From positions 3,712,764 through 3,776,763 of the forward strand of contig NC_092583.1 of the NCBI RefSeq assembly GCF_037975245.1: a stretch of 64,000 nt of DNA. The letters run 5' to 3'. Under the pieces are notes generated by a model. That model was not told where the DNA came from, searched no databases, and worked only from the letters and a program-made list of their open reading frames with translations. This stretch comes from Apostichopus japonicus (Eukaryota; Echinodermata; Holothuroidea; Aspidochirotida; Stichopodidae). Position 1 is the first letter of the stretch, and each line of letters starts with the position of its first letter. Below, in pieces: positions 1 through 64,000 of this stretch. A program made the translations under genes and the position numbers.

Positions 1-383
1 ATCACCAGTCACCACAATCAATGGAGCTACATCCATCTGCAGATTAAAGCGAAATAGATTTCTTAAAGTGCACCAAACTACTTTGAACAATTTGAACCCC
101 AGCGGCATTTATAACTACATTACCACAGAAAAGCAAGGGTCAGATCCAACTAAGAAACCATGCAAGCAAATTTGGTTAGCTTGGCCATATTAAGGAATAT
201 AGACATAATCATTAGTACACGGTTTTAATACTTTGCATTCCTATTCACATGTCAGTGGATGGATTTGGTCAGCTCATAAACAATTCCAAGTTATTTGAAA
301 TCATACACAGACAGATGTATCAATCATATACCCCTGTATGACCTTTCTTGTAATGTTAGGCTAGAACATAACACTCTTATTTT
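1..383. other. No gene recognised
   Basis: AT-rich single-copy-looking DNA. I see no coding exon, RNA gene or repeat I can name. The last eight bases are the left target-site copy of the MITE that follows. Confidence 0.5.
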
Positions 384-750
384 CAAGGGCGTAGGAACCG
401 GGGGGGCTGGGGGGCGCCAGCCCCCCAGTGAAAAATGTGGAGGGGCGGAAGTATCATTCCGCCCCCCCCCCCCACTCCGCAGGTCAGAAAACCCCTTTTT
501 CATTTCCAAATGAGAAAAAAATCTCATTTGGAGCACCAAATTGCATCTAAGGCTAGGTGAAAATACAAAATTAAGTTTACAAAATGGAGTGGGTGTTGAA
601 GTGTGCTATATTGCACCAAATTGCATCTGAGGCCACCTGGAAATGCAAAAATTTCCAAAGGGGAGGGGAACACCCCTCCCCTTAGACCCCTCCCCTAGGC
701 CGGCCATCAGTCTTCAGCCCCCCACTCAAAAGTACCATCCTACGCCACTG
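384..750. mobile_element. hAT-like MITE, 367 bp
   Basis: A non-autonomous DNA transposon with no coding capacity. The ends are imperfect inverted repeats: left CAAGGGCGTAGGAACC, right (reversed) CAGTGGCGTAGGATGG. It is flanked by a perfect 8-bp duplication CTTATTTT (376-383 and 751-758). Eight-base duplications and CAGTGGCG-type ends are typical of hAT elements. The interior has G/C runs and a TTGCATCTGAGG-type block. A shorter copy lies in the opposite orientation at 25,628-25,828. Confidence 0.85.
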
Positions 751-758
751 CTTATTTT

Positions 759-2097
759 ATCAATTCCAACTCAATTACCGTTCAAATACGAAAATGCTTT
801 ATGAACTGTCTGTCCCCGAGACGACGCTCAATGATTGCTGAACAACGTAGTCGGAGGTTTTAACCCGTTTATTTGCACACGTGGTTCAACAGGACCACGA
901 TGAAAACTATAAAGTAAAAATATCAAAACGTTAATATACAAACATTAGTGAAACAAACACATGAATTTGCACAAATCAGTGATAACATAATACAGCATTA
1001 TATTTCCCCTTATAAATAATGCACAAAAGAGAGAAGTATAACAAATTACATTTGGTAACATGAAACAAAATATGGAGTAAGATTGACAACAATATCATTC
1101 TTAATAATGATAACGCTCAACTTACAATCGTTGCCGTGCAAAACTAACCGCACGACAAACTGCTACATGCATACAGGGGCCTACAGTGACTTTCTGGGGT
1201 TTACTGCGGCTTTCTGGGGTTTACGGCGGCTTTCTGAAGAATGTATAAATATACCGACAAATTGATAACCTCTGGAGAATACTTTTCAATTACGATACTT
1301 TAAGTCAAGATACTCTAACAAATAAGCAAAACAACAAATACACAAAAGGCAACAATAATAACAGGCACAAGCATATTGCAATATCACATTAAAAGCAAAT
1401 CTCAATTATGTGATATTAAAAGAGGTATACCACTAGGATATGTAGTCCCTTTATAATGTCTATATGAAACATATATGATACTTACATATTACTTAGGATA
1501 TCTGCTATGAGAGCACATGCGACGCCAAACTGAACCAGGAGAGGAATGAAGCATGTAACTCACATAATACGTACGGTATTAAGTATGCATCGATTACGTA
1601 AGTATGCAAAGCAAAGAGGCGGGTATAAAAGATATCCCTAAACACCATTGGACGAGGTCAGCATTGACCTTTGCCCGACCTCGACCTATCAGAAATTTCC
1701 CTTTAACCACACTAAGGGGAAAAAAAAAACACACATCGGCAACGCTTACATGAAGTGTTCATCCTTGATAAGTCTTTATAGCCAATCAACTTTTTGACCA
1801 ACTTACACATCTACTTAGGCGTTAATAAAAGGCACTAAGTTGCAATGCTAACAGTACATTTTTTCTGTATTTATGATGGAATGAAGACATAACTGTTAAT
1901 GAGAGGGTTCACTAATGAAACTCCGAAACATTCATTAAATTGGAGAGTTTGTCTGATATCTAAAAATATATCAAAAAGAAATACATTATCGCTTTCTTTT
2001 AAATTAGGCTTTGTCTTCATTTTTTAAGACCAAGCAAGAATTAAAGTCAATGCTCGAAATATCATCAATTAATGTTAGCAATAACTTATACAAGTGT
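759..2097. other. No gene recognised; intergenic
   Basis: AT-rich DNA without a supported exon on either strand. The only structure I see is the small 20-bp tandem repeat at 1,181-1,240. Confidence 0.45.
1181..1240. repeat. 20-bp tandem repeat, 3 copies
   Basis: Three successive 20-base units share the core GGCTTTCTGGGGTTTA (first unit slightly diverged, last unit losing its 3' end). Confidence 0.7.
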
Positions 2098-2099
2098 TT

Positions 2100-2520
2100 A
2101 AAGAGGTTAACATGCGTACTCCATTCACTAAATTACGACATTAGGCGTGATGAATGAACTCTTCAGAAAGTCTAGCGCCCCCAACATCCTCCCCCTCCGT
2201 TCACCCAAGACCATTACATCTGCTAACTGTAGACAATGAGTTGTTTCCTGCTCTAGATCAGTTCGTTTCAGTGTGCAGCTAAGTTTTCGCCAGATAACCC
2301 CTTTCTTTACTACATGAAATGAATCATAGTAGGTGGCTCTATAGTCAAGTTCCTTCCTAATCTACAGGACAATTATATAGTCGACTTTTAGCCACTTATG
2401 GAATATTCCTATACTAACCAATTCAACGCTGAACTTCAGTACATCGAATCGATTTTGGAGATGAGATTTGCAGATGACTCCATGAATTGCCACTTGTTTT
2501 CTTTTCGTCGATTGTCTGAC
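2100..2520 (+). repeat. Dispersed repeat, inverted copy at window end
   Basis: Bases 2,101-2,210 (around CATTCACTAAATTACGACAT) and 2,446-2,502 (around GATGACTCCATGAATTGCCA) match the minus strand of 63,555-63,760. About 240 extra bases separate the two blocks in this copy. No terminal repeats or coding frame were resolved, so the element class is unknown. Confidence 0.65.
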
Positions 2521-2692
2521 CACCACATTGTTCAAACTCCTCACCTATATCAAAAGCAGGTCTATGGACTGAAAATCATCTATTGCTTAGAATTTTTTCT
2601 TCATTCACTTGTTTTTTATTGCTCTCTTTCATATGTGCACTATATTTTATTATAATTCTCAACTACATTATGATATTTAACTATTAACTAAA

Positions 2693-3134
2693 GGCTCATA
2701 CCAAGATTATCTCATTATGAATTAAAAGATCACTAAAACAAAAAATCAGTATATTTCCAAGCTATTAGATTATCCAACAATTTTCACTTCCATTTGCTTC
2801 AGATAAAACAAAAAGGGGTTTACTTTTGTGTAACTGATATAAATTGATGGCAGGAAAATTCTTTACACGTTTTTGTCTATCAACATAAATAAACATCTCT
2901 TTGTTCATATTATTTATATTTTTTTTAGAATATATTTTAACAGATGTTGGCATTGCATGCTCCCATTGCTTCAAAAAATATAATTAAAATAAACTAATGG
3001 GGAATGGAAATGGGAAAGAGAAATGGCTCATACCAAGATTATCTCATTATGATTTACAAGATCACTAAAACAAAAAATGAATTATGAATATTTACAAGAT
3101 ATCCAATTATCCAAGAATTTTCACTTCCATTTGC
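2693..3134. repeat. Direct duplication of ~105 bp, 332 bp apart
   Basis: The block starting GGCTCATACCAAGATTATCT occurs at 2,693 and again at 3,025. Both copies run through CACTAAAACAAAAAAT to TTTCACTTCCATTTGC, with small internal differences. This looks like a local segmental duplication or two copies of a short repeat. Confidence 0.75.
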
Positions 3135-4620
3135 CAATCCTTTTAAATAGAAAAAGGAATGAACAACCACTGCTGTAACAATGTGATCGCTGTTGAAATC
3201 GAGCCTTGACCGCCCGTTTCAAATCCATGAACCCCCACCGGCGGCAGTTAACCCCAACCCGGCATTTTCCTCTTCCTACGAGACAGGAGAAACGAAAAGA
3301 CAAAAACCAGACCAACCCTGAACTGTTCTCATCCAATATTTACATAGACTGGTAGATGAATATTCATAACTCTCCATTGATTATCAATACACTTCTGTCT
3401 CCGAACGCCATATATTAACATTGAAAGACATAAACTTAAGGATATATCTGTAAGCAACTTCATTTCCATGAGCAAAAGGAAGCCGTTTCTTCGCATGTGT
3501 CCTTCACAAACAAAGAACATTTCCTTCAGATATTTGAGAGCTCATATGTGGATAAATGAGTACTCTAAAAGTTTAACAACTTGAGGGTTGATCGAAATTA
3601 TGAAAATCATCATAATGATTTTAACAGTACCGAATTGCGAATGCTCTTAAAGTAATATAGCGGGGGGGGGGGGGGGGAGTACGTCAGGGCAGCACTGTTG
3701 TCAAAGTATATATGAAGCGCAGGTGCCCCACCCAGTTTATAGCACCCGGGGTCCGTGGGCAATTCCGGGAACGGGAAATGGTGACATCCCTGAGTTTTGC
3801 ATAGAGGAGGATATCCGAGATAGGCATCAATGCAAATCACAACATAACATTAATTGTCGTACCTTGCCGACAATAGCTTGATATAAAGTCCTTTGTACGA
3901 AAACCTGCCCAAACTAGATCCTATGGATCAGGGACGACGGGGAAGGGTTCTTTCTTGCGGGGGGGGGGGGGGTGTAAAGCCGTCCCCACTGTAACGCCGT
4001 CCAGATCACATGGTTACAATCAAGGGAGGAGACGGCCCAACTTCCTGGGTTTATCCTTCCTGGGTGGATCGAGGGGACAACTTTTCGTACATAATAGGGT
4101 AGTCGGGGCCTGGACGTTATACACGTGGGATTGCTCCCAGAAGGTGGGAGCGATCTATACATAGGTTACTTCTAGGAAGTATGTGAAAAACTGGAGGGAC
4201 AGACCACACCTCAAAAGCAGTGACAAAATTAACCTGCTGAGCATTGTGAACCACAAATCCCATATTTCAATGTTTTTTTTAACAAAAAAAAAAAGACACT
4301 TTTTAATTACTTTTGTGTTAAATTTTGCAACAAAGAGTCTATTCTAGTTATATATTTTCTTTAAATTTCTCAACAAAGGGACAGTTTTCATACATAAACA
4401 AAGGGCACTTTTTTGTCTTACGTAAGAAATTTGCTTTTATTATCATGTTTGTTTACAAAGCCGGGGGAGGGGCACACATGCATCCTCCATGCCCCTTATT
4501 TCCCTATAATGTACGAAAAGTTTTCCCCTTGATCCTCTCTAAACCCAGGAAGTTCAGTGTCCTACCTCAATTTAAGCACCTTATCATTCTATGGGTCTCA
4601 TGAGATTTAAGATTTTACTT
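3135..4620. other. No gene recognised; two G-tracts
   Basis: No exon is supported. The stretch has runs of 17 and 14 G (near 3,662 and 3,959) beside locally GC-rich sequence that resembles decayed MITE interior. Confidence 0.4.
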
Positions 4621-4621
4621 A

Positions 4622-4705
4622 GGGTGTCTGTATATAAAACGGGCGACGAATCGGGTTCGAATCCCGGTGGGGCTGGAACGTTTCACACTGTTCTGGATTT
4701 TCGTA
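4622..4705 (+). mobile_element. tRNA-derived SINE fragment, family 1
   Basis: Carries a strong Pol III B-box-like motif (GGGTTCGAATCCCGG) preceded by GGTGTCTGTATATAAA and followed by GGGGCTGGAACG and a TTTCAC-CTGTTCTGGATTTTC tail. Three other copies in the window (4,972; 53,832; 54,058) share the same order of blocks. It is not a functional tRNA because no acceptor stem pairs. Confidence 0.7.
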
Positions 4706-4971
4706 CTCATTAAAATATCAAATATATATTCTTTTGCCTTGGTCGTTTATTTTCATTTCATTTAACAGAGATTGTTCAAAGCGTCTCTTTCGAAACCCGG
4801 CTTTTGGATTAACAAATACATTCGAGTTGGCTAGCATCATGATTGATCTCTAGAGTAAGGCAAAATATGCCAAGAAAACGGAAGTAGCAGTTTCCGATAC
4901 AGTTGGCAAAAGCCTACAGTGGAATTACGACTATATCTTTACTGGTTCGAGCCTCTGGACATACAATCATT

Positions 4972-5690
<719 letters not shown>

Positions 5691-7361
5691 AGAAGTATAA
5701 GAGACCTACAAGCGTGTCAACAGATATGATAACATTGGTGACCTCAGATGACATGACCTTTAAGTTTCAAAATGTTCCACCACCCCATTCACAACTTGTC
5801 CCAAAATATCAACCTTGTCACACCTTGGAACTAGGAGTTATTGCACTAAATGTGTGAAAATTAGCTTTGACCTCATATAACTTCGCACACGAAGGTCACA
5901 CGGGGGTCAACCCATTGACATTTATGATCAGAAGGTACCTTTAACATCTGAAAATAGCATCGAAACTGTAAAAATCCACAAAACACGAAGAGGTCACCAG
6001 AGGTCAAATTGAGGTCAGGGGTTACCCAGATGCGGGTCGACAAATGGATTACATTGAAGCAACTCCCAACCCTAACGGACAATTTGTTCTCAAGTTATCG
6101 CAAAAATACTAGTTTCTTATCATTAATTGACCTTTGATGACCTTGTATCACATGACCGTTATGTTTGAAAGTATTCCCCTATACCATTTGCAACTACTCC
6201 AAAAATATCAAGCTTGTCACACCTTGGAACTGGAAGTTATTGCATTAAATGTCTGAAAATTAACTTTGACCTCATATAACTTAACATACAAAGGTCACCT
6301 TTGATCAACTTATTGACATTTTTGATTGATGAGACCTAAATTAGAGCATCAAACCATACAAATTCAAACATTTTTTTCTTTGCCCATTTGCTACCCCCAA
6401 AATACTAGTTTTTTAACATTAATTGACCTTTGGTGACCTCCGATCACATGACCGTTAAGTTTGAAAATATTCCCCTATACCATTTGCAACTTGTCCGAAA
6501 ATATCAACCATGTCACACCTTGGAACTGGGAGTTGTTGCATTAAATGTCTGAAAATTAACTTTGACCTCGTATAACTTCGCACACGAAGGTCACACGGGT
6601 GTAAACCAATTGACATTTTTGATCGGAAGGTACCTTTGATATCCAAATCTAGCATCAAAACCAAACATTTTCTTTTTTGCTCTTTTCCTCCCAAAATAAG
6701 CACATTTTTTCTAATGTGACCTTTGACCTTTTGACCTTGGTTTCAGATGTAGTTTTATCTCCTGATTCCAAAAAACAAAACGACAAGTCTGTACAACCAT
6801 CCTAACTCCGACCGAAAAACTTTGACCCCATATAACTTTGCACATAAAGGTCACACGGGGTCAACCTGATGACTTTTATGATCAGAAGGTACCTTTGACA
6901 TATGAAAATAGCATCAAAACTGCAAAAATCCCCAAAAACATGTAAAGGTCACCAGAGGTCAAATTGAGGTCAAGGGTCACCCAGATGCGGGTCGACATAT
7001 GGATTACATTGAGGCAACTCCCAACCCTAACGGACAATTCGTTCTCAAGTTATCGCAAAAATACTAGTTTTTTATCATTAATTGACCTTTGGTGACCTCG
7101 GATCACATGACCGTTAAGTTTGAAAATGTTCCCCTAACCAGTTCACAACTTGTCCCAAAATATCAACCTTGTCGCACATTGGCACTGGGAGTTATTGCAG
7201 TTTTAATATTTTCGGTTTTTGGACCATAACTGACCTTTGGTGACCTTTGTGGGCACCAAAAACAATAGGGCACACCTTCTCCATATGGCGGATCTATAGT
7301 CCAAGTTTGGCCTCAATCCAACATTCCCTTATTGAGATAGAGCGTACCCAAGCAAGTGTCA
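5691..7361. repeat. Degenerate long repeats rich in AGGTCA pairs
   Basis: Blocks such as GATCACATGACCGTTAAGTT, CACACCTTGGAACTGGGAG and AACTTTGACCTCATATAACT recur at about 5,740-5,890, 6,130-6,280, 6,430-6,580 and 7,090-7,200. This is a decayed internal repeat with irregular period (about 300-400 bp). It is dense in TGACCT/AGGTCA. Six perfect direct repeats with a 4-base spacer begin at 5,991, 6,128, 6,424, 6,946, 7,083 and 7,231, and one with a 1-base spacer at 6,717. No reading frame is open across it. Confidence 0.75.
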
Positions 7362-7422
7362 CAGACACACACACAGACACACATACACACACACGCACAC
7401 ACACACACACACACACACGCCA
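7362..7422. repeat. (CA)n microsatellite
   Basis: CA dinucleotides with a few G and T interruptions, at the 3' end of the degenerate repeat block. The downstream CCAACCTGACTGCATAGG may belong to the same element. Confidence 0.9.
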
Positions 7423-7461
7423 ACCTGACTGCATAGGTTCCTTTTGCTAAAGCAAGAAACC

Positions 7462-8046
7462 AAAAAGGAATTATATTCCAGTTAAAAAATGTTAAAAAGT
7501 CAATTAATATGGTCATTCGAGTTCAAACATTTCTCCCATCCTGAAAGTATTTTGCTCTTATAATTTAACTGAAGACTCCTAAAAGTTTGGGAATAAGTTT
7601 GGAATGATCGGCAACCTAAACATATCAGATTCCTGGTTACATACAATAGGCCCTGGTCTTTGACTGGCATGCAAGTTAGCGTTTTAAAAAGGTATTATAT
7701 TCCAGTTAAAAAATGTTAAAAAGTCAATTAATATGGTCATTCGAGTTCAAACATTTCTCCCATCCTGAAAGTATTTTGCTCTTATAATTTAACTGAAGAC
7801 TCCTAAAAGTTTGGGAATAAGTTTGGAATGATCGGCAACCTAAACATATCAGATTCCTGGTTACATACAATAGGCCCTGGTCTATGACTGGCATGCAAGT
7901 CAAAGTTTAAAAAAGGAATTATATTCCAGTTAAAAAATGTTAAAAAGTCAATTAATGTGGTCATTCGAGTTCAAACATTTCTCCCATTCTGAAAGTATTT
8001 TGGTCTTACTAAGACAATTTTAACTAAAGATTCCTGAAAGTCTGGG
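7462..8046. repeat. 224-bp tandem repeat, 2.6 copies
   Basis: Units begin AAAAAGGAATTATATTCCAG at 7,462, 7,686 and 7,910, giving a period of exactly 224 twice. The third unit stops about 4 bases before the stop codon of the METTL27-like gene. The copies are nearly identical, so the array is young. An older fragment lies near 5,400-5,480. Confidence 0.9.
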
Positions 8047-8049
8047 TAT

Positions 8050-8246
8050 TCACTGCAGCCTAGCATCTCCTCTTTGTAATATGAGAATGTCCGCTGGTTC
8101 TTTCTCGCGGTGCATAGATGTTATCTTCTCAGACGATGAACACAAACCAAGCTTCTTTAAATCCTGCAGGCACAAATCTAGCCTCTCTCGTGAGAAATCT
8201 TCGAACTGGTAGTTCCATACGGCACAACTGAATACGAGGTAGCCTC
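8050..8246 (-). CDS. METTL27-like: METTL27-like exon 5 with stop codon
   Basis: After acceptor CCATCTAG the phase-1 codon is completed to Gly and the frame reads GGYLVFSCAVWNYQFEDF on to the TGA at 8,052-8,050. This is the expected C-terminal strand and helix. The 224-bp tandem array starts about four bases beyond the stop codon. Confidence 0.82.
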
Positions 8247-11200
8247 CTAGATGGAAAAATTGACATATATTTCGAAATAATTTCTGTCAGTTTTTACCTA
8301 TATAATGAGTGAAACTGATGAGCTGGGTAGCCGGTAACTAACGATTCAAACAATATTGGCCAGTGGCCATCATGGATGCCAGTAGCGATGTCAACAGTGT
8401 TAAACTTCTCTCTTATCTGTAGCATGGTGGAAATAAAAAGGAGTTTGATCCACGCGTGAGAAATGTTTGGTAAAATGGATGGTGTGGAGATATAGTGCAT
8501 ATATATTTTGCAACTTTTCAGAAAATGTTGAAGAATTTTCGACTGTTTAGGTTGTATGGCGCCACTGGCGGATCCAGGACCTTTGTTTGGGAGGGGCCAA
8601 AGTGGCATTACTAGAGTGATATAGGGGAGGGGTCTAAGGGGAGGGGGTGCCCCCCTCCCCTTTGGAAAATTTTCTATTGCTGAATGCCCTCAGATGCAAT
8701 TTGGTGCGACAAAAGTGTACAATGGTGATGTTAATTTACTTCTAAATAATGTTTCCCAGGTGTAATTTTCTAAAATATTTATAAAACAAAGTTGGGATCA
8801 TCTTTCTCAAGAAATTTTATTTCTCATAGGTTATAGATTTCTTACAAGCAGCCTGTTACTGAAAAATGGTGTTAAACTGTTAATCCTCATGCTCATACAT
8901 TTACATAGCTCCCAACTCTTGAGAAGGCAAATGCTGGTCCATGCCACGAATCGCCGTCCTGGGGGAGGGGTATAAGGGGAGGGGGTCTCCCCCTCCCCTT
9001 TTGAATTTTTTTGGAATCCTGGTGATGCCTACATGTAAAATGGTGGCACTTAGAAAGGCTTTTGTCACCCAAAATTTTCTGAGAAATATGCATTTTTTTT
9101 GTGTGTAACATCAATAAATTTAATAGTAGGTGATAATTCATTCTTTCCCGTGGCATGAAAATGTTCGCTGCTCGCCCCAATGAAAAGAAATATAGGCTAA
9201 TTTGAGGTTCAAATGATGCTGTAAAGGAGGTTTTTATACTCTACTATGCTAAATGCTAAGAAATGATGGTTGCTAAGTCAAAATTTGATGCAAATTTTTT
9301 TATGCATACTTGACAATTACAATGCGGTTTTTTTCGGACGCTTGTGCTGGTCAGCGGGCTTGGGTGTTAGAATGCGGGTCTAATTCCCGCGAATTACGGG
9401 TCAGTTGGGAGCTCTGCATTTAATTTTAAACCAGAAAACGAAAAGTTTTAGACTAGTCCAGGCGCGGCGGAACGGAAAAATTATTGGGGGGCTAATGTGT
9501 GGAGACTATCTAAGCGGAGCGCCACCATCGGTTGGCGCGGAGCGTACAAGAAAATTTTAGGTTTTTTTCAAACCCCCAGATGGCCGGAAACGGCGCTTCC
9601 TGAGTGTTTTATGCTGCGAATACCTAGCCCTAAAATATGGGTCTCAAGACTGCAATTTCTCAGATTGCACGAGAGTCTGTAAAAACATTGTAATTTGTAT
9701 ATTCGATGGTGTTTTAAGAGAGTAGCTATTACTCGTAGTGTACTTGCAAAGACGTTTTTGAGTGTAGTAAGGGCAGTGGCGGAGCTAGGGGTATTGGTCG
9801 GGGGGGGGGGGCGCTTTCAAAACTATCTAAGCGGAGCGCCACCACAGGTTGGCGCGGAGCGTACAGAAAATTTTTGAGTAAAGATACTCCCGAGATTGCA
9901 GGAAATGACCAATTCTGGGCCTTGCTAATTTACAGATAAACGGAGAATAAATAGGTGTCATTGCCATTTGGTCGGAAAATTACACCAACAGAATATGACA
10001 AATGTCAATAGGTAGACGAGAGCGCAATAAAATAGTCAATAATCGCGAATAAGTAAAAAGTAGTGAAAAGCTAAAAAGGTGCCAGCAGTCCCTTTGAGTC
10101 CGTCAGGGGGGGGGGGGGTTATCCGCCCCTGATCGTATGGACGTTCCGCCACTGAGTAAGTGGATGTTGGAGAACTGGCTGAAATGAGGCAAGTCATTGT
10201 CCTAAGACAAAGTTGTGTTGCGCTTACCGGTATACTCACACTCACTGCTTCCACTTTTCACGGGGCGTGAAGAAGCGGTTGGGGTGAAAATGTGGTCTAT
10301 AGCCAGGGGACGGGCCGAGGGTCCCCCAGCATTTACTAACATTATTACACCTATATAGTATACGTGTGCATCGGACAGATCGACAAGTATGCATTGAAAA
10401 ATGGGCAGATGCACGTTTCGGAGCCTTGGTAAATATTGGGGGGGGGGGCTTATCATGCATTTGCCCCCTCAACTTTTGCATTGGGGGCTAGAGCCCCCCC
10501 CCCCCAAGCCCCCCGGTTCCGTCGCCACTGGACTAGTCTACCACTGCTATTCCTCTCGATTTTTTTAATTTCCAATCATATGATTTAGCGGATTCTCGGA
10601 AACACTTTTTGGCTCACCTTTGGGGGGGCCATGGCCCCCCTTGGCCCCCCCCTTGGATCCGCCAGTGTATGGCGCATAACTATATGTTAGATATGTGTGT
10701 TTGTGATTTTCTCTCTTCCAGTAAGAGACTGGGAGGGACTGTCCCCTGATTTTATTCTGGGATGGGGAGTGGGTGGGAACTATAGGACGGGCTTTACTAT
10801 ACTTGATTGCGGCCTTGGGGTTGGGATATTTTGAAAGACATTTAAGCTATATCTAAGTTGACATGTGCAAATCAATGAAATCTTCAACAAGATGCTTAGA
10901 TTTTATTCATCTTTTCGAAACTAAATATAACCTCTGAACTATCCCTTTAGGTATAGGCTATACTTAAAACCCTTATGCAATAACACAGTTTATGACGCCA
11001 TATCAATTAGTCTACCACACGTTTAACTAAGACCCATGTCTTCGTACATTCCAGTTTATCCAGAGGGTAATTCCCTGCACGTTAATCTCAGATAATGTTT
11101 GTATATTATGGTTCATACCATCCGTTCTTTAGTTAGTCAAGATTTTGTTACGTTATAGACGAAATCTGTGAAGCTGGGATCAATACAACTGATACATATG

Positions 11201-14200
11201 GGATATTCATGGATAAAGTCAGGGTTATACATATTCATGTTAAAGTCAGGGTAATGCATATGCATGACAAAGCCAGGATAATACTTCCATATAGGATATT
11301 TTTTTACAGCATGTATAGTCCGTGTCACAACCAGGAGTATTTCAAAGACTATTGAAAAAGTGGTCCATTAATTCAAATTCACTTGGTGTATAGTGTAACT
11401 TGAAAGGTATATTTCGGCCTTTCCACAAGTATGCCTTTTTGTTAGGTCATAATAAGTTTTAATTGCCTCCCATGCAGGCCGATGCAATCATAGGTAAACG
11501 TATGCAGTGCTTGGTTCAACTGCACAGCAAATAACACAGAACGAATAGTGAAAGTTAATTAGTTAAATGAACGGTAGCGTAGTAAACAACCTCATAAACA
11601 TTATTTATATACTGCAATGAAATGTTGTTGTTATTTGTATATAGAAACACACATTATACCGTTACAAATTGCCGGAATTTGTCATGGGATGCTACAACCA
11701 TATAAATTCATATACCTTCATATATGGTGGCAAAAGGAGTTTACGGTTCAGGGTAAGAAATAGTACGCAAGGTTCAACTATAAAGTGCAAGCTTGTACTA
11801 CAACTAAACACAAACCCACAGTACATGGATGATATAGGCATATTGTATTACGTTGGGTTATGGAGCTCACTGCACCATTCGCTATGTAGGGCGGGAGGTA
11901 ATGGAAAGATTGATAAATTCGAATAAATAAATTAATAAATAACATTGTTACACATTTGTTTTATTTTGGTATAAGCCTGGATTACTAACACATCGGTAGT
12001 GGACTAAAATTAGCATGTAGACACGTGACAGGACGAAACCATTAATCGACTACATAATTAACATAAACGTAAGTTGAGCGTTCATCGATGTATATGGCTA
12101 TGTTAGAACCGTCAGGTTATATCCCATCACCTCCCCACGGTATACTAATGCAAGCTGGTTTCTTACCTGGTTTGACAGTTCTTAACATTGTCTGAATATT
12201 GTCAAAGGTCAAGTGACCCTTTGCTACCGATCCACCACAGCTAGCGGCATCGTAAGTTGCTGTTGAAGATGAGAAAAATTGAGTTTTGTTCAGATTGCCA
12301 AAATGAAAATTATGCAGAGGAAGAAACGTGAAGCAATACGATATTGACAGCGATTAAGTCGATTGTAAAGTCGTCCTGCAGTCTACAGGCTGAGAAGTTT
12401 AATTCTGTAGTTTAAGCATTCCTCAATGCCTTGCGAATAATTTTGGTGAGTCAGAACTTATAGTAACCTATTGAGAAGTGTTTCTGAAAATTTGCTAAAC
12501 TACAAAACGTATATCTACGTTGTCCGTTACGGTCAGAGCATTCCACATGGAAAGGGTTTGAAGGGGGAAAGGTTGCCAGGGTTTGGAAATACTCCTTGCT
12601 CCTGACAGAAATATTAATATTTAGACAACATGGTTTAAGTTTAGATATTTTTTAATATATTCTAATATTTTCGTTTGTTTTTTGTAGCCGTTACGGTTTC
12701 TTTTGTGGTATGAAGTGAAACTTTGTTCATACAAAGTTCAAAGCCCGTATTCTATAGGTCCACTGTCTTGGATTCTATATAGGTCCTTTTGCTATCCCCC
12801 ACCCCTCCCACCCCCCCCCCAAACAAACCAAAAAAACTATCTGTCTTCTATGACTTGACACTTGAGCAAATGCCATTCGCACGATACCGCAAAGTCAACT
12901 ACCAATGATCGATTTTTAAATATTTACTAAAACTGTGTCACATTTGAACCAAATATGCTGATATGGTGTGTAACAATGATCATAGAAAAACCTATATTAC
13001 AGCCTATGGCATAGTTTTTAAATTTAAAATAAAGAAGCACTCTCTCGTCATTAAGTTGCCCATATGAAACTCACCGTCCGCTATTTGTGGAATTCTTTCA
13101 CGCCCTATCATATGATGGAAGTAATTCTTGTAAATATTTTTCTCTTTGGCTAAGTTTGACATCGATAATGAGCCATCTATACCATCAATATCAGTGAAGC
13201 CTCTCTCCCGAAGCTGAAAATGAGAAAAATATACCATTTTTTTCTTGTTGAAAAAATTAAAACAGAATATAAATTCTGATGAGAAAAAAAACACAACAAT
13301 TGATCATTTTAAGTAAATAGACTATTTATTCTCTACAAAGCATATAATGAAGTTCGTCAAAATTATTTAATGAACTTGACTAAATGCATTATAAAAATAA
13401 TTGTATCAAATCCGCATTGCCCCTTTTGACAACGAACGAGCGAGATTAAAGTGATATTCAGATGGATGAACTTGATGGCTTAATAAACATGCAGTTAATT
13501 TCCTGCATCTTCAGGTCAAAACCACCTCCCCATAGCATTTTATATCGCGAATATTATATATTTGTTTTTCATTTTGAATTTGGTGGTATTAGTTGTCAAT
13601 GTATCTGGCAACAGAAAATTGAATGACGTCATCACAGCAATTCAGCTGCAAAACGTTTTTCTTTTTCTTTATCATATTTAACTCTGATTTATTCACTGAA
13701 GGAACTGAACTATGTAAAACAAAAATAACATTTGATGAAATCGTGTGTTGTCACGGATGGCTGTTGCTGCACCCTCTCCAAAAATGCCCATATTTTGGGT
13801 ATGATTGGAACACTATGAAATAAGCATATTCTGAACAATTTAAGTTGTATTGCTTGACAATTAGCCGATTTGTCATACTTTGAAATTCCGCAATTTGTCG
13901 CCACCGTGGTATATTTGCATTTTCTTGATTTGCTTTTGAGGTCTCATTTCTCAGCAATTAAACATCCTACTATTCTGTTCTATTACAGATGCCGATATAG
14001 TCTACCCCATAAAACAGGAATATAAAAAGTTACTAGACATAAAGACCTCTGAAAGAATCAAGCACCCTGAAGCAATGGCTTAGGAGCAATTTATCACTAA
14101 AAATAGCATGCACATTTGTTAGTGAAAAATACAAAAATCTAATATTCTGACCCTTTTTAAGTTGACCTAACTCCACAAGACAATGTTTTTGTAGCCTAAC

Positions 14201-17200
14201 TTTTATATTCCTGTTTTATGTGATAGACTCTATAGCTATCTGTTTGGCTAAAAAGACATCGGACATTCTTGCTTTACAAGAAATACTGCCTTCTATTTGA
14301 CTGTTCAACCTGGTTTTTTACACAGTTAAACATGTAACTTAATTCATACCAAAAGACCAAGTTTGCCAGTTCCTGCTGCAATATCCAGAATTCTTGCGTC
14401 CTTGTTTTGTATGAGGTCACTCAATATTTTCACAACAACTTTATGGTACTGAAAGCTGGCGTTGTCAAATTGCTGCATAGGAAGAAAGTGAGAGTGCAAA
14501 GAATTTCGAGAAAATTTAAAACTTTTATTAATTAGCTATCTACCATTCATTCTTTAGCCTCGGACAGCCACTGGTCTTACTGGTTGGTTGTCCGAACCGC
14601 AAATTTGATTGTCCAAAAAAATGCACCAATATAACAAATGCAAAATGACCGATATGTTCCTTGTAGAAGAGATGGGTTGGTTTTTGGGTATATAGAACAC
14701 CAGCTTTGGGCCAGAAAAACTCCCCTTTGAGTGGATCGTATAGGCCTACCATTTTTTGAAATTTTATTTCAGCATCTCCAAAGTGATGGAGGATAAAACC
14801 AATATACCATGGGGGTGGGGTGGTGGGGTGTGGTGGGGTGGGTGGGGTGGGGTGGGGTGGGGGTATTTAGTTACAATGGAAACTGAATTTGATATAACTC
14901 CCTCCAAAGTTGTCTTGTTATTTTGTATCACTGTATCTGTATCCATTTCATGACACAACGTGTTCTCGCAGCAGGTATTTACCTGCTTGCAGCAGGAATA
15001 GTATATACGTCTACCCAACATGAAAACCTGCAGACGTTGTTTGCTTTAGATCCCATGGGAGTAAAATGAATCGCACGTATGACTTTCTCAATACTTAAAC
15101 TGACTTTCAAAAACAATAAAGTACTAAGTACTAAAATTTGGCTGAACTGTGAAAGTTTTGTGACAAATATCTAATAATATCTTTAAAAAAATATCTATGA
15201 TATGTTAACGACTACTTGTGACCTGTGTTGACGAGAGAGAACCCACCGATCAACATAAACCAGATTTCACAGTATTTGAGAACATGAGAACAAATATTTA
15301 AATGACTGCAAATGACAGTGCTAGTTGTTAAAACTATAATGGAAACGGCATAAAAACGGTAACATTTTGATAGCATTTCGAACATTTTTTTTCTCCATTA
15401 TAAGAACTAGACCACGCCTCGATGCGAGTTTAGTAATGAATATGCAACGCTAAACAGCGACGGTCAGCCAATCCTCACGTGACAGTATTTCTCAAGAGAA
15501 CCATTTTGTACACAGTTTAACAGTCGAGCATGATACAGCCCGATGAATGACGTATCTTGTGGACCGTGAAAACCCTATGGATAGGGTTAACCCTAACCCG
15601 AGAAATACTACATCACATTATCGTACTTCTTGAGGCAATGCAACTTGCCACATTATAAGTTTATAACTGTCTTGAGAGATGGAAAAAGCTTGAAGTCTTG
15701 GTGCGACGGTGTCATCTGTGCTACACTACATGCATACTACTCAAGTTTTAGATTCCAAAATTTGGGTTAAAATATTTAATTGTAAGCCACCCATCATAAA
15801 GTTGTAATCCATAAACCTTTGCGGGCTTCTCGTAAAAATAACTGCCCCGTGCCATGGACTGTATTTCGTTATTTTGCTCCATGGTAATGCATTGGTAAGG
15901 TATGCAAACTGTACAGTTACAATATACACTAATCATGCTAGATTGTAGTACTGTACTGTACTAGTAGTGATACTGGTTCTTTTCTTCTTGACTTAATTCT
16001 TCCTCTATATACGTTAGGTTTTATCACTGGACAGCTATATATATATGTTTTTAATATCATAGGACTTTAGAACCGAGATTATTGCCGAATTAAATATACA
16101 ATAAAAAGTTGATGGTTTACAGTCTTGTATGAGGCTAATGCCTCCTCACATGACTTTACAACTTAACCCCTGGTCATTGGTAACTTGTCACACCCACACA
16201 CCAAAGTGTGCACAATTCGATCAATCTCTCCTGGGGCACCACAGTGCACCACAACCACGTGTCCCCCGGGGCACTTCCCATAGGGTGCAGCCACAAACCG
16301 GCGCACGCAACTATATTTACAAGTTACCTCGCAGGTCCCCATTTATACACCTGGGTGAAGAGAGGCAATGGAGATAAAGCGCCTTGCCCAAGGACACAAC
16401 GCAATGATCTGGCCAGGGCTCGAACCTGTAATCCTTAGATCACAAGTCCACTGCCTTAACCACTTGACCACAACGCCCTCACTAAAGATGGAAAGTCAGT
16501 GTTCCTTCGATCAGCTTCATCGAAAGTCAGTTGGAACTTGAACTAACTGTTGGTAGGTTTTAGTATAATAGCCTAGTCATTGACCTAGTTCTCACAAAGT
16601 TAGGCTAGGCCTAGTCAGAGAGAGATTGATACAGAGATACATGATACCAAGTGTACTATTATTTGTGAGCATAGGCTAGGTTTAAAAATATTACTGTTGC
16701 TAGTCACATCGACGATCAGCTGTTCTTCGAGAAATGAGAGCTTCGTTGGTACTGAATATGCATTACAGTGCGTTCTCTCATTTGACCTGTTTAAATCAAA
16801 AGGCATCGCGTAACAATATACACGAATGAAATCTGACTTCAGCAGATTTTTTTTTATACTTTCTATCTTTAATTTCTTAAGTAATGAATCGTTTTTGGCC
16901 AAATTACCTCTGTGAAACCTTCTCATTTTTCATGGTTTGTCAGATAAGCAGCTTAAACGAAGTTCCATCATTTGAAATTGAACAGTTTTATATATTATCT
17001 TTTTTTTCCGGAACGCACGGAATCACTTTTAAGAATGTGGATCCATGCACGTGCCAAGTGTAAATAAGTGCACCTAGTTTTACTTTTGGAGCTATAGTAA
17101 ATACAACAGTTTCACAAGTTACACAAGACATTCATCCTTGGCGGAAAACGACTGGAGCTCCTTGTACACAATAAGGTGGAACTACACACAAAGTGTGGTG

Positions 17201-20200
17201 TTAATTCCAGCTAAACTTCTAGTGTTATCGTGTTTGCAAGTTTTTCAGACTTTGACCACTGTTGATCTAAGTGACATTTGGCCTCCGCAGTAAACCATTA
17301 GGTTCTTTTACTCACCAAGTTGTATCTACATATAAAGTATGGACTGATTCCGAGCTTCACTTTGTGAGTTCTCGTGTTTGCAAAATTTTCAGACTTTGAC
17401 CACTGTTGACCTAAGTGACATTTGGCCTCCGCAGTAAACGTTAAGGTTCTTGTACTCACCAAGTTGGATCTACATATAAAGTATGGACTGATTCCAATCT
17501 TTACTTTGTGAGTTCTCATGTTCGCAAGGCTTTCAGTGTTTGACATATGTTGACCTCAAATAACCTTTGACCTCCACCAATGTCAATAGTGTTCTTGTGC
17601 TCATCAAGAGAGATCTACATACCGTACATGAACTTCATTCAGCCACTTGTAACCACCAATAATGATAAGTATAAGCTCGGGCATATATCGTTTTATTGAA
17701 ATATCCATCTTGGATGTAACGGCGTTCAAATAAGTCAAAGCTATGAAGCACTTATGTTATGATACCCTTTTATTACAGTTGACTTATTGCGTAATCTTTG
17801 GCATTCTGTACGCACACCAGTGTCGTAACTATTGTATACCGGTGCGGAGGGTGCGACCTCCTGGAGGAAGGGCCGTGAAATAGTTACGGAAAAAATAAAT
17901 ACCCATCAGCTGAAGCCGGCCGGAAGCCAAGATGGGAAATCAATCCAAGTACTGTCCTCGACAGAGAAAACCTGAAAGTGCCTTATATGGGCGTCTATAG
18001 AGGTGCGAAATGTCAAATGTTGCTAATCCAAGCCCAAACCATGGTTAGGTTTGTATGAATACCTCATCTCCTTGCGGTGTATGTGTGTGTGTGTGTGTTT
18101 CTTTTTTTTCTTTTTCTTTTTTTTTTTTTGGGGGGGGGGGGGTTCATTAGCGTAATGTATTGTCACTCCTTGTTGTGCCACGGAAGCACAAAACACAAAT
18201 CTAAACAAAATACGCTGATTGTTTGAAATATGAACTATTTTGTAAACATGCAGAACCTGACACATTTTGGGACCATCGTGTGCGCGACATTTGACAACAA
18301 AAACATGTTATATTTACTTCCCCAGCAAATCAGCAAACAACCATATTTCCATTTTTTCACAACGATTGACGAAACATATAGTCACATCAGGTGACCATTT
18401 TGGTGTATGTCACAAGGTCCCCCTAAACAAGGCCATTGGAACAGGTGCAGGTCTAACACATAGAATCGATAAAAGAAGCGATACGAGTTTTAAACACAAA
18501 AATTTACTTTATTATACGAAGCCATAAGATACTTGAGGCCTCTTACAATAATATTTAGAATACAAGTGAATAATAATAATACGAAGATTGATTCGTCCCT
18601 ATACTGTATTGGCTACAGGTTAAGCTCGAAACGGCTTTCTATCCATGTTCCACGATAACGTTCATAGTTCAAGTCTCAAAGTGCATTGATTTAGTCCTCA
18701 AATATCACCGTCTTGGTTTTTATCAAAGTACAACGTTTTAAGTTCTCGTTCAAGCAAACCAGTTTTTTTGTTTTCCAAATATTACCTTTCTGCATTCTTG
18801 TATCACTAAACTTCCATAAACAGCTAGCTCACTAGCTCGGTATAGTATCCTCGCTAATTATCGAAAATATATAATAGGGGCTTCTCAAACCTCCCGATAT
18901 CACTTTTCTGCTTCCCGAGCAGTCAAAGAACATTGCATGTCGTGTCTGCTTATTTTTGGACCCAGCTCTATCTCATGCCGCCAAGTTACATCCTAAGTTA
19001 TCTATGCCTCTCAAGCAGTCGAAAGGAACATCGCATAGATAGAAACTTTATTGTCCATTTCAGAAAACAGAAAACGGAAATTATTTCCCGTCGACAGTAA
19101 ACATAAAACAGTAGTGAATACAAACACAACCATACAATAAACAAACTATTAGTGAACAACTACGAGAATAAAACTAAATAAGCAGAACCAGAACAGTAAC
19201 AGAGGCAGCACAGAGGGCTGCAAGTGACAGATCACACACTGTGGCCAAATCGCTTTGCAGGCGAGTTAAACAAGTGTATTGCCTCAGGTAAGAAAGAATT
19301 ACGGAACCTGGACGTTTTAGTATTGGGCACTTGTAATCGTATCCCGGATCTGTCGAACATGATAAGACTATGAAAAGGGTGTGTGTGATCTTCTTTTATA
19401 TTATTTAGTTTCTTCATCAGACTCTCTTCATATATGGATGAGAGTGACGGAAGGCTTGAACCAATGCAGCGTTCAGCTAACTTCCGAACACGTTCCAGCT
19501 CTGCCCTGTACTTCTTCGGCGTACTGCCAAAGAAACATATAATACTAGACGTTATGACACTTTGGATGATTGACTGGTAGAATAATTTCATGGTGGTATA
19601 ATTAAATCTGCATTGTTTTAATTTTCTAAGGAAATAAAGTCGTTGGCAGGCTTTACCCTTAACAGCTTTTGTGTGAACATTCCAATTAAGTTTATTATCA
19701 ATATACGTTCCCAGGTACTTGTAGCTTTCTGCCCTCTCAACTACTTTGCCATCAATTATGACATGATCATGGACAATATTGCCTTTCCAAAAATCAAACA
19801 CTAGTTCCTTAGTTTTATTTATATTTAACATCAGACTGTTACTTTTACACCAACCAACAAATTTCTGTACTTCACTAACAAAGGCAGAGGTTTCATTATT
19901 ATAAAGAAGACCAGTCAGCACGGTATCATCAGCATATTTGATAATATTGCATTGGTCACTCGATATTTGACAATCATTTGTGTACAAGCAGAACAGCACT
20001 GGTGAGAGCACACATCCTTGGGGTGCACCCGTACTAATGACACACTGGTCAGATCTGAAATCACCCATTCTAACCATCTGAGGTCTACAACGCATATAAT
20101 TGAGGACACAGAGTATACGATGTTATAGTTCACTTGCATGTCTAACAGTTTTTGTACTAATATATTGGGCTTAATAGTGTTAAATGCACTCGAGAAGTCA

Positions 20201-23200
20201 ATGAAGATTGACCTCACAGACGTTTTGGGTTGGTCTAAGTGCTTCAAGACCCCATGCAGGTAAACAAGTATAGCGTCATCTACACCTCTTTTGCTTTGGT
20301 AGGCAAACTGATTTTCATATATAACAACACCTTTTTCAGCTAGAAGAAGTTTTAGTACCACCCTTTCCAGACATTTCATGATATTTGACGTGAGTGATAT
20401 CGGACGGTAGTCATTTAAACATAGACCACTTTTGTTTTAGGAACCGGGGTTATGATTGACGTTTTCCATATCTCGGGAATAACGCCCTCATCAAGTGTTC
20501 TTTGGAAGATCGGAGTGAACACTGGTGCTAGCTGAGAGCTACATGTTTTTATTAACATATTTTGAACAACCTGATTTGTCGAACAAAATCACGTTGTTAA
20601 CGATATTTACATGATAGTTGATACAACTCCGAGGACGTTATTTACATTTATATTGTTAATGTCATATTTGAATAATTGTTTTATCACAGAAAGTTATGAG
20701 TTGAGACAATCTATGAATTTTGCGGGAAGCTACCACAACATCTCTGATACTGAAAAGGACTTTAAATCTCACAGTATGTTATGTTCTCTCCCTTTTGAGA
20801 GTTGATAATGTAAAATGTGCATTTATATCACAGTTATTTCTTCGTTGCAAACTTGCGTAAATTTTTGCGGTCCCTTTGACCACGTGCTTCAAGTCATGAT
20901 TCTGGTGCAACACTAATTCGTGTGCATAAACTACTGCAGTTATACATCGTCAAAAGTAGTCATTGAAGTTTCGACATTGCGTAAAAATGTTATTTAAATA
21001 CTATAATTTTCGTGGAGTTGGTTGTTTCCAAATACTGAAAAGCATCCAGGGTAAATGTTGGATCAGTTGCTCTATGGTTGGATGTAGTCTGCGCTTCGTG
21101 AGTAACAAGAGGGGCACAGTATTGAAGTACGTAGGCAATATGACTCACAGAACTAGTTTACTAAACCCGCCAAGCAAGTTCATTCGTAACACCAATCCAG
21201 TTCGGAGTTTCGATTTGCGAAAGGGATTGTGTTGTAAATGGAATATACACAAACCTCGCTCAGCATTTTAGACCAAAAAACCCGCTAACATGTTATGCAA
21301 GAAACGAATTATCCAAGATACACTCCGGAGTTTTGACTAAGGCTATGTGTTGTAGGTAAGGTGATATGATCTTTTCTCCACAAATTTTCAGGATATGCGC
21401 ATGTGCAGTTGAAACTCCGAAGTTTGAACAGCCCTAATACAAATTGCGTGGAATTTAGCGAGATATGCACACTACATTTGCGGGGATATTTGAAGAGTTG
21501 GGGTTGCTGGTGAAATCGCTGCAGGTCAAAGCATCGAGGTACTATATACGGAGTTGGAGAGGAGGAAAGAGTGGCAGGGCAGGCGAAATGAAGGTCGGAC
21601 GGCCGCCCTTGTAAAACGGCGAAGCTAGGGCACTGGATGGCATCCGCCATATATATATATTGTGTAGAGCGTTCACAAAGTACAGGCAGTGATAAGATCG
21701 CATCTTCTCAACTATAAACACTAGAAAAAGTATAGGTTGGTGTTCGATCGGGACGAAAACATTTATCTTTAGTAATATTACTGTCATTCGTTTTACTTGA
21801 TTGCCGACATTCACAACATACCCATGACATCATGTAATGGTTCAATAATTCAATTTTAAGTACAGTATTTTATGCTGGCATTTTGTCTCGACACTCGCTT
21901 TACTTGATTACCGACATTCCCAGATTATCTCTACACATTGTTGGAGGGGCTCAATGAAATCAGTTTAAAAGTGCAGTATTTTTATGCTGGTACTTTGTCT
22001 AGACACTCGACGTTGTACCTGATTTCCGACATTCACAGCGTATATGATAGCCTATAAGTATAACATTATAACATTTTAAAAGTTGTTTACCGTGCAGCCT
22101 CCTATTCGTATGAGTTGTACTAACGCACATGTTATCTGATAGGCTGGCTGTGGGAGATACGGTAGCTTATAAAACAAGGTTTCCACAAGTTTGCGTTTGG
22201 TGACTCCAAATGGACTTGGACCTCCAAGACCCCTATTGTTTTTGGTGCAGGTGTGTATAGCCACGTACAGTAGACTGACCTGTGTTTATCATGCCGTAGT
22301 GTTAATGTATCAAAATGGTGGTTCGGGCCATTTCTATAGTAATAGCTAGTTCTGCTTATACTAACACCTTTCTAGTGTACTGAAGTCATCGAAACCTCAA
22401 TGCATTTTGCATTCTGGTTTACATTACGAGGTTGAGCAATTTTGAACAGCGCCAATAGCAACAACGTAAGTTTAGACAACGACGTATGTTTAGACAACGG
22501 AAGTTAAAATAACAACGTGAGTTTGAGCAACAACGTGGTAAAACAGCAGCAACAACTTTAGTTTAGACTGCAACAAACTTAGTTTAGACAACGAAATATG
22601 GTTGCCCTTTTCGCGTTCCATACTGAAGCGCTCCTTGCCAAAATTTTTGCTGGTTGCCTACATACCTCAGGCTCAAAGACTTCTAAGAATCGGCAAGTGC
22701 TGATTGGCTATAGGGCTCTCATGCTTACAGTTCAACAGTTAATAACAACTCCCAGTCCTGCTTTAATTCCACTAACAGCCTCTGCAGAGCTTAACCACAA
22801 ATGTAAACAAACACTGCAGAGACTGGGAGACAAATTAAAGGAGCTTTGGCAAAAGGTGAAGGCTCAGATTTTTTTAAACAATGGGCATTAATTGTAATTA
22901 ATTAACTTTTGACCAAAAATTATTAGGCATCATCTTATTCATACACAATCCAACAATCTTCAGTTCAACTTTGAATATGATCCATCAAAATCTTGAGGAG
23001 ATTGAGATATTTGAAAATATTACAAAGAATGACCCCTGATGACCCCCTAAATGACATTTGACCTCAATTTTCCGAACACCCCTCATAACCCTCACCCCGA
23101 GGAACGTTGTGACCAAGTTTCATTATAACTGGCCATACACTGTACGAACAGGAGCAATTTGAAAATATAGGGCCGCGGCCCGGGCCACAAAAGACCTCTA

Positions 23201-26200
23201 GTTGATCTTTGATCTCAAATTCATGAACACCCTGAAGGTAAAACTTCCATAGTACTATCGTGACAAACCCTCAACATTGTACCATGGAATCTGTAGGAGA
23301 AGAAGCATTTTGCGTATTTCCACAAAATGGCCCATTACGGCCCACAGGTGACCATTGACCCCAAATTTCGGACCATCTCTGATGGCCCTATACCCAATGG
23401 TCCTTGTGTCCAAGTTTCATGAAATTCCATTAAATACTGTGTGAGTAGGAGCGGTTTTACCAATTGTTGACGGATAGAGTGATAGAGTAATAGACGCCGC
23501 ACTGTAACAATAGCTCACACCAGCATGCTGGTATGAGCTAAAAATGGAGTTGTCGGTGTAAGGGGTAGGGTGAGGCGCACGTCCCCTCTGTAATCTTCGA
23601 TCTGTCACTGGTTACCCTGTGTATATAATAGGGATCAGCGCTGTAATTATGACTGTTCCTCTTTCTCTTCCCGAGGTCTTGGCGTTTATCTTCTACTTCC
23701 TCCTTTTCTCCTTTTTCTCTCTTTCTTCTTTTTCTTTTCCCTTCCTTCCTTCCTCTCCTCCTTTTCTCTTTTCTCCCTCTTTTCCCCTTTTTTCTTCTCT
23801 TTTTTCTCTCCTCTTTTCCTTACCCGGGGGGCGCGCGCCCCCAACGCCCCCCCCTGGATACGCGCCTGCACATATCCAGTGTAGTGTTATTCGTTGTAGG
23901 CAGATCAATGTATTGTGTATAAGTAGGCAGTAGATCGTCAATCTTGCAGTGATTAAAGTCCCCCATTATCATATTAACAGCATCGGGGTGGGAATTTTCA
24001 ATGCGATTAATCGTTGCTTTCAATTGATTACGAGCATCGTCAGCATTCGCTTTCGGGTGGATATACACAGCCGTAACTAAGATCTGTGTGAATTCCCTTG
24101 GTAGATAAAATGGCCGAAGACCGATTGTCAAACTTTCAATGTCAGGGGTGCATATTTTCTGTTTTACAGACAAGTTGTTACACCAGCTATCATTAATGAA
24201 AAAACACAGACCCCCTCCTCTTGATTTTCTTGATTCGGTAGTACGGTCTCCACGAACAAGTGTATGCTTTGGGATGTCAACGATTCTGTCAGGCACACTT
24301 TCTGAAAGCCATGTTTCTGTAAAACACATAAAGCTGGCCTCCCGGTATTCATTGAAGTATCGAGTACATACCTTCAGCTCGTCCACTTTATTTTGTATAG
24401 ATCTTACGTTCCCAAATATTACTGTTGGTAGTGACGTTTTGTGCCCCTACGCCTGTTCCTCTTCCGTACTCCACCACTTCTACCTCGCCTACGTCCCTTT
24501 ATCTCCCCAGGGTATTGCTGATAGTCAGCCGGCTTTGGGCCTAGGCCATTGTGGCGTAACTGGTACAGTGCAGTTCGTGAGTAGACGATAGGCCTAGTTA
24601 CACGATCATCACTACCGACACATCCATAAATTAGTAGAAACAACAGAAACACAAGAAATAACCACGTAAAACGACACTCAGCATGTTTTGCTTGAAACAT
24701 GTTAGACATATATCACAAGACGGATAGTCAAATCAGAAAAAAACAACGACAAAACAGGAAGAACTGTCGAACGGTAGTCGCCACTGAGCAGCGCCTCAAG
24801 TTTCCCTGCAAATGTTTGACCTAATTTTCAGGTCACAAGTTACCACCAGGTCAAGGCTCCAATCCAAAACCTGGTTCACTCAAAAAGTTGACTTTCACTC
24901 CAAAATATTTACTGTGCTGGTCCCCGACCAAATCGTCTCCCAATATCTACAGCGGGACGTCTCAGAGCGAAGTGATTGTCTCCTAATTTTTCACAGAGGC
25001 AACATTCCAAACACCGCCCAAGGAATTTAAAGTTATGACCACTAGCACTAGGTCTATTGTTATACATATACAAATATGCAAATGCGATACTGCAGTTGCA
25101 TAATAAGAGATTCCTTAAATAGTTCATCTAAGAGTTTTATTTTGATCGACCCCCTGACAGTGTATACTACAGTCATTTAATTGTGAAATTTATGGAACTT
25201 TCCATCCATTTCATAGTTTTGATTCGTCTGTGCGCTGTTACAAATAGTTATAGACTAAGTGTATACTTCTCTATAGAAATCCATGTAACCTTTTTTCCCC
25301 ATAGAGGATGACGATCTAAATTGTTGCCTCGTCACTGGGCATAACTACTATACCTTTAACTCAATAAGGAGGACACATATACATTTGCCTTGCTTATACC
25401 TCGTTCCCACCAACGCGGTCTTGCTTTAAACAAGCATAGGTAGAATAAAATTGTAACCGCAGATAAGCCCTGCAATTTGAACCCGCGTTTCAACGAGTTA
25501 ACTCCGGGCATAGCGGCAGGCTTGGAAAACCTTGGAAAACGTCCGAACCAGGTTATTGCAATAGAGAAAACGAGCAGCGATCGACAGCTATGCAGTGAGT
25601 CCACTGTCCTTTCGACACGTACATATACAGTGGCGTAGGAAGGTACTTTTGAGTGGGGGGGCTGAAGACTGATGGCCGGCCTGGGGGAGGGGTCTAAGGG
25701 AGGGGGTGTCCCCCTCCCCTTTGGAATTTTTTTTGCATTTCCAGGTGGCCTCAGATGCAATTTGGTGCAATATAGCACACTTCAACTCCCACTCCATTTT
25801 GTAAAGCCCCCCGGTTCCTACGCCCTTGTACATATACCATCCAAGCGGCGCACACACGCTATTTTCTACCGGGGCTTTCCCGATACGGCCAACGTTTACC
25901 ACCTTTGAAAAAGTCAATGGGCAGGGAAATCATTGTTCGTATCTGAAGCACAATATTTTGCGTGTTACGACTTTTCGCGGGGGTTAAGTAAAAGAAATCT
26001 TTCATAGTTTCCTAAATGAAATCAAATAACATGGAAAACCTAAATATAATCATATTATTCTATCAGATATGCCGACTTTGTGTGCGTACAATTGTATTCT
26101 GAATTATCTCTTACAGAGGTCGGTCTCCCATGAGATCATCAAATTCATCACTGATGAGTGTCAGTGTTTAACTTCACCTTGCCGTGGAAACACCGTCTGC

Positions 26201-26785
26201 AGCGGTTCTCCCGGCTCCTGTATAGGCTTAGTGTTATACTGTTAGATTAATATTCGGTGCTTTCCTTCCTGGAATGCAGATTGTCTATATGTTTATATAC
26301 TATTACGTAATCCTGGCGTACTTAGTACTTGTATTCTGAATTGTAACTCAACGTACTACGTGCTGATGTGTATGCAACTAGACGATTCATACATAGTTAA
26401 CATACGGTACTTTAAGACACCACATAAATGATCAGGTCAAATATACGATAACATAATGTTCACCTCTTCTCAATTGTATCCGAATTGCGTTAATGTCGAT
26501 ACATGGTCAAATCCGATAGTATTGATTGCTTTGTTTTATCTTATTTTTTATCTTAATATCGTATAAGTTGTCTTTGTATATAAGCTTTAATACGACAGGC
26601 TGCAAAATAGACATATGTATATTTATACTTACGTCGTCATAGAGTGTTGCTTCTTTGTCATACCATTCAATAACTGATACACCAGAAGAATCTTTCGCCA
26701 TTCGATTAATCAAATCTGATCTTTTTTCAAGATATCGGTCCAATTGGAGATCTTCTGTTGCTTTGTGCTCCATAGCGGTTTCCAT
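8050..26785 (-). CDS. METTL27-like: METTL27-like SAM-dependent methyltransferase (5 exons)
   Basis: Joined exons on the minus strand: 26,785-26,633, 14,472-14,350, 13,213-13,075, 12,259-12,167 and 8,246-8,050. They total 705 nt, encode 234 residues plus TGA, and keep one frame across all four introns (phases 0, 0, 1, 1). Each junction has GT donor and AG acceptor. The order matches METTL27/WBSCR27: a WYDKEATLYDD helix, motif I ILDIAAGTGKLGLL (Asp81 and the glycine loop bind SAM), a DIDGIDGS acidic motif (Asp105, ribose contact), a TYDAASCGGS strand and KPGGYLVFSC. The chosen start has A at -3 and G at +4; an upstream in-frame extension to about 26,926 is open, so the N terminus could be longer. 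Substrate is unknown for the family, and the location is probably cytosolic. Family identity rests on motif recognition, not a search. Confidence 0.88.
8906..9416. mobile_element. Inner MITE, 511 bp (copy at 29,898)
   Basis: Ends TAGCTCCCAACT and AGTTGGGAGCTCTG are inverted repeats. Flanks CATTTACA and CATTTAAT agree at 6 of 8 bases. A 493-bp copy lies at 29,898-30,390 in the same orientation. It was inserted into the outer element 8,563-10,667. Confidence 0.78.
9459..10530. mobile_element. Second-level hAT-like MITE
   Basis: Ends CAGGCGCGGCGGAACGG (left) and CAGTGGCGACGGAACCGG (right, reversed), flanked by a perfect 8-bp duplication GACTAGTC (9,451-9,458 and 10,531-10,538). It sits inside the outer element and is itself interrupted by the element at 9,774-10,154, which leaves about 680 bp. 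The interior has C and G runs. Confidence 0.87.
9774..10154. mobile_element. Third-level hAT-like MITE, 381 bp
   Basis: Starts CAGTGGCGGAGCTAGGGG, ends GTTCCGCCACTG. Flanks AGTAAGGG and AGTAAGTG agree at 7 of 8 bases. A sister copy of 368 bp lies at 47,969-48,336. Inside is the block GCGGAGCGCCACCACAGGTT, also present in diverged form near 9,511 and 63,230. Confidence 0.88.
10676..12166. other. Intron 4 of METTL27-like gene, rest
   Basis: Intronic AT-rich DNA. It holds a 28-bp tandem repeat (11,203-11,284) and otherwise nothing I recognise. Confidence 0.6.
11203..11284. repeat. ~28-bp tandem repeat, 3 copies
   Basis: Units begin ATATTCATGGATAAAGTCAG, ATATTCATGTTAAAGTCAGG and ATATGCATGACAAAGCCAGG. 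Confidence 0.8.
12167..12259 (-). CDS. METTL27-like: METTL27-like exon 4
   Basis: Codes for TYDAASCGGSVAKGHL through RTVKP. The acceptor is TTCAACAG and the donor AACCAG|GTAAGA, phase 1 to phase 1. Confidence 0.87.
13075..13213 (-). CDS. METTL27-like: METTL27-like exon 3
   Basis: Begins LRERGFTDIDGIDGS after acceptor TTTTCAG and ends IPQIAD plus one base at donor GGACG|GTGAGT. It holds the acidic ribose-binding residue after strand beta-2. Confidence 0.87.
14350..14472 (-). CDS. METTL27-like: METTL27-like exon 2 (motif I)
   Basis: Residues 52-92. The acceptor is CTATGCAG|CAATTT and the donor TTTTG|GTATGA. It carries the SAM-binding motif LDIAAGTG. Length is 123 nt, phase 0 at both ends. Confidence 0.88.
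14808..14866. repeat. GGGGT-rich low-complexity tract
   Basis: Irregular GGGGTGGTGGGGTGTGG units with many G-tracts in a row on the plus strand, in intron 1 of the METTL27-like gene. It could form G-quadruplexes. Confidence 0.85.
16140..16480 (-). mobile_element. tRNA-derived SINE with Meta-like central domain
   Basis: On the minus strand an A-box-like TGGTCAAGTGGTTAAGGC (16,471-16,449) is followed by a B box GGTTCGAGCCC (16,426-16,416). Next comes the conserved block TTGTGTCCTTGGGCAAGGCG (about 16,399-16,380), then TTATCTCCATTGCCTCTCTT and CACCCAGGTGTATAAATGG. I recall this central block from a SINE superfamily spread across animals (MetaSINEs); that name needs a library search. It lies in intron 1 of the METTL27-like gene, in the gene's orientation. 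Confidence 0.78.
16481..17160. other. Intronic, nothing recognised
   Basis: AT-rich intron 1 sequence of the METTL27-like gene with no supported feature. Confidence 0.45.
17165..17650. repeat. 144-bp tandem repeat, about 3.3 copies
   Basis: The GTTTGCAAG/GTTCGCAAG anchor before CAGACTTTGACC or its variant occurs at 17,232, 17,376 and 17,520, giving a period of exactly 144 twice. A partial older copy precedes it. Units contain TACATATAAAGTATGGACTG and TTGGCCTCCGCAGTAAAC. Confidence 0.88.
18083..18143. repeat. (GT)n, T-tract and 13-G run
   Basis: TG repeats pass into C-interrupted T runs and end in an uninterrupted G run. This looks like a decayed element tail. Confidence 0.85.
19040..20590 (-). 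pseudogene. LINE reverse transcriptase, 5'-truncated, frameshifted
   Basis: A non-LTR retrotransposon in intron 1 of the METTL27-like gene, sense to it. The minus-strand frame 20,379-about 20,090 reads ENQFAYQSKRGVDDA and FIDFSSAFNTIKP (RT block A, catalytic Asp). A frame change near 20,090 leads to 20,095-19,232 with STGAPQGCVLSPVLF (block B), IIKYADDTVLTG (block C, YADD) and thumb sequence YKYLGTYIDNKLNWN. An IPEIWKTSIITPVPKTK-like stretch lies upstream to about 20,580 after a stop. The 3' end has CAATAAAGTTTCTATCTATG, usual for Jockey/Rex-type LINEs that end in short repeats. The endonuclease domain is missing here. It is a dead copy; clade assignment is uncertain. Confidence 0.88.
20591..22895. 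other. Intronic, nothing recognised
   Basis: Intron 1 of the METTL27-like gene. Open frames here (for example 22,598-22,891 plus, 21,309-21,650 minus) have no recognisable domain, and I see no support for them as genes. Confidence 0.4.
22896..23480. repeat. Degenerate dispersed repeat (CAAGTTTCAT type)
   Basis: Repeated motifs GACCAAGTTTCATTATAACT, CCAAGTTTCATGAAATTCCA, TTGACCCCAAATTTCGG and GAGTAGGAGCGG/GAACAGGAGCAA suggest two to three diverged internal units of an old non-coding element. The same motif style recurs at 47,050-47,960. Confidence 0.6.
23680..23869. mobile_element. Pyrimidine tract plus MITE-type terminus
   Basis: About 140 bases of C/T-only sequence (TTCTTCTTTTTCTTTTCCC style) are followed by GGGGGGCGCGCGCCCCC and an end that reads, reversed, CAGGCGCGTATCCAGGGG. 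That end joins LINE coding sequence directly at 23,870, so this insertion or a deletion truncated the LINE. The other terminus and a duplication were not found. Confidence 0.55.
23870..24710 (-). pseudogene. LINE ORF2 N-terminal part: APE endonuclease
   Basis: On the minus strand an N-terminal basic stretch (GRRRGRSGGVRKRNRRRGTK, about 24,480-24,425) is followed after a frame change by IFGNVRSIQNKVDELKV. The apurinic endonuclease-like domain follows (24,386-23,875): CFTETWLSESVPD, GGGLCFFINDSW, TAVYIHPKANADD, MIMGDFNHCKIDD and TTNNTTLDMC, where it breaks off at the MITE terminus. The TETWL and GDFNH motifs carry catalytic acidic residues. It could be the 5' part of the same insertion as the RT piece at 19,040-20,590, since both lie in the same orientation and order. 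Confidence 0.85.
24711..25619. other. Intronic, nothing recognised
   Basis: Possibly LINE 5' untranslated sequence near 24,720-24,800. No other feature is supported. Confidence 0.4.
25628..25828. mobile_element. hAT-like MITE, 201 bp, inverted copy of 384-750
   Basis: Starts CAGTGGCGTAGGAAGGTACT, ends GGTTCCTACGCCCTTG, flanked by a perfect 8-bp duplication TACATATA (25,620-25,627 and 25,829-25,836). Relative to the element at 384-750 it is reversed and lacks about 165 internal bases. It sits in intron 1 of the METTL27-like gene. Confidence 0.88.
26633..26785 (-). CDS. METTL27-like: METTL27-like exon 1
   Basis: Codes for residues 1-51 and ends in IEWYDKEATLYDD, the helix before the SAM-binding fold. 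The donor is GACGAC|GTAAGT, phase 0. The intron that follows is about 12.2 kb. Confidence 0.82.
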
Positions 26786-26926
26786 TATTATTTTCCTTCT
26801 CGATGACGTTAACCTTCTATAGTGATATACATTGGACATGTACACCCGGCAACAACGACGTGTGCTTCCTAACTTTATGTCTAAATATCTATCATGCTCG
26901 CTGATAATAGTTACGGAGGCCCGCAA

Positions 26927-28952
26927 GTGACATATGGAGACTTATTTGCATGAAAGTATTTTGGGTTGATACCAAATTGTATATTATTCTTTTTCACTCC
27001 AGGTAATTATCTTGTATTTTCGTGATCCCTTGCTTAAGCGAAGTTTACTGTACATTAATCACCAGTAAAAAAAATATCTCTATATATCGTAAGTTTGGCA
27101 GATTTCCTAGAAGTAATTTTCCTATTGTTTACAATTTATACTGACGAAATACGTTCAGACTTCCATTGCTCTGTAGTTAACATACATGCTGATGACACTG
27201 CCTTGTATCGTAGTATCTCTAAATGTAAACATCGACAAAATCAACGCGATTATCTAGGCTTTATTACAAAATTTGTTAATACGTGTGACGAAATGATATT
27301 TGAAAATATTAATATCAAACATGAAAGTTTTATAGAAACAAAAGTGTAGAAAACAAAGATTCACTGTTCATGTGTTCAGCGTACTCCTCACACAATGTAT
27401 GCACAATGTATGAGTCTGCATCGACGATAAGTTAACATGTTTCAAAGGTCTCAGCTAAATAATATCATATTGTGTTCACATTAACCTATATTGCCACCCC
27501 CCCCCTCCCCCAATTTCATATTGAATCATATACGGTCTTTAATGCACCCATCCTAACGCATATCACCTATGCAGTCCCAGGTTTGGTTACAAACAGGAAG
27601 AGAATTAAGAGTTTTCTAAAATATTGTGCAAATTTATTTTGTTTAAAATAAGATATTCACAGATTTTCCGAAAATATATTTGCCTGTTAAGATCATCCTC
27701 TACATCGTGAATTGACTTCTCTAAAGGTGTAATAAGACAAAACTACAATCTACGAAATCCTGCAATCGCTCCAAGTATTAGAATCACACTCTTTTTTAGA
27801 TATTCCTCTATTCATAGAGTTGCACTTGTAATTCAAAATGAAGATTTGAATCCTTTATTATAATCCTTTGAAGTATTTTAATATTCATAACTACTATTTT
27901 CTCTTAAAACTGTCTCTCTTCTAATCATTCTTAAATTAATTATCATTTTATTCTCATATGTATATATAATTGATACTTTTGGATGCATTTTATGTAATTT
28001 ATACTTGCATAAAGGAATTGAATATGGATTTAGAAGGTCTGGGAGGGTTCATCACAGGGGTATGGTTAAGATTAAGGTTGCAATGAGTGACGGTTATGGT
28101 TAAGGTTAATCTATCTTATACAATGAGTGCATCGTTGGGAGGTTGTCGCCCGTGTCCACCCCACATGTTCTGTCGAGGCTATACCTTAAACAAATAATTC
28201 TCGAAAAAAAAAAATCTTCCGATAAAGGGACAGAAAAACTGGAGTAAATATGAAATAACAAAAACAAAAGAAAAAATCTTCAAATGTCAATTCGGTGACT
28301 CCGTAAGAAATTATATGAGCAGAGAAGCCCACGTAACTTATGAATGTACAATGCATAGCAGTAAGTTAAGTGAAAAGCGTATATAATCTTGATTGCATGC
28401 ATGCTTGTCAATAAAAAAATGTACTGGTATTTATTGATATACAGCTTGTTGTATTTGTATATATCTCACAACACACAAAATCAGATAGTATATGCCATGT
28501 GACCTTATAAGCGTAAATTAATCATAATAAAAAAGCCTTCCATGATTTGTGTCCCTGCAAAGGGTTCATTACAATTGACAAACAAACAGTTTCAAGTCTG
28601 TACAGTAAAGCCATATAGATATATAGCAATCTAGCAGCAGATGTACACAACAAAAGTCCGTAAGTGTATTTAATTTACATAACGAACGGCATGGAATTTT
28701 TTTTTTGAGGGTGGGGGGCGGGGGCTATTTATTTTGCTAATTATAACACCAGTTAATTGTATCCTTTTTCGTGCTAGATTGACAATACGGTTACAGTCTC
28801 GATATAAGGGGATTTGGGTTTAAGTGTGGATCAATTTGTTTAAGTTTTCGTGCACATGGCTCTATTTTGGGTGACTTTTCTAAGCTAGCATTGATTTTGA
28901 CGGTAATTGTATAGAAATAAAAACTTTAACGAATTGCTTTCAAAACACCAAC
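26927..28952. other. Intergenic; RT relic only
   Basis: Upstream of the METTL27-like gene. Apart from the RT relic at 27,095-27,349 I see no supported gene. One minus-strand frame near 27,735-27,615 looks coding-like, but its phase does not fit the exon at 28,953. Confidence 0.4.
27095..27349 (+). pseudogene. Reverse-transcriptase relic
   Basis: An 84-codon frame contains LLFTIYTDEIRS followed by VVNIHADDTALYRSIS, which matches RT blocks B-C of a LINE (the usual F/YADDT is HADDT here), then TKFVNTCDEMIFENINI. Flanking RT blocks are absent. It is on the opposite strand and of different sequence from the LINE at 19-20 kb, so it belongs to another element. Confidence 0.65.
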
Positions 28953-29092
28953 CTGTTAATTTTGCTTCTGTTAATGCTGAGCACAAATTCACGTTTCTGT
29001 CGCTGATCAAGAATCATTGTAAGTCTGCCAGTTGAAGTCGAGAGCAAGTTCAGTGCACGCTTTGTAACCTCAGAGTTATTGCCAAATGTTTT
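28953..29092 (-). CDS. Orphan exon-like stretch
   Basis: Between acceptor GTGTATAG and donor AACAG|GTTGGT an open frame reads KTFGNNSEVTKRALNLL and then STGRLTMILDQRQKREFVLS. Composition looks like real protein and both splice sites fit, but I found no partner exon in a compatible phase and do not recognise the family. It might be part of an unknown gene or of a decayed one. Confidence 0.35.
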
Positions 29093-29889
29093 CTATACAC
29101 AAGCAGCACAATATTATTATACGGCATAGTTCTCACTCCACGTTACGTCATCAATTGTCTCCTTCATTAACTGTATAGGTATCATAATGATTGGAATGAA
29201 CGCAGGGGTGGGGGGGGGGGGTAGGAAGCTTCCAAAAAGTGGGGGTGGGCACAACATCATAGGGGCACTTTCTCATTCCTCCTCCACCACTCGTTATGCT
29301 ATAAACCGATACACACCGGCCATATCACTTAAATATATATGATGTGTCAGTGTTAGTATGCTATCAATACCATTTATTGAGATTATTGTTTAACCGTGCT
29401 ACAAAAAGATGTGAGATGACATTTTAAAATAGCGTGTTCAGACTAAAAATAATGAATTAAATTAAAATATGAAAATTAAAAAAGGCTTCAGATATCCATA
29501 AGACAGTTGTTTATCAAAGAGGCACATTTCATTTGCCAGTAGTGCACATTTGTTCTTTTGGAAAAAAAATTGGGGGAACGTGCACCCCCTTCCCCCACCA
29601 GCTCCTACCACTGAATGCACAGGTATCCTCCAGGCCTCTTCTCTCTTTCAAGTATTGTGAACGGTATGCTAAAAATTTCATGAAACAAAGAGAATGTCCT
29701 AGTATAACCTACCGTACGCCTTATCGTAGACGAAAGTCAATATTTGGTGACCTTCCTAAATACCATTGATTAGGACGGTAAACATCAATTTGTGTACACA
29801 TTCTCAACGAAGATGAATTGTGGATCAGTCTGATCATGGAGCTATTACCGAATAGCTCCATGGTCTGATTCACAGTAAAATGTTGAAAA
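29093..29889. other. No gene; MITE-like debris
   Basis: A 13-14 base G run near 29,208, and at about 29,570-29,620 a C-rich stretch CACCCCCTTCCCCCACCAGC, both resembling the GC-rich interior of the MITEs elsewhere in the window. Confidence 0.4.
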
Positions 29890-29897
29890 CAACAACA

Positions 29898-30390
29898 TAT
29901 CTCCCAACTCTTGAGAAGGCAAATGCTGGTCCATGCTACGAATTGCCATCCTGAGGGAGGGGTATAAGTGGAGGGGGTGACCCCCTCCCTTTTTGAATTT
30001 TTTATTGGAATCCTGGTGATGCCTACATGTAAAATGGTGGCACTTAGAAAGGCTTTTGTCACCTTAAATTTTCTGGGAAATATGCATTTTTTGTGTGTAA
30101 CATCAATAAATTCAATAGTAGGTGATAATTTCCCGTGGCATGAAAATGTTCGCTGCTCGCCCCAATGAAAAGAAATATAGGCTAATTTGAGGTTCAAATG
30201 ATGCTGTAAAGGAGGTTTTATACTCTATTATGCAAAATGCTAAATAAATGATGGTTGCTAAGTAAAAATTTGATGCAATTTTTTTTATGTATACTTGACA
30301 ATTACAATGCGAGTTTTTCGGACGCTTGCGCGGGTTTGGGTGTTAGAACGCGGGTCCAACCCGCGAATTGAGGGTCAATTGGGAGCTCTG
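29898..30390. mobile_element. MITE copy, 493 bp (same family as 8,906)
   Basis: Begins TATCTCCCAACTCTTGAG and ends TCAATTGGGAGCTCTG. Flanks CAACAACA (29,890-29,897) and CAACAAAA (30,391-30,398) agree at 7 of 8 bases. Nearly identical along its length to 8,906-9,416, with small deletions. Confidence 0.83.
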
Positions 30391-30398
30391 CAACAAAA

Positions 30399-31900
30399 AT
30401 GGAGTTAAACCTGCACTGATCGACCTCGTGAGAGGTCCTATGTGGGATAATAGCATTGTTTTTTTTATAGAAACAACATTTTTATAGAATAGACACTTTT
30501 TTTCTTGGGAAAGTTATCTATTTTTCAGACAAGGAGTTGCTGGTAAGTGAAGTAGTATGAAATAACATTGTATATATAAGCCAGTTAGGTAGGGATCTCT
30601 AAAGAGGAGGAATTTCTAAGTAAATAGGATTTTGGAGACGGAGCGGTTTCTATTGTCAAGTTTGGGTCGGATGTGGTTGCTACTTTGTCGGATTTTTTGT
30701 TGTTGTTTTTTTTGTTCTTAATATAAAAATACACCAGTCTGATAGGTGTGATGTTAGTGTAAGTGTAAGGTTACGAGATCTGTTTAGCCTTGACAACTTC
30801 AAAAACAGATTATCGGAAAATCTCAACTGCAAATAAACTGGTGCATTCTGGAATGGTTGTCTTTCAACTCTTTCTAAATATATCCCTCTACATCTTTATT
30901 GGAAATAAGTCACCTGGTACAGACTCGCAACTTAAAGGCATTGAAGACTCACCCCAATCCGCGTGCGGCCATCTGAAAAAAGTTAACTTTCTGTTGCTTG
31001 CAAATGACGTTTTATTCGTGTCGCTACAAAATGCAGACAGTAATGAAACGTGATACCTTGTTATCATTAGCTGGACCTGAGATGTCCATCGCTGTATCGT
31101 TTATACATTGTGCTGTGGGTATTGACCACAGCTGTATGTACTGACTGTACACTATTGTGTCTAATTACCGACGGTAAGCAAGAAACTTGTGTCTGCATTT
31201 TCTGGGATCGGTGGTGGTGTCTAACACTTCTGTTACACCTCATTCGAAACTAGGTCAGATTACCGGCATTAGACGTTTTTTTTTGCGCGAGTCTTCACAC
31301 CATTTAACGTCTTAGTCTGCCGCTGATCCAGGGATGTGGGGGCGTACATCTACCTTTTCAAGCCTACTCACACGCTTTGTAACACTGAAATATGGTGGTA
31401 AGAACGGGGAAAGGGAGTGGGATGGTTCATGCAGAGAAGGGAACTTTTTGTCCTGGCTATAAACTACATACTCAAAGACAACAAAACCATTTTTTTTAAA
31501 TAAATATTTTGGGATGAGGTTTGGTAACTTCATAGATTGGATAAGCACTGCTGCAGAAGGCCCTGGTATTAGTACGATATATAGCAAGTTGTTTGACTCA
31601 ATCAGTCGAATTGTCTTTTCTCCTCTAGAATAAATCACATATTTGCTGCTCTGCGCATTAAAACTCTCTATAGAACAGCATATTAATTGTTCTTCAGATT
31701 TATGAAATTTCTGGTTGTCGGTGAAAAATTTTCTTGTGAAAGTTACTTGATTTTTATCACGTCGGGACGGGACGCAATGACATGGTGTATATAGTTAAAT
31801 GAACTGATCATTGGCGATATAACTAGTCAATAATTTAGTATCTCTATACCACCCCTTCTCGATACCATCTGTGGTTACGACTTTCTTAATCTAAAATTCT
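30399..31900. other. No gene recognised
   Basis: Open frames on both strands (30,790-31,053 plus, 31,312-31,638 minus) show no recognisable domain or convincing splice context. Confidence 0.4.
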
Positions 31901-32185
31901 AGTTATTGTTTTGTTATTGTTTACTGTTGTTATTGTATTTGTTGTTACTGTGTTGTATATACTGTTGTTATTGTTATTGTATTGTTATTGTATACACTGT
32001 TGTTGTATTGTATTGTATTGTATTGTTATTGTATATATATATATTATTGTATATACAGTTATTGTATATACTGTTGTTATTGTTATTGTATTGTTGTATT
32101 GTATTGTTATTGTATATATATATATTATTGTATTTACAGTTATTGTATATACTGTTGTTATTGTATTGTTATTGTTTTTGTTTAC
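31900..32185. repeat. TTATTG/TTGTA low-complexity array
   Basis: About 285 bases built from TTATTGT, TTGTATTG and TATATA words. A larger unit ending TTATTGTATATACTGTTGTT is repeated at about 32,043-32,084 and 32,123-32,160. The open frames across it are products of low complexity. Confidence 0.9.
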
Positions 32186-32769
32186 AGCCCAAACTTGTAT
32201 CGTTCATTAATTAAAAACAAGAAGACTTCTTATTGTCATACATATATTTGAATAATTTGGGAGTCATATTTATCAACCTAAAGGTTATTGAAAAACTGAA
32301 AATAGCACAAAGTACAGTCCTGTTGATTGGCCACTCCATTAGGGTCTCTGTTATGGGTAAGTATTTCATGTAATTTCAGCAATACACAATAAAATTAGTA
32401 TACTTGCACTGTAGGTGAACACTTTGACGTGTTTATTTTATGTATTTACGCAGTGTTAAGACATTATTTAATAGCTCATTTAATAACATCGATGATATGC
32501 TGTATAACAGGGTTGTTTATTATTCAATGATATTAATAACTTGTCGATTCGTAGCACATTACTTGCAATAGTAAGCGAAATTGTGATATGCCTTCATGGT
32601 TCCTAGTACTATCTGGTTTCGTTGCAGCACAAAAGTATAAGAACCTATTAAGCCCTGTGTACCTATTATCGGAAGGGGGGGGGGGGGAATGACAAGAAAA
32701 CGGTAAAAAGTAGAAATACGGAAACAGTGTAAATCTAGCGACAAATTAAAAAATGAAATACGTCTAGTT
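32186..32769. other. No gene recognised
   Basis: AT-rich; a run of 12 G near 32,677. Confidence 0.45.
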
Positions 32770-35700
32770 AACAACTGACAACTTAAAATGAACTTAATTA
32801 CTCTGATGAAACGTTGTTGCGAATGGAGATTCTGTCTCGGTTTGTGCCTAAATGGTCTGAACCTTATTTCACTTTACGATTAATTTGAATCTTTTATGTT
32901 GTTATCCAATTTCCATTCAGATTTAACGTCTTGAAATACACAAATTAGGTTACATTTTAATACGGTTTTCTTTAACCACCTAATTAACCATTGTTTAGAC
33001 AAATTGATGGTGACTTTGATAAACAATGTCGAGTAGAAGCATAAAACAAAGCAACAAATTTAAAAGAAGCAAAACAAAGAAGAAAAAAACAAGTAAAAAT
33101 ACAGAAAGAAAATTTCTAGTTACGAACATCAACTTAGAATGAACTTAATTACTTTGATGAAACGTAATTGCGAATGGAGATTCTGTCTCGGTTTGTGCTT
33201 AAATGGTCTGAATCTTATTTCACTTCACGATTAATTTGAAGCTATGATGTTGTTATCCAATTTCTATTCAGATTTAACGTCATGAAAATGCACAAATTGG
33301 GTTACATTTTAATACGGTTTTCTTTAACCACCTAATTAACCATTGTTTAGACAAATTGATGGTGACTTCGATAAACAATGTCGAGTAGAAGCATAAAACA
33401 AAGCAACAAATTTAAAAGAAGCAAAACAAAGAAGAAAAAAACAAGTAATACAGAAAGAAAATTTCTAGTTACGAACATCGTCTTAGAATGAACTTAATTA
33501 CTTTGATGAAACGTAATTGCGAATGGAGATTCTGTCTCGGTTTGTGCCTAAATTGTCTGAACCTTATTTTCTTTACGATTAATTTGAAGCTTTTATTTTT
33601 TTTATCCAATTTCTATTCAGATTTAACGCAATGAAAATACACAAATATGGTAACATTTTAATTAGGTTTTCTTTAACCATCTAATTAAAAATTGTTTACA
33701 AAATTTATTGTGGCTTTGATAAACAATGTCGAATAGAAGCATAAAACAAAGCAACAAAATATAAAAGAAGCAAAACAAAAACAAAGAAGAAGATACAAGT
33801 ACAAAGACAACAGAAACACGTCTAGTTACAAGTATCAACGTAGAATAAACTTAATTACTTTGATGTTCGTAATTGCGAATGGATATTCTGTCTCGGTTTG
33901 TGCCTGAATGGTCTGAACCTTTTTTCACTTTACGATTAATTTGAAGCTGTTATTTTGTTATCCAATTTCTATTCAGATTTAACATCATTAAAATACACAT
34001 ATTCGGTTACACTTTAATTGGGTTATCTTCAACCACCTAATTAACCATTGTTTAGAAAAAAATTATGTTGACTTTGATAAACAATGTAAAGTAGAAGCAT
34101 GAAACAAAGTAACAAATTGAAAAGAAGCAAAACAAAAACAAAACAAAGAGAAGAAAAAAGTAAAAAGACAAAAGAAAAATGTCTAGTTACGAACATTAAC
34201 TTAGAATGAACTTAATTACTTTGATGTACGTAGTTGCGAATGGATATTCTGTCTCGGTTTGTGCCTGAATGGTCTGAACCTTACTTTTCTTTATGATTAA
34301 TTTGTGGCTTTTAGGTTGTTATTTAACGTCATGAAAATACACAAATATGGTTACATTTTAATAAGGTTTTCTTTGACCATCTAATTAAAAATTGTTTACA
34401 AAATAAAATTTAAAAGAAGCAAAACAAAAACAAAGAAGAAGATACAAGTACAAAGACAACAGAAACACGTCTAATTACAAGTATCTACTTAGAATGAACT
34501 TAATTACTTTGATAAAACGTAATTGCGAATGGATATTCTGTCTCGGTTTGTGCCTGAATGGTCTGAACCTTACCTTTCTTTACGATTATTTGTGGCTTTT
34601 ATGTTGTTATTTAACGTCATGAAAATACACAAATATAGTTACATTTTAATTACTAGTTTTCTTTAACCACCTAATTAACCATTGGTTACATAATTTATGG
34701 TGGTTTTAAAACAATGTCGAGTATAGAAGCATAAAACAAAGCAACAAAATTAAAAGAAGCAAAACAATGAACAAAGAAGAATAAAAAAGTAAAAAGACAG
34801 AACGAAAATGTCTAGTTACGAACATTAACATAAAATGAACTTAATTACTTTGATGTTCGTAATTGCGAATGGAGATTCTGTCTCGGTTTTGCCTAAATGG
34901 TCTGAACCTTATTTCACTTTACGATTAATTTGAAGCTATGATGTTGTTATCCAATTTCTATTCAGATTTAACGCAATGAAAATACACAAATATGGTAACA
35001 TTTTAATTAGGTTTTCTTTAATCAACTAATTAACCATTGTTTACATCATATATGGTAGCTTTGATAAAATGTCAAGTACAAGCATAAAACAAAGCAACAC
35101 ATTTAAAAGAAGCAAACCAAACCAAAAAAAAAACAGAAGAAGAAGATACAAGTAGAAAGACAAAAGAAAAATGTCTAGTTACGAACATTTACTTAGAATG
35201 AACTTAATTACTTTGATGTACGTAATTGCGAATGGATATTCTGTCTCGGTTTGTGCCTGAATGGTCTGAACCTGACTTTTCTTTACGATTAATTTAAGGC
35301 TCTTATGTTGTTATTTAACGTCATGAAAATACACAAATATGGTTACATTTTAATTAGGTTTTCTTTGACCATCTAATTAAAAATTGTTTACAAAATAAAA
35401 TTTAAAAGAAGCAAAACAAAAACAAAGAAGAAGATACAAGTACAAAGACAACAGAAACACGTCTAGTTACAAGTATCTACTTAGAATGAACTTCATTACT
35501 TTGATAAAACGTAATTGCGAATGGATATTCTGTCTCGGTTTGTGCCTGAATGGTCTGAACCTTACTTTTCTTTACGATTATTTGTGGCTTTTATGTTGTT
35601 ATTTAACGTCATGAAAATACAAAAATATAGTTACATTTTAATTACTAGTTTTCTTTAACCACCTAATTAACCATTGGTTACATAATTTATGGTGGTTTTG

Positions 35701-36215
35701 AAAACAATGTCGAGTATAGAAGCATAAAACAAAGCAACAAAATTAAAAGAAGCAAAACAATGAACAAAGAAGAATAAAAAAGTAAAAAGACAGAACGAAA
35801 ATGTCTAGTTACGAACATTAACATAAAATGAACTTAATTACTTTGATGTTCGTAATTGCGAATGGAGATTCTGTCTCGGTTTGTGCTTAAATGGTCTGAA
35901 CCTTATTTCACTTTACGATTAATTTGAAGCTATGATGTTGTTATCCAATTTCTATTCAGATTTAACGCAATGAAAATACACAAATATGGTAACATTTTAA
36001 TAATGTTTTCTCTAATCAACTAATTAACCATTGTTTAGAAAAATTTAAGGAGACTTTGATAATCAATGTCAAATAGAAGCATAAAACAAAGCAACAAACT
36101 TTAAAGAAGCAAACAAAAAACAGAAACAAAAAGAAGAATAAACAAGTAAAAAGACAGTAAGAAACACGTCTAGTTACCAACGACAACTTTGAATGAACTG
36201 ACTTTGATGTAAACA
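32770..36215. repeat. Satellite, ~11 units of 288-364 bp, trimeric HOR
   Basis: The anchor AACTTAATTACTTTGATG recurs at 32,791, 33,142, 33,491, 33,848, 34,209, 34,497, 34,838, 35,201, 35,489 and 35,831, with a decayed last copy at 36,195. Spacings are 351, 349, 357, 361, 288, 341, 363, 288, 342 and 364. Each unit holds TCTGTCTCGGTTTGTGCC, GGTCTGAACCTTA, an AATTAACCATTG block and an A-rich AGCATAAAACAAAGCAAC segment. Units 5-7 and 8-10 repeat the 288/341/363 series and share unit-specific deletions, so the array expanded by blocks of three (about 992 bp). No protein frame is kept. Confidence 0.95.
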
Positions 36216-36506
36216 GTGGTTTGTTGAACGATGTTAAAATCGCAGTGATATAACTGTATGGAAAGTGAGAAAATCTAAAGTTGCCTCTCCAGTTGTTTAG
36301 TAAATTTTTTTACTCCACTGCAGACAAGGGAAACAAGTTACAACTGCCTACCCAGTAAATTACCGTGTATAACTTGCATAAGCAAGTTATTTTCATGGCT
36401 TTTACCGTAAATGAAAATTGTTGCAGCATGTTATCATGACATACAGTGTCAAAAATAACAGTTATCAGTACCTTTACTATGCCATATTTAATTCTGATGG
36501 ATACTA

Positions 36507-36512
36507 TTTATT
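36507..36512 (-). terminator. Candidate poly(A) signal AATAAA
   Basis: On the minus strand AATAAA lies about 95 bases past the TAA of the ZU5/death-fold gene, a usual distance. No transcript evidence. Confidence 0.35.
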
Positions 36513-36605
36513 CAGAAGCAGCCGTTTAAATGATATGATCTGTTTGCTTATGAGAACTACAAAATATATACGAAGAGATTTCAATAAATTGAAATCTAAA
36601 ATCTA

Positions 36606-36904
36606 TTATGGACACACTGTTGCTTGAACTATGGGGTTGTTTCGTCGGAACTCTCTGACAAGCTGTGCACATTCTTCATTTCCTTGTTCTGTCAGGGCAT
36701 GTTCCAGTAAGCTGATGTTTGTCGCAGATATCAATGAATTCTTAGTCAGCATCTCTAACAAGAAGGCTCCAGGTCTATGGTGCTTCTCAATATCCATAAC
36801 CACATTTTGAGAGAGTCGAAACATATTTGCCAGCTGAACACCTTCGCCTTCATGAAGATGATACGATAAGTCCTTCTTTAGCTGAGCAAACGAGTCGATA
36901 ATTG
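36606..36904 (-). CDS. ZU5/death-fold gene last exon: death fold 4
   Basis: 299 nt including TAA at 36,608-36,606. DSFAQLKKDLSYHLHEGEGV, LANMFRLSQNVVMDIEKHHR, GAFLLEMLTKNSLISATNIS and LEHALTEQGNEECAQLVREF give a six-helix DED/DD-like fold at the C terminus. Acceptor CTTTGCAG. Confidence 0.8.
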
Positions 36905-39900
36905 CTGCAAAGTCATAACATGAGATGATTATTACAATGACAACAATTAAATATTAAATGGGAATAATCCCAGTCATCATCTCTTATTACCAGTGGTGCA
37001 TGCATGCTAAGTCTGAGAAACAGCTTATTTCATATCAGAAATATCCTAGAGGTCAAAGGTCATATCGAGGGCAGCTATTTTGCCATTGTGTGTTCTTACA
37101 GTGCCACTATAGAAGGCGGAAATCCCCTATATTGAACACAGTTCCTTCTTTTATTTCTCACATTTGCATGGTGAGTTAAAAGATTGTTGTTACTGAATGC
37201 CAGAATGAGATCAAGTTAGACATGTTCTTAATCATTGCAGCAACAACATTGTTTGTTTTTTTAATGAAAGACACGCCAAAAACGGACTGAAACTATTCTT
37301 AGTTGTTTATTGGCGTTGTTCTTCATAACGCTCAGTCTGTAAAAAATACGTTTAACTTGATGAGGGTTAGATTTGTATCTCTTACATTTACGAATGCATC
37401 TATTCCTGCAAGCTACTTGCTGAATTGAGAGTCAGAAATACAGTTAGAATGATTGCTCAGGACGTTCAGTGGAACTGAATCTACAGACAAGTCATCAAAT
37501 ATAGGGATGGATTTCTAAGCTACGAATGAATGAATACACATGCACATACTACCAAAGTCAAAACCAATAGATTAATTACTCCATGAATAGAAGATATTTG
37601 CCTCTCTAAAGAAATTGAGTTCCAGCAACTCATAAAATGTGTTGCAAGTCCATAATTGTTTACACCTATAATGCTCGAAATACCGGGTATACTTGTAACT
37701 CCATCTTTAACCATAAGCATATAAAATAATAGAAGTTCTTCCAGAATAGGAACTTGAGTGCATCTGCCGACACCTAGTTTGACTTTTTCCTCTGTAAAAT
37801 TGTTAAAAGCAATCTGAAGATTTAAGGTTTGCTTCAAAGTTACATTGTATTACTTACATTGCGGTGGTATGTGCTGGAATGGAGATTCGATTTGGTCAGC
37901 GCGCCGGAAGTTTTCAATCTTTGTAGGGAAAACAGAAGAGAGAAAGATTAATGTTTCTTATAATAAGCTGTGCTTAAGTGGAAAAAACTTCTTCATATAT
38001 TTAGCCATCTCCTCTTATCATCAGAAGGCGTCACAGTAATACTTGCTTAACTTAGGAAGTTAACTCGCAACTTGAAGCAAGTTCACCATAGCTTTTCATG
38101 TCGGTATTCCATCAATTTTCCCAGTATTCCACGAAAAAAGATATGTTAACTTTAGTTTACACAAATGGCATCTTTTGAACACCACAAATGTAAATTAACG
38201 TTGCATTTCAGGCAGCATCATTTAAGATTAACTTACCTTCATTTCATTCTTAAATTGAAAGAGAAAAAAGTTCTTAAAATCCAGTGTCTTATTTCAATTC
38301 TGAGATTGGCATTATGTCTTATTCCTTTCCATCGTGAAGTGGAAAAGCTTAATCATATATTTAGCCTTCTCCTCTTATCATCTGTAAGCCTGACAGCAAT
38401 GATTGCTTAACATAAAAACGTAACTTGCAACTTTAAGCAAGTTCACCTGGTATATATTATTTTCACGGTATTCCACGATAAAGATATAATAACTTTAGTG
38501 CACATACAGACAGCATCTTTTAAGTACTACAAATGTAAAAATGTCGATAGTTTAACTTACCTTCAACTCCACGTGAAGTTGAAAGCGAATAGTTCCAAAA
38601 GTCCAGTTTCTTGATTCAATTCTCAGATTGACAGTATTTCTTAATCCTTTGTTATGAATCTGGAATGCGCATTTGAGTCTGTTTTGTAACCAAAGGTTAT
38701 CAGTGTCAACATTCTTTAAGAGAGAATAAGCAGAGGATTTTTCATCAAGGTATATCTAGAAAATCTGTATGTATATATATATATTTAAATATATATATTT
38801 AAATATTCATATAGCGCTTTACATAAAAGAATATCTCAAGCACTTTACATGGGACTATAGTAGAATCTTAAGAATTGAAAATATAAGATACATAAAGAGT
38901 ATTCAAAGGAATAAAGGAGTAAAAACAAAATCAGAGAATAAATAAATTTAAAACAAACTCAATCAATCAATACGTTAATGAAACTAATATAAACAAGGTT
39001 AAGACAATTAACAAAGATCATTCAATAACAGTAAATGATAACAACATAAGTTTTAAGTCGGCCATGGTTAAGTAAACAGAGAATCATGACTTACTACCAA
39101 TTTAGGATCAGAAGTACATTGTGGAGTGGAGCAAACAATATTGACAGGGAACGTTGACCCCATGGATTTGAGAACAAAAGACACAGGACGATGAACTGCC
39201 AATCCTTTGTTTTTGTAGACCTCTTCATGGATTATGCTCTGTTAATAGAACAACACTTGCTTAATATATCAGTTGATCGTGTATACACATTTTATTGCTC
39301 AATACTACACAGCCCATTTCCATATGACTTCAAATGACACTTAATATCTTAGACTTGATGATGTTTGCTAGAAAATGTTGTGTCTTCTCGTTTATAAACG
39401 ATCACTCAACATGTCTCACTTCTGACTGAAATCACATGGCAGTCACTTAATATTATTGTCTGTTTTTGAACTGAAATGAATTGTCAGTTATTGTCAATAT
39501 ACATCCAACGAATAACTGGTAGGTGTATTTGCTTCGCATCGCTGTAGGTTTTGCTGGCAGTCATCAATTACTAATTGTCTTATCGCTTAAGAACTGGAAT
39601 ATCTAGTTACCATTTTATTACTTGTTTAAGTGATTGTTATTGGGCTACAACAAGTTTGCGTCCATCATCCATGGCCATCGACAGCCTGCTCTATGAGTCA
39701 ATACTGAAATGATCTTCTAACACCTATTCTTTTTATGCAAGATTATGACTGTGATGAAAAACCGGAGCGTATTGATTTTCAAAAAGGGTTTCTGTAAAAA
39801 AGTCCTACTGTAACAAGGCGGGTATTAAGCCTTGACTGCATAGGAAGAAACGTTTGTCAAAAGAATGACACGTACATGAAGAGACAAATGGATTCTTTGA

Positions 39901-42900
39901 GATCCGTGACCATGCAGAGGCAAATAACTTGATAAAATACTGTGCTTACTTCATGTTCCAATTTTTCATCGTTGTGAAACCAGAGATGGAGAGTGAACTG
40001 ATCCCCCATATTAGAAATGTTTACAATTGGTAAAACACAGACACGCTTCTTCATTTTGGGTATGTATGGAACGTGAAGACCAATGAGACAGGGCTTCTGA
40101 GCTTCAACTTCAAGATGATTAGTAGTCATAGAGCAACTGAGGTGTTTCTTTTCTGGGCTCCATTTCACAGATTGATCTGAAACAAAATGGCGTCACAATG
40201 AAGTCACTTGAGCATAATAATTACTGAGGCGTTAGTTACATCAAACGTTGGAGGAATCAACGTCTGGTACAACATAATGCCAATAATTGAAATGGTATCC
40301 TGCTCCAAAATCGAGAAAAACGCTATTAAATTAATATGTTGAAATATATATTTGTACATTGAGAGTAATTTAACGCTGTTTGGAATAGAAAAATCATTCG
40401 TTTGCCCTACTTTACGCTAGCAAGATCATTCCATTCGGTCTCCTAGTTGTATTGACTATTCCTTTATGAATTTACAAAACAAAAAAACGGTAAATAAAAG
40501 TTGGAAGGTCAGCAAGGCCATGAATATCATTGCAATATTATAAATGAGATATTATAACAGGGCGCCACTGCCCTGTTAACTTAATATAACATGTTCCATC
40601 TTGCACATTGTGCATGTAAAGTAATTCTTTTTAGCTGCACATTGCTGATTACCTGTTACTTATTTTAAATCCCATTTGGTGCATGGACTTAACAATGTTA
40701 TGATAAGATTGACCTACCCTTACCATAAACTTTACCAGAAAATACTTTACCATACTTTACCATACTCTACCATAGTCACCCCCACTTACCATACTCTACT
40801 CTACTGTACCATACTTTACCATAGACTACTTTTACCATAGTTTCATTCTGGTAATGGTTTATATTGTCAAACATCCATATATATTATATCGTCTGTAAAT
40901 AATACCGAAATGGTTCAGTTCAAGTCTATGCATAAATCTACCCTGCTCTCTCTGGTTGTTTATCCTCTTGAGTCTCTGTAACTTGCTCTTAGTATTTCGT
41001 CAGTGATCCCTTTGTTAGTTTATCTTTCTATAAGTGACTTTACTTTGGGGATTCCCGTCTACAAGATGCTTCGTTAAGATTTGTTGTAAATCTCCTCAAT
41101 CTATATATTTACATTTATTACTACGAGCATCTGTATCTTCTGATTTGCCAATAGTGAAAACGACTACAAAATATTGAAATATAGTCTTGAAAATACAAAA
41201 ATAAAATGACAAAGTAAAGGAAAGGAATTAACCTGTTTGTAATACACCAGAGTACACATCAATACCAGTCTGGATACTCGAAGTAAACGCGCAATGTGGA
41301 ATAGACAACGAGACAGGTTTGTGTAAGGTTAGACCTTCTGGGCCAAATTTCACAACAGGGCTCATCCGTAGACTCTTCTTTAAGATAGGACCTTTAATCG
41401 CAGGGTCATTAGAAACCCATAGACTAATAATCCTTCCAGTGTGAAGTGCATTAGCTGGTACAACCAGATGAAGACCTGCGATATCCATCTCTCCTCCATG
41501 CTGATCAATGTATTGTTCCTTATAAAGAGTTGATCTTGGGAACAGAGGAAACCCCTCTATAGGAGACAGATAGAGAGTTATACATAAGGAATTGATGAGT
41601 AAACAATACATCTTGTATTAATATATTGTATATTTTAAGTAAGCTTGTGGAAAGTTTGTCTACTCCATTTTTACGGAAATTGAAATTGACAGACAAATCA
41701 AGGTTATTAAGGATAGATTAAATTCCTTGGGCGACCAAGATAGTTGAGATTGATATCAATATAATAACCCATTATGTCCGACCAAGACAGTATAATAAGA
41801 CGTAAAAATAACTCACACAAAATCAAATATCTTTACACATTACCTTCTTTTTCAAACATAAGCACTGACATTAATGAATTGGTAAATATAGTTGCCATTT
41901 ACAACTGTAGCCAACCACCTGATATTTACAATCTCATGCATTTATGAGCTTCAATATATACAAACAGTACTGTACCATGCGCTTCTTTAGCAAGCAGGAG
42001 TATCCGTCTGGCCAAATCTAGTTTGCCGAAAGACAATTTTAAGGCTCGTTGGATATCCAGTGTTGCGTATTCCTCTTCTTGCAAAATTTTAAAAGATCTC
42101 GTAGACTGAAATTCTCTTTTTGAGATCACGTCCTGTCTCCACAATTATATATGTAAAGGGAAAGACAAAACAAGATATTAATGTAAAATTGAGTAATAAT
42201 CGTATTAATGTTACTTTCAATGGAAATCCCATGCAATGGTCCTTCTCTTTTGGTCATCGTGGCATATTGAATATTAGTGGCGAAGAATCTTGCTTTCATT
42301 TGTTAATGGATATATTTGGAATATAGGAAGTAGAGCTGTGTGACGGTCAGATGAGCAATAGTTTATAATTTTTTCTCGAAAACTTAGAAAGTTTCCCATA
42401 ATTTAAGGATTTTTAACATGTTGACAGTTCTTTGCTTCAAACATGGGTACCGTTCTATTTTTTTTTGTAAAGCGTAAGCGTTGCATAATTATTTGATAAC
42501 GATAACATACGCGATGGCAATGACCACGATAATAAAACTTCATGAATAAACTTATATGCCTGTACGTTTTAAGAAATTACACACCGAATTCTCGTTATAT
42601 TGTTCTCCTTCCTTTGCATGCTTTCTCGTTGACATATCGATGTACTCTAGGGCCACTTTTGCAACCTTATTAAGGTGAATAGCTTTCAATCCTTCATACA
42701 GATCAATAATTTTGTCTGGCTTGATGAGCTCAGTTTCGTCTAATATTTTCATAAGCATCTTTCCAGGTTCTTCTGCTGTCTGGATTATGTGCTGATCCTC
42801 TGGTTTGAGTTTGAAGCGTCCACCTAGCTTTTCACAATGTTGCTTGTCCAGAAGCTGTGATAGTTCCGCTTTCAACTTTTCGTATGCGTGTAAGTCTAAA

Positions 42901-45900
42901 AGTGAAGGCATACCACCAACTTTTACATTCAAAGAAGGAACTTGATTAATTGAGAAATCAAAGCGTTGAGGATAGATCTTTTACATAATATATTTAGCGT
43001 GCAAGGGATCATGTATATTTGTCATAGTTTTAAAAGGGTAAAGTTCAATTTGGATTACTGCAGCGTAACATGAAAGCCAGATTACTAATACTCCCCAGCC
43101 CCAATCAGACACTCGCATGGATGCGTTTATGTGATAATGTGTTCATTTATTGATCCACATCATTTAAACGTCATTTAAACACCCACTGGGATATGTCGTT
43201 GTTTAGTATTATAATGTTTCACATCCACTTAGGCACTCTGCTGGGTGTGCGTCTATAATTGATGTGTATTTTTGTCCCACCTGCCACTTAGAGACTCACC
43301 TGAGTAATATTCTCGAAACAGCATTTTAAGACTTGTTGGCGAAAGTATAATATTCTTTACCTGATGAAATGAAGAAATAAAGACGACTTCCTTAATTGAC
43401 AACTTAAATAATATTGGAAGTATAATCATTCATACCATAAAATTAACCGAAAGCTAAATTTAATTCTTAACAGTTATATAGCAACTGCACGCAAAAAAAT
43501 GGAGTGTTGAATTTTAACACTTCCCAGGTGTAACCGTTCACCCTACACCTGAAGGGTTACTCTGACCCTGAGTAGGGTTACATAATTTATGTAGCGTGGA
43601 TTTTTTAACACCTGCAGAAGTGTACTTTCAGTTCGAGCATTCTGATTGGTCAAACCTCCCGTCAGCTGGATTCTTAGTGTAAGTTAAGTGTTTAAACGAT
43701 ACCACCGTACCGTGAACACCCATTTACCGTACCCAGCAATACTTGTACCAGTTTGTCGACATTTATCGTTACTAAATGTACTATAGTAACCACAGCCATA
43801 TATACGTTCAAGCCACAAAACGTTACGTACTCAGTGTGCGATAACGAGCTACAATGGCATGAAAATGACGTTATAGGAGACTGGGGCCTGGAAGAATTGA
43901 TTGAAAAATTCGAAGGTATGTTTTGATATTATGTAAGTGTACGTGACAAGAACGAGATATGCTTAGAGACCCACGACTAAGCTGGGTAGACGAATGCATT
44001 TGAATCGCTTGCGTTACGTAGACCTAACGTTAAAGTCATACTATAAGTTAATATAATAGGCTAGCTGCTGTTTGTCATAGTCAACTCATAATTGTCAACG
44101 AATCAGTGTAGCCTACATACAAGTAAACATTAAACGGAATTGCCTTCGGACGGACGGAGGACTTTGGTCTAGGCCTTTATTGTAATCTAGTGCATTCTAT
44201 TCCTTTTTGTGCGTTAACCGTAACTTCGTATACCCTGCGAGTCACTTTTTTAAGTAGTACTACTACTAGGCCTAGCCTAGTACTAGTAGGGTATACTTAG
44301 GCTATTTCAAGACAATGCATTTTAAATAGCATCGGGCATGGGCCTATAGTTACGCTGGTACTATGTTCAATAAGGGATAAACATATATTCATGTAATGCA
44401 ATATATAATTACCACTAATTGCCATTTTAGCTTGTAAGTTGTAGCAAGTAGGCCGAAGCTGATGTGGATTGGTGATACTTTTAGACCTAGGCCCAACTAT
44501 AATTTAGCTATCTTATGGAAGTGATCTAGCTGTTATAATTCATATCAATCTACACAATTGCATACAGTGGGAGTGAGCATTGTTTTAAGCATTGTTAACA
44601 TGATGCATTGGTTATAAAAGTTGCCTACCTTGTCTGATGAAAGTTTAATGCAAGTTCCTGTTTTGACAAGTAATCACTATAGGCCATCTGGCTTTCTAGA
44701 TTCAAATGTACTTGAAGAAGTTAGAATCACAACTGATTAAATTGTGTGCATTTTCTTTAGCAATGTTCATGTTTTGTGAGGGGTACATGTACAAAACTGC
44801 TTATGCTCCAAGAAGGTTTTAACACAACTTCATTATGATGGGAATTTTCTTTTCTTTTCTTTGTTGTTACTTAGGAAGCATCAACTTGGAATTCTATTTG
44901 CAAAAGATTTCAGAAAGACCTCAGCAATATGTGTTACTTCTTGGAGGAAGCAAAATACACCCCAAGCAGTCATTTGTGATCATCCAGAGACATGCCCTAC
45001 CCCAGAGGACATTTATGAAGCCATTGATGTTTGCTTCAAATTATTCTACGTGTTAAATCTGAATTATACCAAATTGCAAGTCTCGGTGCCTGGGAATTTT
45101 TCCAAAAAGTTGTCTACAAGTTGCCTGGTGGTGTGAAACGCAACCAGATTCAAGATTTTTGTGCTCACCGTGCCGACAAAAAAGACAAAGTTACTGCAGT
45201 TTAGCAGTTGTCATAGACAGAACTCCATGTTTCCTCATCTCACGGATCAGCATATATCTAAAGTTGTTGCTTATTTGGAATTGTCTTTGGGAAGAGTTTT
45301 TTCTTTGTGTTTAATTTGGAATACCAAAGGCACGAGCCAACAACAAAGACAAAGTAACTGCAGTGTAGTAGTCATCATAGACAGTACTCCACGTTTTCTC
45401 ATCCCACGGATCAGCATATATCTAAAGTTGTTGCTTATTTGAAATTGACTTTGGGAAGAGTTGTTTCTTTGTCTTTTATCTAGAAACCAAAAGGCATGTG
45501 CAAAAAAATAAATACCAAGTAACTGCACTGTAGCATTTGAAAATGTTGGCACTTTTAAGTTGACTTAATTCCACAAGACAATACTTTTATAGCCTAAATT
45601 GTACGTTTTACATTTAATGGGATATAATAAATGGACCTCTGGAATAGGAAGGTAGTAGGGTGTTTAATTGCTGAAAATCCCACATTCTGAATTGTTTGTG
45701 TTGTCATTGCTTTTTGCTCTCTCTTAAATGTAACTTTCTGCTGTGAGCGATTCAAACATGCATCCATATTGTTTACCTAATTACTAGGTAATACTTAACC
45801 TAAAACCTGTATAAAATATTTACTAAACGGGTGCGATGTAAACTTATCTGGCAAAATTTTACATAACAGTATTGTATTTGCGTTACATAATAAACATGTA

Positions 45901-48900
45901 AAACTTTACAAACCAGCAGTTAAATATACATCCAGAAGTATAAACGAGAGAGCACTATTGTGTGTTGAGAGTCCATTAAGTATCATCTTGACACAGATGA
46001 CAAATGAACACTATATGGTGGTAATTCTACTCACTGAAGCAGAACTTTGACACCCAGAAGGCCAAAAAATGTGCACTAGAGTGTTAATTATACTCCCTGA
46101 AGTGCAATTTTGACACCCAGAAGTGCTAACAAATGAACACTTTATGGTGTTAATTTTACTTCCTGAAGTGTCATGTTGACACCCAGAAGTTTTAACAAAT
46201 GAACACTTTATTGTGTTAATTTTACTCCCTGTAGTGTACCTTCAACACCAGGAAGTGTTATTTTGACACTTGTATGGGTGTTGTTAAGGCAACACTCGCA
46301 AAGTGTTATATTATGTTACACTTCTGAAGTGTTAATTTAACCCGGTGGGTGTTGTCCCTAATCCAAACAGGGTGGGCTGTTAAATTCAACACTTTACGAT
46401 TCAAATTTAACACTTCATTTTTTTGAGTGTAATGGAAATAAAAGATACCGTTCGTTGAAGAGCAACAATTGGGTTTATCTCATGTTCATTACATGCCTCA
46501 GATGACCAGTTATATCCCAGACGCTGGAACTCTGGTCACGTGACTTCATGTTCTGGATCAGGCTTACAAGTATTACACAAAACGTTTAGTATTCAAGAAT
46601 TTAGTACAAGACTTCAATTTTAGCGCAGCAAATTGTAGCAGCAATTCATGCAAATTTGGTAAAGATATACCAATTGTTCTGCTTAGTTTGTTATTAATAT
46701 GAATTTGCTGTAGCCCACTCTATTTTTTCATATCAAAAAGTCTAGTTATGGTCTGTATTCTACCGCAGTTCTTGTGATCAGTGTAATGATTTCATGATTA
46801 CATGATGATTTCCCTTACTTTAAACTTCATGTGTCTATATTACTCATGTGTCATTACTTTTGTCTCAATTTTCACGCCAGAGTCGCTATTATTCTTGGGA
46901 CGGTTGTCAATGTCAGAACATCAAAACAATGCGCTCTGATTACTATTTGTGTTAAGATGCGCTTTTCTCATGTAGATGTGCGTAAGTTAACACTAGTAGG
47001 CAATCCAATGCAGTAGCAGATCCCTAATCCATCATGTGATGTCCGCACTCAGGACGCACATCGTTACAACCAAGCAAGTTTGGAGTTTGCGAAACACCTC
47101 TTTGATCCTTTGAAGTTCATTGATCCCAATGATATTTACGTTAACTAATATGCTACAAACATTGCATGCCCTTACTTCTTACATTGATTTGAAACTTTCC
47201 TTTTACCTACATTGGCCACATAACCATTGAAGTTTCATCAATGCTGTAAACTTTCAGAGTATGATATCTCGTGCTCACCGTTTGGGGGTTTCGAGCATTT
47301 CCCCTTTTTGGTGCGTGTGCAATTGCCAAAACGCTGTTTTCAACTTTGACACCTCACACATTTGTATGTATGTATTTAGATCCTCCTGCAAGCAGGAACT
47401 CGCGAAGAAGCCTCACTGGCACATCAAAGCCGCAAGCTGACCGAAGTCAGTCTCCTAGATCGAACCGGGGAGCTAATGATTGGAAGGCACCGGAGTTAAC
47501 CACTGAGCTAACACTCCACTCCATTTGACCCTTCATCGCCATAGCTGAATTCTGCACTTCATCTGACACCCAGGAACATAGCCATCAAGTTTGAAGTCCA
47601 TGCCGGATGAGGGTTTGGGAAGAGTTCGAGACATTCTTTTGCCAAACTTTGAACAAAGTTGACTTCAATTGACCACGTTACCCATGGAACTAGAGGTTAA
47701 ATATCGCCATGAATACGTTCTATTATCGATTTCCTGCATGGGTGTTTGGATTTCTGTAACTTTGTTAGGAGCAAAATGGTCTTTCTGTTATTTGACCTCC
47801 CATTGTATGATGTTATAGGTAGCGGAGATGCGGATCCATTTCCCCTCACATACGCGCCAAGTTTGAAGACCATAGGACTTACGCTTTTTGATGACTTCGC
47901 GGCCTTTTCGTACAAATTTAACCAAGTTTGACAATTGACCTCTATGGACCATTGACCCAGGGTTATTTCAGTGGCGGAGCTAGGGGTATTGGTCAGGGGG
48001 GCGAGAATGTTCTGTGGGGGCGCTTTCGACACTATCTAAGCGAAGCGCCACCACAGGCTGGCGCGGAGCGTACAGACATTTTTTGAGTAAAGATAATCCC
48101 TAGATTGCTGAAAATGACCCTTTCCGGGCCTTGCTAATTTGCAGACAAACGAAGAATAAACAGGTGTCATCGCCAACACAATGTGACAAATATTAATAGG
48201 TAGATGACAGCGCAATAAAAAAGGCAATAATCGCGAATAAGTAAAAGTGGTTAAAAGCTGAAAAGTGCGCCAGCAGTCCGTTTGAGTCCGTCAGGGGAGC
48301 CTTCCGCCCCCTGACTGTATGGACGCCCCGCCACTGTGTTATTCCTTATTTGACGTTTGAAATCTTTCTTACCTTGGATTGCATAACTTCATACGTCACT
48401 GAGACATTTTCACTAATACCCAGGGACACATCAACAGAGTTCGAAGTGAATCAGATTTACGGTTTAGGAAGAGTTAACGACACATCTATTAAGCGTTCAA
48501 GCACCCACACACTGGACCTCACGCAAACGGACAAGATACGTCATCTAACCAAAACTGGAATCCCATCACTCATTCCTATGTCACAACGATGGACTTCATA
48601 GTGCCAATAAATTTGCAACACAATACATGTCCATTACTTCTATGGTATTCGATAAAGCCCAAATGCTGCCACAGCCAACTGACTCAGATATGTGACCACC
48701 ATATATCAGATGTTTTTAGTGATGAGTTAAATGATCTTAAAAAACATCGTATAGAAGAAGTGTTGCTAAAGGGCTTTATATTCCGTACAAACTAGATGAA
48801 ATAAGCATATAATAATTCAGAGGCATCTTGTTTTAATCTTCCTTATTTCATAGAACAAAAGCTTATGCAGAAAGAGCTTCCTTAATTCCAACATCTTACC

Positions 48901-51900
48901 ACATGGGCTGAGTAGGCTAAGATCCGAGCAATTTAACTCACCTTTGTTTGGAGAAAAACAGTTAGCTCGTTCTCCTCAGTTTGTGACACTTTGAGCCTCA
49001 CATCAACCATATCATTGTCTACATCTGGGTTCCTTTTGAGTCTGAACTGATGAGAGACCCTACTGGCGGCACAGAGGTGATCGATTTCAACATGCTAATA
49101 GACGAAACAGGTATTCGGAAACAATTAATGTAACAAAAATAAAAATATTGCATTTAATTCTGATTTGAATAAAGCTTAGACTAAGTAGGAAAATGAAAAG
49201 TTATGGTCTGAACTTAAGAATTATACGACAGGCAACTTTGCCTGCCATGGACATCTGTAAAGAGATGATGGTTGACTTCACTGCTTGTAACTTTGTATGT
49301 TTAACTTTACTATTAATAAGAAAAATGACACGTCCTTTCTCCTTTCGGAATATAACTTTTGAATGCCAGTAAATACCTAACCTTTGATGACTCTTCTTTG
49401 GTCAGATGGTAACTATCGTTCTTTGAAAACACCATGAGCTCAATATGGGAAGTCTCATCTCTGTCGCCACCCAATGTCCGAGTAATTTGAATTGTTTTGT
49501 AGTTCCCGAGACTCAGTTTGGACGAGTAGTCTTCTAATAACATCTACAGTATAAACAAATACCACAACGTTTACTGAAAGTAAAAAAAATAAAGAAATAA
49601 AATCCCCAAGTCTCTTCATAGGTCGTGAGCTTGAAAAATCAAGGTTTTGCTGCCAACTAAAAGTTTTATGGAATTTTTACGGTATAATTCTCAGTGTTTA
49701 TTTTAACACATTAACATGTTACAAAACCGAGATCTTCAAATTAAGGAAATATATTTTTAAACATGCAATTTATTTGAAATTAAATGTATGTGTTTCTTTA
49801 TCATATTTCAATACCATAATTTCCACATTGACTTCTGACGTTATGGCATGATTTTAGACTGGATTTCAAGATATGATAACCTTGTAGTCTTCTTCACTGT
49901 CCTTAGAGAAACAAACAGTTATCAAGAGATCTTCTTTGGCATCAAGAATCCCATCAATGAAGAAAACAACACGGAATATGTGTTTCTGTTCTGTTTCTTG
50001 GCTGACTAAAGTAACAAAGATGTAGCTCAGGATGTTAATGTCAAAACTGATCTTCTCTCGGTCTAGTTTGCAATCAGTGGTTTCCTCTTCATTCCAAGTT
50101 ATTTCACCTATGCATGAGAATATGATGCAAAATGTCAGTCAATCGTGGAAAAGTAATTGCATAAACATTTTGGCTAGCATATATGACATGCACGAAACTA
50201 TCTGATAAGATAACGGTACCGAGATACGCATATTCCATGTTGTACTAATTCTTCCAAGTTACTTCATACATTTATCATCTTGTATATATATGATGTTCCT
50301 AAAACCTGATTGATGGTCACCAACTTTACCTGTTTGTAAATTTTCTTCATGTTTACGACCAGCGAAGACAGTAACACGTTGGCAGTCTGTTTCAGAGATG
50401 AGAGCTGAATGAGGAACAGTCAATCGTGCCGGCTTGTTGAAAGTAAGTCCTTCTGGCTCCAGTTGAATCACGGGTGTCATCCTGCTCCCGCAAGCAATAA
50501 CAGGGAGTGACACATCATTGTGATTTTTTACTTTGACAGAAATTACATGATCATTGGATAAAGCATCCTTTGGAATAGTTAGACATATCCCCATGACGCT
50601 CATGGTACCGCCTTCAAAGTTTATCTTGTGCTCCATGTATGAATGACTGCGTCTCATGTGATGTATTTGTGAATCTTTTTTTGTTCTTGGTAACTCTTCA
50701 TCATGTTCAGGATGTTCCTCTGTTTCTTCTCTTTCTGTAGATTCTTCATATAAAGTGGCTTCGTCGACACTGGCAAACGTTTTATCTACAATTAGAACAG
50801 AGAGATAATTAAATTTACCAAAAGACAAAAAACTAACACATTTTTTTCAGGAGTTGAAACCACAACGTGAGACATCTGCGTCACAAAAATGACCCAATGG
50901 ACGTTTTTGCATTCTACAAGAAGATAGCTCGAAGGCGATGTAAGACTGATCAATACTGAGCAGAGACAACATTCATCATCCACCTTTGGCCGTAGCAATT
51001 CAAGAACAACAAACAACCAACATCCAATGGGAACTCATTAAGGTACTAATGGGTAAGGCTAGTTTATATTGTATACGGATTTTAAATACTGTTGATCTAG
51101 AATGAACCATATTATACATCGAACAAAATCACTTACTTGGCACAAGGTTTTTACATTTTAGCACCGTTGTCAAATAACTTTTGACTTCCAACATATTAAG
51201 AACATTTTAAGAAATATTTACAAACAACTGACCATGAGTGGAAAGAATTATTTCGAATAGGCTTAACAAAACGCTTGAATCGTATGACAAATGCTGACAG
51301 TAATGATATATGATATAGACGAAACCTGTATCACTTAACCACCCATAAAAAGGGTATGTACATATCTCCTATATACGTGATTATATAAACAGAATTGACG
51401 GATTTTGTTATTAATTTCCCTGGTTAACAAACTTATAATAAAGAACGGACGATCACATTGGTCATTAAGAGGAAGCTGCACAACACATATAGCACTCACT
51501 AAAATTGCAATTAATATAAGGAAAGGTCACATGCAGAAACACATACACACTCCATCCATATACTCCACTACCATCACTGATTTCCCTTTTTTTTTTAATA
51601 TCTTACTTACCGGGCCAATCGAGTAATTTCGGTGTTTGGTTTTCTTCAAACTGGAATTGCCCAATCTTAGCTTGGTATGGAACTAACAGATTTTCGTTTG
51701 TTCGGTTCAGCTGAATACACAACAAACCCTTTTGTAGGTTAGTGACATCGTACATGTTGATGATGTTTTGTGTCTTTATGACGTTAAGCAGAGTTATTCC
51801 TGGTGTCTCTATCAAAGAAACTCGACGCAGCTGATTGGTTTGTGCCGGTGATAAACGAAATAAAGCCGCTAATCTTAGAGTGTTATCTAGAGTAAGATCT

Positions 51901-53919
51901 TCAGCAATACCGACCATTAGTCTGCCGAACTCAGCTGAAATAAATAAAACGAACAGCAAATCAAGACGCAAAATAACACGCGCATGACAATACAAGTTGG
52001 ATAATTAAAGATGATATTTGAATACCAATGTTCCAACTTTTGCATTTGTCTCTGAGAAAGAATTTACCATATTTTTAATTTCAGCCCAAAGTGAAAATTT
52101 GTAATTTGTTTCATAAATATCATTCCTATTAAAGCAGATTCTTGTGTTGTACCGTTCTCAAAAGTCCTAGCGTAATAATATTTACCCATAATTTGATACA
52201 CCTACGTACGCTTGAGTCTTAGATCGTTAGATTTAAATATTTGTTAGTCGCTCCACCAAACTTAACAGTTATGTTTTAGAGATAAGGCAATAGCAGCTCG
52301 CACAAGCTTGTTCCTCGGTGAATGGTTCTTTCAACTTACAATTCTTCAATGTTTGTATTTTGATTTTAACGTTGCCTATGATAAAATATATCTTATAAGT
52401 CTGGTTATGATCATGTGATTACTTTATAGCACACGAATATATATCATGTTCACACACATACTTTTGAAGCTCCAAGGAGATTATTGTGTGTTTAGCCTAT
52501 ACCGTATTGTTGGACCTCCTAACTTGTGGAACATCTCCATACTATATCAGGGGATATACATTTTGCGAAGAGATAAATTCCTTTGCTGACTCAACGTCCA
52601 TTTTTTCCAACATACAAGACACACGATAATGTACAATCATACTAACCAGAACTGACAGTGTGGACACAAATATGGCATGACTTCCTCTGTGATTTACATG
52701 ACTATTACTTACAGGTACAAAACTGCGATTACGACTAATTTAAGTGAGTCAAAAGTTAAATGACTAATTTTGTTCCAGAGCCACTGATGAAAATATCAGA
52801 ATGATGAACACATGACCATATATCAGCAAATCATGTGTATCAACTAGCTCTTATCACTTTGACCTTAAACGCACTTAACATTGCACATTGTATTGTATAT
52901 TCTGTAGTTAACCTTGTAAAACTGATTCCTGTGATACGTCTGGAGTTTCCATTTCTTGAGATAATGTCTTTTTCTTTGTAACGGAAGCTGGTGTAACCTG
53001 TAAATGAATGAATGCAAACATGTTGTCTCCAACCACCAGAAGAAATTCACAAACAGACTTTCCATGATTGCTCGACATGACAGTAATATAAAGACCAGCA
53101 TTGAAGTAGCAAATTGGTAAGGGGGGAAGTTTGAAAACATTTTAATATATCTTAATGGCGTTGACCTTACTTGGGTTTTGTCCTCCCTAAATTATGTTGC
53201 CAAATTCTGTCATTTTGTGTTATTAGAGCAGCATATCTTCAAGTATCACTATCTTACTGCAAAATGGTTTTAAGAGTGAAATGATTTTTATCTTTGTTTA
53301 CGACAATGACCTTTGAACTCGACCAACAACAATTTATATTTTCTGTCCTCAATGATGTACAAAGTCCTATGACGCTTTCAGTTATTTGATACTTTCATAT
53401 TTTCAATTTGTTTAACATCTAATGATACAACTCATTTACATGTTTTCTGAAGTGAACATATTATGATATCTTACTTGGTTTTGTTGAGCTTTCACTGCCA
53501 ATGCCTCAGTTAATTGCTCCTTCTCATCCTCCACCTTCTTTAGTCTGTCCTCCAATGCCTTCAGTATAGTAAGAAGTGACTGATTTTCCTCTTCTGTGTT
53601 CGTTAATCTGTTTTGAACATCTTCCCTTCCACTTTCGTTGCCTCTCTGTCTCTCTTGCTCTGTTGTTTCTAGTGCATATTCGAGTTTCTGTCCCTCAGCG
53701 TCTGGAGTTGTAAAGTTACCTACGATACAAACAATTATATGATATGTGGGTGTATGGATGTATGTAAGATACTTTGAACAGACTCTGTTAAATGAAATAG
53801 AAATGAACGACAAAGGTAAACGAATATAATTGTTGTGAATTGGAAAATTCAGAACAGTGAAAACACTTCCAGCCTCCAAGAGGATTCGGACCCGGATCTC
53901 CCGCTTTATAGGCGGACAC

Positions 53920-53959
<40 letters not shown>

Positions 53960-53991
53960 GTTTTCTTCTCTATATATATTTCAATATATTA

Positions 53992-54049
<58 letters not shown>

Positions 54050-57000
54050 TTATTTATAGGGTGTCTGTGACACAAAGTTCCGGGATTCGATTCCTACCTT
54101 TGTTCTATCTTTGAAATGACCGAACAACATAATGCTAACAAATAAGTACTCTGCTACTACAATTTGTACAAGCGTGTAATAAAAATGTACCGTGACATTC
54201 ATAAAACTCCAATCCCGCAACTAATTTTCTCAGTCCTGTTTGAGAGCATGCCGTCACCAAAGGGCGGATGTCTTGAGAAGAAAAAACCCCATTCTCTCTA
54301 AGATGTCCGAGGAGGGATGATACGGGGGCAAGACTTTCTAGAATGGACTTTGATTTATTTGTGGAACAGTTGAAATGGTCGAGTAGCTTCTGGCAGTCAT
54401 CTTTCTCAGCCAATGTTTCCAACGTTACCAATAAATTCTCATAACTGAAAAGTTCCCTCTGTAATAGAAACATACAAAAATATCATCCACGGATGAAAAA
54501 AAAATGTGTAGAGGATATGCCAAAATAGATAAAGCACAATGGTGTGGATAATATATGGTCAGTTTCAGTGCTCGTCGTAAGTCAAGTCCTTTAAATTACT
54601 TATTAGGTCTTTAACAGCAATTTGTATCACTGTTTTTTGAATATTTTAGTGACAGCGTACTGGCTCGGTCTTCTCAAATCATTTCTTCGTAAGTACGATA
54701 ACCCGAATCATGATAAATTAACATATAACCGTGTCTATGATTTCGAAAGCCAAAACATCCGCCACTTAACTTATCGAAGCCCTCAGCTTCGATTGTAGGA
54801 AATGTAGATTTCCACGTGGTCTTGCGCATTTTCAATTATTTTTCGCGTATGAATATAACTGTAAAGTTCGTATGCGAATAGCTCATACTTGAGCGTGTGT
54901 TAATACGCTTATTATGATATATTCGCACACTTGAAAAGATACAACGCAGACTTTTACTTGACTATTTAATTAAAGTGGTAATTTTTTGATCAGCCTTCAT
55001 TCTCCCTAGTTCCCTGTGCTTCAATACGCTACGATGGTTACCTTTGTGTAGCTATATACTACAGTTTCGTTCGAAGAATGAAACTCTGTTACGCAGTACG
55101 GGTCAACCATGCTATATTGTTTCCTTTCTGTAGAACTCACTGTACTAATGTGCACTATAAACAAACAGTCCCCTAAACAATACAAATGCCACATATAATC
55201 ACTCTCACGCCGGAAAAACAAAGGATTCGCACGCATAAGTAATCAATAATGTCATATAAGGAATCAAAATACTGCAGCAAAATGTATTATTTTTCTATGC
55301 TTAAAGTTTAATCAAGGAAACACTGACAAAAATGATTCGACAATGTCAAATTTGATACAATCTATACTCTTTACAGGGCACATATACTTGAACATCCTTT
55401 CCAATTGCTATCCTCCCTGTAAGGTTATGTTGCTTGAGCTTACAAGATACTTTTGTCACTTGTTCACGGAATTTCCTTTTCATTTGAAGGTTTTGTATGT
55501 TATAACAGTGATAATGAAATAAATGAATGCCAACTCTTTGCATATAAACGTGATATATTTAATAATTGTAAATATATGTATTACTTACTGTGTGGAATCC
55601 ATAAATTTTATCAGTTTTCTGGGCGACAGCAAACATCCTGTTTGCTTTATTATTGATCCTCATTTTCCAGCAATTGTAAGGAAGGTTAAACGAGGCCAAG
55701 ATGTGTCCCTCAGAAAGAGAATGAACATCACCGCGCATTGATTCGGTATGTAGTCTTCCCCATAATATAAATATGAATCCATTTTCTTCACTGACGGCCA
55801 GAGTCCAAGCCACCGCATTCTCATGAAGTGAAGTTTTGAATTCCCTTTCTAGTTCTCCCTCGTCATTATACATTAAAGCCCTCCCATACAAGGTAGCGAT
55901 GAGCACCTTGTCATTTCTCACGGCTATATCTATAGGACAGTCTTCACGATCCTCTTGTAATCCTCTTAAGGTGATTGTTTTAGTTTGGTCTAAATGGGCA
56001 TTAAACACAATCACGCAATCGGAGCAACGGATACCAACAAATAGCAGCTTATGTCCGGTTGTCATACACCAGGGGCGACCGCTGAAATTCTGTCGTTTGA
56101 CTAAACTGCCATCACTACTATCGTATAATTCAATTTGATCCTCAGAGCACGTTGCGAACAGACGATCATCCAAAAAACAAACGCACCGAGTTGATGAGTT
56201 CGCAAAGGTCTTAGAATAATATGGTTGTGAATTGTTTAATAACAATTTCTCTTGAGAATTGGTATCATTAGGTATTTTATATAGGTCGACGAAGGTGCCA
56301 TCGTTGCGTTCTCCAGCCACACCCAAAAGACGATCATCCAGCACAGCCAATGACCAGATATTGCGACGATTAGCAGCAGATCTTGAATGTTGTATGTGGA
56401 AAATGGAAAGTTATATCAGACGAGAGAACCGCAATTATCGGTTACAATTACTAATAAGTTTGACATATCATTCCATTTATATGAAGGTATTATATTGTTA
56501 TATAATATTGGAAGAAAACTAAATTAAATTAGTCCGTGATGACGCCAATACATACGCCTTGCGATCATTGGCAGAGCGATTTTTGTACTGTTGCAACTTT
56601 GTAATGTTCGGCATAACCTACTTTGATTTTTAAACATTACAACATCGGTTTCTGTCGCTCTGCAACATAATTTAATGATAAAATATTTCAAGTTCTTCAC
56701 AATCCTCATATGTTCGTAAGTCACGTCTCTTCTGCTCTGTCCTAGATAAGGTGTAGGACAGAGTCCCAAAGAAAAGCTTAAAATTGGACTTTTCACAACC
56801 AATGATGTCCGTAACTAAGGTTTGATAGCACCTTTTGACACAGACAACCTGAAACTAACTAACTCCTAAATATTGTATGATTACTTAAAGGTACCGATTC
56901 ATTTCCAACCGCATATGATGACGTGTTCATCGAATTAGGATAGTAGCTGAATTAAAAGGAATTATACCAAAAACCCTACCCAGTCCCAACACCCAACCTG

Positions 57001-57120
57001 GTGTAAAAGCTATCTAGATTAGTCTAGATGTTATATACTACTATACTTACATTGAGATGTTGTCGCCCATTTTGGTATGTCTTCTGATCAGGTTTAAAGA
57101 GAATGTTCCTGAGACACCAC
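36606..57120 (-). CDS. Propeller / tandem ZU5-UPA / multi-death-fold protein
   Basis: Minus-strand exons: 57,120-57,051 (ATG at 57,070), 56,381-55,589, 54,458-54,191, 53,719-53,475, 52,997-52,913, 51,934-51,611, 50,785-50,330, 50,107-49,881, 49,543-49,382, 49,094-48,942, 42,977-42,585, 42,132-41,976, 41,556-41,233, 40,176-39,950, 39,238-39,098, 38,713-38,561, 37,918-37,858, 36,904-36,606. From the ATG this is 4,488 nt, 1,495 residues plus TAA, in frame throughout. Order: beta-propeller (8-271), death fold 1 (272-360), coiled coil (361-442), linker, death fold 2 (471-555), ZU5-A (630-763), UPA-A (764-911), death fold 3 (935-1030), helical spacer, ZU5-B (1110-1232), UPA-B (1233-1376), death fold 4 (1399-1485). 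In PIDD1 and UNC5 this core links a sensor to death-domain partners, so an intracellular signalling scaffold is likely. The join 48,942 to 42,977 is the weakest link; a two-gene alternative would start the second at ATG 42,911. More 5' exons are possible. Confidence 0.78.
37858..37918 (-). CDS. ZU5/death-fold gene exon: linker
   Basis: 61 nt, IENFRRADQIESPFQHIPPQ. Acceptor CTACAAAG, donor CGCAAT|GTAAGT. In module A the corresponding linker is fused to the death-fold exon. Confidence 0.72.
38561..38713 (-). CDS. ZU5/death-fold gene exon: UPA-B part 2
   Basis: 153 nt, NVDTDNLWLQNRLKCAFQIH through FQLHVELK. Acceptor CTTAAAG, donor TTGAAG|GTAAGT. Confidence 0.77.
39098..39238 (-). CDS. ZU5/death-fold gene exon: UPA-B part 1
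   Basis: 141 nt, SIIHEEVYKNKGLAVHRPVS through CTSDPKL, phase 0 to 0. Acceptor ATTAACAG, donor AAATTG|GTAGTA. Confidence 0.75.
39950..40176 (-). CDS. ZU5/death-fold gene exon: ZU5-B end
   Basis: 227 nt, DQSVKWSPEKKHLSCSMTTN through LHLWFHNDEKLEHE. Same length and phases as 49,881-50,107, which supports module duplication. Confidence 0.8.
40724..40848. repeat. TTTACCATAC-type minisatellite
   Basis: About twelve irregular copies of a 10-base word (TTTACCATAC, with TCTACCATAC variants), in an intron of the ZU5/death-fold gene. Confidence 0.85.
41233..41556 (-). CDS. ZU5/death-fold gene exon: ZU5-B
   Basis: 324 nt. YIDQHGGEMDIAGLHLVVPA and RMSPVVKFGPEGLTLHKPVS repeat the ZU5 signature of exon 50,330-50,785. 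Acceptor CCTATAG, donor AAACAG|GTTAAT at the same domain position as in ZU5-A. Confidence 0.86.
41976..42132 (-). CDS. ZU5/death-fold gene exon: helical spacer
   Basis: 157 nt, DVISKREFQSTRSFKILQEE then LKLSFGKLDLARRILLLAKE. Helical, of unknown role, between death fold 3 and ZU5-B. Acceptor GGAGACAG, donor GCATG|GTACAG. Confidence 0.75.
42585..42977 (-). CDS. ZU5/death-fold gene exon: death fold 3
   Basis: 393 nt if the acceptor ATGTAAAAG is used; if this is instead the first exon of a separate gene, the ATG is at 42,911. It reads IYPQRFDFSINQVPSL, HAYEKLKAELSQLLDKQHCE, KPEDQHIIQTAEEPGKMLMK and KIIDLYEGLKAIHLNKVAKV, a death-fold pattern like that of death fold 4. The acceptor lacks a good pyrimidine tract. 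Confidence 0.72.
43488..46429. mobile_element. TIR element, 2.94 kb, with internal gene remains
   Basis: Left end CACGCAAAAAAATGGAGTGT, right end (reversed) CACTCAAAAAAATGAAGTGT, continuing TTAAATTTG against TTGAATTTT. Both ends carry many AAGTGTTAA/TTAACACTT words. At 46,000-46,260 a unit of about 65 bp (ACAAATGAACACTTTATGGT and GACACCCAGAAGT) is repeated roughly four times, as expected of transposase-binding subterminal repeats. No target duplication is clear and no DDE motif was seen, so the superfamily is open. Confidence 0.75.
43833..45190 (+). pseudogene. Broken gene inside the TIR element (SAM-like?)
   Basis: A first exon-like stretch ending GDWGLEELIEKFEG at donor GAAG|GTATGT (near 43,916) and a second after acceptor ACTTAG (44,874) that reads LEFYLQKISERPQQYVLLLG and HPKQSFVIIQRHALPQ. 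It then needs two frame changes to read EDIYEAIDVCFKLFYVLNLN and WEFFQKVVYKLPGGVKRNQI. I recall this pattern from an uncharacterised family in fish and invertebrates with a SAM-like N terminus; I cannot name it. The frameshifts mean it is not functional as it stands. Confidence 0.5.
47050..47960. repeat. Degenerate dispersed repeat
   Basis: Motifs such as CCATCAAGTTTGAAGTCCAT, GCCAAGTTTGAAGACCATAG and AACCAAGTTTGACAATTGAC recur; decayed internal repeats like those at 22,896-23,480. Interrupted by the SINE at 47,390-47,525. Confidence 0.5.
47390..47525 (-). mobile_element. tRNA-derived SINE, family 2
   Basis: Minus strand: A-box region TTAGCTCAGTGGTTAACTCC (about 47,511-47,492) and B box GGTTCGATC (47,466-47,458), then TAGGAGACTGACTTCGGTCA and GCGAGTTCCTGCTTGCAGG. 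The head resembles a real tRNA, but no acceptor stem closes. Different from the SINEs at 4.6 and 16.4 kb. Confidence 0.77.
47969..48336. mobile_element. hAT-like MITE, 368 bp (same family as 9,774)
   Basis: CAGTGGCGGAGCTAGGGGTA start, GCCCCGCCACTG end; flanks GGTTATTT and TGTTATTC agree at 6 of 8. About 80-85% alike by eye to 9,774-10,154 and in the same orientation. Confidence 0.83.
48942..49094 (-). CDS. ZU5/death-fold gene exon: UPA-A part 2
   Basis: 153 nt, HVEIDHLCAASRVSHQFRLK through LTVFLQTK, donor ACAAAG|GTGAGT. The paralogous exon 38,561-38,713 has the same length and phase. Confidence 0.77.
49382..49543 (-). CDS. ZU5/death-fold gene exon: UPA-A part 1
   Basis: 162 nt, phase 0 to 0, MLLEDYSSKLSLGNYKTIQI through LTKEESSK. 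Of two possible donors, AAAG|GTTAGG keeps the frame with the next exon. Confidence 0.75.
49881..50107 (-). CDS. ZU5/death-fold gene exon: ZU5-A end
   Basis: A 227-nt exon. ITWNEEETTDCKLDREKISF parallels the ankyrin ZU5 pattern with Trp, TT, hydrophobic and FTTNVS-like strand, then HIFRVVFFIDGILDAKEDL opens the UPA-like part. The paralogous exon 39,950-40,176 is also 227 nt. Confidence 0.82.
50330..50785 (-). CDS. ZU5/death-fold gene exon: ZU5-A
   Basis: An acidic leader (EESTEREETEEHPEHDEELP) is followed by ZU5 strands: INFEGGTMSVMGICLTIPKD, SRMTPVIQLEPEGLTFNKPA and RLTVPHSALISE. The GG...L.IP..A and P.V.L.P.G..F..P motifs are ZU5 hallmarks seen in UNC5, ankyrin and PIDD1. Donor AAACAG|GTAAAG. 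Confidence 0.87.
51611..51934 (-). CDS. ZU5/death-fold gene exon: death fold 2
   Basis: Residues 471-578. AEFGRLMVGIAEDLTLDN, LRLAALFRLSPAQTNQLRRV, ITLLNVIKTQNIINMYDV and LQKGLLCIQLNRTNENLL give the helix pattern of a death effector-like domain. Acceptor ATTTCAG, donor CCCG|GTAAGT. Confidence 0.72.
52913..52997 (-). CDS. ZU5/death-fold gene exon: linker
   Basis: An 85-nt exon, VTPASVTKKKTLSQEMETPD to VSQESVLQ, low-complexity linker. Acceptor ATTTACAG, donor ACAAG|GTTAAC. Its phases (0 to 1) join its neighbours exactly. Confidence 0.72.
52998..53474. other. Intron, nothing recognised
   Basis: Intron of the ZU5/death-fold gene without visible repeats. Confidence 0.5.
53475..53719 (-). CDS. 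ZU5/death-fold gene exon: coiled coil
   Basis: Residues 361-442. Heptads run through NRLTNTEEENQSLLTILKAL and EDRLKKVEDEKEQLTEALAV, with leucines at a/d positions; dimerisation is likely. Acceptor ATCGTAG, donor AACCAA|GTAAGA. Confidence 0.8.
53832..54115. mobile_element. Two facing SINE ends around (TA)n
   Basis: Minus-strand copy at 53,925-53,832 (GGGTGTCCGCCTATAAAGCG, GGGTCCGAATCC, GAGGCTGGAAGTG, TTTTCACTGTTCTGAATTTT) and a plus-strand partial copy at 54,058-54,113 (GGGTGTCTGTGACACAAAGT, GGATTCGATTCC). Between them are two (TA)n tracts. Both belong to the family at 4,622 and 4,972. Lies in an intron. Confidence 0.72.
54191..54458 (-). CDS. ZU5/death-fold gene exon: death fold 1 (DED-like)
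   Basis: Residues 272-360. Six amphipathic helices can be read, ending in LLGHLRENGVFSSQDIRPLV and GLRKLVAGLEF. These resemble helices 4-6 of death effector domains, where a short acidic turn precedes helix 5. Acceptor TATTACAG, donor TCACG|GTACAT. Exact death-fold subclass is not certain. Confidence 0.72.
55589..56381 (-). CDS. ZU5/death-fold gene exon: beta-propeller
   Basis: One 793-nt exon encodes residues 7-271. Repeated strand patterns (WSLAVLDDRLLGVAG, CVCFLDDRLFATCSEDQIEL, PIDIAVRNDKVLIATLYGRA) are typical of WD40/NHL-like propeller blades at about 40-residue spacing. Donor CACACA|GTAAGT, phase 0. A ligand- or protein-binding sensor role is inferred. Confidence 0.8.
57051..57120 (-). 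CDS. ZU5/death-fold gene, 5'-most exon found
   Basis: Acceptor-like CTTGCAG ends at 57,121 and the donor is CTCAAT|GTAAGT. ATG at 57,070-57,068 (context ACCAAAATGG, A at -3, G at +4) starts MGDNIS. The frame is open upstream to the acceptor (GVSGTFSLNLIRRHTK), so this may be an internal exon whose upstream partner I could not find. Confidence 0.65.
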
Positions 57121-58600
57121 CTGCAAGCAGTATTGAAAAGAAATCGACCAGAAAGGAATACCAATAATACAATAAAGAATAAGGGTGGGATCCTACATAG
57201 GTGTTAGAAGAAACGATTACTTAAGCTGAACAGAAGAGAAGTGCTGAATAGAAGCTGGGTGTCTCGTATATAATGTACTTATGACTCATATTCACTCCCG
57301 CCCACGTATGTCGTTTCTTTTCCTTTATTTCAATGCATATATACATACAATTATTTGTCCTTGGAATGAAACTTAACAATAGGCCTAAACGTAAGGCTAT
57401 ATACAAACAATATCGCGTGATTTGAAAAGTTCATATTGAAATTAAAGTTGCGACGAGATTGGTAGATATTTTTCAATAGTTTGAGAAAACCAATCTTTTT
57501 TAATAGAACCGTGGGATATTGAAATGCTTAAAATAGGCTGCTACTGTACTTCGATTAGTCTGTATATAATTATTTTGTTATCCTTCATGTTTAAACATTA
57601 TTGTTTAATGCAGAGGGGGGGGGGTCATTTTATTTTAATTAGATATTTCTCTGCGATGTATGCTTTATTTCTCACAAAAACAGAAGAAGACATTGTTCAG
57701 TTTGTTTGGCATGTTTTATTAACTTACTCAGCCTCTTTTATTTATTGTTTAATATTCAAAATGCAAACCGAGTATCAAATTAGGGGAATTGATTATTTTT
57801 TTCACAAGGAAGGGGATGTGAAAGACACGGAATTTGTTATGCTTTTTTGAGCCCTATTCAGTTCGGACAAGTCTTAAATAAAAGTTTCGGGCAAATGTGT
57901 CATCAAATTTAATTTAGCACGTCTATAATGGTAGATTAACACTCTTTGTGAGAAAATGTGGATAACTGTACACTCCTTTAATATTAAAATCCAAAAGTAC
58001 CCGTTTGTATTATTACTTTTAAAGCAAGTTTTTCTGAGCAAATATATTATACCTGGTCAACAAACATCACATGTTTTTGCCAAGGGATTTTACATTAGCA
58101 CAGGTGCAAGAGCAGTGCATTCACCTTACTTCCTTCTGTAATATATAATGAGGTTCGAGGACACCGATTTCTTTCTTTATGACCTTGGTAATAAAGCCGC
58201 TGTTTTGCATTGCATTGCATTCGTTACAATTTGGTGGTTTCATAAAGGTATTATCATGGAACTGGAAAATAAAGGCTATTCTGACAAGTTGACAGAAACG
58301 ATGAATTAGGCAATCAACTTGCAATAATTTAGTAAATCATAGCTCTAATATATGGAACACATTTTTCTCTGTATTTGGATGAAATGGTTCATAACCTACA
58401 CAATGCAGGCAAGTGCTGCAACCACACATCCCTAAGTTAGATTGGTAATCCAGTTACGTGTAAATTCACATGTCATGCGCAGATGTTCAAGCAACACAAT
58501 TGCAGTTTTTCTCATTAACCAAGTTTAAGTACCTACCTCAAAAGTTGACGAAACTTGACCAACCTATAGCTTTCCTAGGATTCATCCCCGGATTCCTATC
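57121..58600. other. No gene recognised
   Basis: Upstream of the 5'-most exon found for the ZU5/death-fold gene. If more 5' exons exist here they are short; I saw none with a matching phase. A run of 9 G lies near 57,616. Confidence 0.4.
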
Positions 58601-58658
58601 AGGATTCAAACTTATCACATGATTCATCCTCAGATTCAGATTTATCTTTATACAGGAG

Positions 58659-59795
58659 TTAGATGTTTTTCTTGATGTTATACATGTCTTTCGTAAGGAA
58701 GTCACTAAATTCACTGGGGTGAAAAACTTCACAAAGGCTTTGGAAATAATTCACAAATGTGATATCTTGTAATAACTTGCAATGCCCAGGATTTTCTCGC
58801 ATGAACTTTCGACGCACTGGGTGATAAAATGTTTTTAAAGTTCCAAACATGGTAACATATCCATGGGCTGTAAAATATCTAGTGTGAGGGGAGTACGAAA
58901 AGGATTATGTTATTGGAATTGGCGTAATCAATAAACTCCATGGAAATGTGTGACGAGTGTCCATCATATAAGAGAAGCACATGTTCGTCGGAAGCTCGAT
59001 TTGGTAAACACTTGGACAAATGAGTCTCAAGGTAGTTCTTAAAAATTTGGCCATTACTCCAACCTGAGTCTGACATACGAAAACCACTTCCAGGAACAGC
59101 ACCATTCTTTAACATGTCATTCATCCTTTTCCCTTTGAAAATAAAAGAAAGAAGGAACAGGTTGCCCAATGGCACTCCCAGCAGCTAAGACAGCGGTCAT
59201 GGCACCACGGTCAGCAACAATTGAATTAGCTTTCATACCTCTCGGTGCCACCACTCGATGGGGATTATGTTCCACCTGTAAGCCACTTTCATCTACATTA
59301 AAAATTAAGTGTGGTTTTTCTTTCAGATTATATTTGTTCATTATTTGGTTGAGCTCCTGAAAGTAATTGGGGACAGTCTCTTCACTTGTTGCCTTAGCCC
59401 TTCCGAAGAGGCTAAGTTTCAAAGGTTTCACAACTTTAAGTTCTGGCCATCTATTCAGGAACCTGTCTAACCAGTTCTTGGTAAACATCTTACCATCATT
59501 TGCCTTAATCGCTAAAAAAACTGCCGTATTTGTCGCTAACTTTATAACGTCCGACCGAGTAAATTGGAAACCCAGTTTGGCCAAATAAATGATGTGGTGT
59601 TTAAATTTCTCTTCATGCTGCTTTGGTATGATTGTTTTTTTTCCCCATGGGACAGTCAATTTTGTCTTCTCCTCTCCTGACAAATCTTCTCAAAGAAGGC
59701 TCTGGAACCCCACATATCTTTGCGGCCTTACGTACTGGCCACCTCTTTTTCCTGACCAAGTTAAAGAGCCTCTTCATAGACTTGTTATCGTACAA
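58659..59795 (-). pseudogene. Tigger/jerky-type DDE transposase, broken
   Basis: Pogo-superfamily transposase in pieces: helix-turn-helix (RKAAKICGVPEPSLRRFVRR, 59,795-59,613), CENP-B-like middle and FNVDESGLQVEHNPHRVVAP (first catalytic Asp; 59,683-59,117), LLLYDGHSSHISMEFIDYAN (second Asp; 59,175-58,879), then a stop after VLPSH. The third acidic position lies in a QPMD-type stretch in another frame, and FGTLKTFYHPVRRKFMREN follows at 58,850-58,659. At least three frame changes and one stop separate them. A possible terminal sequence GGGGTGCGTCTATTACGAAG lies near 60,494; the other end was not found. Confidence 0.88.
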
Positions 59796-59849
59796 ACGAT
59801 AGCATTTCCCCTACACAAAAAAGAAGAAAGATGCATGTGAGTTTAAGGG

Positions 59850-60480
59850 CATCTCTTTTGTTACCGATTTGGGAATTTCCAACCTCAAATTTGTAATATT
59901 TTTTTTTTTGGGGGGGGGGGTGGGGCAGCTTGTTTTTTGTGGGGGAAGCCATTCTGTAGCTGGAAGTACGTCAGGAAGTCTTAAGAAAATAATTTTACCC
60001 TGTACCTACCCTTCACCCATCCCCTCCCCTACAAAAGAAACAGTAGACTGAAAGAACAGTAATCTGTGCATGGCAATCAAAATCATAAGTTTTTTTTGTT
60101 CCTCCTGCTTTAAAGTGGACTAAGAACTATGTACTTTTTTTTTTCGAGCGGTAAACAGCTGACTGACGACAGAATAGTATATGCCATAAAACTCACACAC
60201 TGTATCCCAACATGTAGCAGACGGATCGTTTTCACGGAGTAGTGGATTCATCTCAAGGTAATTTAGGATAAGTTTAGAGAGTAAGATTTCCAAATGCGAA
60301 TAATACTTGCAATATTGGGGGGGGGGGGAGTGTTGAAAAGGCTTTAAAATGAACAAAAATTTCATCGTCACATACCTGAAAAGTATCCATACTCGTGGAA
60401 ACCTATCTCTGCTAAGGTGCAAAATGGTTAGGTTGCCTTCAGTATGGTTGCCACGGTGATAACGAGGAATATTTTGAGGT
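59850..60480. other. Transposon-flanking DNA, no gene
   Basis: Runs of T then G near 59,900-59,920 and of G near 60,318. A minus-strand frame at 60,422-60,120 has no recognisable domain and may be element sequence. Confidence 0.4.
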
Positions 60481-60909
60481 GTGTCAATTACGGGGGTGCG
60501 TCTATTACGAAGCTTTCACTATACTACTACTGTAATACTACAGTATACTACGTACAGTACTACTGCTACTAATATGAATACTTCGACTAGTAGTAGTACT
60601 AATATATGTTTCTGATAGGCTAGGCTATGTATCCGTTACTTTAGTATCGTCTAAGATATATGGATCAAACGAAGCGAATTTCATCCCCCGAGACCAAGTG
60701 TTACCTTTCTATGCCATAACTTTTGAAACGCTAGGCCTAGTTGCACTTACCGTGTCTTGCATGTCATTATATGTATTTCTTGCAGTGATTGAATCTACCC
60801 TTTAACCCCATAGCAACCGCATCCGTTCGTGACAATCTCGCCGGACTGTCGTATGTAAAACTGCATGCTAGCCTATATGCGATTAATTAGAGTACTGTAT
60901 ACACACTTT

Positions 60910-60925
60910 GCACGTACGTACGTGC
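60910..60925. repeat. 16-bp perfect palindrome
   Basis: GCACGTACGTACGTGC is its own reverse complement; GTGCGCAC and CACGTG follow directly. Confidence 0.9.
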
Positions 60926-60957
60926 GTGTGCGCACGTGTGAATTGTAGCCATAGGCC

Positions 60958-60958
<1 letters not shown>

Positions 60959-61020
<62 letters not shown>
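60959..61020. repeat. (TA)n then (GA)n microsatellite
   Basis: About 50 bases of TA with one TGTA interruption, then about 12 bases of GA. Confidence 0.95.
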
Positions 61021-61022
<2 letters not shown>

Positions 61023-61062
61023 CAGGATATAAACAAGAGGGCGAACTCACAATTCTGCCAAC

Positions 61063-61082
61063 AGAGCCGTATATACGGCTCT
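61063..61082. repeat. 20-bp perfect palindrome
   Basis: AGAGCCGTATATACGGCTCT is its own reverse complement. A second inverted pair GGCCGC/GCGGCC starts two bases later with a 17-base gap. Confidence 0.9.
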
Positions 61083-61339
61083 GGCCGCCAACACGAAGCC
61101 GCTGTGCGGCCATTGGAAGTCGTCCGCCGTTACCAAACCTGGCAAGACGCAACACACTGTGGGCGTATGTGTGTACAAGCTATATGAACTCAGGCTAGCT
61201 TAAACAAAACTTTGGGGGTCACTTAACACGTTTTTTTCCCCCTGCAAAGGACAACAAAAGTAGGATAAATGATCCCGAGCCTTCATACATTAAAATAATG
61301 ACATTTATCTTACCTACATATCACCAAATCCGTGCGAAT

Positions 61340-61890
61340 TTTCCTCAAGACTTTAATCCGGTATGGAAACGGTGACAAGTACGTTAAATTTCCTTGATCC
61401 ACAGAAAAAGTTATATTAGGCTATATCCTATCATATGGTTGGATAATCTACTTTTTCAAGGAAATGATCCACATAGAAATTTTCATGGAATAATTAGATA
61501 CATTTTACGGTCAAGATCTTCCATTTTCTTAAATGCTATAAACCATATGAAAATAGCGACTTTCCTTTGTTCCATAAAAATAACACCTCGGCTGGTTTAT
61601 TCACATTTTGCGAAATGATATTGCATATGAAATAACTAGGCGTGTACTTTTCACGATCAAGATCTTTAATATTCTGGACAATTCTAATCTGTATGAACCC
61701 AAAAATGGTGACATTTTCCTTCAGATTTTGATCAATAGGAAAATACAATTTGGATAATATCCACATTCCAATTTCCATCACACAATTAGTACTGTAGTTT
61801 TCACGGTCAAGATCTTTCATTCTTTTCAAAGGGTTAATCCTGTATGAAAATGGTGACTACTTTCCTTTATACATAGCAAACAAATACTAT
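61340..61890. repeat. ~148-bp tandem repeat, about 3.5 copies
   Basis: The anchor ACGGTCAAGATCTT recurs at 61,507, 61,653 and 61,803 (spacings 146 and 150), each followed by a TGTATGAAAATGGTGAC-type block and TTTCCTT. An older copy precedes near 61,345. Confidence 0.85.
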
Positions 61891-63017
<1,127 letters not shown>

Positions 63018-63164
63018 TTGCTTCAGCCCTATTATCCTTTTTTTATTGGCAAACCAAATTTCACTAAGAATGCGGTCCGTCAAGCTAATTCATTTCGAAA
63101 AAAAGTAAATACTATTTTGGGTGAAAGTCTGCGGTGATATTTAGTAACAAATTGTGACACCGAT

Positions 63165-63320
63165 AGACAGGCGCGTAGCGAGGAATTTGCCAAGGGAGGG
63201 CAAAGCTTGTAGGCAAACTATCAAAGCGTAGCGCCTCCATTAGTTGGCGCGAAGCGTAAAAGAAAATTTTGGCCGAAAATGCCTCCCAGATCGCTGGAAA
63301 TGGCACTTCCCAGGCCTTGT
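63165..63320. mobile_element. MITE-related fragment
   Basis: Starts CAGGCGCGTAGCGAGGAATT and contains AAGCGTAGCGCCTCCATTAG and TGGCGCGAAGCGTA, diverged from the block in the MITEs at 9,459-10,154 and 47,969-48,336. The opposite end is missing or not recognised. Confidence 0.6.
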
Positions 63321-63554
63321 AAGTTGCATCTAAGCATTTTCTATTTTGAAATAATATGATTTGGATAAATAATCTTACGCATTATTTTCTGTTTATAGCC
63401 ACACAAAGAAACTATGCCACCAAATATTGGGGGGGGGGGGGGGATATTAGATACTATAAACCCCCACCTAAAATATTTGGGGGACATGTCCCCCCACCGT
63501 CCCCTACCCCCATGATCGCCGCCCATGAATGTTGGGTATTGATGATTGACTCAA
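63321..63554. other. GC-tract region, no gene
   Basis: A run of 14 G at about 63,430 and C-rich CCCCCCACCGTCCCCTACCC near 63,491, like MITE interiors. Confidence 0.4.
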
Positions 63555-63760
63555 GTTACCATGCTGAATTTATCAAACAATTGGCAATCCATGGAGTCAT
63601 CTGGAAATCTCATCTCATTGGGTGAAGTGACAGGGGAGAGGGGGGGGGGTTGTAGGGCGCTGGAAATTCTAAAGAGTTCATTCATCACGCGCCGCCTAAT
63701 GTCGTAATTTAGTGAATGAAGCACGCATGCTAACCTCTTTGAACACGCTGACAAGCTTCT
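63555..63760 (-). repeat. Dispersed repeat, inverted relative to 2,100-2,520
   Basis: The minus strand matches two separate blocks of the repeat near the window start (CATTCACTAAATTACGACAT and GATGACTCCATGGATTGCCA), here without the roughly 240-base spacer. Confidence 0.65.
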
Positions 63761-64000
63761 GTAGAGTTGTTTGTTCTTGATGGGTCGTAAAGCATGAAAA
63801 GAAAGCACAAAATAGCAAGAAAGCGATAAAACAATCTCTATTTGTAGATATATTTTTTAGATACCAGACTAACCCTCCGATCTAAATTCATAAATACATG
63901 TCACTTGCGATATAGCACATTTGACTTTTCCGATGCGAAACATTCTTGAACCTTGACGACAATCATATGGTCATATATACACTACAGGCTGATTGATATA
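63761..64000. other. No gene recognised
   Basis: AT-rich end of the window with no supported feature. Confidence 0.45.

Follow-up and report, generated by a model that had tools for sequence, protein, structure and literature searches.

The gene predicted on the minus strand of the window (the 64,000-nucleotide stretch of Apostichopus japonicus DNA analysed here) is real, and we place at about 0.73 the probability that it belongs to a sea-cucumber family of recognition receptors, germline-diversified and cytosolic, that drive death-effector (DED) signalling, and is not a netrin receptor. The family has expanded in two species. In both, one face of its N-terminal propeller is hypervariable; dN/dS on this face exceeds 1 in two families of A. 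japonicus, while the signalling domain ZU5-b has a dN/dS well below 1.

The gene runs from 57070 to 36606 and comprises 19 exons encoding 1,489 aa (Table 1). All exons were present at the positions listed, with in-frame joins and GT-AG borders throughout. The original prediction had correctly joined minus-strand exons in frame, but its 18 exons and approximately 1,495 residues required revision, and its outer limit of 57120 was replaced, on grounds of phase, by an ATG start at 57070. A short leader like that encoded by exon 1 was also found by tblastn at the start of relatives of the window protein. The least certain parts of the model are the 20-base first coding exon and the acceptor at 56381 (weak, score -4.5). 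A preliminary model of 1,430 residues matched 44 A. japonicus proteins, the match spanning 100% of the query for P0013 and P0017 (both A. japonicus), and tblastn with P0013 and P0001 matched the window exons in order; chance can therefore be excluded as the source of the gene model. P0055 (BSL78_28185, A. japonicus) shares 99.8% identity with the window protein over 435 aa. The exon pattern of the first ZU5-UPA-DED module is repeated in the second, an internal duplication. Three exon candidates from the first gene-finding pass (48035-47883, 47385-47279 and 43567-43549) were dropped because P0001 and P0013 did not match them. The segment 47569-47450, into which the BSL78_28185 model runs, was judged spurious, as neither P0001 nor P0013 had a match there.

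Table 1. Exons of the window gene, with the domain content of each and the evidence for it.
Exon	Position	Strand	Content	Evidence
1	57051..57070	-	predicted start, MGDNIS + 2 bases	ATG; donor AAT/gtaagt (3.6); exon 2 phase fits
2	55589..56381	-	beta-propeller, approximately six blades by our reading	AlphaFold2 model; Foldseek matches
3	54191..54458	-	DED-like domain 1	
4	53475..53719	-	coiled coil	weak coiled-coil Pfam matches
5	52913..52997	-	linker	tblastn match from P0001, E 0.003
6	51611..51934	-	DED-like domain 2	
7	50330..50785	-	acidic linker + ZU5-a	Pfam ZU5 2.4e-10
8	49881..50107	-	UPA-a part 1, 227 bp	tblastn match to relatives; ILS at the PIDD-type HF/S position
9	49382..49543	-	UPA-a part 2, 162 bp	tblastn + splice borders
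10	48942..49094	-	UPA-a part 3, 153 bp	tblastn + splice borders
11	43300..43360	-	linker, 61 bp	acceptor 6.2, donor 9.0; length and phase equal exon 18
12	42585..42895	-	DED-like domain 3	
13	41976..42132	-	UBA-like domain	tblastn 67-69% identity; weak splice scores (-0.7, -1.3)
14	41233..41556	-	ZU5-b	Pfam ZU5 1.3e-13
15	39950..40176	-	UPA-b part 1, 227 bp	tblastn + splice borders
16	39095..39238	-	UPA-b part 2, 144 bp	tblastn + splice borders
17	38561..38713	-	UPA-b part 3, 153 bp	tblastn + splice borders
18	37858..37918	-	linker, 61 bp	length and phase equal exon 11
19	36606..36904	-	DED-like domain 4 + stop	

The AlphaFold2 model of the propeller exon (pLDDT 82.0, pTM 0.82, 22 strands) has the radial four-stranded blades of a WD40/NHL beta-propeller, and Foldseek returned 1,171 PDB matches at E<=0.001, with WD40 propellers on top and NHL at rank 20. 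When profiles were run segment by segment, as had been proposed, ZU5 was significant twice in Pfam (Table 1), but the predicted death folds fell below the Pfam cut-offs and were recognised as DED-like by profile and fold comparison; the UPA parts also lay under their cut-offs, UPA-a matching UPA_SH3BP4 weakly (E 0.056). DED1 scored 17.0 bits against Pfam DED (gathering score 35.9, E 0.007), DED2-4 of the window gene gave no Pfam DED match, and DED3 of P0013 scored 17.7 bits. DED1 also had a profile match to the cFLIP DED (E 0.012). The copies were linked to one another by hhalign (DED1-DED3 99.5%, DED2-DED3 93.2%, DED3-DED4 96.3%), with DED1-DED2 reaching only 7.9%. The six-helix DED fold was recovered: the predicted fold of DED3 from a relative, P0026, resembles the DEDs of PEA-15, cFLIP and FADD, and DED4 of the same protein is all helical (pLDDT 67-89 by blocks). 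Compared with the established DED family (FADD, caspase-8, cFLIP, PEA-15), the window gene has sequences below the Pfam DED cut-off and four copies that alternate with ZU5-UPA. Among A. japonicus paralogues DED2 is the most conserved domain (mean identity 92.2%, n=20; 72.3% to the window). The stretch previously read as a spacer (42132-41976) is instead a UBA-like domain, with a profile match to the CBL UBA (E 5.4e-4) but no Pfam UBA match in 8/8 members. The coiled coil has weak Pfam matches and, at 111 aa, is short in the window gene compared with up to 968 aa in relatives, among which its length is highly variable (545 in P0064, 311 in P0065, 361 in P0066).

In full-length relatives the order is propeller, DED1, coil, DED2, ZU5-UPA, DED3, UBA-like, ZU5-UPA, DED4. 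All ten folded domains were found in this order in 26 of the 77 sequences scanned (the window, 22 from A. japonicus and 3 from Holothuria leucospilota), so that, the UBA-like domain aside, the original domain order holds in two species; the remaining 51 lack at least one domain, being truncated, fragmentary or variant models. As regards other echinoderms, the order was therefore recovered in H. leucospilota, but no relative outside Holothuroidea appeared among 44, 60 and 15 matches in searches that require shared 5-residue words, the latter two scoring only the candidates that share most words, in a database that may not include other echinoderm proteomes. In the A. japonicus genome there were 135 propeller matches and 65 DED2 matches. 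By our count, with partial matches included, 115 propeller matches are on C11, C12, C15, C16, C19 and C23. For 49 of 57 placed propeller exons a DED2 exon lies within 35 kb downstream, and in 44 DED2 and then ZU5 follow before the next propeller, giving at least 44 loci; this is a lower bound because only those places judged to be of this type were counted (57/135 propeller, 55/65 DED2 and 65/150 listed ZU5 places). Like the annotated proteins, these ordered loci speak against the possibility that transcripts never connect the propeller exons with the ZU5 exons.

Variation is concentrated in the propeller, where 24 of 269 columns exceed 2 bits of entropy; the remaining nine domains together have 11 such columns out of 976. 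Across 36 A. japonicus propellers, 20 of the 24 most variable columns lie on the face formed by the D-A loops and B-C turns and none on the opposite face, although these face classes were set once the A. japonicus columns had been viewed, the tests on H. leucospilota and on C12 being the only later ones. In 8 H. leucospilota propellers the corresponding figures were 20 and 1 (18 and 4 when P0072 was included as the ninth; P0066, P0071, which is partial, and P0076 were left out, and the site list was drawn up without P0072). For 20 propellers of a related cluster on C12, mostly the best-scoring of 58 matches, they were 17 and 1. DED1 is nearly as variable as the propeller overall (mean identity 78.0% versus 77.5%). 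In the window family, dN/dS was 1.49 for the D-A/B-C face and 0.58 for the opposite face (27 loci, 351 pairs; 30 propeller loci minus L009, the window, L026, with a stop, and L033, partial), by pairwise counting that is not tree-based and ignores gene conversion, and with loop alignments that may inflate the values. Sites selected solely from H. leucospilota gave 2.10 (27 loci), and the dN of these sites was reached by 0/10,000 random site sets. The same mostly best-scoring C12 loci (20/58) gave 3.89 for the face, 0.85 for the opposite face and 7.18 for the H. leucospilota-derived sites; their remaining sites stood at 1.62, so the excess there is not limited to the face. The ZU5-b control, from 20 selected places, gave 0.44 (20 loci).

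The C12 family has a propeller and DED parts like those of the window family and adds a NACHT. At two loci read, of 58 C12 places, the order is propeller-DED-DED-NACHT-ZU5; NACHT lies between the DED-like and ZU5 exons at one (Pfam, E 6.7e-19) and was identified by phmmer at the other. P0041 and P0044 also carry NACHT (Pfam), which Pfam did not find in the window pieces or in five long relatives (P0064, P0065, P0066, P0013, P0017). The hypervariable face and the NACHT sister family together support a sensor role for the propeller. Moreover, the distinct scaffold originally proposed, in which a propeller sensor is combined with repeated DED-like domains, is strengthened by both and by the recurrence of the domain order. 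The closest mechanistic parallel is with fungal HET-D/HET-E of Podospora, whose hypervariable residues under positive selection are reported to lie at two places per blade, the D-A loop and the B-C turn (PMC1805685); pairwise counting places positive selection at the same positions here. In contrast to HET-D/E, the window family is without NACHT, no WD40 family exceeds the Pfam cut-off and the blades are not near-identical repeats. As that parallel is an allorecognition system (PMC1805685), the expanded family might sense self, in allorecognition or compatibility, rather than pathogens. This we consider improbable, although the NACHT sister family and the DED parts are compatible with self or pathogen sensing alike. 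Lineage-specific DED/TRADD-N expansions in marine invertebrates, which likewise join death folds to variable propellers and include UPA-Zu5 fusions, have been read as immunity (Kaur et al. 2021, PMC8195603); in the parts of that paper available, the main text has 0 occurrences of "Apostichopus" and the propeller-DED-ZU5-UPA order is not given. No paper pairing Apostichopus japonicus with ZU5 was found in the open-licence literature. An NLR of A. japonicus that combines Ig, TM and NACHT has been described (PMC13133943), the available text having 0 occurrences of ZU5 or WD40, and a preprint on holothurian gene families (PMC13228809) has, in its accessible portion, 0 occurrences of ZU5, UNC5, death or propeller.

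Several relatives of the window protein bear the automatic name "Netrin receptor UNC5", and the 2017 A. japonicus genome paper describes a "netrin receptor" expansion of 234 genes, read there as nervous-system genes (PMC5638244). Given the agreeing names and species, that set probably includes the window family. The names have a basis in that ZU5, UPA and a death fold follow one another in the same order as in the cytoplasmic part of UNC5B (PDB 3g5b), and on this ground the family could consist of UNC5 netrin receptors whose ectodomain has been lost but whose role in neural signalling persists, in keeping with the 234-gene reading (PMC5638244). However, Pfam (E<=0.01) found no Ig or TSP1 ectodomain in P0064, P0065, P0066, P0013 or P0017 (ZU5 was the sole match, apart from a weak DED in P0013), nor did it in the window pieces. 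The window family differs further in its added propeller, coil and UBA-like domain, in its two modules and in having DED-like domains rather than DD. The N-terminal propeller, the sister family with NACHT and the diversifying selection on the propeller face also argue against netrin receptors without ectodomains, which we regard as very unlikely. UNC5 has a single transmembrane helix; in a plain hydropathy scan the best 19-residue value was 1.55 in the window protein and 1.21-1.86 across the 26 complete sequences.

The original comparison with PIDD1 and UNC5 holds for the ZU5-UPA-death fold core; it does not extend to LRR, Ig or TSP1 parts, nor to an F at the F/S position of either window ZU5. 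PIDD1 and the FIIND proteins NLRP1/CARD8 share with the window gene a sensor part, ZU5-UPA and a death-fold output, and the two ZU5 units of the window gene, each followed by UPA and a death fold, would suit an autoproteolytic death switch like PIDD1. The window pieces, however, gave no Pfam LRR or Death match, a propeller taking the place of the LRR and four DED-like domains forming the output. At the position of the PIDD-type HF/S motif the window protein has ILS in ZU5-a and KPC in ZU5-b, F being replaced by L and P respectively. The residue before S/T in ZU5-a is L or M in 62/62 rows and never F, and ZU5-b has PC in 33/36 A. japonicus rows including the window (the others being SC, PG and one cut off). 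Autoproteolysis at HF/S is described for PIDD1, and Cys can serve as the nucleophile in such reactions (PMC3210808), a point of relevance to the TFC found at this position in 7/7 ZU5-b units of H. leucospilota, where autocleavage may occur. The last ZU5 of P0032, P0033 and P0044 has HFSW, NFSW and RFSW respectively. Judged from its residues, the window protein is unlikely to undergo autocleavage of the PIDD type, and a PIDD1-like switch is a highly doubtful account of it.

Ankyrins carry ankyrin repeats with ZU5-ZU5-UPA-DD. A membrane-skeleton adaptor of this kind is scarcely credible here, since Pfam found no ankyrin repeats in the window pieces or the five long relatives, the window order is ZU5-UPA-DED twice, and expansion in tandem arrays with positive selection would be unexpected for a skeleton protein.

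For a recognition receptor coupled to DED signalling we infer a role in multivalent assembly and immunity, as follows. The protein would be cytosolic, with copies held together by the coil, and the variable face of D-A loops and B-C turns would bind non-self or modified-self molecules. In UNC5b, ZU5-UPA packs on the death fold. By analogy, each ZU5-UPA may be packed at rest on the death fold that follows; this clamp rests on homology because the ZU5-UPA part was modelled poorly (P0026, mean pLDDT 41.8). Ligand binding would then free four DED-like domains per chain, which could seed or cap DED assembly and recruit FADD/caspase-8-like partners, and the UBA-like domain may link the complex to ubiquitin. 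More broadly, the balance tips slightly towards sea cucumbers having a germline repertoire of about 100 propeller-headed intracellular receptors. It would fall into two related families, one of propeller NLRs that carry NACHT and the other of scaffolds that lack it and have four DED-like domains along with two ZU5-UPA modules. In both, the same face would have come under positive selection independently of fungal HET; the two families possibly form a sensor/helper network, and part of the published netrin-receptor expansion would be this immune repertoire. If so, an animal lineage would use a beta-propeller as an intracellular hypervariable recognition surface coupled to death-effector signalling, a convergent partner to HET-D/E with the residues to test first already identified, and what was published for this farmed species as an expansion of netrin receptors would become a probable immune repertoire. 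The tandem ZU5-UPA-DED arrangement would, in addition, be a natural system for testing ZU5-UPA control of death folds, both where a cleavage site is present and where it is absent. The window copy forms a long branch (0.54), and the window gene itself may have another role.

Three protein searches listed 44, 60 and 15 relatives of the window gene (76 distinct), all from Apostichopus japonicus or Holothuria leucospilota. When these and the window protein were scanned, all ten folded domains were present in 26 of 77 sequences (the window, 22 from A. japonicus and three from H. leucospilota) in an invariant order: propeller, DED1, DED2, ZU5-a, UPA-a, DED3, UBA-like, ZU5-b, UPA-b and DED4. In a 54-row tree, a 100/100 branch sets 12 H. 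leucospilota rows apart from the remaining 42, which comprise 41 from A. japonicus plus the window gene, itself a long branch. Therefore, the expansions were either independent or have been homogenised within species.

The window gene occupies 57070-36606 on the minus strand, with 19 in-frame exons bordered by GT-AG that encode 1,489 residues, in a model obtained first from a splice/codon dynamic programme and later amended using relatives. A deposited A. japonicus fragment (P0055, BSL78_28185) is 99.8% identical over 435 residues, agreeing solely across DED2 to UPA-a. The exons following ZU5 measure 227/162/153/61 bases in the first module and 227/144/153/61 in the second, their phases are equal, and both modules run into a DED-like exon with identical entry phase. 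It is therefore most likely that the ZU5-UPA-DED unit was duplicated within the gene.

The propeller exon has 135 matches in the A. japonicus genome. By our count, 52 close matches (42-100% identity) lie on contigs C15, C16, C19 and C23, with a further five on C11 and 58 on C12 (24-48% identity); the remaining matches, located elsewhere, are weak or cover only short pieces. A stop is present in 2 of the 52 close matches. For the 57 propellers placed outside C12, a DED2 exon occurs at most 35 kb downstream in 49, and DED2 then ZU5 precede the next propeller in at least 44. ZU5 alone gave 150 scored matches among 204 candidates.

Among 20 complete A. japonicus proteins, mean identity was lowest in the propeller (77.5%) and DED1 (78.0%), next in DED3 (79.7%), and reached 92.2% in DED2. 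Columns above 2 bits numbered 24/269 in the propeller and 11/976 elsewhere, therefore the propeller's variation is concentrated, unlike that of DED1. In each blade the most variable propeller columns lie at two spots: where strand A is entered, and at the B-C turn. With face classes defined after inspecting these columns, 20 of the 24 most variable columns in 36 A. japonicus propellers are on the face bearing the D-A loops and B-C turns and none on the opposite face. H. leucospilota, checked once the classes were set, gave 20 face versus 1 opposite without protein P0072, and 18 versus 4 with it.

Pairwise codon counts over 27 paralogous exons (351 non-independent pairs) gave a dN/dS of 1.49 for the face, 0.58 for the opposite face and 0.73 for the rest. 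In the same exons, 19 sites picked from H. leucospilota alone yielded 2.10, with 0.78 at other sites; using whole-exon dS, 18 of them had a site-bootstrap interval of 2.13-5.34, and 0 of 10,000 random site sets matched the dN of the H. leucospilota-derived sites. The control, ZU5-b from 20 loci, gave 0.44. In Podospora HET-D/E, four positions per repeat are positively selected, in the D-A loop and B-C turn on the propeller top (PMC1805685), and this selected solution recurs here in an animal family. The general kind is already known through the marine-invertebrate DED/TRADD-N expansions of Kaur et al. 2021, some of which have variable propellers (PMC8195603). No earlier description of this domain order or selection pattern was found in the open-licence papers searched.

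A sister family resides on C12. Loci L042 and L043 carry, on one strand and in order, exons for a propeller, two DED-like domains, NACHT (6.7e-19) and ZU5 (6.7e-11), and L039-L041 have the same exon order. Pfam found no match for the propeller and DED-like exons of L042/L043; the latter match profiles of the window family (to 2e-20) and the propeller matches that of the window at 36% (1.0e-23). The annotated protein P0044 likewise has a propeller, two DED-like domains, NACHT, ZU5 and Death. Across 20 of the 58 C12 propellers, mostly the best-scoring, pairwise dN/dS was 3.89 for the face, 0.85 for the opposite face, 7.18 at the H. leucospilota sites and 1.62 outside that list. This tandem family is a propeller-headed NLR, with dN/dS on the face above that of the window family.

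Location of an apparent retroelement remnant and a transposase remnant in the window, and of the NACHT sister locus
Feature	Location	Strand	Content
Apparent retroelement remnant	window 19232-20436	minus	a pair of overlapping RVT_1 (reverse transcriptase) frames
Transposase remnant, upstream of gene	window 58879-59689	minus	HTH_Tnp_Tc5 just under cut-off, DDE_1
NACHT sister locus	L042:2901-3719, L043:1227-9894 (C12:33.488-33.505 Mb)		exons in order

The 2017 A. japonicus genome paper reported 234 netrin-receptor genes and suggested nervous compensation (PMC5638244). Automatic pipelines name several relatives Netrin receptor UNC5; UNC5 ectodomain domains were absent from all five long relatives scanned. 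Many of these 234 genes probably fall within the window family and its NACHT sister.

Anatomy, expansion and selection on the face are shown by computation for the family. The protein may act as a cytosolic sensor, a simple hydropathy analysis of the window protein showing no clear membrane helix. The coil would drive oligomerisation, each ZU5-UPA would clamp the DED following it, activation would lead to DED assembly, and the UBA-like domain could provide a ubiquitin link. Autocleavage is unlikely in the window gene, whose ZU5 units carry ILS (ZU5-a) and KPC (ZU5-b) where PIDD has HF/S. In H. leucospilota, ZU5-a has CLT (11 rows) or CLS (1 row) at this position, and the ZU5-b/UPA-b border reads TFC in 7/7 proteins (P0057, P0064-P0069), where A. 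japonicus has PC. TFC is possibly a site of F/C autocleavage in which Cys acts as the nucleophile.

The last ZU5-UPA of three A. japonicus proteins, P0044, P0032 and P0033, has RFSW, HFSW or NFSW at the apparent PIDD cleavage position, and each ends in a Pfam Death domain, although gene-model fusion is possible. Because of this F-S motif and the terminal Death domain, autocleavage may be kept in these proteins.

The coil between DED1 and DED2 varies in length among relatives (P0001, P0014 and P0018), spanning 111 aa (window protein) to 968 aa (P0018), and in P0001 it is visibly composed of near-identical short repeats. The model of P0036 (BSL78_24855) joins a tnp2-type transposase to family domains, probably an annotation artefact. 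P0076 (H. leucospilota HOLleu_22258) combines a propeller, a DED-like domain, a WW domain and a second DED-like domain, another shuffling of the same parts.
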